NCBI GenBank assembly: GCA_949317995.1
Contig: OX439037.1
Location: 20,758,324-20,822,323, forward strand
DNA from: Acholoe squamosa
Taxonomy: Eukaryota; Annelida; Polychaeta; Phyllodocida; Polynoidae
Reading direction: 5' to 3'
DNA: 64,000 nt
The notes beneath the pieces were generated by a model, which saw only the letters and a list, made by a program, of their open reading frames with translations, did not search any database and was not told the DNA's origin. Numbering within the stretch: position 1 is the first letter of the stretch; each line of letters begins with the position of its first letter. Of the stretch, positions 1-64,000 are shown in pieces. A program made the position numbers and the translations under genes.

Positions 1-213
1 TCTTGAGGGGGGGGCTAAAAAAATGCACCCTCTTTTTAGCAAAAAAGCCCGCGCGCTACTATAGATCAAAGAGGGGGCGCGAAAACTCTCCGCGCCTCCG
101 GCGGGGGGGGGCGCATAAAATTTTGACTGCCGTCGAGGGGGGGGGCGTAAAGAATTTTCGCGCGTCCGCGCGAAAACCCACCACCCCCCCCTGTTGATAA
201 ATAATGACCACTC
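1..213. other. GC-rich low-complexity start of window, no gene seen
   Basis: Runs of G and C and CGCG-rich text. A short open frame here has no recognisable domain and reflects the lack of A/T-rich stops. I see no feature that I can support. Confidence 0.5.
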
Positions 214-1024
214 CCTAACTAGCTTAAAAAAATTCGTATATCAAGTCTTCCATTCAGTCCTTCTACCGGTACAGTCCCCATAGACTTATCATTACGTAAA
301 CAAACCTAAAAGTAAATAATTTCTCCTGACCTTAATATTTCGAATTTCTGGGTGGGGATTGCGCCAAATATTAATTTAACTATTCTAGTTTTTAGCCTCT
401 TAAGGATTTTTAGGGGGTTGAAGCCTAAGATGTGAAAAAAAAATAAAGCATTTTGATGTCTGGCCGTATCAGTCATTTCCATATACTTTCAATGCTTAAG
501 ATAAAACATCTGCTCGGAGATTAAGTTATATGTATGGCAAGTGTAGGCGATCAGCTGATCGGTGAAAATCTGGGTCAAGGCAACGAATTTAATTATTTTC
601 CGGCTTAATTTTGACAAAAACAAAAAAATAACCCCCCCAAGCACTGTAAAATGATGAAATCTACCATGAGAGTGGTGTAATTTCCCATAAAAGGTTCAAA
701 TAAAAATTTAAACTGCAAATAATGTACCGCTGATCTGAGCCTCAGTGCAATCTCTATGGGAGCAATGTCACGGCCAGACATCAAAATGCTTTATTTTTTT
801 TTTGACATTTTAGGCTTCAACCCCCTAAAAATCCTTAAGAGGCTAAAAACTAGAGGAATTAAACTAATATTTGGTGCAAACCCCACGCAGAAATTCGAAA
901 TATTAAGCCCAGGAGAAATTATTTAGTTTTAGCTTTGTTCACGTAATGATAACTCTATGGGGACTGTACCGGTAGAAGCACTGAATGGAACACTTAATAT
1001 ACGAATTTTTTTAAGCTAGTTAGG
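214..1024. repeat. Fold-back repeat, about 0.8 kb
   Basis: The left end starts CCTAACTAGCTT and the right end is its exact reverse complement, AAGCTAGTTAGG. Arms of roughly 250-300 bp (about 214-520 and 770-1024) match each other inverted, including the TACCGGTAGAAG/CTTCTACCGGTA segment and the GGCCAGACATCAAAATGC segment. There is no open frame of note. It resembles a non-autonomous fold-back or MITE-type element; family not identified. Confidence 0.75.
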
Positions 1025-1825
1025 CCTACATCTCAGCACTGAGGTTAATACACATTAAACTTGGGATATTTTACTTTGTTCCCATCATATTCCCATTAAA
1101 AAGTATGCAGTGGTTAATATGTTATAGCTGTTTTAGTTTTGGTCGACATGGGCCTATTTTAGCATTAAAAGTATATGGAAATGACTGATACGGCCAGACA
1201 TCAAAATGCTTTTTTTTTTTTGACATCTTAGGCTTCAACCCCCTAAAAATCCTTAAGAGGCTAAAAACTAGAATAGTTAAACTAATATTTGGCGCAATCC
1301 CCTTCCAGAAATTCGAAATATTAAGCCCAGGAGAAATTATTTAGTTTTAGCTTTGTTCACGTAATGATAAGTCTATGGGGACAGCTATAAGGCGCACCTA
1401 CAGAATAATTTTTGTTTTGGGGGGTTAGGCCTAATTTTCAGCACTGAGACTAATACATAGTAAACTTGAGTTATTTTACTTGTTTACCATCGTACTCCCA
1501 TTAAAAAGTATTCAGGATTTATTTAATGACAGCTCATTTACTTGTGGTCGACATGGGCCTATTTTAGCATTGAAAGTATATGGAAATGACTGATACGGCC
1601 AGACATCAAAATGCTTTATTTTTTTTTTGACATCTTAGGCTTCAACCCCCTAAAAATCCTTAAGAGGCTAAAAACTAGAATAGTTAAACTAATATTTGGC
1701 GCCATCCCCACCCAGAAATTCGAAATATTAAGCCCAGGAGAAATTATTTAGTTTTAGCTTTGTTCACGTAATGATAAGTCTATAGGGACTGTACCGGTAG
1801 AAGGACTGAGTAGCGCCATAGAGTT
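770..1825 (+). repeat. Tandem array, about 405-420-bp unit
   Basis: The segment CGGCCAGACATCAAAATGC recurs at 771, 1191 and 1596, giving spacings of 420 and 405 bp, with long shared flanking text. The array shares its unit with the right arm of the fold-back at 214-1024, so it looks as if that arm was amplified in tandem. The last unit ends near 1810, just before the truncated Crypton gene. Confidence 0.75.
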
Positions 1826-1952
1826 TGTATTGACAGCATTTTGGGGACGATCAGAAAATGTAAGATTTGACATAGTAAGGCTTCATATTTTTATTTGGGC
1901 TTGGGAAATATCGTAGGGGGGGTCTTAGAGCATCAATTCATCATATTTTTAC

Positions 1953-2167
1953 CTCGCCACACCAGTATAATATGATGTGAGGGTATCGGGTTGATGGAAC
2001 TTTTGGTCATCGGTTGCAGTCTCCATTGTCACGCATTTTGGCAGCTTCTTCCTCACTCCCAGCACAAACGCAGACATCAATGATGCAAGTTTTTTCGGGG
2101 GAATATCCAGAACATCCCTATTTTCTTGCAAATTCTCCCTAAAGTAGCCATGTACTTTCCTCATAAC
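1953..2167 (-). CDS. Crypton-type recombinase (DUF3504-like), exon 2, truncated gene
   Basis: Reads VMRKVHGYFRENLQENRDVL, then a stretch matching the N-terminal core-binding part of Crypton/DUF3504 tyrosine recombinases (KKLASLMSAFVLGVRKK, then PDTLTSYYTGVAR). The acceptor is TTTCTTAG before base 2167. The exon ends at a donor, GCGAG|GTAAAA, at 1953/1952. The family normally continues with a catalytic domain carrying the R-H-R-Y residues. No such exon is visible to the left, where the tandem repeat block begins, so the gene appears to be cut off. This is the part on which the family call rests; the call is from remembered family pattern, not from a search. Confidence 0.6.
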
Positions 2168-2322
2168 CTAAGAAAAAATATTTACAGCCATTATTTTACG
2201 AGATATAGCAAGAAAACCGAATTGGATCAAAGTAAATTCTCCCAAAGTCAAATCTCCCAACCTGCATCTCCTCCCCGTCCCGCCCACCTGTCAAAGTGGC
2301 AATGGCTAATGTTTACACTTAC

Positions 2323-2679
2323 AGACTCGGTCTTTTTTACTGTGTTTGTATTTCTACGATGTAGTACATAAGCTCTATGTAGTTCTTCCATCTCATCTTG
2401 ATTTTCTTCTTCTTCTGGGGTAATTATAGGTTCAGGTGGTGTTTGAGGGGCCTGTACAGCAGGTGGGACTACCTGTTCCTCCAGGGGTTCGTCTGCTACT
2501 AATAGCTCAAATATACCCATATATTGAAGAACTCTGTCATTTTCAGCTTCTTGTTCCTCCATAACTTCTAAACAAATGTTGGCAATCATATCTGGGAGTA
2601 CATCATAAAAAATATCTACTGCTTGCACCTTTACAGCATTATTTCTTGCTTCTTGGGTAGAATTTCTATACGAAGCCAT
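2323..2679 (-). CDS. Crypton-type gene, exon 1 (N-terminal region)
   Basis: Starts at the Met of MASYRNSTQEARNN; an in-frame upstream Met at 2769 is possible. It encodes about 119 residues: a helical segment (VDIFYDVLPDMIANICLEVM), then a Pro/Glu-rich linker. It ends at a donor TCT|GTAAGT at 2323/2322. Splicing to the acceptor at 2168 leaves both exons in the same frame (phase 0), giving ...VKKTES then VMRKVHGYF. That agreement of donor, acceptor, phase and domain is the main support. Bases 2770-3105 upstream hold nothing else I recognise. Confidence 0.5.
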
Positions 2680-2769
2680 AATTAGCAGACGACGCAAGTA
2701 GTCCCTTGCCAACCGGAAATGGGTTCGAGCAAGGAATGGCCGGACTGGGCGGGTCCCGAATCGTATCAA

Positions 2770-3114
2770 TGTGGAAAATCAATGGATTCTTATTTATTTC
2801 GAATAAAATGGAGGAATTTGGCATGGCATGTTCATATAGGATATCTAACAATGTTTTCCTGTGAATAACTCCACCAGGCTCCATTGAAATCTATGCTAAC
2901 GAGGTCTGCAAACATCAGGTATGTGGGAAAAAAAATTCAAATGCTGGATATAGATTCCTGCGCCGAGTGATGAGGCCGGAAGGAGGGGTAATACAGTCGA
3001 AATGTCAAATAACTTTTTGGCAAATACGAACCCATATATCGTAAATAATCACAATATGCTTTACAGTGCTTTAGTCTATGGGAGTCCAGAATCTTACTAA
3101 ACATGTAAAAATAA
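2770..3114. other. No gene recognised
   Basis: Contains a short open frame on the minus strand without recognisable content. It may include the promoter of the Crypton-type gene, but no TATA box or other clear signal stands out. Confidence 0.4.
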
Positions 3115-4730
3115 TGATATGAGAATCAAACAGGCAACAAGTATTGATCATTGCCATGACCCTCTAAGCCTGACATAGATCTATTCGAATAAATTGACAT
3201 TTATAGTAAGGATAACATTTTGATTTGCTCTTACTCACTAGAAACCCTTTCCCAATCCCTCTATCGACATCTATTTCATGCATAGAGTGCTGCTGAGTAT
3301 ATAGAGGTCAAAACAGGGCTCTATATTTCAAGGTAAGTAGTATACCAGAATTAAGAACTTTTATTTAAAAGAAATGGCTGCCTCGTGCATTACACCAGCT
3401 ATGGGCCTTTGATGTTGGGGTTTATGACTGAAATATACGACCTCATGTAAATAAACAAAACATACTGGTGTTTACTTATTCAGCTATTCAACTACTTAAT
3501 TTTGACATAAAAATGGTGTTTGATATTGCCTGAGCCTTTGACACAGTCACATCACCATTATATGAGGAGGAATGCCCTCTTAGCCCTCTTAGCCTACTCA
3601 TGTCCTACCCTCATGGAACCGTTATGGCCGTTAACCCTTTCGTGCCCAGAATTATTTGAAGATTTTACATTATCTTACAAAAGTATCAATTTGTTGATGA
3701 GACCATGTGTTTTTCCTTTGATATGGGCTTTGCATTTTATTTTATCAATACTCAAAACTCAGTGAAGACTTTCAGTTAAGGCTATGGTATTTCTGATTAG
3801 GTCTGGTAACCATAGTTACCAAAACATTCCATTTGTTGTCATTTAGTCATATTTAGTCTGTAATGTGCTATATAATTATAAAAGCCATAATCCCTGCAAT
3901 CCTAAGACATAGCTTACAGAACTTTCAATACTGATTCTGCCTGCATGTGTAGTGCCACTTAGGAAACATAATGTGCTAGTAAAACTGCATAGTCTCTATT
4001 TATGGATATGTACAGTTGTTGTAAAATCTAATAGGAGTATGATAAACTGTGTGTATGATCCATTATCATTGTGGTACCATGTCAGACTAAGACTGCATGG
4101 AGGGATCCCCTTTAATGCACCACTTAAAATGACAGCTCATTGTCAGGTTTTGACTCCCTGTGTCTGGTACATTGGGTATAGAGCCACATGAATGATTGCA
4201 TCGTAATTGGGAAGTAATGAGCATTCCATAGAGGGTCTAACTTCGCAGATTGGACCAGTAGAAGTATCTGGATGGAATTTTTATTCAAGATAGATGCATT
4301 TAAGCCCAAAACCGCGCATTTAAGCGCGCTTGGGCACCTAAGGGTTAAACAAGTTGATGTGGACATCAAGCTACTTATAACTATATCACTGCCTTTAACA
4401 CAAGTGCAGTACCCTGTGTATCTTATTAAATAACGACCCCATACCGATTCAGGAGTGGTCCATAAACATGATCAGATAACCCTAGGCGATGGTTCTTAAG
4501 TAGCCGGGTTATATAATTGATTTTTACTCATGATGGAGGAGCCCTTAGCATGTGAATTCCATTAAATACTTTAAGCTACAGACAAGGTAGTCGTCGTTCA
4601 GAAATACATCGAAACACTATTAGAGAGGAGGCCTGGGGGGGAATTCATAAGTCAAATGAATATCCAGTTTGAAATTCTTCTGCTAATGATCAGATTGGTG
4701 AGGAAAAGAATTCAAGCAACAACTTTTTAT
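3115..4730 (+). repeat. 1.6-kb interspersed or segmental repeat, copy 1
   Basis: Matches 28785-30405 base for base apart from roughly 15 substitutions and a longer G-run in copy 2, so about 99 % by eye. It begins at ATGATATGA and ends at CAACAACTTTTTAT in both copies. It has no clear terminal inverted repeats and no convincing coding frame. Both copies contain the same TTAA-bounded MITE, so the MITE inserted before the repeat was duplicated. Confidence 0.9.
3635..4344 (+). mobile_element. piggyBac-like MITE inside repeat copy 1
   Basis: Exactly bounded by TTAA at 3631-3634 and 4345-4348. The ends are CCCTTTCGTGCCCA and, inverted, CCCTTAGGTGCCCA. A CCC..GGG end with a TTAA duplication is the hallmark of the piggyBac superfamily. 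The 710-bp interior has no transposase, so this is a non-autonomous copy. Confidence 0.75.
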
Positions 4731-4815
4731 CACAGGATAGAGGCACTGAGAGTTGACACTTGAATATATGTGACAACAGCTATGACATAGCTTTGACAGT
4801 GGTTCATACTGAAAA

Positions 4816-4890
4816 AGCTCAGCATTGCCTGGGATCGATCCAGGGACCTTCTGATATAAAGTTCTGCATCGTATCGATAAGGCCATGGGC
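4816..4890 (-). repeat. tRNA-like (SINE head) remnant
   Basis: On the minus strand a B-box-like GGATCGATCC lies about 45 nt after an A-box-like TGGCCTTATCG, followed by CCAGG as in a T-arm. The stems are imperfect and there is no terminator. It reads as a tRNA-derived SINE head rather than a working tRNA gene. Confidence 0.35.
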
Positions 4891-4964
4891 TTGACAATAG
4901 TGTTGGGTTAGATGAGTCATAATATGACATATTATATCAGGGACTCTATGGATACCATATATAT

Positions 4965-5065
4965 GGCTCGTTCTCACCAACGTGATGCAACTTTTTCGGG
5001 GAGGTTTCTGACCGAGGTTTCTGACCGAGGTTTCTGACCGAGGTTTCTGACCGAGGTTTCTGACC
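4965..5065 (+). repeat. Left terminal inverted repeat with five 13-bp motif copies
   Basis: A 36-bp unique tip (4965-5000) is followed by five head-to-tail copies of GAGGTTTCTGACC at 5001, 5014, 5027, 5040 and 5053. The tip and the first motif match the right end exactly, inverted. Subterminal motif arrays of this kind are usual transposase-binding sites; that role is inferred. Confidence 0.9.
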
Positions 5066-5275
5066 GACCGTTGAAGAAAAGTTATTTCATGCTCCAGTTC
5101 AAATTTGGTGACTGAAAGGCACACTTTTTTCTTGACCCCCACTTTCCTTAAGCAGAAAGTGAAGTTTTCCTGTGTCAGGTGAGGGGGGGCCGTGCTGTTC
5201 TTTCGGAAGAGGGCTTCTTTTTTTTTTGCCTTGTCCCTCAGACAGCGGGTTTTCGTGGCAATACGACTGGAGAAA

Positions 5276-5316
5276 ATGACTGCAGGACTTCCTGTGTCTT
5301 CTTCTCAGATGGAAAG
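5276..5316 (+). CDS. Transposase gene, candidate exon 1
   Basis: ATG at 5276 opens MTAGLPVSSSQMER and reaches a strong donor, GAAAG|GTGAGT. Joined to the acceptor at 6966 it continues in frame into FTMANEDREQ. Translation could instead begin at ATG 6974, which has the better ACCATGG context. Only the intact register supports this exon. Confidence 0.4.
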
Positions 5317-6966
5317 GTGAGTAAACATAACAGCCTGTGTTTTTTTTTTTTTTTTCATGCGTTATCCCCAATTTTTTCCATGCATTCCCCCCCCTTTCCT
5401 AAATTTTTTCCTTGAAGAGGTTTCTGACCGGGAACCTAAAACACCCTGTAGAAGGGCGTGTCCATATTTTTCTATGGGAGTCACTGTCCTACACGCAGCC
5501 TTCCTTATTCATCTGTCCCTCTGTCTCACTTTTATTCACCTCGAGACTGAAGGAGACACTTGGGGGGGGGGGAAACTCTTATTCTGCCCTCCTGACAAGG
5601 TTTCTGACCGGGTCCTTTTTTCTATCTTTGGGCTGCCGGGGGGGCCTTTCCTGGGAGTATTTAACTGTGGGGTAGGGGTCCTCTCGTAAGTCCTTTTTTT
5701 TTTGCGTCTTCCCAAGTCATGTTCTTAATTTTAGGGGCCCCTCCCTTCCCTCAGCCCCGACCCTTTGTGTTCCAGGTCGAGTCGGACGAGGTTTCTGCTC
5801 GGGCAGATAGCGCACGAAAAAGCCCCCTACAGTCCTTCTTTGGAACTAACCCCCCACCCGCAGGTAACCAGCTCCAAGCCTGGCCTCTTTCTGGCACTCT
5901 GGAGACATTTTGGCTGCAAGGGAGGATGCTTTTCTCAAGTTTCTGCTCGACGAAGCCAAATTTCCTCTGACTTAGGAGTGCAACTGTAAGTAAAACTTGC
6001 TCATAGGGTGGACAGAGGTAGGGGGACACATATAACACGTAGATTTATGGTTGTTTGTCTCTTTAGAAGGGTTTTTCGTCGTTCTAACGCCGCGGTCCCC
6101 TCTTCCCCCGCCGTCGAGGCGCCCAGTCAGAAGCCGGTCAGAAACCTTGTCGCGAGGTTTCTGCTCGAAAGCTTTGTGATCGATGATGAAATCAGGGGCG
6201 GCGGAACGGGGGGGTGGGGGCCAGGGGGGCCACGGCCCCCCGAAATCAAAGTTGGGGGCCAGACTATGTTTAGGCCCCCCCCAACATTTTGGGGGACTTT
6301 CTTCTGCTTATTAGATGATGGTCAAAAGACAAAATGAAACTGATAAAACTTCTTCATACATTTTTAGGTATCCTGTGTGCTAAATATTGAGAAAAATAGG
6401 CCTGTTGTGGGCTCAGAATGCACCATGTCACTTCTAAAATTTTCCCTGGGGACCCCCTTTCAGTATATTTCTAAACTCTATAAACTTAAGTCAAGTCATC
6501 TTGAAATAGCCATATTTTTTACCCCCATGCCCCCCCCCCAGTTATTTGAGGACCCCCCCCATGTGGCTCTCACTTTTTCAAAAGAGGTCTTCATAGGACT
6601 TTGCCTCTCTTTTTTGGTCACCCTCTCTCCCTCTCCTTCCTGCTGCAAGAAGAAGCCATGTGTGGCTTCTCCTTCCTTTCTGCCATGTTTCTGACTGAGA
6701 AGTTTTACCTTCACTGAAGTTCATAAGAAATGTTTCTTCACGGGACGGGCAGGAGGGGGTAAAACATAGGGGGGAGTATTTTGTTCTCTTTAATCCAAAC
6801 AGCCTTTCGGTCCTTCAAAAGGGGGGGATAAAAAAAAAATTGCCTTCCTCCATACCCTTTTTTACTCCTCCCTTTTTAAATGACATCTTATAGTGTCTTA
6901 TATCTAGTATATTTTGTCATGTATGTGTTGCCTGTCTTGCTCTATTAATTTTTTTTTCTTCTCCAG

Positions 6967-7246
6967 GTTCACCATGGCGAATGAAGACCGAGAGCAGGAT
7001 TACCAAGCCCAGTTTCCGTTTCATGTACCTTTGGCACGACCCAGACCTCGGATGCCGTTCCCGGAGCTAGACGAAGTCGTCAAATTGTGGGCAGGTTACC
7101 TCCATCTGTTCAATGCAGCTGACGCCAGGATATACCAAAACGCCCGCAGCGCAAGGAACAGCAGGACGAGTTATAAATCAACGGTACATGGTGACGACAA
7201 GGAGAAGGCGGAGGAAAAGAGACAGGAGTATCGGGAGAGAGCATAG
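6967..7246 (+). CDS. Transposase gene, exon 2
   Basis: Preceded by a long pyrimidine tract and TCTCCAG. It contains ATG 6974 in a strong context and encodes MANEDREQDYQAQF and then a basic, Arg-rich tail (EKRQEYRERA), about 90 residues, with no known domain. The last codon is TAG, lying directly against a donor GTAAAA. Either the gene yields a short protein here or the TAG is a nonsense change, because the next exons carry on in the same register. Confidence 0.5.
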
Positions 7247-7339
7247 GTAAAAATTACATCTTTCTCTTTCCCTTACTTCTTGAAATATATTATTAGTTGT
7301 CATATTTTAATTTATTCATATATTATTCTTTTGTTCAAG

Positions 7340-7364
7340 GTTATAAGGCTGCTTGGGAAGACAA
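7340..7364 (+). CDS. Transposase gene, exon 3 (25 nt)
   Basis: A micro-exon between TTGTTCAAG and GTAAGG. Its length takes the register from phase 0 to phase 1, which is what exon 4 needs. It encodes VIRLLGKT and the first base of the next codon (A|TG). Weak alone; supported by register. Confidence 0.3.
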
Positions 7365-7689
7365 GTAAGGGAGAAATCATTTTTTGATAACAATCATACT
7401 GGCGAGAAAAGAAAAAGTTACCTCCCTCATTCCAAAATCACGACACAACAAATTAAATAAAAAAGCAGCCTCCCTCCCTCCCACTACTTTTTAAAAAAGT
7501 TTCCGCTGAAACGATAATCAATGTAATGCACCCTTATGTACCAATACAAGTCAGGTGAACAAGGATTTCTTTTTTGTGTTCTTAATATCTTTTCATGTTT
7601 TGGATCAGAAGGAATAATTTGTTATAGCATTCACGGCAACTAAATCCTACTTCAGAAGGTCCGCAAATGTCATATATACGTTCAAAAGT

Positions 7690-8510
7690 TAAAGTTTTGT
7701 TACAAGAGAATAAAGTTAAGACCGAAAAGTGAGTGCTGCAAGACAGGGGTTCCCCGACCTCCTTTTTAAACTTGCAGGATTCCCCTCTGTTCCTCTTAAG
7801 TAACCATAACAATGCCGCTGAAAGTGCTTTCAAATAATCAATCTGATATATATGTGTTTAAGCCATATTTCAACAAGATAGTGAAATGTGGACATTTACA
7901 CATCAAAATTGAATCTCAAAGTGAGCTGCCATAGGCGGAACGTTGAAGTGTGCGGTAGTTGGTGGGCCAACCACCAGGGGGCCACTCCCCAATGGCGTGG
8001 GGTTGGTGACCGTAGAGTTGCGCTTCTGGGTGGATTTTATTCTGTGACCTCAGTCTGCATTTGAACAGCGAAAGGCTGTAGACGATAGTCAGCCGAGGTT
8101 TCTGACCGAGGTTTCTGACCGAGGTTTCTGCTCGGTCAGAAAACTCCGTCCTCTATTCCTTTGGGAAGACTAAGACCACAGAAAAATAAAAACTACCCAG
8201 AAGCGAATTCCTACGTGCGCCCGCTCGACAGCATGCGTCAGCGGCCCCCCCCCGTGGTTGGCCCACCAACTATTTCATCCTTCACCGTTCGGCCTATTAT
8301 GGGGAACTTTAACTTTGAATAAATCTTTTGATCTGCAAATGTCCATGTTTTACAAAGTTTTGCAGGGGCACATGAGAAACACTTGGCTTTGATCTTTTTA
8401 AAATGTTTTCGGTGTCATTGTTACTGTTAATTTTGAGGAAAAGAGGGAAATGCTGTAAGCTCAAAAAGGAGGTGGGGGAATCCCTATTTCGCAACACCGA
8501 ACCATCGGAA
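7690..8510. repeat. 0.8-kb palindrome centred on the 13-bp motif, in intron 3
   Basis: Two arms of about 400 bp match inverted along their whole length. Anchors are AAAAAGGAGGT with its mirror (7755-7770 and 8465-8475), AGTTGGTGGGCCAACCAC (about 7957 and 8255) and CGCTTCTGGGT (about 8020 and 8200). The centre, near 8094-8150, is a tandem of three GAGGTTTCTG motifs ending in an inverted copy. It looks like a small element or a template-switch duplication built around the motif. Confidence 0.75.
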
Positions 8511-9648
8511 CTGTTTTACTTGTTGGAGAGTAGAGGCTGATGTAAGCTGATCTGGGTTGGATGCCACATGTGGGACCTCTCCCCTGTGTCAGCACCACAT
8601 GTCAGCACCACAGGGGGCAGTGGTCACACACCAGACACTGGAGGTGTGTGGACCAAAACATACAGCTGTCATCTCTTGTATACATTGTATACTACAATGA
8701 CACATTACACATTTTACATGAAGGATAAGATGTTGTTCTATGCATTTAAATGCCTAAAAATGGTATATTCATGTTTGTTCTATAATGGGTATAGATGACC
8801 CTGCCCCCCCCCACATCAACATGTACACAAAGATGTGGCACTCTCACTGAGTAACCACAGGGAGTAACCAGGGGGTGTGAGGCCTACTGGCCCACCCTAT
8901 GGGTGTCTGTCACTGACCCCCTCAGTCTGCTGGGTTGTGATGTATGGATTTATAAAATGTATTTGCTTTTGACACTTTTCCATTAAAGGAAAAATATATG
9001 TTATTTGAAAAAAAATATATCGCTATCAGCCAAAGTAGATGAAAATCTCTAAAATGCACCAGACATTTTTAAGAATATCAACGATTTCCTTGGGGGGGGT
9101 CTGTGGGCATCCAGACCACCCCCCCAATGTGTGCATACTTTCGGAACCAAGTTTTTTCAGGGTTTTTCTCAAGACCCCACTTACATCCCTGTATTTATAA
9201 TGTCTTTGCTCAAACCCTGTAATTTTTGCCCACCCTCTTTCTGACCGAGGTTTCTGCTCGGGCAGAAACCTCGTTCCTTAGAAGCGATCCTAGACATGTA
9301 CCCTTTCTGCCTGTCATCTCAAATTGAAAATTACTACCCCATACGTTCAACTGATATCCTACATCTAATTTTCATAGGACAATTTGAAGGTGGGGAGGAC
9401 AGGGCTTGCCTGCTGGGCACAATTTCTCTTTGCCTTGGTGTGAAGTGGCCACACAGTCTCCAACCTGATTTCTTGAGCCCTTTTTGAAAAAACAGAATAC
9501 AGATCAGCCAGAAGCACTGTAACCTTATTAATGACAGACCCTGACCTGGTAAATAAGTGAGCCTTTTCACGTCTGAAGCATGACTTATGAAAATGAAATC
9601 ATAAACATCAGTCAGACGTTTATTTCCTCTTCTCTTTTCTTCCTTCAG

Positions 9649-9723
9649 TGGTTTCCCGTAAAAGCCCTTTCTTTGTCCCGTCTCATCGCGATTCGTCTTC
9701 CGATGAAGACAACGAAGTTCCAA
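9649..9723 (+). CDS. Transposase gene, exon 4
   Basis: Lies between TTCCTTCAG and a consensus donor GTGAGT. Encodes VSRKSPFFVPSHRDSSSD and EDNEVP, a hydrophilic acidic/Ser segment. 75 nt, phase 1 to phase 1. No domain recognised. Confidence 0.55.
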
Positions 9724-10214
9724 GTGAGTACATCTTTCTTGTCTTGTGTATGAAATTTGATGGTGTCCTGCTGCCACCTCCTATACGTTTCTCTTCAAGT
9801 TATTGCACTGACATAGATGATGTACTACTTTCTGTCACCCATACAAGCAAACCTTCAAATCAAAAATCTTTTACTACTGTAATTAATAACCTTATGACTA
9901 AAAAGCCTTCAGTCCTCATTTTTGCCCTAATGACCAAAGGCTGTCATGCTTAAATATTTAGTAAGTGCAATTTTAAACTTAAAGCCATAGTTTCGTGCGG
10001 CTGTTCTTCCGTCCCGATTGGAGGCAGATGAACTGCAAGGTGACGTAATCAGTTTACTCTTGCTGCGTGTGGTACTTAATCGTGTTGCCTTGCCTGCTGT
10101 AGGATCTGAGGTGGACTAGACGAGAATTCTCCATAGTTTCGTGCACTTTGTGCCTATCAGAGAGCTAAATGTTTTCTCTCAGAACTGCAAATTTTTGGAC
10201 TTCTTTCTCTTCAG

Positions 10215-11183
10215 GACCAGAGTCGACACCTGTGACAGGTCATGATCGGACTACAAGAGCTGTGACGCGGTCGTCCGCTGCCTCCCATCGAGACCAAAGA
10301 TCTTCCTCATCCTCTGCTTCACCCTGTGCGACACCAAAAACGAGCAGACCAAGCTCGAGCAAAGGGACGACATGTTCTGGGACTTCATCTGATAGGAATC
10401 GTAACGTAACTACAGCCGGTCGTCTCGCAAAGTCGACCTCGGACCCCACAGGAGCCAAAGGTACTCGACCAACTACAACACCCGCCATGAGGAGGACGAT
10501 GACGTTACCGGGGACTTCCTCCAGCTCCTCGAATCGTGAACAAAGTAATACAGCTAGGACAGTTCATGTCAAGTCCACATCCACTAACCCCACAGCAGCC
10601 AAAGGTGCTCAACCAACTTCAACACCCGCCATGAGGAAGACGAAGATGTCCCCGGGGACTTCCTCCGGCACCTCGAATCGTGAACAAAGTACTACAGTTC
10701 ATGTCAAGTCCACATCCTCTCATCTCACAGGAGCAAAAGCTGGTCGACCTAGTGCCACACCTGCCTCCAACAGTGACAAAACTACCACAGCTACGAGTAT
10801 CGTAGTCAAGTCTACAGGTTCTAGTGCTGCCAAGGCAACACCCAGAACGACTAAACAGACAACATGTCTTGTATCTTCCTCCCCCGCCTCACATTCAACA
10901 GCACAAAAGGCAACACCACAAAGCACGAGCAAATGTACGTCTCCTGGCTCTTCCTCAGCCGCCTTGAATCGAAACCAAAGTACAGCCGCCAGCAGGGATG
11001 TGGTAAAGTCTGTGTCATCTTCTGCAGGCAGTCCGAGTGTCAGCCAGCATCAACAGCGTCGAGTGTCCACCCGAAGGAGTCGCAACGCCGCAGTCTTCAG
11101 ATGGCCTCCAGAGGATTTGGCCCCAGAGGAGCTGGCCTCCCTTACTCCGACGAAGATGGCAAAGTCATCAGCAGCTGAGCGTG
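10215..11183 (+). CDS. Transposase gene, exon 5, Ser/Thr-rich
   Basis: Starts after TCTCTTCAG and ends at GTG|GTAAGT. It encodes 322 residues dominated by Ser, Thr, Ala and Pro, with loosely repeated blocks (KSTSTNPTAAKGAQP, then TSTPAMRKTK, then SPGTSS) recurring three to four times, and ends with a basic stretch (QQRRVSTRRSRN). It is probably an intrinsically disordered linker; the basic tail could bind DNA or direct nuclear entry. 969 nt, phase 1 both ends. Confidence 0.6.
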
Positions 11184-11215
11184 GTAAGTTTTATGCTATT
11201 CCTTCATCTATCTTG

Positions 11216-11396
11216 CGAGGTTTCTGACCGAGGTTTCTGCTCGCGCAGGTACTACAGTTCCTAGTCTGTTTGAATGGTTCGACTTGGGTTGCTGACGGAG
11301 GTTTCTGCCCGAGCAGAAACCTCCGTCATATTATTATCTGTTCTCTGTATGCATCAGGTTTCTGACCGAGGTTTCTGACCAAGGTTTCTGACCGAC
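11216..11396 (+). repeat. Motif cluster in intron 5
   Basis: Three groups of the GAGGTTTCTG motif. One, at about 11297-11331, is a near-perfect inverted repeat: GACGGAGGTTTCTGC and GCAGAAACCTCCGTC separated by 3-4 nt. It starts only about 30 bp after the exon 5 donor. Confidence 0.8.
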
Positions 11397-11534
11397 GTCG
11401 ACAACCAACTATAGAAAGACGTCTGTATTAAACATATTTGTGTACATGACAAGACATAACATCTTCTTTGCTTTTCAGCCAGTAGGTTTTTCTTTGCCCT
11501 CCCTCTGATTGTCAATTTTTTTTTATTTTTCTAG

Positions 11535-11594
11535 AGAAGCCAGATGAGACGGTATATAACATTAAGACAGAAGCAGAACACGATTCCTCGGAAG
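11535..11594 (+). CDS. Transposase gene, exon 6
   Basis: Lies between TTTTTCTAG and G|GTATGC. Encodes EKPDETVYNIKTEAEHDSSE. IKTE.E is reminiscent of a SUMO consensus site, which is inference. 60 nt, phase 1 both ends. Confidence 0.55.
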
Positions 11595-11918
11595 GTATGC
11601 ATGACAGTTAATTTTGTCTCTATGAACCGCCCACCAGTGTTTCAGATAGATTTTGGCATGTTCTTTGATCTGTTTATTTCCTGAATCATTAAAACTATTG
11701 AAAAGTTCTGGTTGTTATCAGATGTGTAAGGTGGAACAGGTGACTCATCGCTCCATGAACCGAGCCATTGAAGACCGATATATGTCCAGACTTCACTGTT
11801 CCCCCTTGAAAAGTGTAAATATCTGTTAAATTTCTTCAGGTGGACAAAGATAATTTGTACCTGCTTATTTTTTTCTGCATGAAATAAACAACATGTCCTC
11901 TTTCCTACTGTTCTTCAG

Positions 11919-12107
11919 AGACCGAGATTGTTCCTGCCTCCTCAGACGAGGAGAGACCCCAGTACATGCCTATACCCTTTACGGACGAAGGGAGCTTGTC
12001 CCCGGACTATACTCCATCTCTCGAGGTATCCCGTTTTATGGAAGGTGGTGGTTCCCCCTCTTCATCTCGCTCCTCTTCTCCGGAGCCAAAGAAGGCCCTG
12101 GCGTCGA
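11919..12107 (+). CDS. Transposase gene, exon 7
   Basis: Lies between GTTCTTCAG and GTAAGT. Encodes ETEIVPASSDEERPQYMPIP followed by an acidic and Ser/Pro-rich segment (SPSSSRSSSPEPKK). 189 nt, phase 1 both ends. No known domain. Confidence 0.55.
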
Positions 12108-12433
12108 GTAAGTACAGTTGCGTCTCTTTCATCTTCTATCGGACAGTCTGCCACACTTAGATGAACCAGGGTCATCCAACACACCTTAAGTCAACAAAAG
12201 CACAGAAATTTTTACTAGTCTTCTAAGTCCCACCGTCAATTTACTTTCAGACAGAGTACTGTACCAATCTCCAGTCAAAGTTGTTATCCTGCCTAAGAGT
12301 CTATAATTAGTTTCCTGACAGTGAATTGACCTCTGTGAACGACTGCGACAAGACAGGCATATTTCCCCCTTTTTTTTCTTACTGCCATTTACTGAAGCAT
12401 GTTTAATTCATCTCATTTATTTTGTCGGTTCAG

Positions 12434-12511
12434 GTCGAGCATGTGCCGTTTCCTTGGACCACAGCTATAGCGAGCGGTCCTTCGTGATGGAAGAGGATGA
12501 TGGTCCATCAG
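12434..12511 (+). CDS. Transposase gene, exon 8
   Basis: Lies between GTCGGTTCAG and G|GTGAGC. Encodes RACAVSLDHSYSERSFVMEE and DDGPSG. 78 nt, phase 1 both ends. No known domain. Confidence 0.55.
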
Positions 12512-12620
12512 GTGAGCAGTGATATCAGACATTTTATCTGTCAGAAGTGCTTCTTGAACCTCCATGTACATACCTCTTTGCTCTTTGTGTCGTTATATGT
12601 CTTAATCTGTCCGCCAGTCA

Positions 12621-12825
12621 CACGAGGTTTGTGACCGAGGTTTCTGCTCGGTCAGAAACCTCCGTCGAGTACTTGACTAACGCGTGGTACACTTTAAGAA
12701 CAATGTTGAAAGGGCCGACGAGGTTTCTGACCAAGGTTTCTGCTCGGTCAGAAATCCTCGTGCTGTTTGTCTTGAACAATGTAACTGTCAAGCTCTCCAA
12801 GTTGTCCAAAGAGGTTTCTGACCGC
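12621..12825 (+). repeat. Motif hairpins in intron 8
   Basis: Two full hairpins (about 12623-12666 and 12717-12762) and one single motif (about 12811). The hairpin form is GAGGTTTCTGACCGAG, loop GTTTCTG, then CTCGGTCAGAAACCTC. The same hairpins with similar flanks (AAAGGGCCGACGAGG) recur in intron 10. Confidence 0.85.
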
Positions 12826-12920
12826 CATGTCCGGCTAAGTTATACTAACTTTCTGAAGTTTAGGCTGCCTTCCGTCCTTGTCCTTCCTTCAGCATAACTT
12901 ATGTTACATTGATTCTTCAG

Positions 12921-14264
12921 GTAAAACTCCAGCACACCTCCCTATCCACTGTCAGGACACCTCCGAACAGGCGAGCACCGTACTGGACAAGACCGTGGTG
13001 GCTGGTGTTCAGGTTAAAGGCCTCCCCGACACCACCGATGACTCCTCACCACAGGTCAGCAATGTTCAACTACAGGGTTAAAGCGTCACCACTCACTCTG
13101 AGGCCACCTCCCCTCGGGTGAGGACCGGGCAGGAGGAGGAGAACACTGTTGTCACCCCCCTTCAGGGAAAAAGTGTCACCACTCACTCTGAGGCCACCTC
13201 CCCTCATGTGAGCACGGGGCAGGAGGAGGAGAACACTGTTGTCACCCCCCTTCAGGGAGAAAGCGTCACCACTCACTCTGAGGCCACCTCCCCTCAGGTG
13301 AGCACCGGGCAGGAGGAGGAGAACACTGTTGTCACCCCCCTTCAGGGTGAAAGCGTCACCACTCACTCTGAGGCCACCTCCCCTCAGGTGAGCACCGGGC
13401 AGGAGGAGGAGAACACTGTTGTCACCCCCCTTCAGGGTGAAAGCGTCACCACTCACTCTGAGGCCACCTCCCCTCAGGTGAGCACCGGGCAGGAGGAGGA
13501 GAACACTGTTGTCACCCCCCTTCAGGGTGAAAGCGTCACCACTCACTCTGAGGCCACCTCCCCTCAGGTGAGCACCGGGCAGGAGGAGGAGAACATTGTT
13601 GTCACCCCCCTTCAGGGTGAAAGCGTCACCACTCACTCTGAGGCCACCTCCCCTCAGGTGAGCACCGGGCAGGAGGAGGAGAACACTGTTGTCACCGCCC
13701 TTCAGGGTGAAAGCGTCACCACTCACTCTGAGGCCACCTCCCCTCAGGTGAGCACCGGGCAGGAGGAGGAGAACACTGTTGTCACCCCCCTTCAGGGTGA
13801 AAGCGTCACCACTCACTCTGAGGCCACCTCCCCTCAGGTGAGCACCGGGCAGGAGGAGGAGAACACTGTTGTCACCCCCCTTCAGGGTGAAAGCGTCACC
13901 ACTCACTCTGAGGCCACCTCCCCTCAGGTGAGCACCGGGCAGGAGGAGGAGAACACTGTTGTCACCCTCCTTCAGGGTGAAAGCGTCACCACTCACTCTG
14001 AGGCCACCTCCCCTCAGGTGAGCACCGGGCAGGAGGAGGAGAACACTGTTGTCACCCCCCTTCAGGGTGAAAGCGTCACCACTTACTCTGAGGCCACCTC
14101 CCCTCGGGTGAGGACCGGGCAGGAGGAGGAAAAGACTCTGGTGACAGCCCTCCCTGTTCAAACTGGCGACACCTCACAACAGGTCAGCAGGGTACAGGTG
14201 GATAAGACACTTGTGGCACCTGCAGATGAGCAAGCACCCCTGGCCACCAATAACTCTGTGTCAG
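12921..14264 (+). CDS. Transposase gene, exon 9, built mostly of a 30-residue repeat
   Basis: Acceptor GATTCTTCAG, donor TCAG|GTAAGG. The exon opens with KTPAHLPIHCQDTSEQ, then twelve 30-residue repeats (about GESVTTHSEATSPQVSTGQE, then EENTVVTPLQ), then a tail ending ATNNSVSG. Acidic/Thr-rich and probably disordered. The first repeat begins with TAA where the others have GAA, a single change that stops the frame. 1,344 nt, phase 1 both ends. The antisense open frame over the repeats is a shadow. Confidence 0.55.
13081..14160 (+). repeat. 90-bp coding minisatellite, 12 units
   Basis: Units start at 13081, 13171, 13261 and so on every 90 bp up to 14071. Middle units are almost identical; the outer ones carry variants (GTGAGGACC for GTGAGCACC). 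The period is a multiple of three, so copy-number change keeps the frame. The high internal identity implies recent or ongoing expansion. Confidence 0.95.
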
Positions 14265-14427
14265 GTAAGGTTATCAACTATTTCTCTTCATTTGCTTAGT
14301 CTAATTTAACAGTAGTCTCAGGAAACGGCAGATCCCCTTCAAATTTTCCTTTCCGCTGACACCATGTTGTGTGAAATGATAAACAAATTTCAGTCCTTCA
14401 ATGTCTTTACTTTTTGCACCCCATCAG

Positions 14428-14461
14428 GAACAACTGTGCAGGTCTCAAGAGACCCAGAACG
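14428..14461 (+). CDS. Transposase gene, exon 10 (34 nt)
   Basis: Lies between CCCATCAG and G|GTGTGT, encoding TTVQVSRDPE. It converts phase 1 to phase 2, exactly what the acceptor at 18003 requires to read ...PE, R, PLVLTIKKKG. Short, so the support is the register. Confidence 0.4.
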
Positions 14462-15064
14462 GTGTGTATGAATATATGGCGTTCAGAGTTTCAAAGTTCT
14501 GTTTGTTCAAAGAAAAACCCCGTTGACAGTTGAACACTAACTTTTAACTTACATGACATGTATGCCTTAAATTCCCAAATCAGGCGGATGATGGACGTCC
14601 CTGGTCTATAGGTTGACCTATGACTCATGCCGTTTGAAACGGCTGTCTCCGGTTAATTGTTTTTTAACATGTCACAATATAATTAATTGGCTTAACACTA
14701 ACATAATGCAACCTTGTTTACAGTCATAGGACCTGAGCTGCATGGTGTCGTTTGTCCCGTCCGTCCTGAGCCTTAGGATGCTACAGTCAACTGCCATCCG
14801 TCTCAGACTGTAGGAGCATTATCCGTTGGATGTCTTCAAATGTTAAACTTTCAATGTTAAAGAGTTTTCCTGAAGAACTGTTTTTCTCATGTAAGGATAT
14901 ATTGGTTCATGTAACAATCGGTCATCATATAGCTTCTTAGCGACTAAACTGACCGAGGTTATTCTGCTGAAATGCGTCATCCCGCTGACGTTTCATCTGA
15001 TTTGAAGGTTCAAGTTCAATTGTTATAAAGTTAACAAGTTTGTAGAAAAACACCACTAACTTAC

Positions 15065-15335
15065 ATGTATACATGTTCGTGTCTGTATGTGGGTCAGTCT
15101 ACCGACGGATCAACGGGAGCCTGCCCATTGTTTTGCTGATTACACTTTAAGTACCCCCTTTGAGCTAAAGAAGAATCTCTTTGAATTGGATGGCGACTTG
15201 TTTTTCAGCAATATATAGGTATGGGCCCCCCTCCCAATAAAGAAAAAAATATGACTGAATTTTATTGTGTATAGGGGTTCCCTGACCCCAGTCTCCCGTC
15301 GATCTGTCGGTAGACTGACCCGCATGTATACAGGA
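15065..15335. repeat. Small inverted-repeat (MITE-like) element
   Basis: The segment GTATACATG followed by GGGTCAGTCTACCGAC, GGATC and AACGGGAG at the left is mirrored at 15288-15334 with a few mismatches. The interior is about 170 bp with no coding content. Family unknown. Confidence 0.55.
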
Positions 15336-15530
15336 AATCTTCACTTTTGGTTTTGTGGAGAGACGGAACACCCGTAGTTGTACAGCGTAAAAGTGTCCTA
15401 TTAAACCATTGTCATACTCCCTGTCATGAGAGGAGAGCAACAGAGCTACTTTTCGAAATTAAAAAAAACAAAAACAGGAATAAATTCTTTGTGCGTGTGT
15501 ACGTCTGTCGCAAACTATTAACGAAAATGT

Positions 15531-15955
15531 TTTCTGACCTTGGTTTCTGCTCGGTGAGAAACCTTCTTCATATCCTTCAGTGAACTGTATGGTTTACTTT
15601 CAGAACAATTTATGAAGGAGTGTCGAGGTTTCTGACCTCGGTCAGAAACCTCCGTGTTACACTTGACTACTATGTTCTGTTTACTGTAAGCACGCTGTCA
15701 GACAGGGAGTACCAGCTTTCTGACCGAGGTTTCTGCTCGGTCAGAAACCTGCTTTAAATGGTTCAGTTATCGGTATGGTTTAGACTTCATGAGCAATTTT
15801 AAAAGGGCCGACGAGGTTTCTGACCGAGGTTTCTGCTCGGTCAGAAAGCTCCGTGTTACTCTTGACTGAACTGTACTGTTTTCTGTAAGCAGCTGTCAGA
15901 CAGGGAGTACCAGGTTTCTGACTAAGGTTTCTGCTCGGTCAGAAACCTCGGTGTC
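15531..15955 (+). repeat. Five motif hairpins in a row in intron 10
   Basis: Hairpins at about 15534, 15623, 15718, 15812 and 15909. Several have 16-bp arms (GAGGTTTCTGACCGAG and complement) around a 7-nt loop, GTTTCTG, itself part of the motif. The text between them also repeats (GCTGTCAGACAGGGAGTACC twice), so blocks of about 190 bp were duplicated with the hairpins. Confidence 0.9.
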
Positions 15956-17204
15956 ATACCTCTTGTGCTATGTTGAGCGTGTTATTTGCTCTGTTAGAGC
16001 GATACATCTTTTGGACAAAGCTTCTGCAAGATACATTTCTTATGCCACACGAGTTTGCCTCCCCTTCTGTCCATCTTTCAAATGCTTCCTGTAGCAGAGA
16101 TTTTGTCATGGTACATATAGACAGAGAGGAATTTTGCAGATGTTCATCCATACATGAGACGGTTCTCAGTGGAGGGGGGATTATTATATTTACCTGATAA
16201 ACATAGTTGTATTACGCTGTTACACATGGCATCAGAGGGAAGTCGTAGTAGCAGAAAAAAGTCATAGCTTATCCAACCAAGCATCGAAAAACCAGAAGCA
16301 GAAAAAAAATGTTACCTTACTTCTTGTAGGAGGTGAATTTTTTTCTGGAAATTTTAATAATAAATGGGAACCGTTCCGTGTTTCTTCACGTCATATACAA
16401 TGATTGGTGCTAATTTGTCTGTGATTATAAAGCGTTGTTACCTGTGCCATTTATGTTTAACTGATATCCATATGAAAAGCGTATATGTTTTCCATTAAGA
16501 TGACACAAAATATAGAAGAGCATTTTCCTTGAGACTCTGTGACTTCTTTGGATTATAAGGTGTTCATGCTCAGAAAATTTTAGTCCATGGAACTAGAGAA
16601 AAGGGAATCTCTGATAATGATTTTGTTGGAAAGAAACGCACAATTTCGACACACCTGCGTCCCATTAAATTGTCGGTACACATTTTAATCGATATATGGA
16701 TACAGATTCTTACCATTTTCCTGTCCAATTGTTCATAAAAGACTTTCCCGTTAAGTTGTAATCTGACACGCACTGACAGATAAACGTCCAGATCTATGCA
16801 TAATGAAAATGTACGTGTGACAGGAGTTAAATTGTTAAGGCAGCACATGCTTCATCTTTGTTATGTCTTCTATGATGTCAGGGTTCTTTCATGCCTCATA
16901 TATATGTGATAAGAGTACAATACTTCATGTAAATTTCTGACAGGAGAAACAAACTTGCATGACGTTACACATATATATACTTTGATTGAATGTGTTCTTC
17001 GCTGTATTAAAATAAAAGTGACATTCAAATGTGATACTTGATTCTGTGATAAGATGTACCTGTCGGTGATTTAAGTGGTGAGAGTGAGGATATTCCCCAA
17101 AAGACTTAAGAGTTAGGCTTCAATAAAAGAACAGTTAGCCCTTTCATGAATAAATTTGTTGTGTTCAAGATATGTGAAGCTCAGTGCAGTACAAGTAAGA
17201 CAGA

Positions 17205-17700
17205 GAAGGTTTCTGACCGGGAGGTTTCTGCCCGGTGTCTGTGTGCCAGTTAAATTTCTGAAGAAAAGGTGGTAACCATCTTCAACTGATAGAACCATTA
17301 TTTCTGCACACGTTGCAAGTTACACCAAACAATAAATTCTTCGAAAAGATGGACCAGGGTGCTGTAGGCTGTTGTAACATTTATAAACGTCATTCTTAGG
17401 AGGTTTCTGACCGGTCAGAAACCTTCTCTTTAAGAGAAGGTTTCTGACCGGTCAGAAACCTTCTCTTAAAGAAGTTTCTAAGCGTGGAGGCATACCTTAA
17501 CTTCGGTTCACAAGTCAAACAGAAAGCATTCCCAACCTGCGTCTGGTATGCTCTAAATTTCTTTCTTCTAACCCAATGAAAGCAAAGTGTATAGACGAAA
17601 AGCGTGTCCTCTTCAACTTCTTCCAGGAGGTTTCTGACCAGCGAGGATTCTCTCCGACTAGGTTTCTGACCGGCAAGGTTTCTGCTCGGCTTTCTGTCTT
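17205..17700. repeat. Motif cluster in intron 10, right part
   Basis: Variant hairpins: AAGGTTTCTGACC directly joined to GGTCAGAAACCTT, present twice between 17398 and 17465, plus singles at 17207, 17219, 17627 and 17661-17690. Confidence 0.8.
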
Positions 17701-18003
17701 GGTTGAAGGGGGGTCCTAAAAGATGTGAATTAAGTTGAGTGAAAAGGCAAACAAGCAGTACAGAAGATGTCATGCATAGACACAGTGTGCTAGAAGGTGG
17801 ACCGCACATCAATCCGACATGTGAAAGGAAAAACAGAAAATAAAATCTTAGAAAAACAGTGCCTTCTTTCTTTAGTCAAGTTATAAAAGACATTCATGAT
17901 TTTACTCTGCTTACACAAGAACATCTCTTCCTCTCAAAGAATTAAAATCCCACCCCAGATGACTTTGAAAAGTTATATTTATGTCACATTATTTATTCTG
18001 CAG

Positions 18004-19093
18004 ACCTCTCGTGCTGACAATAAAGAAGAAAGGAAAGACGTCTGTCCCACGGAAGAGGAAGTCTAAACTCGACCGAGGCAAGTCGTCCAAAACCCCCAAA
18101 ACAGCTGACTCTGTGGAGTTCAAGCTACCGCCAAAACCGGTAGTTTCTTTACAGGAATCAGCTACATCTGGGAGCACAGACCAAGTAGTAACTACCATAG
18201 GTCGAATGGTGTGGCGGGTACCCAAGAAACCTGCAGCTTCTGGACAGGTTGTCCCTTGAGATGGTGAAGCAGATCATGCATCAAAGCCTACGGATAAAGG
18301 AGAACCATGCAATCCTGAAGCGGAGCTGAACGCTGCTTCACCTGCTAAAGCAGACTCTAAAGACAGTTTAGATAGGCTTCTGGATGGCATATCGGAAGAT
18401 GAGTGGAACAATTCAGTGAACTTCACAGACCAGGCAGATAGCTGTCCTCTACAGAACACTTCACAGTCATCTCATGACAAACAGGACAGTCCTTGTCTCC
18501 CTTCTGGCTCTCAGGAGAAATCAACAGTGCAACCGAAGAAGTCTCCCTGTACTCCCAAGGGTGTGACCTTCTTTGGCCCTCTCACTTCAACTCCTGTCGG
18601 TGAACCAGTACCTCTGTGTACCCCCTGCATAGAGTACTCTGTAGACACTGATAGTCCGCTGGCCTCTCCTCTTTCGCCAGAAGACAGGAAAAATGAGGGT
18701 GACCAGGATGCCTGTACCCAGGAACATGTACCTGCTCCAGAGCCTCGGTTGTTAACCCAACCTGACAGGTCTCTCCCTGTGGATGTATCTGACTATGATT
18801 CCACATCAGACAAGGAGGAAACTCCTACTCAGGCATGACAAGCGGTGAACTGGGAAGAAGGGTCATTTCCTGAAGACCCAGTCTTCTTACCTTCAGACAG
18901 CGAAGGTTCCTCTGATTTAAGACAGGGTGAGATATTCCCCCAAGGCCCTGTGTCAGCTGCCTCTGTCAAGTCAGACAACTCTCAAGACGAACGAGAGGAA
19001 CAGTCATTTAGTCCTGCCCATGTGTCTCCCCTTTCGGTTCATAGCAGAACTGAGCCCTCTAGTGAGTCCCTACAGGAACTGTCATGTACGTCT
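18004..19093 (+). CDS. Transposase gene, exon 11, N-terminal acidic part
   Basis: Follows the acceptor TATTCTGCAG. It begins PLVLTIKKKGKTSVPRKRKS, a basic, nuclear-signal-like stretch, then turns acidic and Ser/Pro-rich (LDRLLDGISEDEWNNSVNF; DVSDYDSTSDKEE). Two in-frame TGA codons (18257 and 18836) interrupt an otherwise continuous register, as the reading style is the same on both sides. With a TAA and a TAG elsewhere in the gene, decay is likelier than recoding. Confidence 0.5.
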
Positions 19094-19754
19094 GTGCAGG
19101 CGTCCCCTTGTCCCAACGACAAGCAGCAGGAATCTAATACGCCAGACTCACAACAGGAAGAGTCTCGGCATTGGGTAGGTGGCACAAGTGACTGCTCTGA
19201 CCACCCCCCAATGATGACGAAGGAGAGGACCTCTCTATATACACGGTGCAGGCGTCGCCTTGTCTCACCGACAACCAGCAGGAATCTGATACGCCTGACT
19301 CACAACAGAAACAGTCTCGCCATTGGGTAGGTGGCACAAGTGACTGCTCTGGCGACCCCCCCAATGACGACGAAGGAGAGAACCTCTCTATATACACGGT
19401 GCAGGCGTCGCCTTGTCTCACCGACAACCAGCAGGAATCTGATACGCCTGACTCACAACAGGAACAGTCTCGGCATTGGTTTGGTACCACAAGAGACTCC
19501 TCTGGTGAGCCCCCCCATGAAGAGGACGGAGAGGATCTCTCGATATACACGGTGCAGGCGTCACCTTGTCCCAGTGACAATCAGCAACCTTCTGACACCC
19601 CTTACCCGGAAGTTGAACTGTGTCCCCATTGGGTAGACCCTAGTACCCACCAGTTTGGCCAGTCCACGGACGACGAGGAACAGGCTGTGTCAGTCGGCCC
19701 CGTGCAGGCGTCACCTTGTCCCAGTGACGACCAGCAGCCTTCTGACACCCCTCT
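19094..19754 (+). repeat. 153-bp coding tandem repeat in exon 11
   Basis: GTGCAGGCGTC recurs at 19094, 19246, 19399, 19552 and 19702, spacings 152, 153, 153 and 150. Each unit encodes about VQASPCLTDNQQESDTPDSQ plus an acidic half ending LSIYT. The first unit is one base short in its C-run (about 19205) and this alone shifts the frame. Confidence 0.9.
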
Positions 19755-21150
19755 AAGAAATGAACCTGATCCTGACTGTTCTCAGATGGAAATTGACCCT
19801 CTGGAAACCTCTGTTAGAACTCTGACGTTGCATCTGCTCAGGGAATTGGATGAAGCTGGCAGTCAGGAATCGAAACTGAAGAAGCTGATTCACCTAGTAG
19901 AAATTAAAGAGCAGTTAAAACACATAGACACTGACACCAAGAAAAGAGTTTTCAGTGCTCGGTGTGGCGGTTCTAGGAAAAGGTACGGCCAGAAATCTGC
20001 TATAGCCAAAGCCCTTCGCCTTTGCCGGAACTCCGTGTTTCCTACTAAAGTCAGAAGAAAGGCCACGTCTAGGAAGGACATCTCCCAGAGTAAGCAGAAG
20101 GCAGTGAACGAGTTCCTGCGACGAGAGGATAACAGTTATGTGCTTCCCGACAAGAAATACTACCGCAAAATAACAGGAGACTTTGTCCCAGTAGTAGCTC
20201 TTGTTGACTCTCTCAGGAATCTTCACAAGAAGTTTGTCGTCGAGACGGCACTCACTGTCTCATTCCCTAGTTTCTGCAAGGCGCGAGACAAAAGGAGAGT
20301 GCGCACCTCTGTGTTCCTGAAGAGGGCCATCTGTCTCTGTAAGCCGCACGCTAACATGGGGATGCTGCTGGAGGCTGTGGACGCTTTGCCAAACCGCACC
20401 TCACAACTCCTGGAGTTGACAGACGGTGAAGTCACTGCTCGTCTGCAGTTGATTCCTTCCTCTATAATCAGCTTTAAGCGTTGGGAGACAGAGGAGAGAA
20501 AATACAAAGGTAGGACTGTGTACCATACCGTCCTGGTGAAGAAGAAGCTCACGTCGGACCAGTTCAAGCTGCACTTCTTGGCTGAGCTGGAACCTTTCCG
20601 GGAACATCAAGCCCGTGTGGTCGCTCAGTACGAGAACATCCGCCAACTGAAGGAAAATCTTCCTAAGCAGCATGTCATCTGTCAAATGGACTACGCGGAG
20701 AACTGGGCGTCTTCTTTTATGAGAGAGATTTCCTCCGCCTTCTTCGCCAAGGACCAGATCACTCTACACCCTATGGTAGTTTACCACCGAGTACCAGACA
20801 GTGAGAAGCTGAAAAATGTCAACTATGTAGGTGTCAGTGAGGTGACTTCTCACTCGTTCCCGACCACACTGACTTTCATCACACAGCTTGTTGATCAGAT
20901 CAGGAAAGTGGAACCGAACCTCAAGCACATCCACCTTGTCACCGACTCCCCGACGTCACAGTACAGAAACAGGTACTCCTGCGAGCTGCTGTGGAGGGCG
21001 TTTGGGTTGTTTGGCGTACGCATCACATGGAATTGGCTAGAGGCGGGCCACGGAAAAGGTCCGTGTGATGGCATTGGGGGAGCTGTGAAGGGTATGGCTG
21101 ACCGCATAGTAAAGAAGTCAGGTCATATTCAAAAGCTGACGAGTTTATAG
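19246..21150 (+). CDS. DDE-type transposase domain of the giant transposon
   Basis: A 634-codon open stretch. After the acidic repeats comes a helical/basic N-terminal region (RCGGSRKRYGQKSAIAKAL), a conserved pre-core (NEFLRREDNSYVLPDKKYY; LHKKFVVE) and a short Cys motif (AICLCKPHANMGML). The catalytic-type core follows: QMDYAENW (about 20680), HLVTDSPTSQYRN (about 20935) and AGHGKGPCDGIGGAVKGMAD (about 21043), whose acidic residues are candidates for the DDE/D triad. The role would be cutting and joining of the element ends in the nucleus. The core order and the HGKGPCDGIGG block match a common metazoan transposase group; the superfamily name is not certain. The frame breaks off at 21150, where continuing coding text (ADEFIEQVQPETVKLSLLRT) lies in another frame. 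Confidence 0.8.
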   Translation: MQASPCLTDNQQESDTPDSQQKQSRHWVGGTSDCSGDPPNDDEGENLSIYTVQASPCLTDNQQESDTPDSQQEQSRHWFGTTRDSSGEPPHEEDGEDLSIYTVQASPCPSDNQQPSDTPYPEVELCPHWVDPSTHQFGQSTDDEEQAVSVGPVQASPCPSDDQQPSDTPLRNEPDPDCSQMEIDPLETSVRTLTLHLLRELDEAGSQESKLKKLIHLVEIKEQLKHIDTDTKKRVFSARCGGSRKRYGQKSAIAKALRLCRNSVFPTKVRRKATSRKDISQSKQKAVNEFLRREDNSYVLPDKKYYRKITGDFVPVVALVDSLRNLHKKFVVETALTVSFPSFCKARDKRRVRTSVFLKRAICLCKPHANMGMLLEAVDALPNRTSQLLELTDGEVTARLQLIPSSIISFKRWETEERKYKGRTVYHTVLVKKKLTSDQFKLHFLAELEPFREHQARVVAQYENIRQLKENLPKQHVICQMDYAENWASSFMREISSAFFAKDQITLHPMVVYHRVPDSEKLKNVNYVGVSEVTSHSFPTTLTFITQLVDQIRKVEPNLKHIHLVTDSPTSQYRNRYSCELLWRAFGLFGVRITWNWLEAGHGKGPCDGIGGAVKGMADRIVKKSGHIQKLTSL

Positions 21151-22096
21151 AGCAGGTACAACCTGAGACAGTGAAGCTTTCCCTCCTAAGGACAAAGTCA
21201 GCAGAGGTAGAATCTGCCAGGAATCTCGTCAAGTCGTGGAAATCTCCCCCTGTCAAGGACATACTTTACTACCGTACTTCGTGCTACCAGGAGTGTTGCA
21301 TGGGAGACGGGGACCTGCGGCCATCATGTGACGCCTGGGACGCGAAGCCTTTGAAAAAACGAAAGGCTACTTCCGTGAGGAAGAAAAGGCGCACAGTCAG
21401 ATCGACGGGGAACCCGAAGATGAAGGTACAGAGATGCCCTTGGTTACTGTCCAGGATGCTCCTGTCGAACCGGAAGTTGAGCCAGAAGATGACATAGTCA
21501 AGGACGCAGCAGGCTTCAATGTTCCCGGCATCACAGAGGAGGTCTTCAGCAGTGATGAGGAGTACGGCCATCTGGAAGACTATGTTTTCAACATACGTCG
21601 TGCTGCAGAAAGAAGGAAACACCGGTCAGCGAAGCGAAGGAAAAAGAGTGCCTCTGCTGCTACAGCGTCTTCTCCGACACCTGCTCCTACTGCTACAGAG
21701 TCTGCTTGTACACCTCCTCGTACACCTGCTCCTTCTGCTGCACAGTCTGCTCGTACAGCTGCTCCAACAGGTACTCCTACACCTGCTACTACACCTGCTC
21801 CTACACCTACACCTGGCGACAGCGATTGTGACAACGACAACGTTCAGTCTGAGGGTTACTCTTCGGAGAACTCCTCCTCCTCCTCCTGTGACTCCGATTC
21901 TGACTATTATCCTGATAAAGACCTAAGTGACACTGAGAGGGCCCACTTCGACAGAATAGCCGCAGCCCGTCGACAAGGAGAATTTGTCAATGAGCTGTTG
22001 GACGGAGAGACATCGAGCGACAACTGGGCTGTCACAGATACAATATCTCTCAGGAAATATGTGGACTGGGGATTCAACCGTGACGTCAGACCTTAG
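21138..22096 (+). CDS. Transposase gene, exon 11, C-terminal tail
   Basis: Coding text continues from the core in shifted frames: first ADEFIEQVQPETVKLSLLRT to about 21340, with YYRTSCYQECCMGDGDLRPS, then EAFEKTKGYFREEEKAHSQI and on to the stop at 22094. The last 220 residues hold a basic segment (ERRKHRSAKRRKK), a Pro/Thr/Ala low-complexity tract (about 21655-21820), an acidic Ser/Asp tract and WAVTDTISLRKYVDWGFNRD at the end. A basic then acidic C-terminus is usual in large eukaryotic transposases but gives no specific function. Confidence 0.55.
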
Positions 22097-22169
22097 GAAA
22101 CCCAGATTTATCTTTCAATTTAAGAATGGACCATGGTTTGTGAAAAAAAAACATGTGTCTGCCTGACAG

Positions 22170-22360
22170 ATGTCTTCTCTGAGAAGAGCAAGTGTTCTTT
22201 TATAACCAGTCTCTGACTCCTCCATCTCTTTCCTGAGGACAGCTAGTGTTCTTTTATGACCCGTGTCTACCAGATGAAGCTCTTACCGGAGGACAGCTAG
22301 TGTTCTTTCATGACCCGTGTCTGCCACATGAAGCTCTTACCGGAGGACAGCTAGTGTTGC
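22170..22360 (+). repeat. Short tandem repeat after the transposase stop
   Basis: AGCTAGTGTTCTTT recurs at 22241, 22294 and 22348 with a degenerate copy near 22184, period about 53-57 bp. It lies in the presumed 3' untranslated region. A possible polyadenylation signal, AATAAA, is at 22783. Confidence 0.75.
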
Positions 22361-22399
22361 CATTCACATGTAGACAGTTCTAATGATCTATCCTTTGTG

Positions 22400-22590
22400 C
22401 CGAGGTTCCTGACCGACAAGGTTTCTGTCCATGTTCATACGTGTGTGCAAGCATACATGTATCCAGTTACGCCAAGGTTTCTGCCCGGGAGAGGAGGTTT
22501 CTGACCGACGAGGTTTCTGACCGACGAGGTTTCTGACCAAAGGACTGCTGTAAGGTTTCTGACCGAAGAGGTTTCTGCTCGGGGGTTTTT
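22400..22590 (+). repeat. Right subterminal motif cluster
   Basis: Six or seven variants of the GAGGTTTCTGACCGA motif, mostly in direct orientation, opposite to the terminal array at 23075-23187. The region from 22600 to 23070 shows nothing else recognisable. Confidence 0.8.
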
Positions 22591-23072
22591 AGCGTTCACA
22601 GAGAAAAAGGAAAGTTTTTTTTCTGAAACAAAAGCACAAGGGCGTTCTTCAGATATGACTCTGACAGGAGGAAAGAGAAGTTCAAGTTATCTACTGAAAG
22701 CAGGACCGTGACAGAAACAAGAAAAAGAGGGAAATTTTTTCTGTGCGATACTGGAGCTTTCGGGAGTCTTCAAGGACTTAAAAATAAAAGAAATAATATA
22801 ATTAAAACCACATGAAGAAGTGAGTGACTGAAAGGACTAACAAAAAGTCTGTTTGTTTTCTGTTGTCTCTTAAATACTTAAATTACCCGCTTTTTAGGAC
22901 GTTTTTAATTTGCTGGTCAGAAACCTCACACAGCTTAGGATTGCTTGCTTAACTGTAGGTAAAAAGGGGGAGAGAAAAGCGTTTCAGTTTTTTTTTCTTC
23001 TGAAACAGATATTAGAAAACTTCTTGTCACCTAAGTCGAAAGAATTTTTCTGTTTGGAGCACTTTGGTCAAC

Positions 23073-23224
23073 GGGCAGAAACCTCGGTCAGAAACCTCGG
23101 TCAGAAACCTCAGTCAGAAACCTCGGTCAGAAACCTCGATCAGAAACCTCGGTCAGAAACCTTGGTCAGAAACCTTGTCAGAAACCTCCCCGAAAAAGTT
23201 GCATCACGTTGGTGAGAACGAGCC
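23073..23224 (-). repeat. Right terminal inverted repeat with nine motif copies
   Basis: Nine copies of the motif in reverse orientation (core CAGAAACC) at about 13-bp spacing run from 23075 to 23187. They are followed by the tip that mirrors 4965-5000. The array is longer than on the left (nine against five), so the two termini have expanded independently. Confidence 0.9.
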
Positions 23225-23231
23225 ATATATA

Positions 23232-23443
23232 TATGGAACTATATACACTCGTGTATATTTATATAATTAGCCGCGGACGGTTAGGGACTACTTTCAGCTC
23301 GTAAGGATACCAATGATGTCATAGTGTGACGTCATGGTCAACAACCCCACTGGTATAAAAGGGGGCGGGTTCAAGCTAACCGTCAATTGGCTCGTATTCA
23401 CCTGTACAGGTAACACCACGCTGGGTGTTCCCTGGAATTTTAA
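23232..23443 (+). repeat. DIRS element repeat A1 with promoter
   Basis: 212 bp matching 27582-27793. It contains a TATA box (GGTATAAAAGG, about 23353) and a CRE-like TGACGTCA just upstream (about 23329), so transcription probably begins inside this repeat. Confidence 0.85.
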
Positions 23444-23480
23444 CGGTTTTCTTGATTGAGATTTGATTTTTCAAATCAAG

Positions 23481-24506
23481 ATGGGGAGAAAATCAATTAG
23501 AGTTGCCAAAGCGGCTATGGCCTCTAAAAAATCGGCCAAATCGGCAAAGAAAACGGTGGAATCGGTCAATTCAGGATTTGCGAGTGAGCTGGAATCTTCT
23601 GGGGTGGATCGGAGATCCATCTCACCCAACCACACTAAGGGTTTGGAAGGAGAACAGCTCATTGACCAGGCGGAGAGACTGGAGTTGTTGGAAGACGAGT
23701 TGTGCAGTATCAAAGGCTTGCTGCAGGAGCTGGTGGCTGGAAAGGACAGGAAAGACGAGACGAAATCTACTGAGGGGGCGTGGCAGCATGCACGTGCGAA
23801 TGTTTGTCAACGACCGATGACGTCACATCACCAAGGGCGCAGCCGCGTATCTAGGCAGCGGTCTCCGAGCGTCCTTAGTAACGGTTCGAGGTGGGCCGAT
23901 GTCGAGCATCGGGGTCGTCGCAATAGATCGTTTTCCGCTCGTCACAGACCTCGGTCGTCATCTAGAGGGTCGTCAGTAGATTCCTCTACATCCAAGCTTC
24001 ACACCAATACCAAATGTGGTGAGTTTGACCATGAAATATATGTAAAAAAACGGGAAAAGATCGACACCGTTGAGAAATTGATGTTAGTCAACTTGAATTT
24101 TGTCTTGGATTATTACAAAAGTAACAGTGATGTGGAGGGCATGTTAAAACACCTCCAAGTTCTGGTTGAAAAAGCTGGTACAAGAATGTATACAGTAGCA
24201 GCCCTGTTGGCATACGACAAATCAGTTAGAACCAGGGCAAACAAGGATGGGATAGAAGCTTTTGTGATTATAGACAACTCTGACATTCTGAGACACTTAT
24301 CATATGATGGTACTGTTCAAGCACAGAAGGCTTATGCCACCAAAACGAGGAATGGTACCAAACAAAAAATCTCAAATAATTCTTGCTATGCTTTTAATAG
24401 AGCGGAAGGCTGTGTAAGGGACCCCTGCAAGTATAGACATGTTTGCAGTGGATGCAGTTCCTCTGGGCATGGTAAAACTAAATGCTTAAAATCCAGGAAT
24501 GAATAG
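23481..24506 (+). CDS. DIRS element gag-like protein (fossil part)
   Basis: Begins MGRKSIRVAKAAMASKKSAK, a strongly basic start, followed by a predicted coiled coil (LLEDELCSIKGLLQELV), an Arg/Ser-rich region and a conserved globular part. It ends in a Cys/His cluster (CVRDPCKYRHVC, then CSGCSSSGHGKTKC), which is a nucleic-acid-binding zinc-knuckle arrangement often seen in the first protein of DIRS/Ngaro elements. Confidence 0.7.
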   Translation: MGRKSIRVAKAAMASKKSAKSAKKTVESVNSGFASELESSGVDRRSISPNHTKGLEGEQLIDQAERLELLEDELCSIKGLLQELVAGKDRKDETKSTEGAWQHARANVCQRPMTSHHQGRSRVSRQRSPSVLSNGSRWADVEHRGRRNRSFSARHRPRSSSRGSSVDSSTSKLHTNTKCGEFDHEIYVKKREKIDTVEKLMLVNLNFVLDYYKSNSDVEGMLKHLQVLVEKAGTRMYTVAALLAYDKSVRTRANKDGIEAFVIIDNSDILRHLSYDGTVQAQKAYATKTRNGTKQKISNNSCYAFNRAEGCVRDPCKYRHVCSGCSSSGHGKTKCLKSRNE

Positions 24507-24551
24507 GAAACTGTAGGTGGTCGATGTCCCATAGCTTGTAATGATTTTTGT

Positions 24552-27374
24552 TTGGTGCCTGACCAAGTTATGGTAGGTGTGGTAGATGTCGACTTGCCTT
24601 CACAAACTCCAGTACAGGAGGTAAATCATATGGAGAGGGTTAAGGATTGTATTCTTTCAACTGAGTCCGTAGCAGAACAAAGTATTTTCCAAGAATTTAA
24701 TTCGTTAGAAAATAATATAAGTGTTACTTATAATAGCCCTATACAGGTGTGCATTGAACCCCTTTTTATTGTCAGTGTCGCAGACCTGCCCAGCATCAGG
24801 GTATATGATGATTGTATTAAAGGTGTATGTACGTGTGTTCATTACATTGGTGGGGAGAAAGCTCAAATTTTGCCATGTAGAGTAGCTTCTTTTTTGACTC
24901 AAGAAGGTATCATTAGTATTAATGATGTGGAAGCGAATTTTCTATGGCAGGGCTTTGTTGAGGGTTTTAAAATTGTTGACCCCTCTTGTAGTACTTCTTA
25001 TGACTGTAAAAACTACAAGTCTATTTTGGAAGGAAAATCTTATAATGAGATGTGTGGTATTTTATTAGAAGAAATTTCTGCTGGTCTTGTCTCAAAGGCA
25101 AAAATTAAGCCCCGTTGTATACATTCTTTAGGGGGTGTCGAAAAGTCAAATGGTAAATTGAGACCCATAACAGACTGCAGTATGCCGGAAAAAATTTCTA
25201 TTAATAATTTCATGGATACCACTAGATCTACATTTTCCTATAATAATATTAGCACTGTTACTTCTCAGCTAGATAGGAATGATTTCATGGGCGTTGTCGA
25301 CCTTAAGTCTGCTTACAGGTCTATAAATGTTTACGGCCCCACACCACCTTACAGGGGTTCCGTTGGGATTTTGGTCAAGGTGAGGATTACTATGTTAGTA
25401 ATAGATTAACCTTCGGTCTTAAATGTGCTCCTTGTATTTTCAATAGAATATCTGATTTTATTGCTGATGTGGCTAGAATGTATGGCGTCAAAAAATTGGT
25501 AAATTATTTAGACGACTTCATTATTATGGCAGATTCTTATGCTGAATGTCTTAGGCAGAGGAATTTATTGATGGAATGTATGACCTACATGGGCTTTGTA
25601 GTATCCAGAGAAAAAGTGACCGACCCAGCTCAAGTTTGTAAATTCTTAGGCATTAATATAGATTCAGTTAAGTTAGAACTGTCTTTGCCTATTGAAAAGG
25701 TTGAAAAAATGGAAAATCTTTTATTGGATAACGTTGATAAGAAATTTATTTCTAAAAAGAACCTAGAAAGGATCGGTGGTTTAATGTCTTTCTGCTCGCA
25801 GGTGGTTAAGGGTGGTAGAACCTTTAGTAGACGAATTTTTGATCTCTGCGCTCGGGCCAGACCCGGTGGTTATATTAGGGTATCGGCTTGCACTCGCCAG
25901 GACATGCAGTGGTGGCTGGATTTGTATAGAGTTTTTAACTGTAAACGGTTAATTCTAAATGATGTGATTGATACACCTATGTACTCTGATTCATCTGTCA
26001 AAGGCTTTGGAGCATGGATGGGGGAAGATTATTTGTATGGTGACTGGACATCTCATGATAAATTCAACCTAGGTTCAGGCCATTTTTCCCTTCCTCCTAT
26101 ATTGGACAATTTACAAAATCATTATCGGAATATTAATGTATACGAATTATATCCCGTTATGATGGGCTTAAAGCGCTGGATCTCTAGTTATAAAGACAAA
26201 AGAATACATTGTATAACAGATAACATGCAAGTGCTAGCTATGATAAATACCGGTAGATCAAAAAATAAACTCTGTATGGAGTGGTTAAGGGAAATATTTT
26301 GGTTGTGTTTCCTCAACATTGTTGAAATTTATGCCACTTTTATTAAATCTGAGGATAATATTCTAGCTGACCAATTGTCTAGGTTATCCTATAAAGGTAC
26401 TGTGGAGAAATGCATTCACACTCTTCAGGATAACAATATGTGCTGCTTTACTTCCAGAATGGAAAAGGTTACAAAAAGAAAAGAGTGTCTTTTGACGAAG
26501 GGTGTATCAGAAAATACAAGGAGAACAAGGAAACAACAACTTAACAGGTATAAGAAATTTTGTAATAAATTTAAATTATCTAATTTTCCTTGTTCTCCCT
26601 CACAGGCTGCTACATATGCAGTATATTTATCTGAATATATGAAACCTTCTTCTGTAAGGAATTATTTATCTTCCATTTGGTATCATCAAAAGCTTAGGGG
26701 TGGCTTAGACCATAGCGGTAATTTCATGCTAAAAAAGGTGTTGGATGGTATTGGTAGAAATTATGCTGTTCCGACTAGGATTATTCATCCATTGAGTCCA
26801 AAAGAAATGTTATGTATTAGATCATATTTGGATCTTGCCAACAGGGCTGACTTGAAATTTTGTTAGCTATTCTCTTATGTTATAGAGGTGTCCTCAGGGT
26901 AGGACATGTTGTATCTTATCTACACTAAGGGTAGGTGATGTTAAAATATTTAAAGGTTATGCTAGTCTGCACATTAAAACATCTAAGACTGACCAGCTTG
27001 GTGGCCATTCTTTTAACATATACTTATGTAGGGATGATACCTCACTGTTATGTCCTTGTAGAGACTTAGGAAAATTGTGCGCAGGTAGGGCTGCGAGTGA
27101 TTTGTTATTTAGAATTAATGGTGTTCCTCTACAGTACCAATATATTAATTCGAGGTTGAAATCTTTATCTTTACGTGCTGGTATCAACGGTTCAGTCTCC
27201 ACTCACTCACTTAGGCATGGTGGTGCTACTATGTTAAAGGACGCAGGACTTAGTATAGAGTCTATTAAGAAGAAGGTAAATTGGAAATCTAATTCTGTTT
27301 TTACTTATTTACATAACTATAAATATGAACTTTTGGAATTAGATAGACTTTGCCAATCTCAATTGCATTGTTGA
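24552..27374 (+). CDS. DIRS element RT, RNase H and tyrosine recombinase region (fossil)
   Basis: In order: a reverse transcriptase (RPITDCSMPEKISINNF; NYLDDFIIMAD carrying the YLDD box, about 25500), a DIRS-type RNase H (MYSDSSVKGFGAWMGEDY, about 25980) and a C-terminal tyrosine recombinase (SPSQAATYAVYLSEYMKPSS for the core-binding part; HSLRHGGATMLKDAGLSIES followed by a Tyr-bearing end, about 27200-27330). The recombinase replaces an integrase in this order. The region is not open throughout. Confidence 0.8.
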
Positions 27375-27418
27375 TTGGTATGTGTTTGTTCACATGTGTT
27401 TGGCGTGTTTAGGTGTTT

Positions 27419-28064
27419 GGCATGTATGGTGCTGATAGCCCCAAGGTCAGTAATCCACCAAACTCATGTGTCTGTGATATGATCATTTATTATACTACTG
27501 CAGCATTATTATTATTACCGCATATCATCGCTATTATTATCGTTATTACCGGTATTATTATTCCCTGGTAGCGAGATAACTTATGGAACTATATACACTC
27601 GTGTATATTTATATAATTAGCCGCGGACGGTTAGGGACTACTTTCAGCTCGTAAGGATACCAATGATGTCATAGTGTGACGTCATGGTCAACAACCCCAC
27701 TGGTATAAAAGGGGGCGGGTTCAAGCTAACCGTCAATTGGCTCGTATTCACCTGTACAGGTAACACCACGCTGGGTGTTCCCTGGAATTTTAATTTTTTA
27801 CTATTGTTAGTACTATTGTTATTACTATACTATTTATTATATTATGCATTTTACTGACTATGCTTATTGTCAACTAATTATTATAGTTGTTTTAATAAAG
27901 GCATGTATGGTGCTGATAGCCCCAAGGTCAGTAACCCACCAAACTCATGTGTCTGTGATATGATCATTTATTATACTACTGCAGCATTATTATTATTACC
28001 GTATATCATCGCTATTATTATCGTTATTACCGGTATTATTATTTCCTGGTAGCGAGATAACTTA
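27419..28064 (+). repeat. DIRS element B1-A2-B2 terminal block
   Basis: B1 (27419-27583) runs straight into A2 (27582-27793); B2 follows at 27900-28064 after about 105 bp of unrelated AT-rich sequence. B1 and B2 both begin GGCATGTATGGTGC and end GCGAGATAACTTA. An (AT)n tract (28063-28083) follows. Confidence 0.9.
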
Positions 28065-28083
28065 TATATATATATATATATAT

Positions 28084-28784
28084 TTGTATGTCAGTGCATG
28101 CAGAATGCATTCTGATGCATTCTAATGCATCCTAAAGGTGCAGACCATGGTATAAACACAATGTGTGATGATTATGCTTGCAAGCGTGCCTTTTAAAAAC
28201 TTGATAGAGGCACTCGGCTCTGCCTCATGCCTCTATCAGTACCGAAAAGGCACTAGTGCAAGGATAATCATCATATACACGAGGTTCCCCGATAGCAATT
28301 TGATGAATGGAGGTCTTATTGGTTTCTCTATTTTTCCTTTTTTTCACCTTTTGATAGAATAAGTAATACTCATTGTGACATTTCCGAAATAGAACCGATG
28401 GTTATCTTCCATATGGCAAGATCTTTGTTGAAGGGCAGCAAGCCCAACTGATGGGATGACGTGCTAGATTTAGCTGCTCTTGAAGGATTAATAGTGGCAC
28501 AATTGTTATATGAGGTGAATAAGGTGAATATATTTCTTGAATTCAATGTATGGATTGACACCAATACAATAATCGTATTGGTGTCATGATCTTCTGACTG
28601 GGCCAATAAAGAAGTCCCCATGTCTGACCTAGGTCAGATCAGTACAGCAATAGGCAAATTAGTATGACTATCAAAGTAGATTGTGAAATAGGCAATCCTC
28701 TAAAATTGTGATGATAAAAAAGAATTATACAACTTTGAATAAGCTGGATAGATTTTCCATCAATTGGACCGCGAGATGAGAAAA
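28084..28784. other. Flanking DNA with one strong hairpin, no gene recognised
   Basis: Contains the hairpin at 28167-28272 described separately. Otherwise it is AT-rich text with no recognisable coding content or repeat. Confidence 0.45.
28167..28272. repeat. Imperfect hairpin, about 45-bp arms
   Basis: Left arm GATGATTAT..GTGCCTTTT..TTGATAGAGGCA pairs with right arm TGCCTCTATCA..AAAAGGCAC..ATAATCATC around a 15-nt loop. It could be a tiny MITE or a structured transcript; nothing decides between them. Confidence 0.7.
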
Positions 28785-30405
28785 ATGATATGAAAATCAA
28801 ACAGGCAACAAGTATTGATCATTGCCATGACCCTCTAAGCCTGACATAGATCTATTCGAATAAATTGACATTTATAGTAAGGATAACATTTTGATTTGCT
28901 CTTACTCACTAGAAACCCTTTCCCAATCCCTCAATCGACATCTATTTCATGCATAGAGTGCTGCTAAGTATATAGAGGTCAAAACAGGGCTCTATATTTC
29001 AAGGTAAGTAGTATACCAGAATTAAGAACTTTTATTGAAAAGAAATGGCTGCCTCGTGCATTACACCAGCTATGGGCCTTTGATGTTGGGGTTTATGACT
29101 GAAATATACGACCTCATGTAAATAAACAAAACATACTGGTGTTTACTTATTCAGCTATTCAACTACTTAATTTTGACATAAAAATGGTGTTTGATATTGC
29201 CTGAGCCTTTGACACAGTCACATCACCATTATATGAGGAGGAATGCCCTCTTAGCCCTCTTAGCCTACTCATGTCCTACCCTCATGGAACCGTTATGGCC
29301 GTTAACCCTTTCGTGCCCAGAATTATTTGAAGATTTTACATTATCTTACAAAAGTATCATTTTGTTGATGAGACCATGTGTTTTTCCTTTGATATGGGCT
29401 TTGCATTTTATTTTATCAATACTCATAACTCAGTGAAGACTTTCAGTTAAGGCTATGGTATTTCTGATTAGGTCTGGTAACCATAGTTACCAAAACATTC
29501 CATTTGTTGTCATTTAGTCATATTTAGTCTGTAATGTGCTATATGATTATAAAAGCCATAATCCCTGCAATCCTAAGACATAGCTTACAAAACTTTCAAT
29601 ACTGATTCTGCCTGCATGTGTAGTGCCACTTAGGAAACATAATGTGCTAGTAAAACTGCATAGTCTCTATTTATGGATATGTACAGTTGTTGTAAAATCT
29701 AATAGGAGTATGATAAACTGTGTGTATGATCCATTATCATTGTGGTACCATGTCAGACTAAGACTGCATGGAGGGATCCCCTTTAATGCACCACTTAAAA
29801 TGACAGCTCATTGTCAGGTTTTGACTCCCTGTGTCTGGTACATTGGGTATAGAGCCACATGAACGATTGCATCGAAATTGGGAAGTAATGAGCATTCCAT
29901 AGAGGGTCTAACTTCGCAGATTGGACCAGTAGAAGTATCTGGATGGAATTTTTATTCAAGATAGATGCATTTAAGCCCAAAACCGTGCATTTAAGTGCGC
30001 TTGGGCACCTAAGGGTTAAACAAGTTGATGTGGACATCAAGCTACTTATAATTATATCACTGCCTTTAACACAAGTGCAGTACCCTGTGTATCTTATTAA
30101 ATAACGACCCCATACCGATTCAGGAGTGGTCCATAAACATGATCAGATAACCCTAGGCGATGGTTCTTAAGTAGCCGGGTTATATAATTGATTTTTACTC
30201 ATGATGGAGGAGCCCTTAGCATGTGAATTCCATTAAATACTTTAAATTACAGACAAGGTAGTCGTCGTTCAGAAATACATCGAAACACTATTAGAGAGGA
30301 GGCCTGGGGGGGGGGGGAATTCATAAGTCAAGTGAATATCCAGTTTGAAATTCTTCTGCTAATGATCAGATTGGTGAGGAAAAGAATTCAAGCAACAACT
30401 TTTTA
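28785..30405 (+). repeat. 1.6-kb repeat, copy 2
   Basis: Direct-orientation partner of 3115-4730. The two copies bracket the giant transposon and the DIRS element. The flanks of the copies differ on both sides, so this is not a simple whole-locus tandem duplication. Confidence 0.9.
29306..30015 (+). mobile_element. piggyBac-like MITE inside repeat copy 2
   Basis: The same 710-bp element as at 3635-4344, with TTAA at 29302-29305 and 30016-30019 and the same CCCTTTCGTGCCCA end. Confidence 0.75.
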
Positions 30406-30714
30406 TTGGTCTCCAATTATATAAATTAACACCCAAAAGTTTCTTACTTGCAATATTTATCAATCTCTTGCTGGAGTGTTTCATAACATCCTTAGCTCCT
30501 ATATACAATAAGATACGCTTGCCTTCAGACTTTGAATACCAACTATGTTTTAGGGATGATCTGAAGAAGAAAGACAGTTTGAAATAACATGTTCTTGTCC
30601 TCTTCTGCATGCATTTGGATGAGGATATATCAGTTAGTGGACTATACCCATGAATGACAATGACTAATTCAGTTGAAGAATGTGTGATGGGCAGAACCAT
30701 GTATCTATATTAAG
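30406..30714. other. No gene recognised
   Basis: A minus-strand open frame covers most of this stretch (30359-30700). Its translation has no motif I can place, and its last codons lie in repeat copy 2, so I do not call it a gene. Confidence 0.35.
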
Positions 30715-30834
30715 CTAATAGATCATGGATATCAGTGCCCTAGGGCTGTCCATTCTGTATATACCCCAGCCGCGCAGCGGCGAGTGTATATACAGAATGG
30801 ACAGCCCGTGGGCACCGCTATCCATGACCTATTA
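30715..30834. repeat. 120-bp near-perfect hairpin
   Basis: CTAATAGATCATGGATA at the left pairs with TATCCATGACCTATTAG at the right. GGGCTGTCCATTCTGTATAT pairs with ATATACAGAATGGACAGCCC. The loop itself contains CCGC-GCA-GCGG. Fold-back MITE or hairpin RNA locus. Confidence 0.8.
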
Positions 30835-30988
30835 GGTTTATACCACTAATTTCTCCATTTTGTATTAATTTCTTACCTGATATCCACAGAATATAGCCAG
30901 GAGAAGAAATTTTGTAAGTGCAAGCAATATGGCCTGGGTCACTCTGTGCGAAGCCATTGTTTTTGTTCCTTGCTGGGAGAGGTACCGC

Positions 30989-31411
30989 TGTGTTTACACA
31001 CACTTTTCGTATCAAATCCAACCATGACAAGTTGAGATATCAACAGGTACACATCCTTAGATAGTCTAGATGATCCCTCCATACTTATTATGTCCAATAT
31101 ATTCAAAATAAAAAAGAATCCATTGATTTTTACATCATATGCGGGTCGCGGTCCGGCCATTCCCACCCGCCTCCTTGTCCGACGAAAGTGTGTCAGTGGC
31201 CCGGATGTAGATATAGGTCATCTTCTTGTTGTACGAGGAAGACGCTGAAAATTTCGGACCGGTTTGAAAAATCAATGGATTCTTCTTTTTTTTTGAAGAT
31301 ATCGGACATATCAAGCATGGAGGGATCATCTAGAAAGTCTAAGGATGTGTATGTTTTAATATGGAGACTTGTCATGGTTTGATTCGATACGAAAAGTGTG
31401 TGTTAACACAG
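30989..31411. repeat. Inverted-repeat element, about 165-bp arms
   Basis: The ends read CTGTGTTTACACACACTTTT and, inverted, CTGTGTTAACACACACTTTT. The arms continue through GATGATCCCTCCAT, TAAGGATGTG and AATCAATGGATTCTT. The central about 80 bp is unpaired. No open frame of note. TIR-type non-autonomous element; no clear target duplication. Confidence 0.7.
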
Positions 31412-31786
31412 CAGTACTGCTAGCGGGTAGGTGCTACAGGTTTCTTATAATATATCAACATTAGAGTTCATCACCGATCAGTGTGGCATATGGCTAACGT
31501 CCTCGCCAACCAGCACTGCCGCCGGGGTTCAATTCTCCTACGAGTTTGGACAATGGAAATATGGCTAGATTAACTTTGTATAGCTGCCATAATTGTCCAA
31601 CTTGACCCGGAAAAAGTATATACCAAAAATTTCAAAAATGCACATGGGTGGTATATGCTGAATGATGCACGGCTGATATGCACATATCAGCACAAGAAGT
31701 GCCAGAATCGTGGTATAATAGGTAATAACGTATGGACAATTTGGATGTGTGGACAGTAAATAGCGGCAAGACCTCTACTAAAATGT
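31412..31786. other. No gene recognised
   Basis: One short stem (TTGGACAATGG..CCATAATTGTCCAA, about 31547-31605) and nothing else that I can support. Confidence 0.4.
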
Positions 31787-32533
31787 CTGGAGCTTAATTC
31801 AAAACATCCTGGGTTCGCAGCCCCAGCGATCTTAGTGTAGGCACATATCATAACACCTGACCGGTCTACCCTATTTAATGCAGTGGTTGCAGGCCTGTCA
31901 AGAATAGTAAGTCCTGGGATCTCTTCACTGTTCCTTTTCCAGCACTAAGATCACTGCGATCTTAGTGAAAGAAATGCATAGTACTTTCACCTCAGTACAA
32001 GAGCACTTACAGGAAACACTTCTGATCAAAAGAGTGAACAGCCTGCTGATTACATAAACAGGGGAGGGAGGACATTTACTGAGAGTCCTTGAGGGTTCTT
32101 AGGGCTACTCATGCGTTAAGTGCACTGTAAGGTAATTCTTCCCTTCTCTCTCTCTTTGTCCTGAGGGGAGGGCACAATGCTTCTAATAGGCAAGCATAAA
32201 TCATACATTCATGGGAACAACTCTTGAATACTGTACGGGGTCAACTGCACTTTTGTTAGCCCATAATTATGTGGACGGGTAACGATGGTATAAGCACTCT
32301 TGTGAAGAAGAGTGACTCCACAGCTATTCCTTTATTTTGGTACTCTTACCCCTGTGCCTAGTCAGTTATTCTTGGAATAGTGTAGGAGGGCTGAGGCTAA
32401 AATCGATGCGATCTTAGTGCTGGCTAGGATATGTAAACACAGTCTAATCTTAAGATTGCTTAATAGGATAAGGTAGAATTATTCCTAAGATCGCTGGGGT
32501 TGTGATCCCAGGATGTTTTGAATTAACCTCCAG
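31787..32533. mobile_element. Non-autonomous TIR element (about 750 bp)
   Basis: Left end CTGGAGCTTAATTC, right end GAATTAACCTCCAG. The inverted match continues through AAAACATCCTGGG and CAGCGATCTTAG. The motif GCGATCTTAGTG recurs inside (about 31956-31970 as a palindrome, 32402). No transposase. The target duplication is not obvious and the family is unknown. Confidence 0.7.
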
Positions 32534-33203
32534 GTCACATATTGGTCATCTGACCCTCTGCTCTTCGAGCCAACCTGGCAGGCATCTACCCTTGCTGCTG
32601 GTCTCCTGTGGGTATTTAGTCCCACAGCTGGCAGCTTGAGATATTAGCAATGGCTGCTGTCTGGAGAGTCTAATGGCTCACGTAATCAGATGTCACATGT
32701 GATATATGCGAAAATCCCATTCCACTTTGTATGTATTTTACCAAGCTTGTGAATATGTGTGCTTTACATATGTAGTTTACAGAGGCCTCATGCTATGAGC
32801 TATAATTGTAAGCCTGATTTAGATCATGGTCCATTGCCCAGTGGGCACAGAACGTTGCATCAAACTTATATGACAAAGGAAGAATTCCAGGATCCAATAG
32901 GTTTGGAGAAATACTCATGGATCTATGCACCAGTTTGAGTATTAAGGCCTTCACGGCCTCCCATAGTCTCAGTGCGGCAGCAGTTCCTTGCAGTGACGTC
33001 ACCCAGAGTCATAGACCACATACAGGTACACTTGGCCCAGGTATAAACCAACGACTATTGTTAGAGGCGGGATATATTAACAAGAATACTGAAAACCTGG
33101 ACGCTTCTAAAAAGCCCAACAACACTGCAACATGCCGAGCAACAGCAAGAACCTCAGGTCGGTAGTAGTACATAATGAACAGCAGATCACAGTACAGGTT
33201 ACC
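32534..33203. other. No gene; one partial element end
   Basis: GTGGGCACAGAACGTTGCAT at 32840-32859 repeats the left end of the element at 33204-33715, about 370 bp upstream of it. It is probably a truncated copy. The rest is unrecognised. Confidence 0.45.
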
Positions 33204-33715
33204 ACCCAGGGGGCACAGAACGTTGCATCAACGTTGACAACCCGCTGATATTGTGTTGATGATGTTGATCAACTGGTCTTCAACAGCTTTTCAATGATTC
33301 TATTTCAATGTTGTCAACCAACACCATTTCAACATCCAATCAACAGTTGACATATCAATGTTGAAATATTGTTCTCAATTCAATGTTGACTCAACATTGA
33401 TTTGTCAATGTTGAATCAACAATATTGATTTTAATGTTTATTCAACATTAACATGTCAACAGAGAATGCCCTAACAAATATTAACATTGTTTTAACATCT
33501 TATCAGTGTTGTGTCAATGTTGTGTCAACTTTGAATCAACATAGAAATACAAATGTTGAATCAGCACTGATGGTTAGATGTTGAATCACAGTTGATTTTG
33601 ATTATGTTGTGTCAACTTTCAAATTCAACTATATTTCAACCCTATATCAACCGTTGATATGCAAACATTACAAACGTTGTTTCAATGCTGAATCAATGTT
33701 GATGTGCCCAGTGGG
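33204..33715. mobile_element. TIR element filled with a TCAACGTTGA-type array
   Basis: Begins CCCAGGGGGCACAGAACG and ends TGTGCCCAGTGGG, an imperfect inverted pair. The interior is a degenerate array of near-palindromic decamers such as TCAATGTTGA and TCAACATTGA, dozens of copies with irregular spacing. Elements with CCCAGTGGGCACA ends and AACGTTG arrays are, as I recall, common in marine animal genomes; the superfamily is not settled here. Confidence 0.6.
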
Positions 33716-34485
33716 TAGGTGCAACATCACTATTAGAACTATGAGTGTATCAGGGAGATTTAGAACTTCTACAGCTATAAATATTAATCAAAGAGTGAAG
33801 GCATAGAATTAATGGCAATGTACCACCTTTTCCTCAATGGTATATTGCAAACTTATTCGGTTTTTGATAAGTAACAAGTAAGAGAAATCTGTACCTGAAG
33901 AAACAGTTTCTGTGTTTAATTTCATACTCTTGAGGTAAAAGTAACAATCAGCAGTGAAAGCTCATGTGTGTCTGTAATTGAGTATTTTATTCCAAGAAAC
34001 ATGAAGGAGTATGATTGTGTTCGGACTGTTGGGTCATATCAGGCAGGCATTAGACAGGCAAGACTAATAATCAATACCTCTGTAGGAAAGGGGACCCCTG
34101 GGAGGCCCTTAGTGGAGGTCCCTTTTCCTGTGTTGATTGATTATTCTCTTCATGTTCTAGAATTTATAAGTAATATAATGGCTTACAGGATTCATGTATG
34201 GATATATGCTAATATTTGTCGTTTACATGAAGTCTCCAAGTGACCTAATCAGCTGGACCCAATGGATAGTTATTAACAGGAATTTCTTTACCACAAGTTG
34301 CTAACTTGCAGCATAGATCCTTAATGCTATAATATCCAGTGTTAGACATGGCTGTATGTACATCTTTTTCTTTTGAAAAAAAAACGCTTCCTCTGAGACA
34401 CTCATCTCTCAGAGCTTAATGAAAGATCAGGATCAATATGGGGTCAATTACTCCTATCCAAGTGGTGCAGCAACAAGGGCTATGG
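33716..34485. other. No gene recognised
   Basis: A 91-codon open frame (33968-34243) contains no motif I know. No repeat structure stands out. Confidence 0.4.
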
Positions 34486-34806
34486 GCTATGGGATTTGTC
34501 GTCAGTTGAGAGGCTTCAGGTTGTTTATACCTGCAAAACCGATGGCCATCAGTCACAGATGGACAGCGTAGGGACAGTATCTTTAGGGTCCCCGACTATC
34601 TAGGTCTAATAGAGCTTGGAGTTCCTAATTCAGCCCAAATCTTTTCAATTCCATTATCACTGCGCACCAGCTGCTGATAGGCTGCCAAAGGGTGGCCGCC
34701 ATCACTGCATGAGGCTTCATGACCAGTTTACCTTATTAGTGGTCACATGAATATTCTGGTGCATCAACAGCCTGAAGCCTCTCAACTTATGACGAACTCC
34801 ATAGCG
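34486..34806. repeat. Small inverted-repeat (MITE-like) element
   Basis: GCTATGGGATTTGTCGTC followed by AGTTGAGAGGCTTCAGG at the left is mirrored at 34761-34806 with a few mismatches (CCTGAAGCCTCTCAACTT). The interior is about 230 bp with no coding content. Confidence 0.65.
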
Positions 34807-35114
34807 TGAAGCCCCAAATTTCGTCAGTTCTGCATGCTTGACAACTGTGAGCCAGCAAGCAGACGGGGGTTCCGGCACATTTAGTACTTAATTTAGCCAC
34901 CAGGGGCCACCACTATGAGCTAGATAATGAAAGATATGCATAAAACTGCTATAGGGTACTTTTTGATGAAACTTTCTACTTTGGGTCGAAAATTTCCAAA
35001 AATGGCGTGAAAAAAGAATGTTTTTAGACCTCACATTCCAGCTTAAGTCTATCTTTCCATGTCCTCAGATGCAATTAGTTCATATTATGCTGTATAATGT
35101 ATATAGCATAATAT
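34807..35114. other. Left flank of the gypsy element, no gene seen
   Basis: Ordinary AT-rich text. Its last five bases, AATAT, are the left copy of the target duplication. Confidence 0.5.
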
Positions 35115-35490
35115 TGTAGAGGTACGCATTGTCTAACCATAGAGTTGGGTACCGTCTGACGTGGCGGGTGATTCGAGTCGTCGGACGTTCCTCAGGTTCC
35201 GGATAGGTGGCAGCACCCATCCGGGTCTGTGGGGACATCTGACGACGAACACCTGGGTCCTTATATAAAGCCCAGGGCTCAGTCGCTACGTCAGAGGCCC
35301 TTCTGGCCTCCGCACCATGTAGACCATTATCCATCAACATTAGCTGCCTCTTCTATACCATCCGGCAGCTGTGAGTGTACTCTAAGAAATAAAACTAACC
35401 GTTGGCATACACTTGGAATACTGTCTTACTCTTCCTTTCCGAATCGTAAGACCCGAACCCCCCAGGTATGTAAGGCCACAAACCCTTACA
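35115..35490 (+). repeat. 5' LTR of gypsy element
   Basis: Starts TGTAGAGGTACGC and ends CCCTTACA. Contains a TATA-like TTATATAAAG at 35261 and an AATAAA at 35388, as expected for an LTR with promoter and polyadenylation signals. Confidence 0.93.
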
Positions 35491-35515
35491 CTGGTGCCGT
35501 GACCAGTTAATTCTG

Positions 35516-38328
35516 GTGAATAGCCCGGACGTTATAACGTCCGAACGGCTGGTACATGGGTTAGATAACCTCACGGAAGCTAACCCAGCAGGGCAACTAA
35601 TTGCCCAGGAGAATGGCAATGGATCATTAGTGCTCCAAAACCATTCGAACTCCCAAGATGCGGATTCTGCATCTTGGAGAGATCCCGAACCCCACTATAA
35701 TGATAGTGAGGAGAATTTACCAGACTCTGTACGACGTGAACAGTCCATACAGAGACAGGGTAAGTTAATGAGCCAACAATCACTTGTCGATGAGTTAACT
35801 AATTCGATGTTCGAAGTTGGTGGTAGTACTAATCCAGAACATCCGGCACCAATGCCAAAAAGGTTAACATTCGGAGAACTACCTTATAGATTACCTAGAC
35901 CCGGACTACCAATATTAGATTACAGCGCTATAGATGGCGACTTAACCTATGCGGTACCGGAAGGTGAGGAATTTAAACAACCGGATGTCCTGTTGTTAAA
36001 TGAAACTTACGTAACTTTGAACGAGAACCTAAATACCTTGGTCAAAGCTAAAGATGAAGTATTCCATGAAAAACTTCAGCTGGAAGAGGACCTAACTGGC
36101 ATGCGGAAGGAATTCGAAGCTAGAAGGAGTGAGTACATGAAGGAACTCGAGAATGAAGAACTAAAACTTCAGGAAATGAGAAAGTCATTCAATAAGGAAT
36201 ATGACAATAGACACATTCGTATCCAAACATACATAGATACGAACGACCAACTAAGTCTTGATAAGGCAAAATTCGAATCCGAAATATGCCATTATCAAAA
36301 CGAGTTGGAGGAATTGAAACTTCAGTGTACTAAACAGGCTGAAGACAATGAAACTATCCGGGTAGGCATTATAGCTTACAATAAACAACTGGAAGAAGAT
36401 AGACAGAAACTCACGAATGAGCTTCAGGAATTGCAGACTACTGCAATAACCTTAGATAAATATGTAGAAGCCGCCCAGTTGACTATAGGTAATATAGATC
36501 CAGCTGTGGTGTCTAAAATGTTAGGGAAGACAACTCCAACTAGATACAACCCATTCGTTAACGACGGGGCTGATAAGAATGTAGTATCCGGAGTCTATAA
36601 GAAACCGGATAATGTCGCAGATAATGGAACCGCACCTACACCAGCAACTCCAGTGCTGGATACAATAGGTCCGGCACCGCCAATACCAGATTTGAGTCAC
36701 AAAATCAAAGCGACTCGCGATAGTGCTACTGGAACTAACAATAATACACCCATAGCACAACCAAGAGTACCGGGTCCACCGAGGCATATGTTAACACCAC
36801 CTTCATATTTCTCCCAACCTGGCCATAGTACACCAGCAGGTCCAAGATTACCGAACCGACCTCAGGGTCCAGGTAATGGTCCTACTGATGGACGTTTTCC
36901 AAGACCAAACCCGCCACAAAACAACGTTAATGGCGGTATGTATCAACCAAGAACATCTTCCTATGGATATAGATATAATTATAATCCATCAGGAAGTGGT
37001 AATTATCAAAATGGTAATAACTATAACCAGGGATGGAATCAAAATAATTCTTACCCTAGGTATGCGTCTTTTGGAAACGCCGGTTACAATGGTGGATGCC
37101 CTGGCGGTTCATCCGGAAACTATCATAATAATGGTCCACCAGGAGGGAACCCTCCAGGCAGCCCAGGAGGATCCGGATCCGGAGGATCAGGAGCCAATGT
37201 ATCCAAAACCTTGGCATTGACTGCTACCGAAAGGGAGCGGATGGCATGGAAGTCATGAACTGGAGCATGCGAGAAGCAGATAGACTACGCGGATGTAATA
37301 ATCCGGCACGTAGACAGGCACGGATACCCCCTCCATATGATTCTAATGATCCATGGAAGGACAGGTATCAAGCTTTTGTCGAAGAAGTCAATTGCAGCGG
37401 CTGGACAAAAGAAGAAGCTCTGCCGTATTTGATCTGTTGGTTGAATAAAGGTGGAAAAGTAGCCCTCAACCAATGGAGAGCAGCGTACGGATTATACGGC
37501 ACCTATGATCAATTGGTCGAATGTGCCGCATACCTATTCGGATCAATCGTTAGAGAAGATCCATGGGTAAGCTTCAAGAAAAGAACACAGAAACCTAAAG
37601 AATCTCACAAGGTCTTTGGTTTGGAGCTACAGGACTTGCTATCAAAAGCACGTCCAAATTGGGCTCATGACGATGACTGTTATCTACAGGAATTGTTTAT
37701 ACAATTCTATAATGGATTGCGGGATCCAGATCACAAACAAGTTGTTTGGGATTCTTGGAAGGATGACACTTCCTTCAGTGACCTGTTCATAGCAATCGAT
37801 GGACATGACATGAAGAAACGATTGGTAGGTCTAGGACCTAACCCGGTAAGAGCAGCACCTTTTCAATATGGAGGTACACCTGCTCCGATATATGACACTT
37901 CCCAGTTAGCTGCGGTTGATTCGCATGAAGCTGATGAGGAGGATGAATATGTCTCCGATGAAAACGGAGAATATATTGGATCAGTTCAGGTAGCTGGAAA
38001 GTATTACTGACAAAAGCGGTATAGGAAAGTACATTCGAGAGGAAAGGGAGGATCTGTTGCTGGTAAAACAGCTTCCGGATCAACTCAACCTAGCAATGTA
38101 GTCTCTGCGGCGAAGCCAACTGTGGCCGCCACTGTTGCTCCAACTAATGTGATGGAAACACTAATAGCCGGACTAACAGAAGCTCTAAAGAGACCGAGAG
38201 TTGATAAATCTCAGAGGAGATGTTTCAGATGCCAGAAACTGGGGCACTACGCTCCTGAATGCATGGCTGAGAAACCTGTCCCTCGTAGACAGGAAGGTGT
38301 CTCTGGAATAAGTACAGAGGAAAACTAG
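35516..38328 (+). CDS. Gypsy element gag-like region (fossil)
   Basis: The first part has a long predicted coiled coil (about 35980-36500) and then a Pro/Gly/Asn-rich low-complexity region. Next is a capsid-like helical domain (about 37340-37830; WTKEEALPYLICWLNKGG, QWRAAYGLYGTYDQLVECAA). A CCHC zinc knuckle (CFRCQKLGHYAPEC, about 38222) closes the region. A long coiled-coil, Gly/Pro-rich leader before the capsid is unusual in length. Not open throughout. Confidence 0.75.
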
Positions 38329-38438
38329 AGAGGGGTCTCCCGAGGGGCAAAGAAGGGGATCCCAGTGACAAATCTTGCCATGATATCACCATTTGTGATG
38401 ATAGTTCGCATGTAGTAGCAAACTCGCCTAGCACTGAG

Positions 38439-41400
38439 GTGGTTGTAGACACCCGGAAGGTTAGGGAAGCTGATATAACAGGTGCCACGGGAGCACAGGG
38501 GAAACCCAATATCAGTAACGAGGCAGGCGGCTACGAGTTAGCCAAGGTCTGTGGTGCCCACCTGCCCCTGGGTCATCCTTGTCTGGAATTCCTGAAAGGA
38601 TGTGGATCGACTCCTGGTGTGAACAATGACGTTCCGATCCTCATGGATATGCCCTCTGTTCTAAACGGAAGGCGGTGGTATGTTTGCCTTACTGTTAACG
38701 GAAGATCTGCCGAATTCCTTGTGGATACAGGAGCTAGCCACTCTTGTATCTTCAGGAGGTTCTACGATCTTATACCGGATGATCATGATACTCTCAAATC
38801 GGGAGGAAATGCTCAGACAGCCGATGGCAGTACCTTGCAAACGTATGGTAGAACTTGTGTGAAACTACAGTTGGATGGAATACATGACTATGTCATGAGC
38901 GCCACCGTTGCAGATATAGCAGATGAGGGGATACTCGGGTTGGATTTCGCATCCCTGTATGGAGCTGTGTTGGAACCCCAATCAGGAGTGTTGAGTGTGA
39001 AATACCCATATCCCGTAAAGGTTAGGTGTGTACTGAGACAAGTAAGCAGTATGGCTAGTGTAGCACACACTGTGCGAATCCCTCCGGGAGTAGCCTGTGA
39101 TGTGCTTGTAAGAAGTGATCCTGCAATGCGCAATAAGCCTGCAGTGATAGAACCGGATGTAGCTACTCTGTCAAGTATTGGATTAGTATCCGGAAACACT
39201 ATTGTAGCAAATGCATCCTGGTCGGTAGTACCTGTCTCCACTACTGGAAACAGTACTATCTTCTTGAAAAAGGGACAAGTTTTCGGAAACGTGACCCTTT
39301 CGGAAACTGTAACGGATAGTAAGATGAACTTACAAAAGGTAACAGGAAATGATGAAATTTCGGAAGACTTACTCAAGTTGTATGAAGAAACTTCATTAGA
39401 AGATCCGGAAGACCAGAAAGTGTTCTATGAATTGCTCTGTCAGTATAGGACTGCCTTTGCCAAACCTGGTGAAAAACTAGGTACGACAAACAAGGTAGTA
39501 CATAAAATAGATACTGGAGATGCGGAACCCTTTAAAATACCGTATAGGCGGTTACCTTTAGTGAAAAAGAGAGTAGCTGAAGAGGAAATAAACAAGATGT
39601 TGGAACAGGATGTAATAGTCCCTTCCAATAGTCCATGGAGTAGTCCTGTGTGTATGGTAACAAAGAAAGACGGTACTATCCGCTTTTGCATAGACTACAG
39701 GAAGTTGAATGGAATAACGAAAAAGAATTCGTATCCATTACCGAGAATAGACGAAACCATTGACTCCTTAGGAGAAAACAGTTGGTTTTGTACCCTAGAC
39801 TTGCAATCAGGTTACTGGCAAGTGGGAATGAACCCATCAGATATGGAAAAAACTGCATTTTCGAGTCATATTGGGCTATTCCAATATAACGTAATGCCGT
39901 TTGGTTTGTGCAATGCACCAGCAACATTTGAAGCAATGATGGAAACAATCCTAAGTGATTTATTGTGGAAAAGATGTCTTGTATATCTTGACGATGTCAT
40001 AGTCTTCGGAAAAACATTCGAAGAGTGTTCTAATAACCTAAAAATGGTATTAGAACGTATTATTTCTAATGGTCTCAAATTGAAACCTAAGAAATGCCAC
40101 ATGTTTAGAAAGTCCATAAATTATTTGGGCCGCATCATTAGTGATGAAGGAATAAAAGCTGATCCGGAGAAAATCGAATCAGTTACGAATTGGAATAGAC
40201 CTAAAACACCCAAAGAAGTGAGGTCCTTTTTAGGATTCTGTTCCTATTATAGGGAATTTATTCCGAACTATTCTAGAGTCAGTTATCCATTACAAACAAT
40301 AGCTAACTGGACTCCAGGAAGTACCAAGGAAAAATTTCCTTGGACGCATGAACAGGAATCTGCTTTTCAGAAGCTAAAGGACCTGTTCACGAGTACTCCA
40401 GTATTACAATATCCGAATGAAACGGATCATTTCATACTGGATACTGATGCTAGTAATGATAGCATTGGTGCAGCTCTCTCGCAAGTCCAAAATGGGAGAG
40501 AAGTACCAATTGCCTTTGCCAGCAATACACTGAGCAAGACTCAGCGCAATTACTGCACAACCAAAAGAGAGTTGTTAGCAGTAGTCATATATACCAAGAA
40601 GTTCAAACATTTCCTATGGGGAACGAACTTTACATTGCGTACGGATCATTCCTCTTTAAGATGGCTATTGAACTTCCGAGATGCTGAAGGAATGTTAGGC
40701 CGATGGTTAGCCCATCTATCAGAATATGGGCTCGAACATCACCAGATTCAGCATAGACCTGGAGTGAAGCATTTGAATGCTGATGCCTTGTCTCAAATAC
40801 CAATCCGGAAATGTGATAATCCGGATTGTACTGATTGTGGAGCTCATAGGGCAGTGTTAGCAGGGATTCGAAGACCATTCGAACCCCTAGTTGCCAGTGT
40901 ACTGGATTGGTCTATGGATCACATACGACGTTTCCAGGAAGCTGACTCGATAACTGCGCAGCTATTGCAATTAGTACCAAAGGGTATACGTCCAGTTAGA
41001 CCCGAGGTCTCTCTGGAAAATCGAGAAATGAGAAGGTTTCTTGCTCAATGGACCGAGCTTGAAGTCCGGAAAGGCGCGTTATACCGCTGGAAGCCATGTA
41101 ATAATGGTGAGAAAATCATGCAAGTGGTAATACCACATGCCATGAGACATGACATTATGTATTTCTGTCATGGACATCGGACCAGTGGTCATTTTGGAAG
41201 GAAACGTTCGTTGGCACGACTTTCCAAAAAATACTACTGGCCTGGCATGACCAGAGACTTGCAAAGATGGGTAATCACCTGTCCAGATTGTTGTAAAAAC
41301 AAACCCGGACCCGGGATGGGCAAACTTCCCCTATCCCAAGAACTTTTCGGAGTTAGATTCGCAAGAATCGGGGTAGACATCATCAGTGGATTGAATACAA

Positions 41401-42251
41401 CCGCTAATGATAATACCTGTATGATGGTAGTGTGTGATTATTACACAAAATACACTAAAGTATTTCCACTACCAGATCACAAAGCAGTTACTTGTGCTGA
41501 AGCTTTTGTAAAAGGTTGGGTACTAAGTTTCGGTGTACCATTAATGTTACACAGTGACCAAGGCAGAGAATTTGAATCAAATCTCTGGCAGGGTATGTGC
41601 GAATACTTAGCTATTTGTAAGACTAGAACCAATCCGTATAGGCCACAAAGCGACGGATTGGTAGAAAGGTTCAACAGAACCCTTATCCAAGTTCTAAAGT
41701 CGCTCGTCAATGAACATATGGATGACTGGGATGAGCAATGTCATTTTGTGACACATGCTTATAACAGTACGGTACATTCAAGTACAAATTGTACTCCGAA
41801 CCTTTTAGTATTCGGAGAAGATCTAATAATGCCTGCCGACTTAGTATTTGGAGTCGTAGGGATGGACCCGGAACTACCTTGCCATGTAGTTTTTGTGGAA
41901 TGTTTAAGAGACAGATTTAAAAAAGCATATGAGTCTGTCCGAATCGATTTGGAGAAAAGTGCCAAATGGCAGAAAGTTGGATATGATACCGATCTAAAGC
42001 ATCGGAAATTCCAATCCGGAGATAGAGTTCTTAGACTACATGAACCACTTAGACACGTAAAATTAGCGTCTAATTGGGATGGTCCCTTCACGGTAACCCA
42101 AGTTATCAGTGATTGTACCGTAATTATTAAATCTGACCTTGGTCGACTTTATAAGTCAAATGTGGCCAGACTAAGGAAATGGTCTGGGAGGGAGACCTCC
42201 ACAGAAATGTATGGTGAAGGGTCCGGAAAGATCCTGAACCGAAACGCATAA
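38439..42251 (+). CDS. Gypsy element pol (protease, RT, RNase H, integrase)
   Basis: One open 1,270-codon frame. Aspartic protease at LVDTGASHS (about residue 95). Reverse transcriptase from WSSPVCMVTKKDGTIRFCID to YLDDVIVFGK (about residues 400-600). RNase H from DTDASNDSIGAALS through TDHSSLRWLL. Integrase with an HHCC zinc site (HGHRTSGHFG, CPDCC) and a DDE core (GVDIISG, HSDQGREFE, YRPQSDGLVERFNRT), ending with a GPY/F-like module (NWDGPFTVTQ). The order is that of Ty3/gypsy. No chromodomain seen. Confidence 0.93.
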   Translation: MVVDTRKVREADITGATGAQGKPNISNEAGGYELAKVCGAHLPLGHPCLEFLKGCGSTPGVNNDVPILMDMPSVLNGRRWYVCLTVNGRSAEFLVDTGASHSCIFRRFYDLIPDDHDTLKSGGNAQTADGSTLQTYGRTCVKLQLDGIHDYVMSATVADIADEGILGLDFASLYGAVLEPQSGVLSVKYPYPVKVRCVLRQVSSMASVAHTVRIPPGVACDVLVRSDPAMRNKPAVIEPDVATLSSIGLVSGNTIVANASWSVVPVSTTGNSTIFLKKGQVFGNVTLSETVTDSKMNLQKVTGNDEISEDLLKLYEETSLEDPEDQKVFYELLCQYRTAFAKPGEKLGTTNKVVHKIDTGDAEPFKIPYRRLPLVKKRVAEEEINKMLEQDVIVPSNSPWSSPVCMVTKKDGTIRFCIDYRKLNGITKKNSYPLPRIDETIDSLGENSWFCTLDLQSGYWQVGMNPSDMEKTAFSSHIGLFQYNVMPFGLCNAPATFEAMMETILSDLLWKRCLVYLDDVIVFGKTFEECSNNLKMVLERIISNGLKLKPKKCHMFRKSINYLGRIISDEGIKADPEKIESVTNWNRPKTPKEVRSFLGFCSYYREFIPNYSRVSYPLQTIANWTPGSTKEKFPWTHEQESAFQKLKDLFTSTPVLQYPNETDHFILDTDASNDSIGAALSQVQNGREVPIAFASNTLSKTQRNYCTTKRELLAVVIYTKKFKHFLWGTNFTLRTDHSSLRWLLNFRDAEGMLGRWLAHLSEYGLEHHQIQHRPGVKHLNADALSQIPIRKCDNPDCTDCGAHRAVLAGIRRPFEPLVASVLDWSMDHIRRFQEADSITAQLLQLVPKGIRPVRPEVSLENREMRRFLAQWTELEVRKGALYRWKPCNNGEKIMQVVIPHAMRHDIMYFCHGHRTSGHFGRKRSLARLSKKYYWPGMTRDLQRWVITCPDCCKNKPGPGMGKLPLSQELFGVRFARIGVDIISGLNTTANDNTCMMVVCDYYTKYTKVFPLPDHKAVTCAEAFVKGWVLSFGVPLMLHSDQGREFESNLWQGMCEYLAICKTRTNPYRPQSDGLVERFNRTLIQVLKSLVNEHMDDWDEQCHFVTHAYNSTVHSSTNCTPNLLVFGEDLIMPADLVFGVVGMDPELPCHVVFVECLRDRFKKAYESVRIDLEKSAKWQKVGYDTDLKHRKFQSGDRVLRLHEPLRHVKLASNWDGPFTVTQVISDCTVIIKSDLGRLYKSNVARLRKWSGRETSTEMYGEGSGKILNRNA

Positions 42252-42274
42252 TAGACCAGGTAAAGAACACTACA

Positions 42275-42523
42275 GTGAAGCGAGGCCGTGGTAGGCCTAA
42301 AAAGTGTTCCGAATCAGTGACACCCGCGCCAACACCGATTAAGCGTGGGGGAGTTAAAAAAGTCTCGGCAGGTGAAGACAAAAAGAAGAGGAAAGGTGTC
42401 TCTAAGGCTAAGAAACACCTAGAAAAGGCTCTTCAGACTGTCAGGTCCGATAAAGAACTATCCGAGAAGGGGAGATACGTTCGTCGCAGCCCTCGAATTG
42501 CCCAGAGGACTGCAGTGACCTAA
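42275..42523 (+). CDS. Short Lys-rich frame after pol in gypsy element
   Basis: 82 codons, extremely basic (KRGRGRPKKC, an AT-hook-like core; DKKKRKGVSKAKKHLEKALQ). It could be a pol C-terminal tail or a separate small product. AT-hook-like sequence could bind AT-rich DNA; that is inference. Confidence 0.4.
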   Translation: MKRGRGRPKKCSESVTPAPTPIKRGGVKKVSAGEDKKKRKGVSKAKKHLEKALQTVRSDKELSEKGRYVRRSPRIAQRTAVT

Positions 42524-42719
42524 CCTGTATACACAACGTGTGTAATGTTTACATTTAGAGGAACGGATGACAACTGACCCGAAAGGCTTATTTGTCGCCG
42601 CCACATGATGTACCAATGGGTAGTGGACGGATAATCCGGTGGATTTGCTTAAGCTTTCCATAATCTCCACTTAAATCCCCAGACGAGTCATCGGTGTGAG
42701 CGATAATTACCTAAAAAAA

Positions 42720-43012
42720 ATCAGTTTGTTGATGTTCCGCTTGTAGCACGTGTGTTTCCGCATGACGTCACCGTGTCCAGTCTCGGCTGACCTCACGTGA
42801 CCTCGCGGGATGCGGGGAAATGACGTCACAAAAGCTGGCCTGTCGCCATATTTGTTTTCGGTAACGTTCAAGACGGTCGAGCTTGCTCCCTTCTTGGATT
42901 TTACCGGTTAGCAAACCCCTCCTTGCTCCTCCAGAGTCTGTCTCCTGGTAGGAAGACTCCGTCTGTGTCGGCCCCGGCGCCGTAAAAGCTGGAAAAGGAG
43001 TAGTTTACTCCT
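42720..43012 (+). promoter_or_regulatory. CpG-rich promoter-like stretch inside gypsy element
   Basis: Two TGACGTCA CRE-type sites (about 42763 and 42822), a CACGTG E-box (about 42794) and a second CACGTG (about 42749) lie within 90 bp in GC-rich DNA, just upstream of the accessory coding region. There is no TATA box. This is unlike the AT-rich remainder of the 3' part and suggests a separate start of transcription. Confidence 0.45.
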
Positions 43013-43030
43013 GTGGGGGATTCCCCAGTC

Positions 43031-45980
43031 ATGGCTGAGGAATCCGTAGCTGCAGCCAAGCTATCCGGTGACCCGGATAAGCTGACTCCGTCCGCAGAAG
43101 CTTTTCCGGAAGCTTTGTCACCTGTTACACAGGAAGAGAGCGAGATGATGGACGTGGAGGAACCCACGGATCGCTCGTTCGAGGAGAAGCTGGCTTCATT
43201 TTCACTGAATGAGCCAGAGAAGATGTTATCTCCACTCCCACCCGAGGGATCCGGAGGGGCTGCAAGTGCTGAACCCGCAGCGACTGAGTCCGAAACCACC
43301 CAAGTCGACGGACCGAAGGATCAGTGGAAGCCAGCAGTGGCTGACCTGTTCCCAGTAGATTACAATGGTCGCTACCTGTATGTCCACCCGGAACTGCAGG
43401 CACAAGTGACCTATGCGGACGGTACACCAGTTAGGATGGACCCGAAAGTAAGGATAGCTATCGAGGGCGTCATGGCTCCCGAACAGCTGACCAGGACGCC
43501 TCCCGAATGGCTTCGAGACTGGCCGTGGTTCCAACGGGGACTTATGGTGGACGCTGGTTTCCGTGAAACCACGTATGAAGCCAACCGAGCCTTCGAGCTC
43601 GGAGAGTAGCGAAGCCTGACAAGTCCCTGTGGAACGTCAAGGCTACGAATATTAATTGGGTAGGCTGTGTCTGGGATCCCGAGGGGCAGACCTACCCACG
43701 TCCTTGTGCCACCCGGCCCCAATACCGGACCACAAAGGAGTTCAGGGAAGCCGCTGCTAACTTCGAACAGTGGGACGACGGTTTTTACATAACCGAGAAA
43801 GAGTTGGTGGATGTCCAGAACAATTCACTAACCGGTATGGACCGAGGTGCAGCCCTTCGGACGGTTCTCGTCCGCTGAATGACTGCCGAACAGGAGGCCC
43901 AGGAAGAGGCTAAGAGGGCCGCGGAAGTACCCGCACCTCCTATCCCTGACCTGAAGCTTGCCACCAGGAGCTCAGCCAGTGCTACAACAGCCACCGGCAG
44001 TACTACCACCCCGGTAGAAGCCTCGACCTCCAGCGCATCTGGAACCCAGGAACCAGAGGAAGACTGGAAGGTCAGCAAGAACAGAAGGTCCGCTGCTCGG
44101 AAGCTCAAGAATCTCCCGGATTCTGCTAGAGCCGAGCTGAAACCCAGCACCTCAGCCACTGGTAGTACTGCCATGGAGGTTGAGTCGTCTGACGAGGAGT
44201 CGGTGCACGAATCCTCGGTTGAGTATGATGAGAAGGCCACTCCATCAACTCAAACCGAGGCCGAGCGTTGGGCTAACGCCAAATCCGGATTCAAAACCCG
44301 GATTCTGACGTGTTTCTCCGACTGTGCCTATGGAGTAAAGAAGGACGGCTCTACCCTCTATGCCTGCCCGGACTCAGTCAATAAGAATAATGAGTCAGAT
44401 GATGAAGATTGGATGCGTCTTTTGGACGAGGACCCCAATCCGAGCAAAGCCTATCGAAAGATGTGGCTTATGCTAAACCACACCGAAGGGTACTACACTT
44501 ATACCCAGAGGAGGAAGCTGCGTTGGGCTCTAGAGAAGTGGTACGGTGACGACCAGAAGTCCTGTCCCTTCTCTATCTGGCAGGATGCGAGTGATGTCTT
44601 GGTCCGGACCTGGAGTACTCCAGCCCGGTTCCAAAGGCATCTGGTAGAGACCCACTTCCACCATCACCCGGTTTACATTTGTGATCCGAGTTATGGTAAG
44701 AAGGGTAAGAAGTGTACTACGAAGGTGCAATACAGCCGACGTAGTGATCTGGCGAGACACCAGAAGAAATGCCACGCAGAAGGTTTAGACGGGGCTCGGA
44801 AGCGCATCATGGAGCTTCATCAGGAACTCATGAAGGAGTTCGATAGTCTGAGCGAAGATGCTTGGTCTAAGATCCGACGGGGGGACCAAGTCCTCTGCGA
44901 GGTTCCGAAGACCAAGGATTCGAAACTCCGCACGAAGATAGTCCTGACTCCTGGAAAGGGTAAACTGGACATGCACGAGTCTCTCTGGCAGAAATGTGAG
45001 GAATCCGGCAAGGAGGGAAGGAGAGCTCGTGAAAGGAGCAGAAGAGATCAGAACCGTGGTGGCAACGGTAATGGTCAGAGCACCACTGCTAAACCTAAAG
45101 TCAGAGCAGAGGACCGCTCCAGGTCTCCTCTGGCTCGGCACCCCCACAAGCAGGCTCAGGGCACTCCGGTGTTCAAGAAGCCCGAACCTGCCAGATACGC
45201 TGGAGCCGTATCAAAGCCTGGGAAGGTTAATCCCCGTAACTTTCCGTCCTTGACCCAGGGACCTGGACCTGAAAGCCAGACCTTGGTCGTAGGAAAGGAT
45301 GGTCGCCTTGTCCCTAAGAAGACCTCAGCACCTGCTGCCGCCGGATCCGCATCCGCTCCAGCCGCCCTGCCAGTCAACTTCACCCAGGAGCAGTTAAACA
45401 TGTACTTGCAAATGGGACTGAAGCAGAACCCGCCTCCTGCCTACTGTGTACCATCAGCAGGCGTGTCGGAAGCCCCAAACCCGGAAGTGGTCCGCAGGCC
45501 GCATCGACTCCCCCCAAGGCTGTCGCTGCACCTGCGAAACCAAAGGAGGCTATTACCATTAAAACCAGTAATGCGGAAGTTTGGTTTGAGAAGTCTCGCC
45601 AAGGGGAGGCAGATGTCCAGAAGGCCATCTACACCCACTGGGAGAAGTGTGTCCGTGAGAAGGCCACAGAATTCCATTAGGGACTTCTAAATGACACCCT
45701 GTTGTGTATGAAGGAGGTCGCGGATGCTGAAAAGCAGCGCCTCGAGACCCTCATTTGGGACGACGTAAAGGCCCAGGAGGAGGCTGCCGCAGCTGCCCAA
45801 GAAAAGGCAGCTATGGACGTACACGTCTTGGAGAAACGTGTAAAGGAGGAGATTACCCGGAATACCAACTTGAACACTAAGTTCATGAGGGTATTCGGAG
45901 TCGACCTCGACGAGTGGGACGGCACTCCCGAGTCGGCTCTAGCTCTTCTTAAGAAGAAGCATGCAAAGAAATCCGTCTAA
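43031..45980 (+). CDS. Accessory 3' coding region of gypsy element (fossil)
   Basis: Long sense-strand coding text between pol and the 3' LTR. The first part is acidic then globular (FPVDYNGRYLYVHPELQAQV; PPEWLRDWPWFQRGLM). The middle is Ala/Thr/Ser-rich followed by a Cys/His cluster of C2H2 type (FQRHLVETHFHHHPVYICDP; RRSDLARHQKKCH, about 44630-44780). Then a basic, Pro-rich tail and a coiled-coil end (EEVADAEKQ-type, about 45700-45980). The family does not normally need such a gene; it is not envelope-like. It has a few breaks. Function unknown. Confidence 0.6.
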
Positions 45981-47543
45981 GCATGCTACGGGTTATTTCA
46001 CATAATTTTTTTCTCTCCACCACTAAATAACCAGATATAGTCTTTGCGGAACCCTACAGGTCTGTGAATGTTTTCTTCATTAGTATATGAACACCTGTTG
46101 TATGTGTTCCGGGTTCCTCTTATGACCAGCTTATTGTATAATTCAGGCTGTATAATCCTTATTGTACCCTGAATAGTCTATTCGGATTCAGAACTTCACT
46201 TATGGACAATCCGATAGTAGACTTGCTGCTGTCAAACGTATCCGGATGCCAGTTCCAGACTTCTGCTGCTACCTGTGCTAACCACTTACTAGGATGGACT
46301 TTACGATTTACCTCTACAATTCATCTATACTCCCGAATGGACTTATACTACATGTTATTACTACTTCCGGACCAGCCTATATTGGACTTTTCTACTTATG
46401 TCAACAAAACCTAAAACGGATTACAATTCTATACAGTTGACAAAACCGGATCTACAATTCACTTCTACATTCTACACCATGCGGATATACCTATGAACTT
46501 TAGCACTTCTAGAGGATTGTGGGTAGCTGCCCCAAATTCATCTACCGTGTTCACTCTAATAACTATAGACTTTAGCACGTCCATCCCGTGGTTAGCTGAC
46601 CACACCTATCATCTAGTATCCGGAGGGCTACAGCAGAAGACTCCAGCAGCATCTATCATCTTTTTTAATTTGTACATGTTATCATATGTCTATTTTTCTA
46701 TAATGTTATAATGTTATTTGTATGTGCATATCCACTACACTGGTTACAACTTACTATATATTGTGATACGGGTATATATATAAATGTTGGTACGGATCTC
46801 AAATTACTGTTCATATTTATAATATAAGATCCGGTAAACTACACCAGAACATACGTATTATTGTCCTGCGAGACATGTTGTATCATAAATATATTAATCT
46901 GGTGTTATAAAGGTTATTTGGTACACGGTGATATCATATATATCATTATATTCATTACTGCACCGTGATTTTTTTCTTTCAAGTGTATAATACAAATGGT
47001 TCTATTCGTACTACTCACGGAATCCTTAACGGATCCATATGGTTATATCATACAATAATATTACAAGATTATATGTCATTAGATAGTGTAGTTACTCTTA
47101 CAGTCTTTCTCAAGACTATATAATCAAATGTGGTATTAATAACTACAAACGCATATGAATGTTATTACATAATGTATTTAATGTTAACAGTTCCATTACA
47201 CATAACTGTTACTATCACATGTATACGAATTATGATACTTGTCCTATTAATTATACCGTACACATGATATGTTATCCTATGGTATAATAAGCTAATTAAC
47301 AGTTCCGATACATATAACTGTTATTCATTCAAGTAATTCGTATCATATTCTAACATTCAATTTGCTATTATGTAACTACATACACTATCGAATATATGTA
47401 TATGGCATTCAAATCATATTTAACCTGGTGTTAATGTTATATCTATGGTTGTACCTCTATTACTAATGGTTTAGACATATAGATATGTTATCCTAGTAAT
47501 ATTACTATAACTATAACACCTTCCTAAATGTCTGGGGGAGTGG
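45981..47543 (+). other. AT-rich non-coding 3' part of gypsy element
   Basis: No coding content. Repeated phrases such as TATAACTGTTA and ACAGTTCC suggest internal duplication. It ends with the purine tract before the 3' LTR. Confidence 0.6.
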
Positions 47544-47919
47544 TGTAGAGGTACGCATTGTCTAACCATAGAGTTGGGTACCGTCTGACGTGGCGGGTGA
47601 TTCGAGTCGTCGGACGTTCCTCAGGTTCCGGATAGGTGGCAGCACCGATCCGGGTCTGTGGGGACATCTGACGATGAACACCTGGGTCCTTATATAAAGC
47701 CCAGGGCTCAGTCGCTACGTCAGAGGCCCTTCTGGCCTCCGCATCATGTAGACCATTATCCATCAACATTAGCTGCCTCTTCTATACCATCCGGCAGCCG
47801 TGAGTGTACTCTAAGAAATAAAACTAACCGTTGGCATACACTTGGAATACTGTCTTACTCTTCCTTTCCGAATCGTAAGACCCGAACCCCCCAGGTCCGT
47901 AAGGCCACAAACCCTTACA
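47544..47919 (+). repeat. 3' LTR of gypsy element
   Basis: Same length as the 5' LTR, with about six substitutions, followed by the AATAT target duplication. Confidence 0.93.
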
Positions 47920-49950
47920 ATATGAATGGTTTCTAACGAATCTTGAAGTCTAAGAGATATTTTTCATTTGCATAGATATGTTTTTATGTGATATTTTTCC
48001 TGAAGTATATAAGTCAAATCATGGGCAAACAGTCAAAAATGCCTGTCCTCAACTCAAATTTTCATTTTTGAAGCATAATAATTATTGTAAAATGATATTT
48101 GATAGTAATACCTCACATATGTGAATAGATCAAATCATTATCATATCAGTTTTCTAATACTTTTTGAATTTTGAGCCTGTGGTAAATAAATGATATTCTG
48201 TGAATTTATTTCTGATGTCATCAGATTTCAGTTCATTTCCAAATGATTAATTATAAGTTGCCTTAAATATATGATCTAAATAGCAAATATTATTTGTATT
48301 TAGATAGAATAAAAGTACTTAGAGGATGCTACCCAATGGCCCATGGCATTTTGGCAAGGCATACATTGTAAGTAATTCATGAGCATACAAAGTTGCCAAA
48401 AAACCTTTTTAAGGGTTTCATTTCCGAACAGTTAATTAAGGGCACAAACAATTATTTAGGACATAAAATTATTGTTATAAAACTTCCCCTCAATCAGTGT
48501 GTATGTTCTATGCAATAGCTCTAGAATGGCACAGGCCCGCTGTCATCCATGCCAAAGATAAGTCTTTTTATTAAGATATATCACCACTTGCCAAAACTAC
48601 TTCCATTTATTTCCATCATAATCTCCTACATTCTGTAGCTAGTCCTAACTAGCTGTAAGCTGCCTCGTGTTTTGCGGTCCTTTAAATGTCCACCTTCTTC
48701 TATTACAAACTACATTTGACTCAGATAACAAACAAAAAAAAACATTAGGGAGAAATGGATCATCCGTCTTTAGCCACAGCCTCTAGAGATGTGGCATAAC
48801 TAGATGACACAAGACTCCAAAAGCCTCACCCCCTGTGATGATCGAACACCAAAGCCCGGCCAGATCCTGTCTGATATCCCATTGTGAATGGAAAGGCAGC
48901 TTCTAGTACTGAAGCAGTGACCTTTTACTTTGGTACGGGTGGGGGAGTGGATTTAGAATAGATGGGGGTGTGGGGCAGGTCATTATAGTGACATACTGTA
49001 TCAGCTACTTATGATATGCTATCATCATCAGCTTTATAAATGGTGTTATTTGTCACGAAAGACCCGGTACCTTATTTGGTTCATTTTATGTCCCATGTTA
49101 GGAAACACATACACACCTATCCATAGCGGGAGAGTAATGTGTCCTGTGTATTTCCTGTACCTATGTTACAGGAGAGTGAAAAGGGATGATTGTATTAATA
49201 TGGAGTACTTTATTAGTGGTATTTGTTTACGTCTATATGCATGTCCTCTCCCTGCTAAAACACCATCTCAAGAGAAGATCTGTTTGTATTTTCAGTAGTC
49301 TAAAATGCTGTCTGAATGTCCTGGTATTATTTATGACAAAAACAAATGACTTGCAATGGAGTGTCTGTTATTGGTATGTTACTGAACCAGTAGTTCTTGA
49401 GCACAGCCATTTTTAAGAGCCAATCCTTAACAGCTTAAGAGCAAACCTGACAATGACTTTAGAAATACTAGTTTATATGTCTGAGTAACCCACTACACTT
49501 TGCTAGACTTAATCCTGTGTCTACAGCAGCATAACTTATGGTTGGACTTTGGTTTGCTGGCAGCGCAGATATCTCACACTAGGGTCTTATTTGAATATCC
49601 TTGAATCAATGACAACATAGGGGCTAGATCAAGACTAGGAATCCTACATTCTCGTCAGGGGTATTAAAAGAGGCCCCGGGTAGCAGCGTCATACAAAGTG
49701 GCCGATTGCGACAACCCATTTTGCAAATATCTTTGCATACTGTTTAGCGATGGTTTACTGTATATACCTCCTAGCTTGCTAAGCTAGATGGCCTAGCAAA
49801 GTGGTTTTGATTCACCAGACATGCAGCATTCCCGAAAGACTAGTTAGCTTTACTATGCAAATGTTTCCAAGTATTTATTAATGTCATAAATTGTAACATA
49901 TGATTGTATTAATGCATATAATATGAGAATACAACTATGTGAATACATAA
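47920..49950. other. No gene recognised
   Basis: AT-rich DNA. Open frames of up to 95 codons (49011-49298) have no recognisable motif and no codon pattern that persuades me. No clear repeat structure. Confidence 0.45.
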
Positions 49951-52143
49951 TGTAGGGGACTAAAGTGACCAAACTCATGGTTCACTGACCATGGACAATA
50001 GTGTATATAATGTAAGGGACCAAAAGTGACCGACATCATGGTCCACTGACCAGCATACACTAACAATAGGCTATTAAGGTGAGGATATTGTGAACTTCCG
50101 GTGGCGCTAACGCCATCCCACGGACGTCATGGCCCAGATAAGGTGCATTTCATGGTCTTAATCCAATATCAAAAGACCCAATATTAAGGAGCTATGCCTA
50201 CAGGTAGCTGACAGGTACCCATACCCACATGCACAGCTACAAGTGCACAGGCGCACACATCATCGAGATACGGGCGGTTGAACATGCCAAACCAACTCGG
50301 ACAATGGGGACACCGCACTGATGATAGGGGAATCCTATGTACCCAAAGGGGCATCAAAGACTCAGCACTAATGAACAATGGCAGTGGCAGTTGCCACTGG
50401 CTCCAGCTAGTCTGGAGGAAGGAAGCTAGGGTAGGGTATTAAGCTCAGCCCTACCCTCATAATATTTCGTGAGGGGTACACCACCACCTATACACTATCC
50501 ACAAAAACTATCTTTGAGATACTCCAAAGTTTGGTCTCAGACCCCCTCAAGGGCCAGAAGTACACTTTCTGTGAAAATCAACCAGATGATGAAGGTTCAG
50601 AAGACTCACTAAATGCTATTACTCAAGCTACTTCAAAAACAGTCAGATTCTTTGAACCAGTGCAGAGAAAGGAAACAACTTGTGTCCTATGACCACACAC
50701 TCAAAGACTAGAGAAATGATGCAGGAGGGCACACCAAAACCCCCCACACAATCACAACCTAGTCAAGTTGAAAAAAAGGTCACAAGAAATAAACCAACTA
50801 AAACCCCACCTGCCAGGAAAGATGTCACAAAAGACACTGCATCAAACAAATCAAAGAACTCAAGGTGAGAACAGGCCCTCCAAAGGAGCCTACACAGCAA
50901 AACAAGAATGACACACCCCAACAGAAGACCCAAAATAGGCCAGGAATAGATGAAAAAGAGAAAGAGAAGGAAAGAATAAAACAACATCAGTGAACATGTG
51001 CTAGATATAAATCAATTGTTGGATCAGATTCCCGACACATCCATCTCAGGTATCGGTCTTGGCTTGGAACAAAGGAAGGACAAGACTATTCCCCTCAAAC
51101 AATATCTTGAGGATGGAACCTTGCCTGCACCAAAAGCACAAGCAAATAGAATCATCAACCAAGGCCAGTGATACACCTATGACCCATAAATTGGAGAAAA
51201 ACCAATACTGTACCACTTCAAATTGTTATACCATAGCAATGGGTAACAAGTACACTAGAGTATTTCCATGACTCACCTACAGGTGGCCATCTTGGCTCAA
51301 ATAGGATGATGTCAGCACTCAGGCCTAGGGTATTTTGGATATCTATGCAAGCAGACACAACCAAATATGTTTCCACCTGTCATACTTGTCTCACAGCAAA
51401 GAGGCAAGTTCACTCACACAAAACACCAATGACAGTGAGAGATTACATGGCTTCACCAATGAATTTTCTAAATCTCGATGCAGTGGGACCACTCCCCACA
51501 ACTGCCAGAGGAAACAAACATATACAAGTCTGCATAGATTATGCTATCAGATATGCAACAGCTTGGGCTACTACTGACTTAAAAGTTGAAACAACAGCAG
51601 CTGAGTTCTACAAGAACATAGTTTGCCATCATGGAATACCAGCCACTCTTCAAACGGACAATGGAACATGCTATACAGGTGCAAAGTTCACAAAGTTAAC
51701 TAAACACCTTAAGATCAAGCATAAATTGTCATCTCCTTACAGGCCTCAAAGTAATGGTCTAGTGGAGAGATTCAATGCTAGCATTGGCACCACTCTCAGA
51801 GCATTCTGTTTAAAGCAGCAAAACAATTGGGACTCATTTATTGAACCCATAACCTTTGCCGTGAACAATACTGAATCCCAAACCACAGGATTCACCCCTT
51901 TCTTCTTACTCGATGAAAGAAACAGGGACCCCAATGGACCTAGGGTTAGGAATACAGGATGACATATTCACTGTAGCAGACCATGTAGCTAACATGATAA
52001 CAAATCAAGATACCTCTAGGAGGAAAGCTATACAAAGGGTCGCCAAGCTACAGAGGGAGAGGAAGAATAGATATGGTAAGAAATTTACACCCCAGGAAAT
52101 CAAGGTCACTGCATGGTGTACCTTAACATACCAAGAATCCTGA
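49951..52143 (+). mobile_element. Old LTR-retroelement fossil with integrase
   Basis: The region 51330-51960 encodes an integrase with a zinc-site half (CHTCLTAKRQ) and a DDE core (NLDAVGPLP; LQTDNGTCYTG; SPYRPQSNGLVERFNASI), of Ty3/gypsy or retrovirus-like type. Gag-like remnants lie around 50500-50870. Near 49951-50060 a motif (TGTAGGGGACTAAAGTGACC and TGTAAGGGACCAAAAGTGACC) occurs twice and may be part of an LTR; a matching 3' LTR is not seen. Heavily broken (many breaks); clearly older than the 35-48 kb element. Confidence 0.6.
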
Positions 52144-52317
52144 CCAACACAGAGTGTAAGAAAATTCAACACCTTTTCATGGGACCATTATGTTGTAGTA
52201 AATAGACCTAGTTTGACAAGTGCCAAACTCCGGAACATGGACACCAACCTACTAACAATGGTTGCAGCTGTCAGCAAAAATAAGTTTGCACACAGGCCTA
52301 TTCCACGTGACGCCAAA

Positions 52318-52320
<3 letters not shown>

Positions 52321-52367
<47 letters not shown>
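52321..52367. repeat. (AT)n microsatellite at LINE 3' end
   Basis: About 47 bp of pure TA repeat directly after the LINE 3' tail (minus strand ...GAATAAACATATAT). Confidence 0.9.
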
Positions 52368-52370
<3 letters not shown>

Positions 52371-52671
52371 TATTCAGTTTTGATTGTACATAGGATAGGC
52401 TATGCACCCTTAGGTCATGCCTGTTTTTCATCCAGTGGACAATAAATGTCTCTAAATCCAGATATTTCTTTAGTTAAAGTCTATAATATGTGTTAAATAT
52501 GGATCACTAGTTGTTAGTAACTTCTATGCACAATTTAAATGGTGTTTGATGGCCTGTACCATAAATAAATATGGTTAGTAGCTGAAGGAGCATGAATTCA
52601 GTAGGTTTATTATCTATACCATTTTAGAATTTGTTTGATGGAGTAAAATATGTGGAGAATTATTATAGTAT

Positions 52672-53931
52672 TTATGGAGGCTGGATATCATCCAGCTCCC
52701 TAAGTGTCTTGTCATACATCACTCTCAACTTATCACCAAACCTTGAATACTCTTCAATTTCTCTGTATTCATTTCCAAGGGAATTCCAAAAGGCAGCACA
52801 CTTGTATTCTACTTCTTTTTGAACTTTGACTCTGCGGGTAAAGAAGGTTTTTAACAGCCTGTTATTGTGTGCTCGTGTACAAAGTTGTCTATTGTCCACA
52901 TAGTATTTATCCAGACTTCTTTTAAATGCAAATTTCAGAAAGTGTTGTTCCCTTCTTAACCAGAGTGGTAGTACCTTGTATTTTTGATGTAATTGTAATT
53001 TGTCTAAGAAGGGAGGGGACCTTTTACAGATGCATAAGCATCTGTTTAAATGTAGTTGCATTTCATCAAATTTGCCTTTTGGGGCTGCACTATAGATGAT
53101 ATCGCCATAATCAATGTAGGAGATTATCAATTTTGTTACGACGTCTAGGGTTGCTTTTTCTGTAAGTTGCTTTCTTACTTTACATAACAAGTAAATCTTG
53201 TGAGATACATTTTTAAACAAGACTTGCATGTGTTTATTGAAAGTCAACCGACTATCCAGCGTAACACCTAGATATTTGTAAGTGGGGACATATTTATTTT
53301 CTTGGTTTTGAACCTGCAAATTGATTTTTGGACGTTTATTGAGCATTGTCTTGGTACCGAATGTCATTAGTTTAGTTTTACCAATATTCAGTGAAAGCTT
53401 GTTTGCCTCACACCATCTTACTAAATTCAGTGTATCATTTGTGATGTGTTGAATGATCTCAGGAGTTTGTTCTTTATAGGATATAAAAATAGCAGTGTCC
53501 TCCGCATAGTGCTGTGGCTTCATGTGGTTTAAACAAGAAGCAAGATTGTTTATATAAATGATAAAAAGTAAGGGGCCTAACGTGGAACCTTGGGGTACCC
53601 CATGAGAAATTTTATGTGGTTCAGATGTGGTGTTGTTGGCTCTAGTACATTGGGATCTGTTTGTAAGGTAGGATTCTAATAGATTTTTTGCATTTTGGCT
53701 GAGACCAATTTTTTCTAGTTTTTTTAACATGATTTTATGGACTAGAGTGTCAAATGCTTTCCGAAAATCAATGAATATACAGGATGTCACAGAGTTTTTA
53801 TTTATTGCTTTGTAAATGTAGTCAGTGAATTTTGCAAGGCTGTGGACAGTGGAACGCTCTTCTCTAAAACCATTTTGATCCTCTGTTAATATATCATTAT
53901 CTTTTAGATGTGTAGACAACTGTGAATGCAA
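52672..53931 (-). CDS. LINE reverse transcriptase, main open part
   Basis: 419 codons covering RT motifs from NGFREERSTVHSLAKFTDYI to the end of the thumb and C-terminal region (RCLCICKRSPPFLDKLQLHQ). The usual Y/FADD box reads YAED, replacing the second catalytic Asp by Glu, which would be expected to impair or abolish activity. Upstream RT text at 53940-54131 lies in another frame and further upstream there are stops, so this copy is dead. Confidence 0.8.
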   Translation of the reverse strand: MHSQLSTHLKDNDILTEDQNGFREERSTVHSLAKFTDYIYKAINKNSVTSCIFIDFRKAFDTLVHKIMLKKLEKIGLSQNAKNLLESYLTNRSQCTRANNTTSEPHKISHGVPQGSTLGPLLFIIYINNLASCLNHMKPQHYAEDTAIFISYKEQTPEIIQHITNDTLNLVRWCEANKLSLNIGKTKLMTFGTKTMLNKRPKINLQVQNQENKYVPTYKYLGVTLDSRLTFNKHMQVLFKNVSHKIYLLCKVRKQLTEKATLDVVTKLIISYIDYGDIIYSAAPKGKFDEMQLHLNRCLCICKRSPPFLDKLQLHQKYKVLPLWLRREQHFLKFAFKRSLDKYYVDNRQLCTRAHNNRLLKTFFTRRVKVQKEVEYKCAAFWNSLGNEYREIEEYSRFGDKLRVMYDKTLRELDDIQPP

Positions 53932-54437
53932 TTTTTTTTTCAGTAAGCTTTGAGGGGGAGTGGAAGGATACAGATAGGTCTATAATTGTTGACTTGAGTC
54001 TTATCACCTTCTTTAGGGATAGGAGTTACTGTAGCATTTTTCCATAAATCAGGGAAGCTTGACTTTTTGATAATGTTGTCGATGATGTGCTTAAAGTGAA
54101 GTAGAAGTGTAGTTAGTGCATCTTTTAACACTGTAGTAGATATGTATGGTATGCCAGAGGGTTTATTTATATTTATATTTTTATAACCTTGCTAACTTCT
54201 TCATCTGTGGGTAGTCGAAAGTTAAAGTGAGGGGGAAGTTCATTCTGTGTATATACCCAGGGTTCAGTCATGTTTTTTGCTAGATTTGCCCCTATGTTTG
54301 AAAAATATTGATTTATGTATTCTGTCGTTTGATTATGATCCACTTGTACCCCTTCTGAATCAGTAATATTAATGTTTACTACATTGGATTTGGGTTTAAT
54401 AACATTGTTAATTTCTTTCCAGTATTGTCGGGGGTTT

Positions 54438-55361
54438 TCAAGGTACTACAACAAGATTGTGAGAAACAAAAGTGAAATCACTTACACAAGAGAAACCACA
54501 GGCATAGGTCCTATTAAGCCTTAAGTCATCTAAATGTGGTGTAGTTTCAAGAAATTAGAGTCATTTGAGATACCTAAACCATCAGATTTTCAATTTCTTC
54601 AACCACACATAAGCATGTGTGACTGAATTTATATTTTATATGTCATCAAATTTGTAGAAATATCAGTAGGTTATTACCACTAACAGGGCGTGAGACGAAT
54701 CTTCGTGCGTGAGACGATTCTCCCTCCCAATAGAAATGTGTATATCTCTGGTCAACGTTGTAGTAGGAAAACGCCATTCACAGGTCTTAATCCTTTATGT
54801 AGTTACTCATTGATAATATTGAGGATGATTAAATATAAAAATCTTAACAGTGATTGTGTGTATATGGAAAGACAGGGCATGGGACGATTCGCCCCCTAAA
54901 ATTACCCCAGCATGCTTCCATCCATCTGTAAGGCTCTATACATGTAAGACCCAGGATATGCATAAAAGGTAGATATTAAGAATAATTATGCCATATTTCA
55001 TTAGTTCATTTAGTCTATTTATGTTAGAGCTAAGGCCCAATCTTTGGTTGTGAGACTATTTGCTTCGAAAATTACCCAAACATGTTTCTACTTACAGCAT
55101 AATAATAAATCAGTCTATACACATCCAAAAGGTCTTAAAAAATTCCTCAACTAATTATAATCATACCTAGAAATATATCTGCCCTACTACCTTTTAATTT
55201 TTTTTTATTCATCTCTCTATGTGGGTATTTTGATTTTATCAATAAAAAACGAGTCTTTTGGAATAGTTTTAGGCCCATCACTCCCAAAATATGCTTTTCA
55301 GATCTATGGAAAATCAGGGTTCCTGATGTAGCCCTAACCCAGGGCTATCAGAATAACTGAT

Positions 55362-55365
<4 letters not shown>
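54438..55365. repeat. Degenerate tandem units with a GTGAGACGATTC motif
   Basis: GTGAGACGA(T/A)TC occurs at about 54690 and 54708, GGGACGATTC at about 54882 and GTGAGACTATT at about 55049. The text after the last two aligns (AAAATTACCC..AGCATG and AAAATTACCC..AACATG), implying diverged units of about 170 bp. No gene. Confidence 0.5.

Positions 55366-55437
<72 letters not shown>
55366..55437. repeat. (AT)n(GT)n microsatellite
   Basis: TA repeat to about 55413, then GT repeat to 55437. It abuts the interspersed repeat that follows. Confidence 0.9.
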
Positions 55438-55668
55438 AGAGGCAAAGGAGAAAGGGTGCTCCGTGCTAAAAGTCAACTTTAAAATTCAGATCAGTGGCTT
55501 TTCAGTGATATGTTGCATGAGGAGATATTCCTGTTAGTTTCAGAGGAAAGGCTTGCTAAATATGGGTGGGTATGACCATTTCCTGAATGTAAATGAACAC
55601 TATGTCTAATTGGTCATAAGGTACATAGGTAATTAGCATAATTTATGCTAATTAGCTAAATTAGCATA
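55437..55668 (+). repeat. Interspersed repeat, copy 1
   Basis: Same family and orientation as 63080-63310: both start TAGAGGCAA, share GGGTGCTCCGTGCTAAAAG and end in TAATTTATGCTAATTAGC. Roughly 85 % alike by eye. No coding content. Confidence 0.85.
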
Positions 55669-55984
55669 TAACTACTAAATATAGGTCTAGCTGCACCAAA
55701 TTCTGTGTACAAACTGGTACAATATATATCCTTATGTATACCAAAAAGTTAGAAACTCTTGAAATTTCTCGTCGACGAACGTTTGGAAATGCTGAAAAAT
55801 TAGGGATTATTTCTCCAATTTTCTAATTTTAGCCTAGCTCAGTAATAAACACTTATACAATCATTATAATAGCTCTCCATTGTCTCTAATATCTGTACTT
55901 TATATAACAATGGCAGTTTACCTCCTATATAATACCAGTACTGTGTCTTCAGCACCTGGGTTGAGACTAATATATTTAACGAAA

Positions 55985-56660
55985 TTTACTCAGGCCTCAC
56001 ATCACATCAATCTTTATGAGAATGACCAGAGCTCAGCAATACACCATCATATACCATTAAATACACTCAGACAATAAGTTAAGCGGTTGTACTACCTATC
56101 TAGAGTCGTTTAAACATATATGAGGACCATCTTCAGTGTCCACCATGACTTTGAAAATATAAATTCACAAAATTTCTACACTTCTCAGAAACACACACTT
56201 GACATGCGGTACAGAGTAATATCTTAACATACACCAAATTTATACTCTTTTTTGATAGCTCACATATGTCTTTTGTGGAATAGAAATGATATGAACACCA
56301 CGCAAGATGATAGGTTGGCCTATTAACACTTTAACTTTAACCATCCAAAAAAAAAAAGAAAATGGACATGGTTCACTCACGCCTCACATTACATCAATCT
56401 TTACGAGAAGGGATCATACCTCAACTCTACATCATCATATACCAATGGGGTCGCACACACAATGAGAAATGAGGTTGTACTACCTATCTAGAGTCATTTA
56501 TACACACATAAGGCCCATCTTCAGTGTCCACCATGACTTTGAAAATATAAATTCGCAAAATTTTTACACTTCTCGCGAATGCGTGCTTGACATGCGGTAC
56601 AGAATAATATCTTAACATACACCAAACAATCTTTTTTAATAACTCACATGTTCCTATATA
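55985..56660 (+). repeat. Two tandem 387-bp units
   Basis: GCCTCACAT recurs at 55994 and 56381. Both units share ACCTATCTAGAGTC, CATCTTCAGTGTCCACCATG, TGACATGCGGTACAGA and ATCTTAACATACACCAAA. The second unit opens with GTTCACTCACGCCTCAC, the motif found four times in the repeat that follows. Confidence 0.85.
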
Positions 56661-56669
56661 TATATACAC

Positions 56670-57896
56670 TTAAAAATGATGGTCAATAACCCCCCCCCCC
56701 CAAAAAAAAAAAAAAATCAGAATCAATTAGGATATTATGGAAATTTTTGGTGAACGCATTTATATCAGAAACAGAATTTCAGCCACCACAAAAGTTCACG
56801 ATGGGGCCAACATTTTGCTGTACAGATCCGTATTGGGGGGGGGTCATCTCAAAACACCCAAACATGGCCAAAGATGCATCTTACACACATAGGGGACTCT
56901 ATTCTAAGGAATTATCATCAAGTTAGACCCAAGGATACATGAATTGGACCATAAGAAGGCAAAATCTGGCCGGGGAAACGATCGTTCACTCACGCCTCAC
57001 TTTTCTGCAAAGGAAAAAATCTTGCCCCGATGCATCCAAAATAGCCCAAGCGGTATCCCAAGTGTCTCCCGGTGGCACATTTTATCCCCTAGCACCTAAA
57101 ATACATTGTTTCGATACACAAAAAGCAATCTACAGACACCCACACACATCTTTAACAATATTTCAGGGCAATTTCATCGAATTTCTTTTTATGTGAAGTT
57201 GATGAACAATTTGTAGTGAAATTCTGCGTTGACTTTTCTTCAAGTTCCTTTCGAGATCCTCTGAGTTGATTTTGCTGAGACCCGGATGTGGGCCACTTCT
57301 GCCGGAGAACAGGAAGTCATCTTCCTGTTCCCGCGCTGTTTTTCCTGTCACGGTTCACTCATGCCTCACTTTGCGATGAGACACCCCATACAGCCCAACC
57401 AGGTGGTATATGATCGTAATTCTTTTTCAGACATGATACATACAGCCTAAAAGTGTCTATAGAGTACAGAAACTGTATGTAGTAATGAAATTTACTTCTG
57501 TTTAGACGTAAAAGAATGTGAGGCGTGAGTGAATTTGGTGTGTATTGAAAATCACTATTATCTACTTAGCTTGGGCAATTCTCAAAGTACATCAAAATAA
57601 TTTCTATGGAGGTTACCCCCCTAGTGTACCTCTTAATTGTATATAATAAGAACAATTGTGCTCTTTTGTGAGGGCCTGGATGGTTGCTTTGAAAAAAGAT
57701 TCACTTAAGCCTCAACATGTAAAATTCATGTTTGAATGCATATAGAAGATAAATTATTCCCCAGGACCCACCCAAACCATATGGAAAACGTAGCTATGAC
57801 CCCCACTAAGAAATAAAAATATTATTGGTGGTGTAGAGATATTTCCCTTGCTGTTATATGCCCAAGGAACCACATGTCCAGTAAATCTTGGAATGA

Positions 57897-57964
<68 letters not shown>
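56670..57964 (+). repeat. Motif-bearing repeat, left copy (motif GTTCACTCACGCCTCAC)
   Basis: 1.3 kb bounded by AT tracts (about 56656 and 57899-57964). It aligns, inverted, with 60568-61925 over nearly its whole length (GGGGTCATCTCAAAACACCC, CTAAAATACATTGTTTCGAT, AACAGGAAGTC, ATTGAAAATCACT, GGAATGACTCAT). The motif lies at 56984, 57353, 57518 (inverted) and 57699 (degenerate). A chance open frame (56939-57196) is not a gene. Confidence 0.85.
57899..57964. repeat. (AT)n microsatellite
   Basis: About 65 bp of pure TA repeat at the inner end of the left motif-bearing repeat. Confidence 0.9.
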
Positions 57965-57965
<1 letters not shown>

Positions 57966-60566
57966 TTTTTTGAATGATATGTAAAGCACAGAAGGAAAAA
58001 TGACCAAATGATGACAAGTGGTGCCTATCGACCATATGCAGGTGGTACTAAGTAAAAGTATGCAGAGATGTAAATGGTAGAATTTATAAGCACAGGCCTA
58101 CATGCTGTCAGCACCCATATTTCACCTTTCTGTACAATTAGGCCCCATTAAAACAACTATATGTAGACCATACCACTAATAGTCCACAATACATAAAGAG
58201 TATACAGGGGATAACCATTAGGCAGGATATCCATTATACAGGATAACCATTATGTATGATAACCATCATGCAGGGCTATCCCATAGTGAGGCCCATAGAC
58301 CGGTTCATTCCAGTATGAACCAGACCAAGCAAGCCTATGGGACAGGATATCCATATCCCCATTAGTAGAACCAGTAGCAGCCCTGACTGTCATCTAGCTC
58401 AGACATAGGTTGTGCATCGCCACCTTCCGGTATACAATATCATAGCCATGCATCATCATGTGCCGTACTCAATAGATTAACTAATATTCAGGCATGCCAA
58501 GCCTGGAACCATAGACTCCCTATGGTAATACTGAAGTGCACGATGGAGACCATAATCACTGAGCGGGAGGACTTATTTATTATATTGTAAGTTGAGTATG
58601 GATCTCTCACAATGGAAATGTGTATCGTCTCATTGGCCAAGCGAGAAGTATTGTTCACTATGAAACATCAATTGTTAAGCCTATGCAATAAGGATATATA
58701 AAACTGTATCTATGGGTTCTTGAGTTACCTCTTTATCAATGTCATCGAGAATCATTAAAAAGGATGTCTCGACACGACAATGCCATGTAGCCATTTTTAC
58801 TAACCAGGCTCAACAGATTAAAGAACACTACAAGTTTACAGTTTCATCACTGCAAGCACCTACCACCCATGCTATTTCCATTTCTGAGAATGAGTATCTG
58901 GTCACTAAGAATGAACCGCATCACTTTATTAACTGCCATGGTAAAACGTCTGAAACTCGGAAAGCTCAATTCTACTCAATCATAGGTGTACCCTGTGGGT
59001 GCACAATCAGTGTAGGAGAACTTTCTCTTCCAAACACAAGGTTGTCATTTCATTATGTACTTAAGATAATTAATCTACCATTCATGGCAGCACTTAAAAC
59101 CAAATTTCAAAACCAATGATAGAGAAAATCTTCCAAACTCCCCAGTAGAAAACCTTTCTAGAGCCCTAGACAAACTACATATGGTGCCTATCGACTGCAG
59201 GGAAATGGACTATAGTGAAGCTTAAAGCCCAGAAAATCTAGATACAACTCTCTTAACCAAACCCTTAGACTCAGTTGTACCAGAAAAACAATATATTAAT
59301 GGGTCAAAATGATATATCAAATGATTTTGGAGGCCCAAAGGGAAAATGCCCCCTAATCTCACTCGCCTGGACATCATTTCCAGGGTATATAGCTTCCGGG
59401 GGTTGCCATAGCAACAGTTTTCATTTTTAACTAATACTATTTCATAAGGAGGTACCCCAACACCTGTTTTTTTCTGTTTTTTACTATCCTTTTTTTACAA
59501 GGGAACGAAAGACATTTAAGGTGACGAGGGTGTATAGTATGGTACTATCACCTTGCAAAAGCTGAAACCACCAATCATTGAGGCATTATTCAAATTATAA
59601 ATTATAACTATTGATATTATTTTTGTCATACTGAATAAGGCAGGTTTTAACCCATGTATTCTGAAATGTAAGATGCATAGCATGAATATGGACAACGTTT
59701 GAGGCACATTAAAGATTTTTGTTTGTGCTGAGGAGAGAACTGAGAGCAGAGCTGGCATAGAAATACATTTTATTACATAGTTTTGAACTCATATGTGATA
59801 ATGTTAAAGCAAAAAGATGTTTAGGCTTTATTTGGTTTGTTAGTACTTTCTTCTTTTACGGGATGGTGGGTGGATAAATGTTACCTTGCCTTCTGCTGCT
59901 GTCTGGTAGCTGCCTGTCAAGTGCTGGGTCTGTGGCTTTTATACTGCGTGGTCACGTGATGTCCTTGTGCCTGGGTGTTCCCTGGTAGTAGGAGCCTCAT
60001 GTTCTAACATAGTACATAGGATTAGTTATACAGTGGTGCCAGCTCTCTCTGATTTATATTAGCAGTGATGATAGTGAGATGGTTCATTCCTGTTAAATTA
60101 ACAATAATATACATTATTTATAATATATGAAAAGGGAGCTTTATAATTGGGTTCAGTCCCGCTATTGATAAACGTATTCATGATGTTGATTGGAGCATTT
60201 CAGTTTAATGTGGATTAGTAAATGTTTACGTAATGACATGTTAACAATAAAAATGTTAGACCAGGCAATGAGAATAAATCAAATAATAAGCTATCAGAAT
60301 AGAGATCTTGACAAAAATTTGCATTCTAAATGGGGTTTTGATATATTTTCCACTATTGTTGGGTATCTTTCATTTTTTGATATCATAAGATTGGTTGTCT
60401 TTCATTCTTTAAGCAAGAAACCACGTCTATTTGCATAGCCTAAATGTATGGCAATGCGAAATATTATCATAATAAAGGCCACCTTAAAACTATAAAGGGT
60501 ATACAATATACTCTTCTTGGGAACTATCCTTATACTTGCAGAGTAGGGGCATTGTTCCAAAATGAC

Positions 60567-60567
<1 letters not shown>
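57965..60567. other. Spacer between the inverted repeats
   Basis: Apart from the envelope-like fragment at 58739-59119, I recognise nothing. A short run CAGGATAACCATTAT recurs near 58200-58270. Neither ORFs at 59516-59758 nor 60190-60438 show known motifs. Confidence 0.4.
58739..59119 (+). mobile_element. Envelope-like fragment of a retroelement (fossil, tentative)
   Basis: 126 open codons with a Cys pattern (HHFINCHGKT, then GVPCGCTISVGELSLPN) that resembles envelope-type proteins of invertebrate LTR elements. Remnant text continues to about 59400. No LTRs or pol could be tied to it. The call rests on one remembered motif, so it is weak. Confidence 0.3.

Positions 60568-60616
<49 letters not shown>
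60568..60616. repeat. (AT)n microsatellite
   Basis: 49 bp of TA repeat at the inner end of the right inverted copy. Confidence 0.9.
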
Positions 60617-60618
<2 letters not shown>

Positions 60619-61885
60619 GTCATTCCAGGTTTTACTGGTCAGGTGGCTTCTTGGGCATATAATAGCAAGGGAAACACTTCTACACCACCAATAATATTTT
60701 TATTCCTTAGTGGGGGGTCACAGCTAAGATTTCCATATGGTTTGGGTGGGTCTTGGGGCATAATTTATCTTCTATATGCATTTAATTATAAATTTTCACG
60801 TGGGGTACGTTAATGATAGAGCCTATCTAACCTGGTTAAGGAATATTATCAGTGTTCTTATTATATGCAATTAAGAGGTACCCTAGGGGGGAGTCTTCCA
60901 TAAAAAAAATATCATGTACTCCGGGAATTACCCTTGCCAGGCACATATAAGTGATTTTCAATGCACACCGCGATCATTAACGTACCCCGGGCTTTTGCCT
61001 CTAAATAGAATAAAATAAACCAAATACATACAATTCCCACAGTCTATGGCCACTTTTAGAGTAAATACATCATGCCTGAACAAGAATTGTGGCCAAATAC
61101 AGTCTGGTTTGGCTGTATGGGGGGTCTCTTCGTAAGCGGGGTACGTTAATGATCGGCGGCGGGAAAAACAGCACGGGAAGAGAAAAACGACTTCCTGTTG
61201 CCCGGCGGAAGTGGCCTGCATCCGGGTACCGTGTTTCAGCTCAGAGGAGGTCACAGCTTGTTTATAGCTACCCCTAGGCAGAGTTCTATTGCAAAAGGAA
61301 CCCGAAATTCACGAAAAAGGTAAGGAAATTCCACGAAATTCCATGAAATTCCGATGAAATATTGTTGGAGATGTCTGTGGGGGGCCGTAGATCGCTTTTT
61401 GTGTACCGAAACGATGTATTTTGGATGCTAGGGGGTAAAATGTGTTGCCGGGGGAGGCCTGCGATGCAGCCCGGGGCCCCAGGGTGAAGCTTTGGCCACC
61501 CCGGGCTGTATTTTCAAAATTGGGGTACGTTAATGATTTTTCGCTCGGCAAGCAGAATTTGGCCTCTCCTGGCCGAGATGATGTACCCTTGGGTCTAAAT
61601 TGTTGATAATCCTTTAGAATAGGACCCCCTACGTGTGTAAGATGCATTTTGGGCCATGTTTGGGTGTTTTGAGATGACCCCCCACCCCAATTTGGGCTTG
61701 AATGGCCAAATTTCTGCCTCGTCGTGAACTTTTAGGCCCCCTCACAGCCAAAATTGTGCTTATCCCATGGTTTTTTAGGGTTATATTCCTTCTCCTACCT
61801 CTATTCGGGCATTTTGGTGTGTTAATCCTCCTGTGGGATCGAAAGCATAGCCATAGTGGCCAAATTTAGGAAGATAGTGTTCGTC

Positions 61886-61887
<2 letters not shown>

Positions 61888-61925
<38 letters not shown>
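61888..61925. repeat. (AT)n microsatellite
   Basis: 38 bp of TA repeat at the outer end of the right inverted copy. Confidence 0.9.
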
Positions 61926-61926
<1 letters not shown>

Positions 61927-63079
61927 TTAAAATACATCCATTACAAACTAAAAAAGTCATTGACTATGGAAGACTGTCACTGGCATTGTCTTTGATAATC
62001 CTAAATAGAGATCTGCCTGCAGGACCACCTATATTACTGGATCCGGGAATAATGAACATACTCAAATACTTCATAGAATCTAATCAGTGGGTGGATTCAT
62101 AGATAGGACTTGGAAGGCATCCATGGGGGACCTTCCCTGCCTGTATGCACCTGGCATCACATTTATCAAACCCATGGTATCCGCTTTTCCAACTGACATT
62201 CTGTGGTGGCTTGCAATTTACCAGACCTTTGCGGGGTCCTCTTTATCTGTGCCCCCAGCCAAAGGCAGCTCTCAGACTTTCTCTCATCATTGTTAGTGGG
62301 AGGCGGGGATGTGGGGGATCTAAGTACCTCAAGATCTTACCTAAGTTGCCTTTTCTGAGGTGAGAGGGCCCAGTGTATGCTGGGGGTATTTAAAACGGTC
62401 GATGCCTCCCCTATCAATAGTAAAGTGTAAGCATAAGGTGAAATGAAAAAGTGAAACTGACTCAAGACCCAGGTGTACATTCTACGGTGTTCTTGCTAGA
62501 GTGAAGTCACCTTGACATATGGTGTACTTTCCAAAGGTAATCTTTGGTTATTTCCCTTTGACTAAGGTCACTTCAGAAGGAATTCGATCCCAGGACTTCA
62601 TGCTCTGTGGCTTGAAAGGCATTTAGGGGCCTATCTGAGTTCTTACAGCTGCTGGGTCTACAAGGTTCGTAGAATGTATGGTCTAGACCTATCATAGCAG
62701 TGTATAGATTAATAAAGGATATTAACAATTACAAAGGGAAACTTTGGAGCGATGTCAATTACTGCTGGAAGGCATTACTCAAGATAGTACTACTAGACCC
62801 CTTCAAATCAAAGTTGGATCCCTCATTCTAATGTCATTCCAGTCCTGAATCTATGGTATTTAGTAATGATTGCCCTAGTATGATTGTCCTGCCAAAGCCT
62901 ATGTAATCACACGTAAACTGCTTATCGTATACATATCCCAAGTAGTTTTAGTGCATCACTTATGATCACACACTTTAATTTTGAGAGTTAGTTTCTGATC
63001 ATATTGGCTGTGGTCAGTTATACCAAATCACTAGTGCAGAATATTGCAAATTGTATTTCCTATTGATAAAGACATATGT
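61926..63079. other. No gene recognised
   Basis: Open frames up to 72 codons (62087-62363) show no known motif. No clear repeats. Confidence 0.4.
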
Positions 63080-63310
63080 ATAGAGGCAAGGAGCAAGGGT
63101 GCTCCGTGCTAAAAGTCAACTTCACAATTCAGATCCCTAGCTTTTCAGTGATATGTTGCAAGAGAAGATACTCCCGTTAGTCTTAGAGGAATGGCTTGCT
63201 AAATATGGGTAGTTATGACCATTTCCTGAATGGCAATAAGCTCTACATCTAATTGGTCATAAGATACATCTAAAATTAGCATAATTTATGCTAATTAGCT
63301 AAATTAGGAT
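63080..63310 (+). repeat. Interspersed repeat, copy 2
   Basis: Partner of 55437-55668 in the same orientation; it ends in the AT-rich palindromic TAATTTATGCTAATTAGC segment. Unlike copy 1 it is not preceded by a microsatellite. Confidence 0.85.
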
Positions 63311-64000
63311 AATTCTTTAATTATTTTGCCCATAACTTTTGAACTAGAAATGGTATTTTTGTTCTGTTTTCACCATGGTGAACCTAGTGAAATATAGCTT
63401 CAAATGAGATAGTTGATTTTCCTATTTAGAATGAAAATCATGTTTCCATGGCAACAGAAATCAACAAAAATGCCTATTTAGGCCCAAAAACGTTCTTTTT
63501 ACATGCCTTGTTTGGAACCTTTCCACACAGTTTTATCAAATCATTGAATTCTCCATTGGCTACGCCAACATCGCAATGGCCCTCTGGGATATCCACAGAA
63601 TCCGCCTATATCTGACCTTCTACGAACCAAATTAAACAAACCCCTCCACACCCACCCAACTGCTTATCGTTACCACTGACATACCTGACCGAGTAAGATA
63701 AACAACCCCCTCAAAACAGCCTTAAATCAACAAGATCTTACAAATAGAACAAGATAGAGATATAGCTTTACCCACTTTCTCTTCTTCTTAAATACCGACC
63801 CTCCACTTTCAAATTTCTGATTTGCACTTTCAAACGCAATGTTTTCCCCCCTCTCTGTGCAAAATGAGAAATACATGGGAACTACATAACAATACAAGGC
63901 TTTCAAAGTACCTGGATTTACCTTGGTTAATGAAATCGTATTCTAAATATTTACTAAAAATTAACTTTAACTACAACCAACTTAGATAATCATTTTTACT
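63311..64000. other. No gene recognised
   Basis: AT-rich text up to the window edge, without coding content or clear repeats. Confidence 0.45.

Follow-up and report, generated by a model that had tools for sequence, protein, structure and literature searches.

Positions 4965–23224 of the analysed window, a 64,000-nucleotide stretch of Acholoe squamosa DNA, hold a TIR DNA transposon of 18,260 bp. Judging from its sequence, it is probably a dead member of a multicopy, once autonomous family of Sola-like cut-and-paste elements with one long spliced gene, in which a family-specific motif represents a candidate self-binding site. The features on which this reading is based are collected in Table 1.

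Table 1. Features of the transposon and its flanks (window coordinates; ".", no strand assigned).
Feature	Position	Strand	Remarks
Left 4-bp target duplication	4961–4964	.	ATAT, within AT run
Left terminal inverted repeat	4965–5012	+	Starts GGCTCG; 48 bp exact vs right end
Terminal array	5002–5066	+	5 AGGTTTCTGACCG motifs
Coding exon 1	6967–7246	+	ATG at 6974, Kozak-like; last codon a stop in the window copy
Gap of ~560 bp, coding exon 2 missing	9366–9367	+	From comparison with other copies
Coding exon 3	9649–9723	+	Splice-consistent frame
Coding exon 4	10215–11183	+	Ser/Thr-rich, tandem repeats
Motif cluster	11218–11395	.	In intron 11184–11534
Coding exon 5	11535–11594	+	Splice-consistent frame
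Coding exon 6	11919–12107	+	Splice-consistent frame
Coding exon 7	12434–12511	+	Splice-consistent frame
Motif cluster	12625–12825	.	In intron 12512–12920
Coding exon 8	12921–14264	+	~12 in-frame 90-bp (30-aa) tandem repeats; stop 13079 in the window copy
Coding exon 9	14428–14461	+	34 bp; brings exons 8 and 10 back into phase
Motif cluster	15532–15955	.	Both strands; in intron 14462–18003
Second motif cluster	17207–17690	.	In intron 14462–18003
Coding exon 10	18004–22096	+	Acidic region, five 51-aa repeats, transposase core, acidic tail
Catalytic core	20689–21081	+	DYAEN (D297), TDSPTSQYRN (D382), WNWLEAGHGKGPCDGIGG (E414, D423); numbering of alignment A1
Motif cluster	22403–22582	+	In 3' non-coding part
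Terminal array	23072–23188	-	~9 motifs, opposite orientation
Right terminal inverted repeat	23177–23224	-	48 bp exact vs left end
Right 4-bp target duplication	23225–23228	.	ATAT, within AT run

The exact 48-bp complementarity of the two ends, already noted in the original prediction, grows to 56 bp when the adjoining AT run is added, and the repeats continue, again as predicted, into opposed arrays of a 13-bp motif. The ATAT duplication of the window copy is not decisive, because it lies within the AT run. The end sequence gives 51 matches in the 1.48-Gb genome, and eight other facing pairs of ends, spaced 7–31 kb apart, were examined. An exact 4-bp duplication flanks six of these pairs, different in every case (TTTA, TCAT, ACTT, GTAA, TCAA and GGGT); its absence at the remaining two counts against the main reading. 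Nine other copies are collinear with the window element at ~95–99% identity, some of them with deletions (internal in copies c9 and c12a) or insertions; the comparison covers only the left part of copy c2a and all but ~2.2 kb at the 5' end of c12b. Two tests had been set beforehand for the predicted large TIR transposon, namely whether the ends pair elsewhere and whether the interior is single-copy: the eight facing pairs and the multicopy interior, kept in the same order, together with the duplications, bear the prediction out.

The interior carries, as had been proposed, one long spliced plus-strand transposase gene, whose phase-consistent exons end in an acidic-triad core. The predicted ~11 exons and ~2,400 residues come near the present model, in which the family gene comprises ten coding exons and ~2,400 codons; the window copy retains nine, because exon 2 lies within the ~560 bp missing at 9366. 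It is this missing exon that completes the reading phase of the gene. The six internal exons (75, 969, 60, 189, 78 and 1344 bp) are splice-consistent, all have lengths that are multiples of three, and share one open phase with the single exception of the stop at 13079. A relative of coding exon 1 was found upstream in the 909 sister family, and we infer that the N-terminal exons and the core belong to a single transcript.

The window copy is dead, with exon 2 lost and with stops and losses of frame. The stop at 7244 in exon 1 is found in none of the seven other copies having this exon, and that at 13079 is absent from six of the seven covering the stretch, being shared with c2a. Exon 10 is disrupted by the stop at 18257, absent in all six other copies covering the position, and by frame gaps: compared with four aligned copies, the window copy has single-base gaps at 19203 (where c5a, among the four, has a gap too), 21134 and 21406, and at 21275 it has an in-frame gap of 39 bp net. 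The defective state of this copy is a point absent from the original prediction. The TGA at 18836, upstream of the core, is common to all seven copies covering the position and counts against the main reading; it may be either spliced out or recoded. An in-frame intron candidate at this site has an acceptor score of 11.2 and donor scores of at most 5.4, vs 5.6–11.4 for the donors of the modelled introns, on a simple splice matrix. No SECIS element occurs among the Rfam matches in the 3' part of the window.

The DDE motifs lie within one open frame (19201–21150). D297, D382, E414 and D423 are invariant in all 12 rows of core alignment A1, sister families included; with E414 and D423 both unchanged throughout, a DDE and a DDD triad are indistinguishable. 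Genomic matches to the core number at least 117 (scores for 94 of 1,426 candidates), among them sister families at 43–55% identity, many of whose matches preserve open frames of ~750–1021 aa. The dN/dS ratios of 0.14 for the sister pair L052/L060 and 0.04 for L058/L059, the latter with dS near saturation, show at the sequence level that these sister-family pairs are under purifying selection. Two sister families were measured (8.4 and 12.9 kb), with lengths and duplications read from one copy each. The 909 sister element spans 12,876 bp and is flanked by TGGT; the flanks of the 844 sister, ATAT vs GTAT, do not form a clean duplication, which counts against the main reading. The three families thus have lengths of 18.3, 12.9 and 8.4 kb, and their termini differ (GGCTCG, GACCAAG and GACCAATA).

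No match at curated cut-offs was obtained in Pfam or NCBIfam, nor anything significant in the PDB; the weak matches, all with unrelated families (best E 0.005), have the appearance of chance hits. Searches of viral contigs, prokaryote contigs and plasmids gave no confirmed relatives outside the host genome, one prokaryote contig matching a degenerate pattern, and the signature peptides were not found in paper texts. A single-sequence AlphaFold model was poor (pLDDT 36) and was set aside.

The motif AGGTTTCTGACCG is scattered through the non-coding parts of the element. Counting both strands, the window contains 64 occurrences of its core, GGTTTCTG, of which 63 lie inside the element; none of the 63 falls in the 7,122 exon bases. 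The arrays described in the original prediction are present at both ends but are not confined there, as the motif also runs throughout the introns; this spread, together with the difference in motif between families, is a new point. A clear family motif was recognised in the window family and in two of the four sister families examined, both of which have one motif of their own, on both strands and outside the transposase frame. Counts at up to one mismatch across the three families, covering the window and the compared element sequences, form a clean diagonal (52/0/0, 0/12/0 and 0/0/17). No equally clear motif emerged at the 892 locus, where the most frequent 10-mer has 6 occurrences in 3.3 kb, or in the 3' part of the 795 family, where it has 4 in 1.4 kb. 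Motif bases are kept above background in diverged copies, as judged from three diverged ends in which 88/91, 81/88 and 126/136 are identical vs 336/473, 378/515 and 672/919 elsewhere, counts that may be raised by an aligner anchoring on motifs.

The proposed mechanism begins with a predicted protein of ~2,400 residues, with a conserved N-terminal exon, a long repetitive middle and a C-terminal transposase, in which an Asp/Asp/Glu-or-Asp triad would sit in a core of RNase-H-type fold. This transposase would cut at the GGCTCG ends and join the cut ends to a 4-bp staggered target cut. The family motif is a putative binding site of the element-encoded protein, and its internal copies may do more than mark the ends, with a role in self-recognition, in regulation or in escape from silencing. 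A possible parallel is offered by the VANDALs, which are Mutator-like elements of plants. The available passages on Arabidopsis VANDAL/VANC describe short family-specific motifs, found mainly in introns and in the non-coding parts of the ends, frequently in tandem and differing between related families, and a protein with variable tandem-repeat regions (PMC5735166). The motif distribution observed here resembles these targets, with a family-specific, tandem, non-coding motif that differs between families and a repeat-rich protein; VANDALs, however, carry a separate VANC gene, and no VANC-like gene was recognised in the present element. By this analogy, an independently evolved animal counterpart, in which the fast-diverging repeat-rich protein of each family recognises its own motif, seeded through introns and ends, and marks no copies but those of its family, so that these are expressed, freed from silencing or transposed, is conceivable but rather unlikely. 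If true, such a self-recognition code would be a testable non-plant case of transposon-encoded, sequence-specific control, for which three families with three non-overlapping motifs constitute a natural swap system.

The motif arrays could also be passive, slippage and unequal exchange having spread a terminal repeat that coding constraint alone clears from exons; we regard this as somewhat less probable than an even chance. The arrays are tandem, with numbers that differ from copy to copy, the elements carry further tandem repeats, exons would purge any repeat, and a clear motif is not present in every sister family examined. Moreover, two isolated motifs of L029 have decayed to 9–11 and 5–8 of 13 bases, and beyond its terminal arrays the excess is not significant (14/15 vs 434/553, p 0.14), which counts against preservation, as do four of the window's terminal motifs without counterpart in L076. 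Two isolated motifs of L028 nevertheless are intact at 12 and at all 13 of their 13 bases (25/26 vs 330/465, 71%, p 2e-3), and those of L076 beyond the terminal array are likewise preserved (79/87 vs 670/916, p 7.5e-5). Passive spread is also difficult to reconcile with two sister families in which a single family motif occurs in both orientations and lies outside the transposase frame. A further alternative, that the internal motifs are decoy sites titrating the transposase and limiting its activity, would agree with the position of the motif directly inside the TIRs and with a paper reporting that piggyBat activity is restricted by its own transposon ends (PMC11707139). Self-limitation would need selection outweighing the loss of activity; we consider this alternative improbable.

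Regarding classification, a Polinton/Maverick, or a host gene whose ends happen to be inverted repeats, is refuted by the paired copies and has only a negligible probability, even though the gene is long and spliced. Polintons, given in extracts as 15–25 kb with TIRs (PMC6431247) and a 6-bp duplication (PMC10045372), share the TIRs and size range; here the element is multicopy, its copies lie in different flanks with duplications of 4 bp, and no integrase, PolB or ATPase domain was found by Pfam in the eight ORFs scanned. The Gypsy-type integrase core (rve) of Ginger1/Polinton likewise had no match in these ORFs, though the neighbouring retroelements of the same window did yield rve and reverse-transcriptase domains. 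The Sola passages report 4-bp duplications, termini that vary greatly, TIRs of 11–1124 bp and some elements >15 kb (PMC10741241), with a mean Sola1 length of 5,445 bp in a bivalve library (PMC10294476). The 4-bp duplication is shared, exact at the six pairs and as TGGT in the 909 sister, the 48-bp TIRs fall within the stated range, and the families of 18.3, 12.9 and 8.4 kb with variable termini fit a superfamily mostly of 2–9 kb with some members >15 kb. The Sola transposase is DDD, which the invariant residues here allow equally with DDE; the same passages mention neither intronic family motif arrays nor a ten-exon gene of 2,400 codons. Duplication and size, compared by description, make the element a candidate Sola member, and Pfam, NCBIfam and the PDB gave no sequence link to any named superfamily. 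The original prediction raised the possibility of an undescribed family. An undescribed superfamily, like Sola only in duplication length and size, would be in keeping with 12 aligned cores for which Pfam, NCBIfam and the PDB returned nothing significant, with the ambiguous triad and with termini varying between sister families. Because size and duplication fit the Sola descriptions, a new superfamily is not shown, and we consider it unlikely.

Other superfamilies were compared as well. The target of piggyBac is TTAA, and none of the six duplications has this sequence. Academ elements have 3–4 bp duplications and an XPG nuclease or helicase; the duplication length fits, and Pfam nuclease and helicase matches are absent in the eight ORFs, in a comparison by description only. 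Mutator/VANDAL and KDZ/Zisupton duplications are of ~8 bp or more, so that the present 4 bp lies outside this range, yet it stands at the edge of the 4–10 bp given in an excerpt for IS256 and MuDR; Pfam MULE had no match in the same ORFs. CACTA elements end in CACTA, unlike the GGCTCG ends found here. The large En/Spm (CACTA) elements of Chondrus are similarly enlarged, being described as 16–20 kb with 4–5 ORFs, compared with one spliced gene here, and the same source expects large cut-and-paste elements to move poorly (PMC6431247); yet families of 8–18 kb have multiplied in this one genome.

The window element is mobile. Inward of both terminal inverted repeats lie opposed arrays of 13-bp units, and the original prediction of 48 exactly inverted base pairs running into opposed motif arrays is confirmed. 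A search with the end sequence in the 1.48 Gb assembly that contains the window (63 contigs) gave at least 51 matches (40 of 621 candidates scored). The size of that genome, its introns and its retroelements suggest an animal host. Paired ends do recur elsewhere in the genome: eight facing pairs were examined, with spacings of 7–31 kb. In six of them, an exact 4-bp repeat is found just outside the GGCTCG terminus (TTTA, TCAT, ACTT, GTAA, TCAA, GGGT), while the remaining two of the eight, C5:16666052 and C9:7238766, show none; ATAT flanks the window copy itself, but within an AT run. Nine other copies have the same order at approximately 95–99% identity outside tandem repeats, and the interior is multicopy rather than single-copy DNA. 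Nested insertions are present in several of these copies, and internal deletions in two (c9 and c12a).

Positions of repeats, neighbouring elements and the shared protein tail (window coordinates unless a locus is named)
Feature	Position	Description
Terminal inverted repeats	4965-5012 and 23177-23224	opposed; 48 bp, exact
Ngaro-like tyrosine-recombinase retroelement	23234-28068	reverse transcriptase and phage-integrase-type domains
Its split direct repeat A1	23232-23443	
Its split direct repeat B1	27419-27584	
Its split direct repeat A2	27582-27793	
Its split direct repeat B2	27900-28065	
Direct repeats around Gypsy-type polyprotein	35115-47919	376 bp, 98.4%, 12.4 kb apart
Direct repeat flanking transposon and retroelement	3109-4730 and 28781-30406	1.6 kb, 98.6% identity
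C-terminal tail TSSD(D/N)W...DT, common to three families	21990-22096; L064 ~3445-3543; L065 ~3279-3410	

The window copy is dead. All seven other copies with the relevant exon lack the stop at 7244, six of the seven others covering the stretch lack that at 13079 (c2a has one), and all six others covering the position lack that at 18257. Against four aligned copies, the window copy shows single-base gaps at 19203 (also found in c5a), 21134 and 21406 and, at 21275, an in-frame gap of 39 bp net. The dN/dS between its core, the catalytic part of the transposase, and that of c12a is about 1.1, as would be expected for recent decay.

Unlike these stops, the in-frame TGA at 18836 (18836-18838), which parts an acidic region from the transposase frame behind it, is common to all seven copies covering the position. 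The core of the 909 sister family is only about half identical to that of the window family, yet the same arrangement recurs there, with an in-frame TGA (L065 6000-6002, minus strand) between an acidic upstream stretch and the core. Ahead of the stop before the core frame, the 892 and 844 families have DNA that looks non-coding. Among the nine other copies of the window family, c12a alone has an unbroken frame from behind the 18836 TGA to the gene end. The explanation may lie in splicing, in read-through or recoding, or in reliance on a protein of another element.

Each of six internal exons spans a length that is a multiple of three, and all six share one open phase, the single stop at 13079 excepted, and a 34-bp exon brings the phase back ahead of the last exon. 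About 560 bp are missing from the window copy at 9366; in the C11 copy, this segment holds one further exon connecting exon 1 (phase 0) with exon 3 (phase 1). By our own arithmetic, the exons of the predicted gene model sum to about 2,400 codons, in agreement with the product of about 2,400 residues estimated originally. A relative of exon 1 lies far upstream within the 909 element (36%, E 2e-8), which supports a long gene; the 844 element yielded no such relative.

Three families each show a motif of their own in the sequence searched. The core of the window family's motif, GGTTTCTG, occurs 64 times in the window, counting both strands; 63 of these hits lie inside the element and none of the 63 in an exon, exons making up 7,122 of its 18,260 bases. 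Under uniform placement, the probability of this would be about 3e-14 (own arithmetic), although coding constraint alone would lower exonic occurrence. The motifs of the 909 family, GTGAGCAGACRCGG, and the 844 family, CGAGAGAGACCC, lie outside the transposase frame, the one frame considered, in 18/18 and 17/17 cases. When one mismatch at most is allowed, each of the three motifs is confined to its own element (counts of 52/0/0 in the window element, 0/12/0 in the 909 element and 0/0/17 in the 844 element), with no match in the window's 45,740 bases outside the element, the sister flanks or locus L064. No equally clear motif was found in the parts searched of the 892 element (top 10-mer six times in 3.3 kb of the locus, belonging to a palindromic repeat) or the 795 element (four times in 1.4 kb of the 3' part).

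In diverged ends, motif bases are more often identical than those elsewhere (L028, 97% vs 71%; L029, 92% vs 73%; L076, 93% vs 73%), a comparison carrying some bias, as the aligner may anchor on motifs. Beyond the terminal array, the values are 25/26 vs 330/465 for L028 (p 2e-3), 14/15 vs 434/553 for L029 (p 0.14) and 79/87 vs 670/916 for L076 (p 7.5e-5). Both isolated motifs of L029 are decayed, and four terminal motifs of the window element are without counterpart in L076.

The 449-residue core, used as query, has at least 117 matches genome-wide, 94 candidates out of 1,426 having been scored. Sister families at 43–55% identity have long open frames, and an identical score recurs among many of their copies. 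D297, D382, E414 and D423, and likewise C178 and H183, are invariant across a 12-row alignment that leaves out matches with stops and also the row L061, removed on account of a stop. The dN/dS is 0.14 in one sister pair (L052/L060) and 0.04 in a second (L058/L059), where dS is near saturation. The 909 element measures 12,876 bp, with imperfect terminal inverted repeats and the duplication TGGT, and the 844 element 8,368 bp, with a duplication that is not clear-cut; each length derives from one copy, one end having been compared with further copies (four for 909, one for 844).

The transposon protein matches no Pfam or NCBIfam model at cut-off level and no PDB chain significantly; Pfam did name retroelements within the same window. 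Sola2 proteins presumably carry motifs of similar look. PMC10741241 describes Sola elements with duplications of 4 bp and a transposase of the DDD type, some of them exceeding 15 kb; the present element fits this description in duplication length and size. PMC5735166 describes VANC as binding a short motif found mainly in introns and in the terminal non-coding regions; related VANDAL families differ in motif, and tandem repeats sit in variable protein regions. The likeness of the present element to VANDAL/VANC is one of motif anatomy. The literature titles and abstract openings searched, a scope outside which subscription papers and Repbase Reports fall, mention no such element and no comparable motif system outside plants.

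ATAY borders all four 3' ends (L070–L073, 844 and 795 families) and one 5' end (844 element, L075), hinting at a target preference or a longer terminus. Next to the 909 element, on its 5' side, L074 contains from ~3476 an ORF in which the stretch GPTSCGKS is Walker-A-like, possibly another mobile element. Within the window, the Ngaro-like element sits in the AT run adjoining the right terminal inverted repeat, with no clear target duplication. The copy c12b on contig C12 contains frames whose start is near-identical to that of the frames of the Gypsy-type polyprotein.
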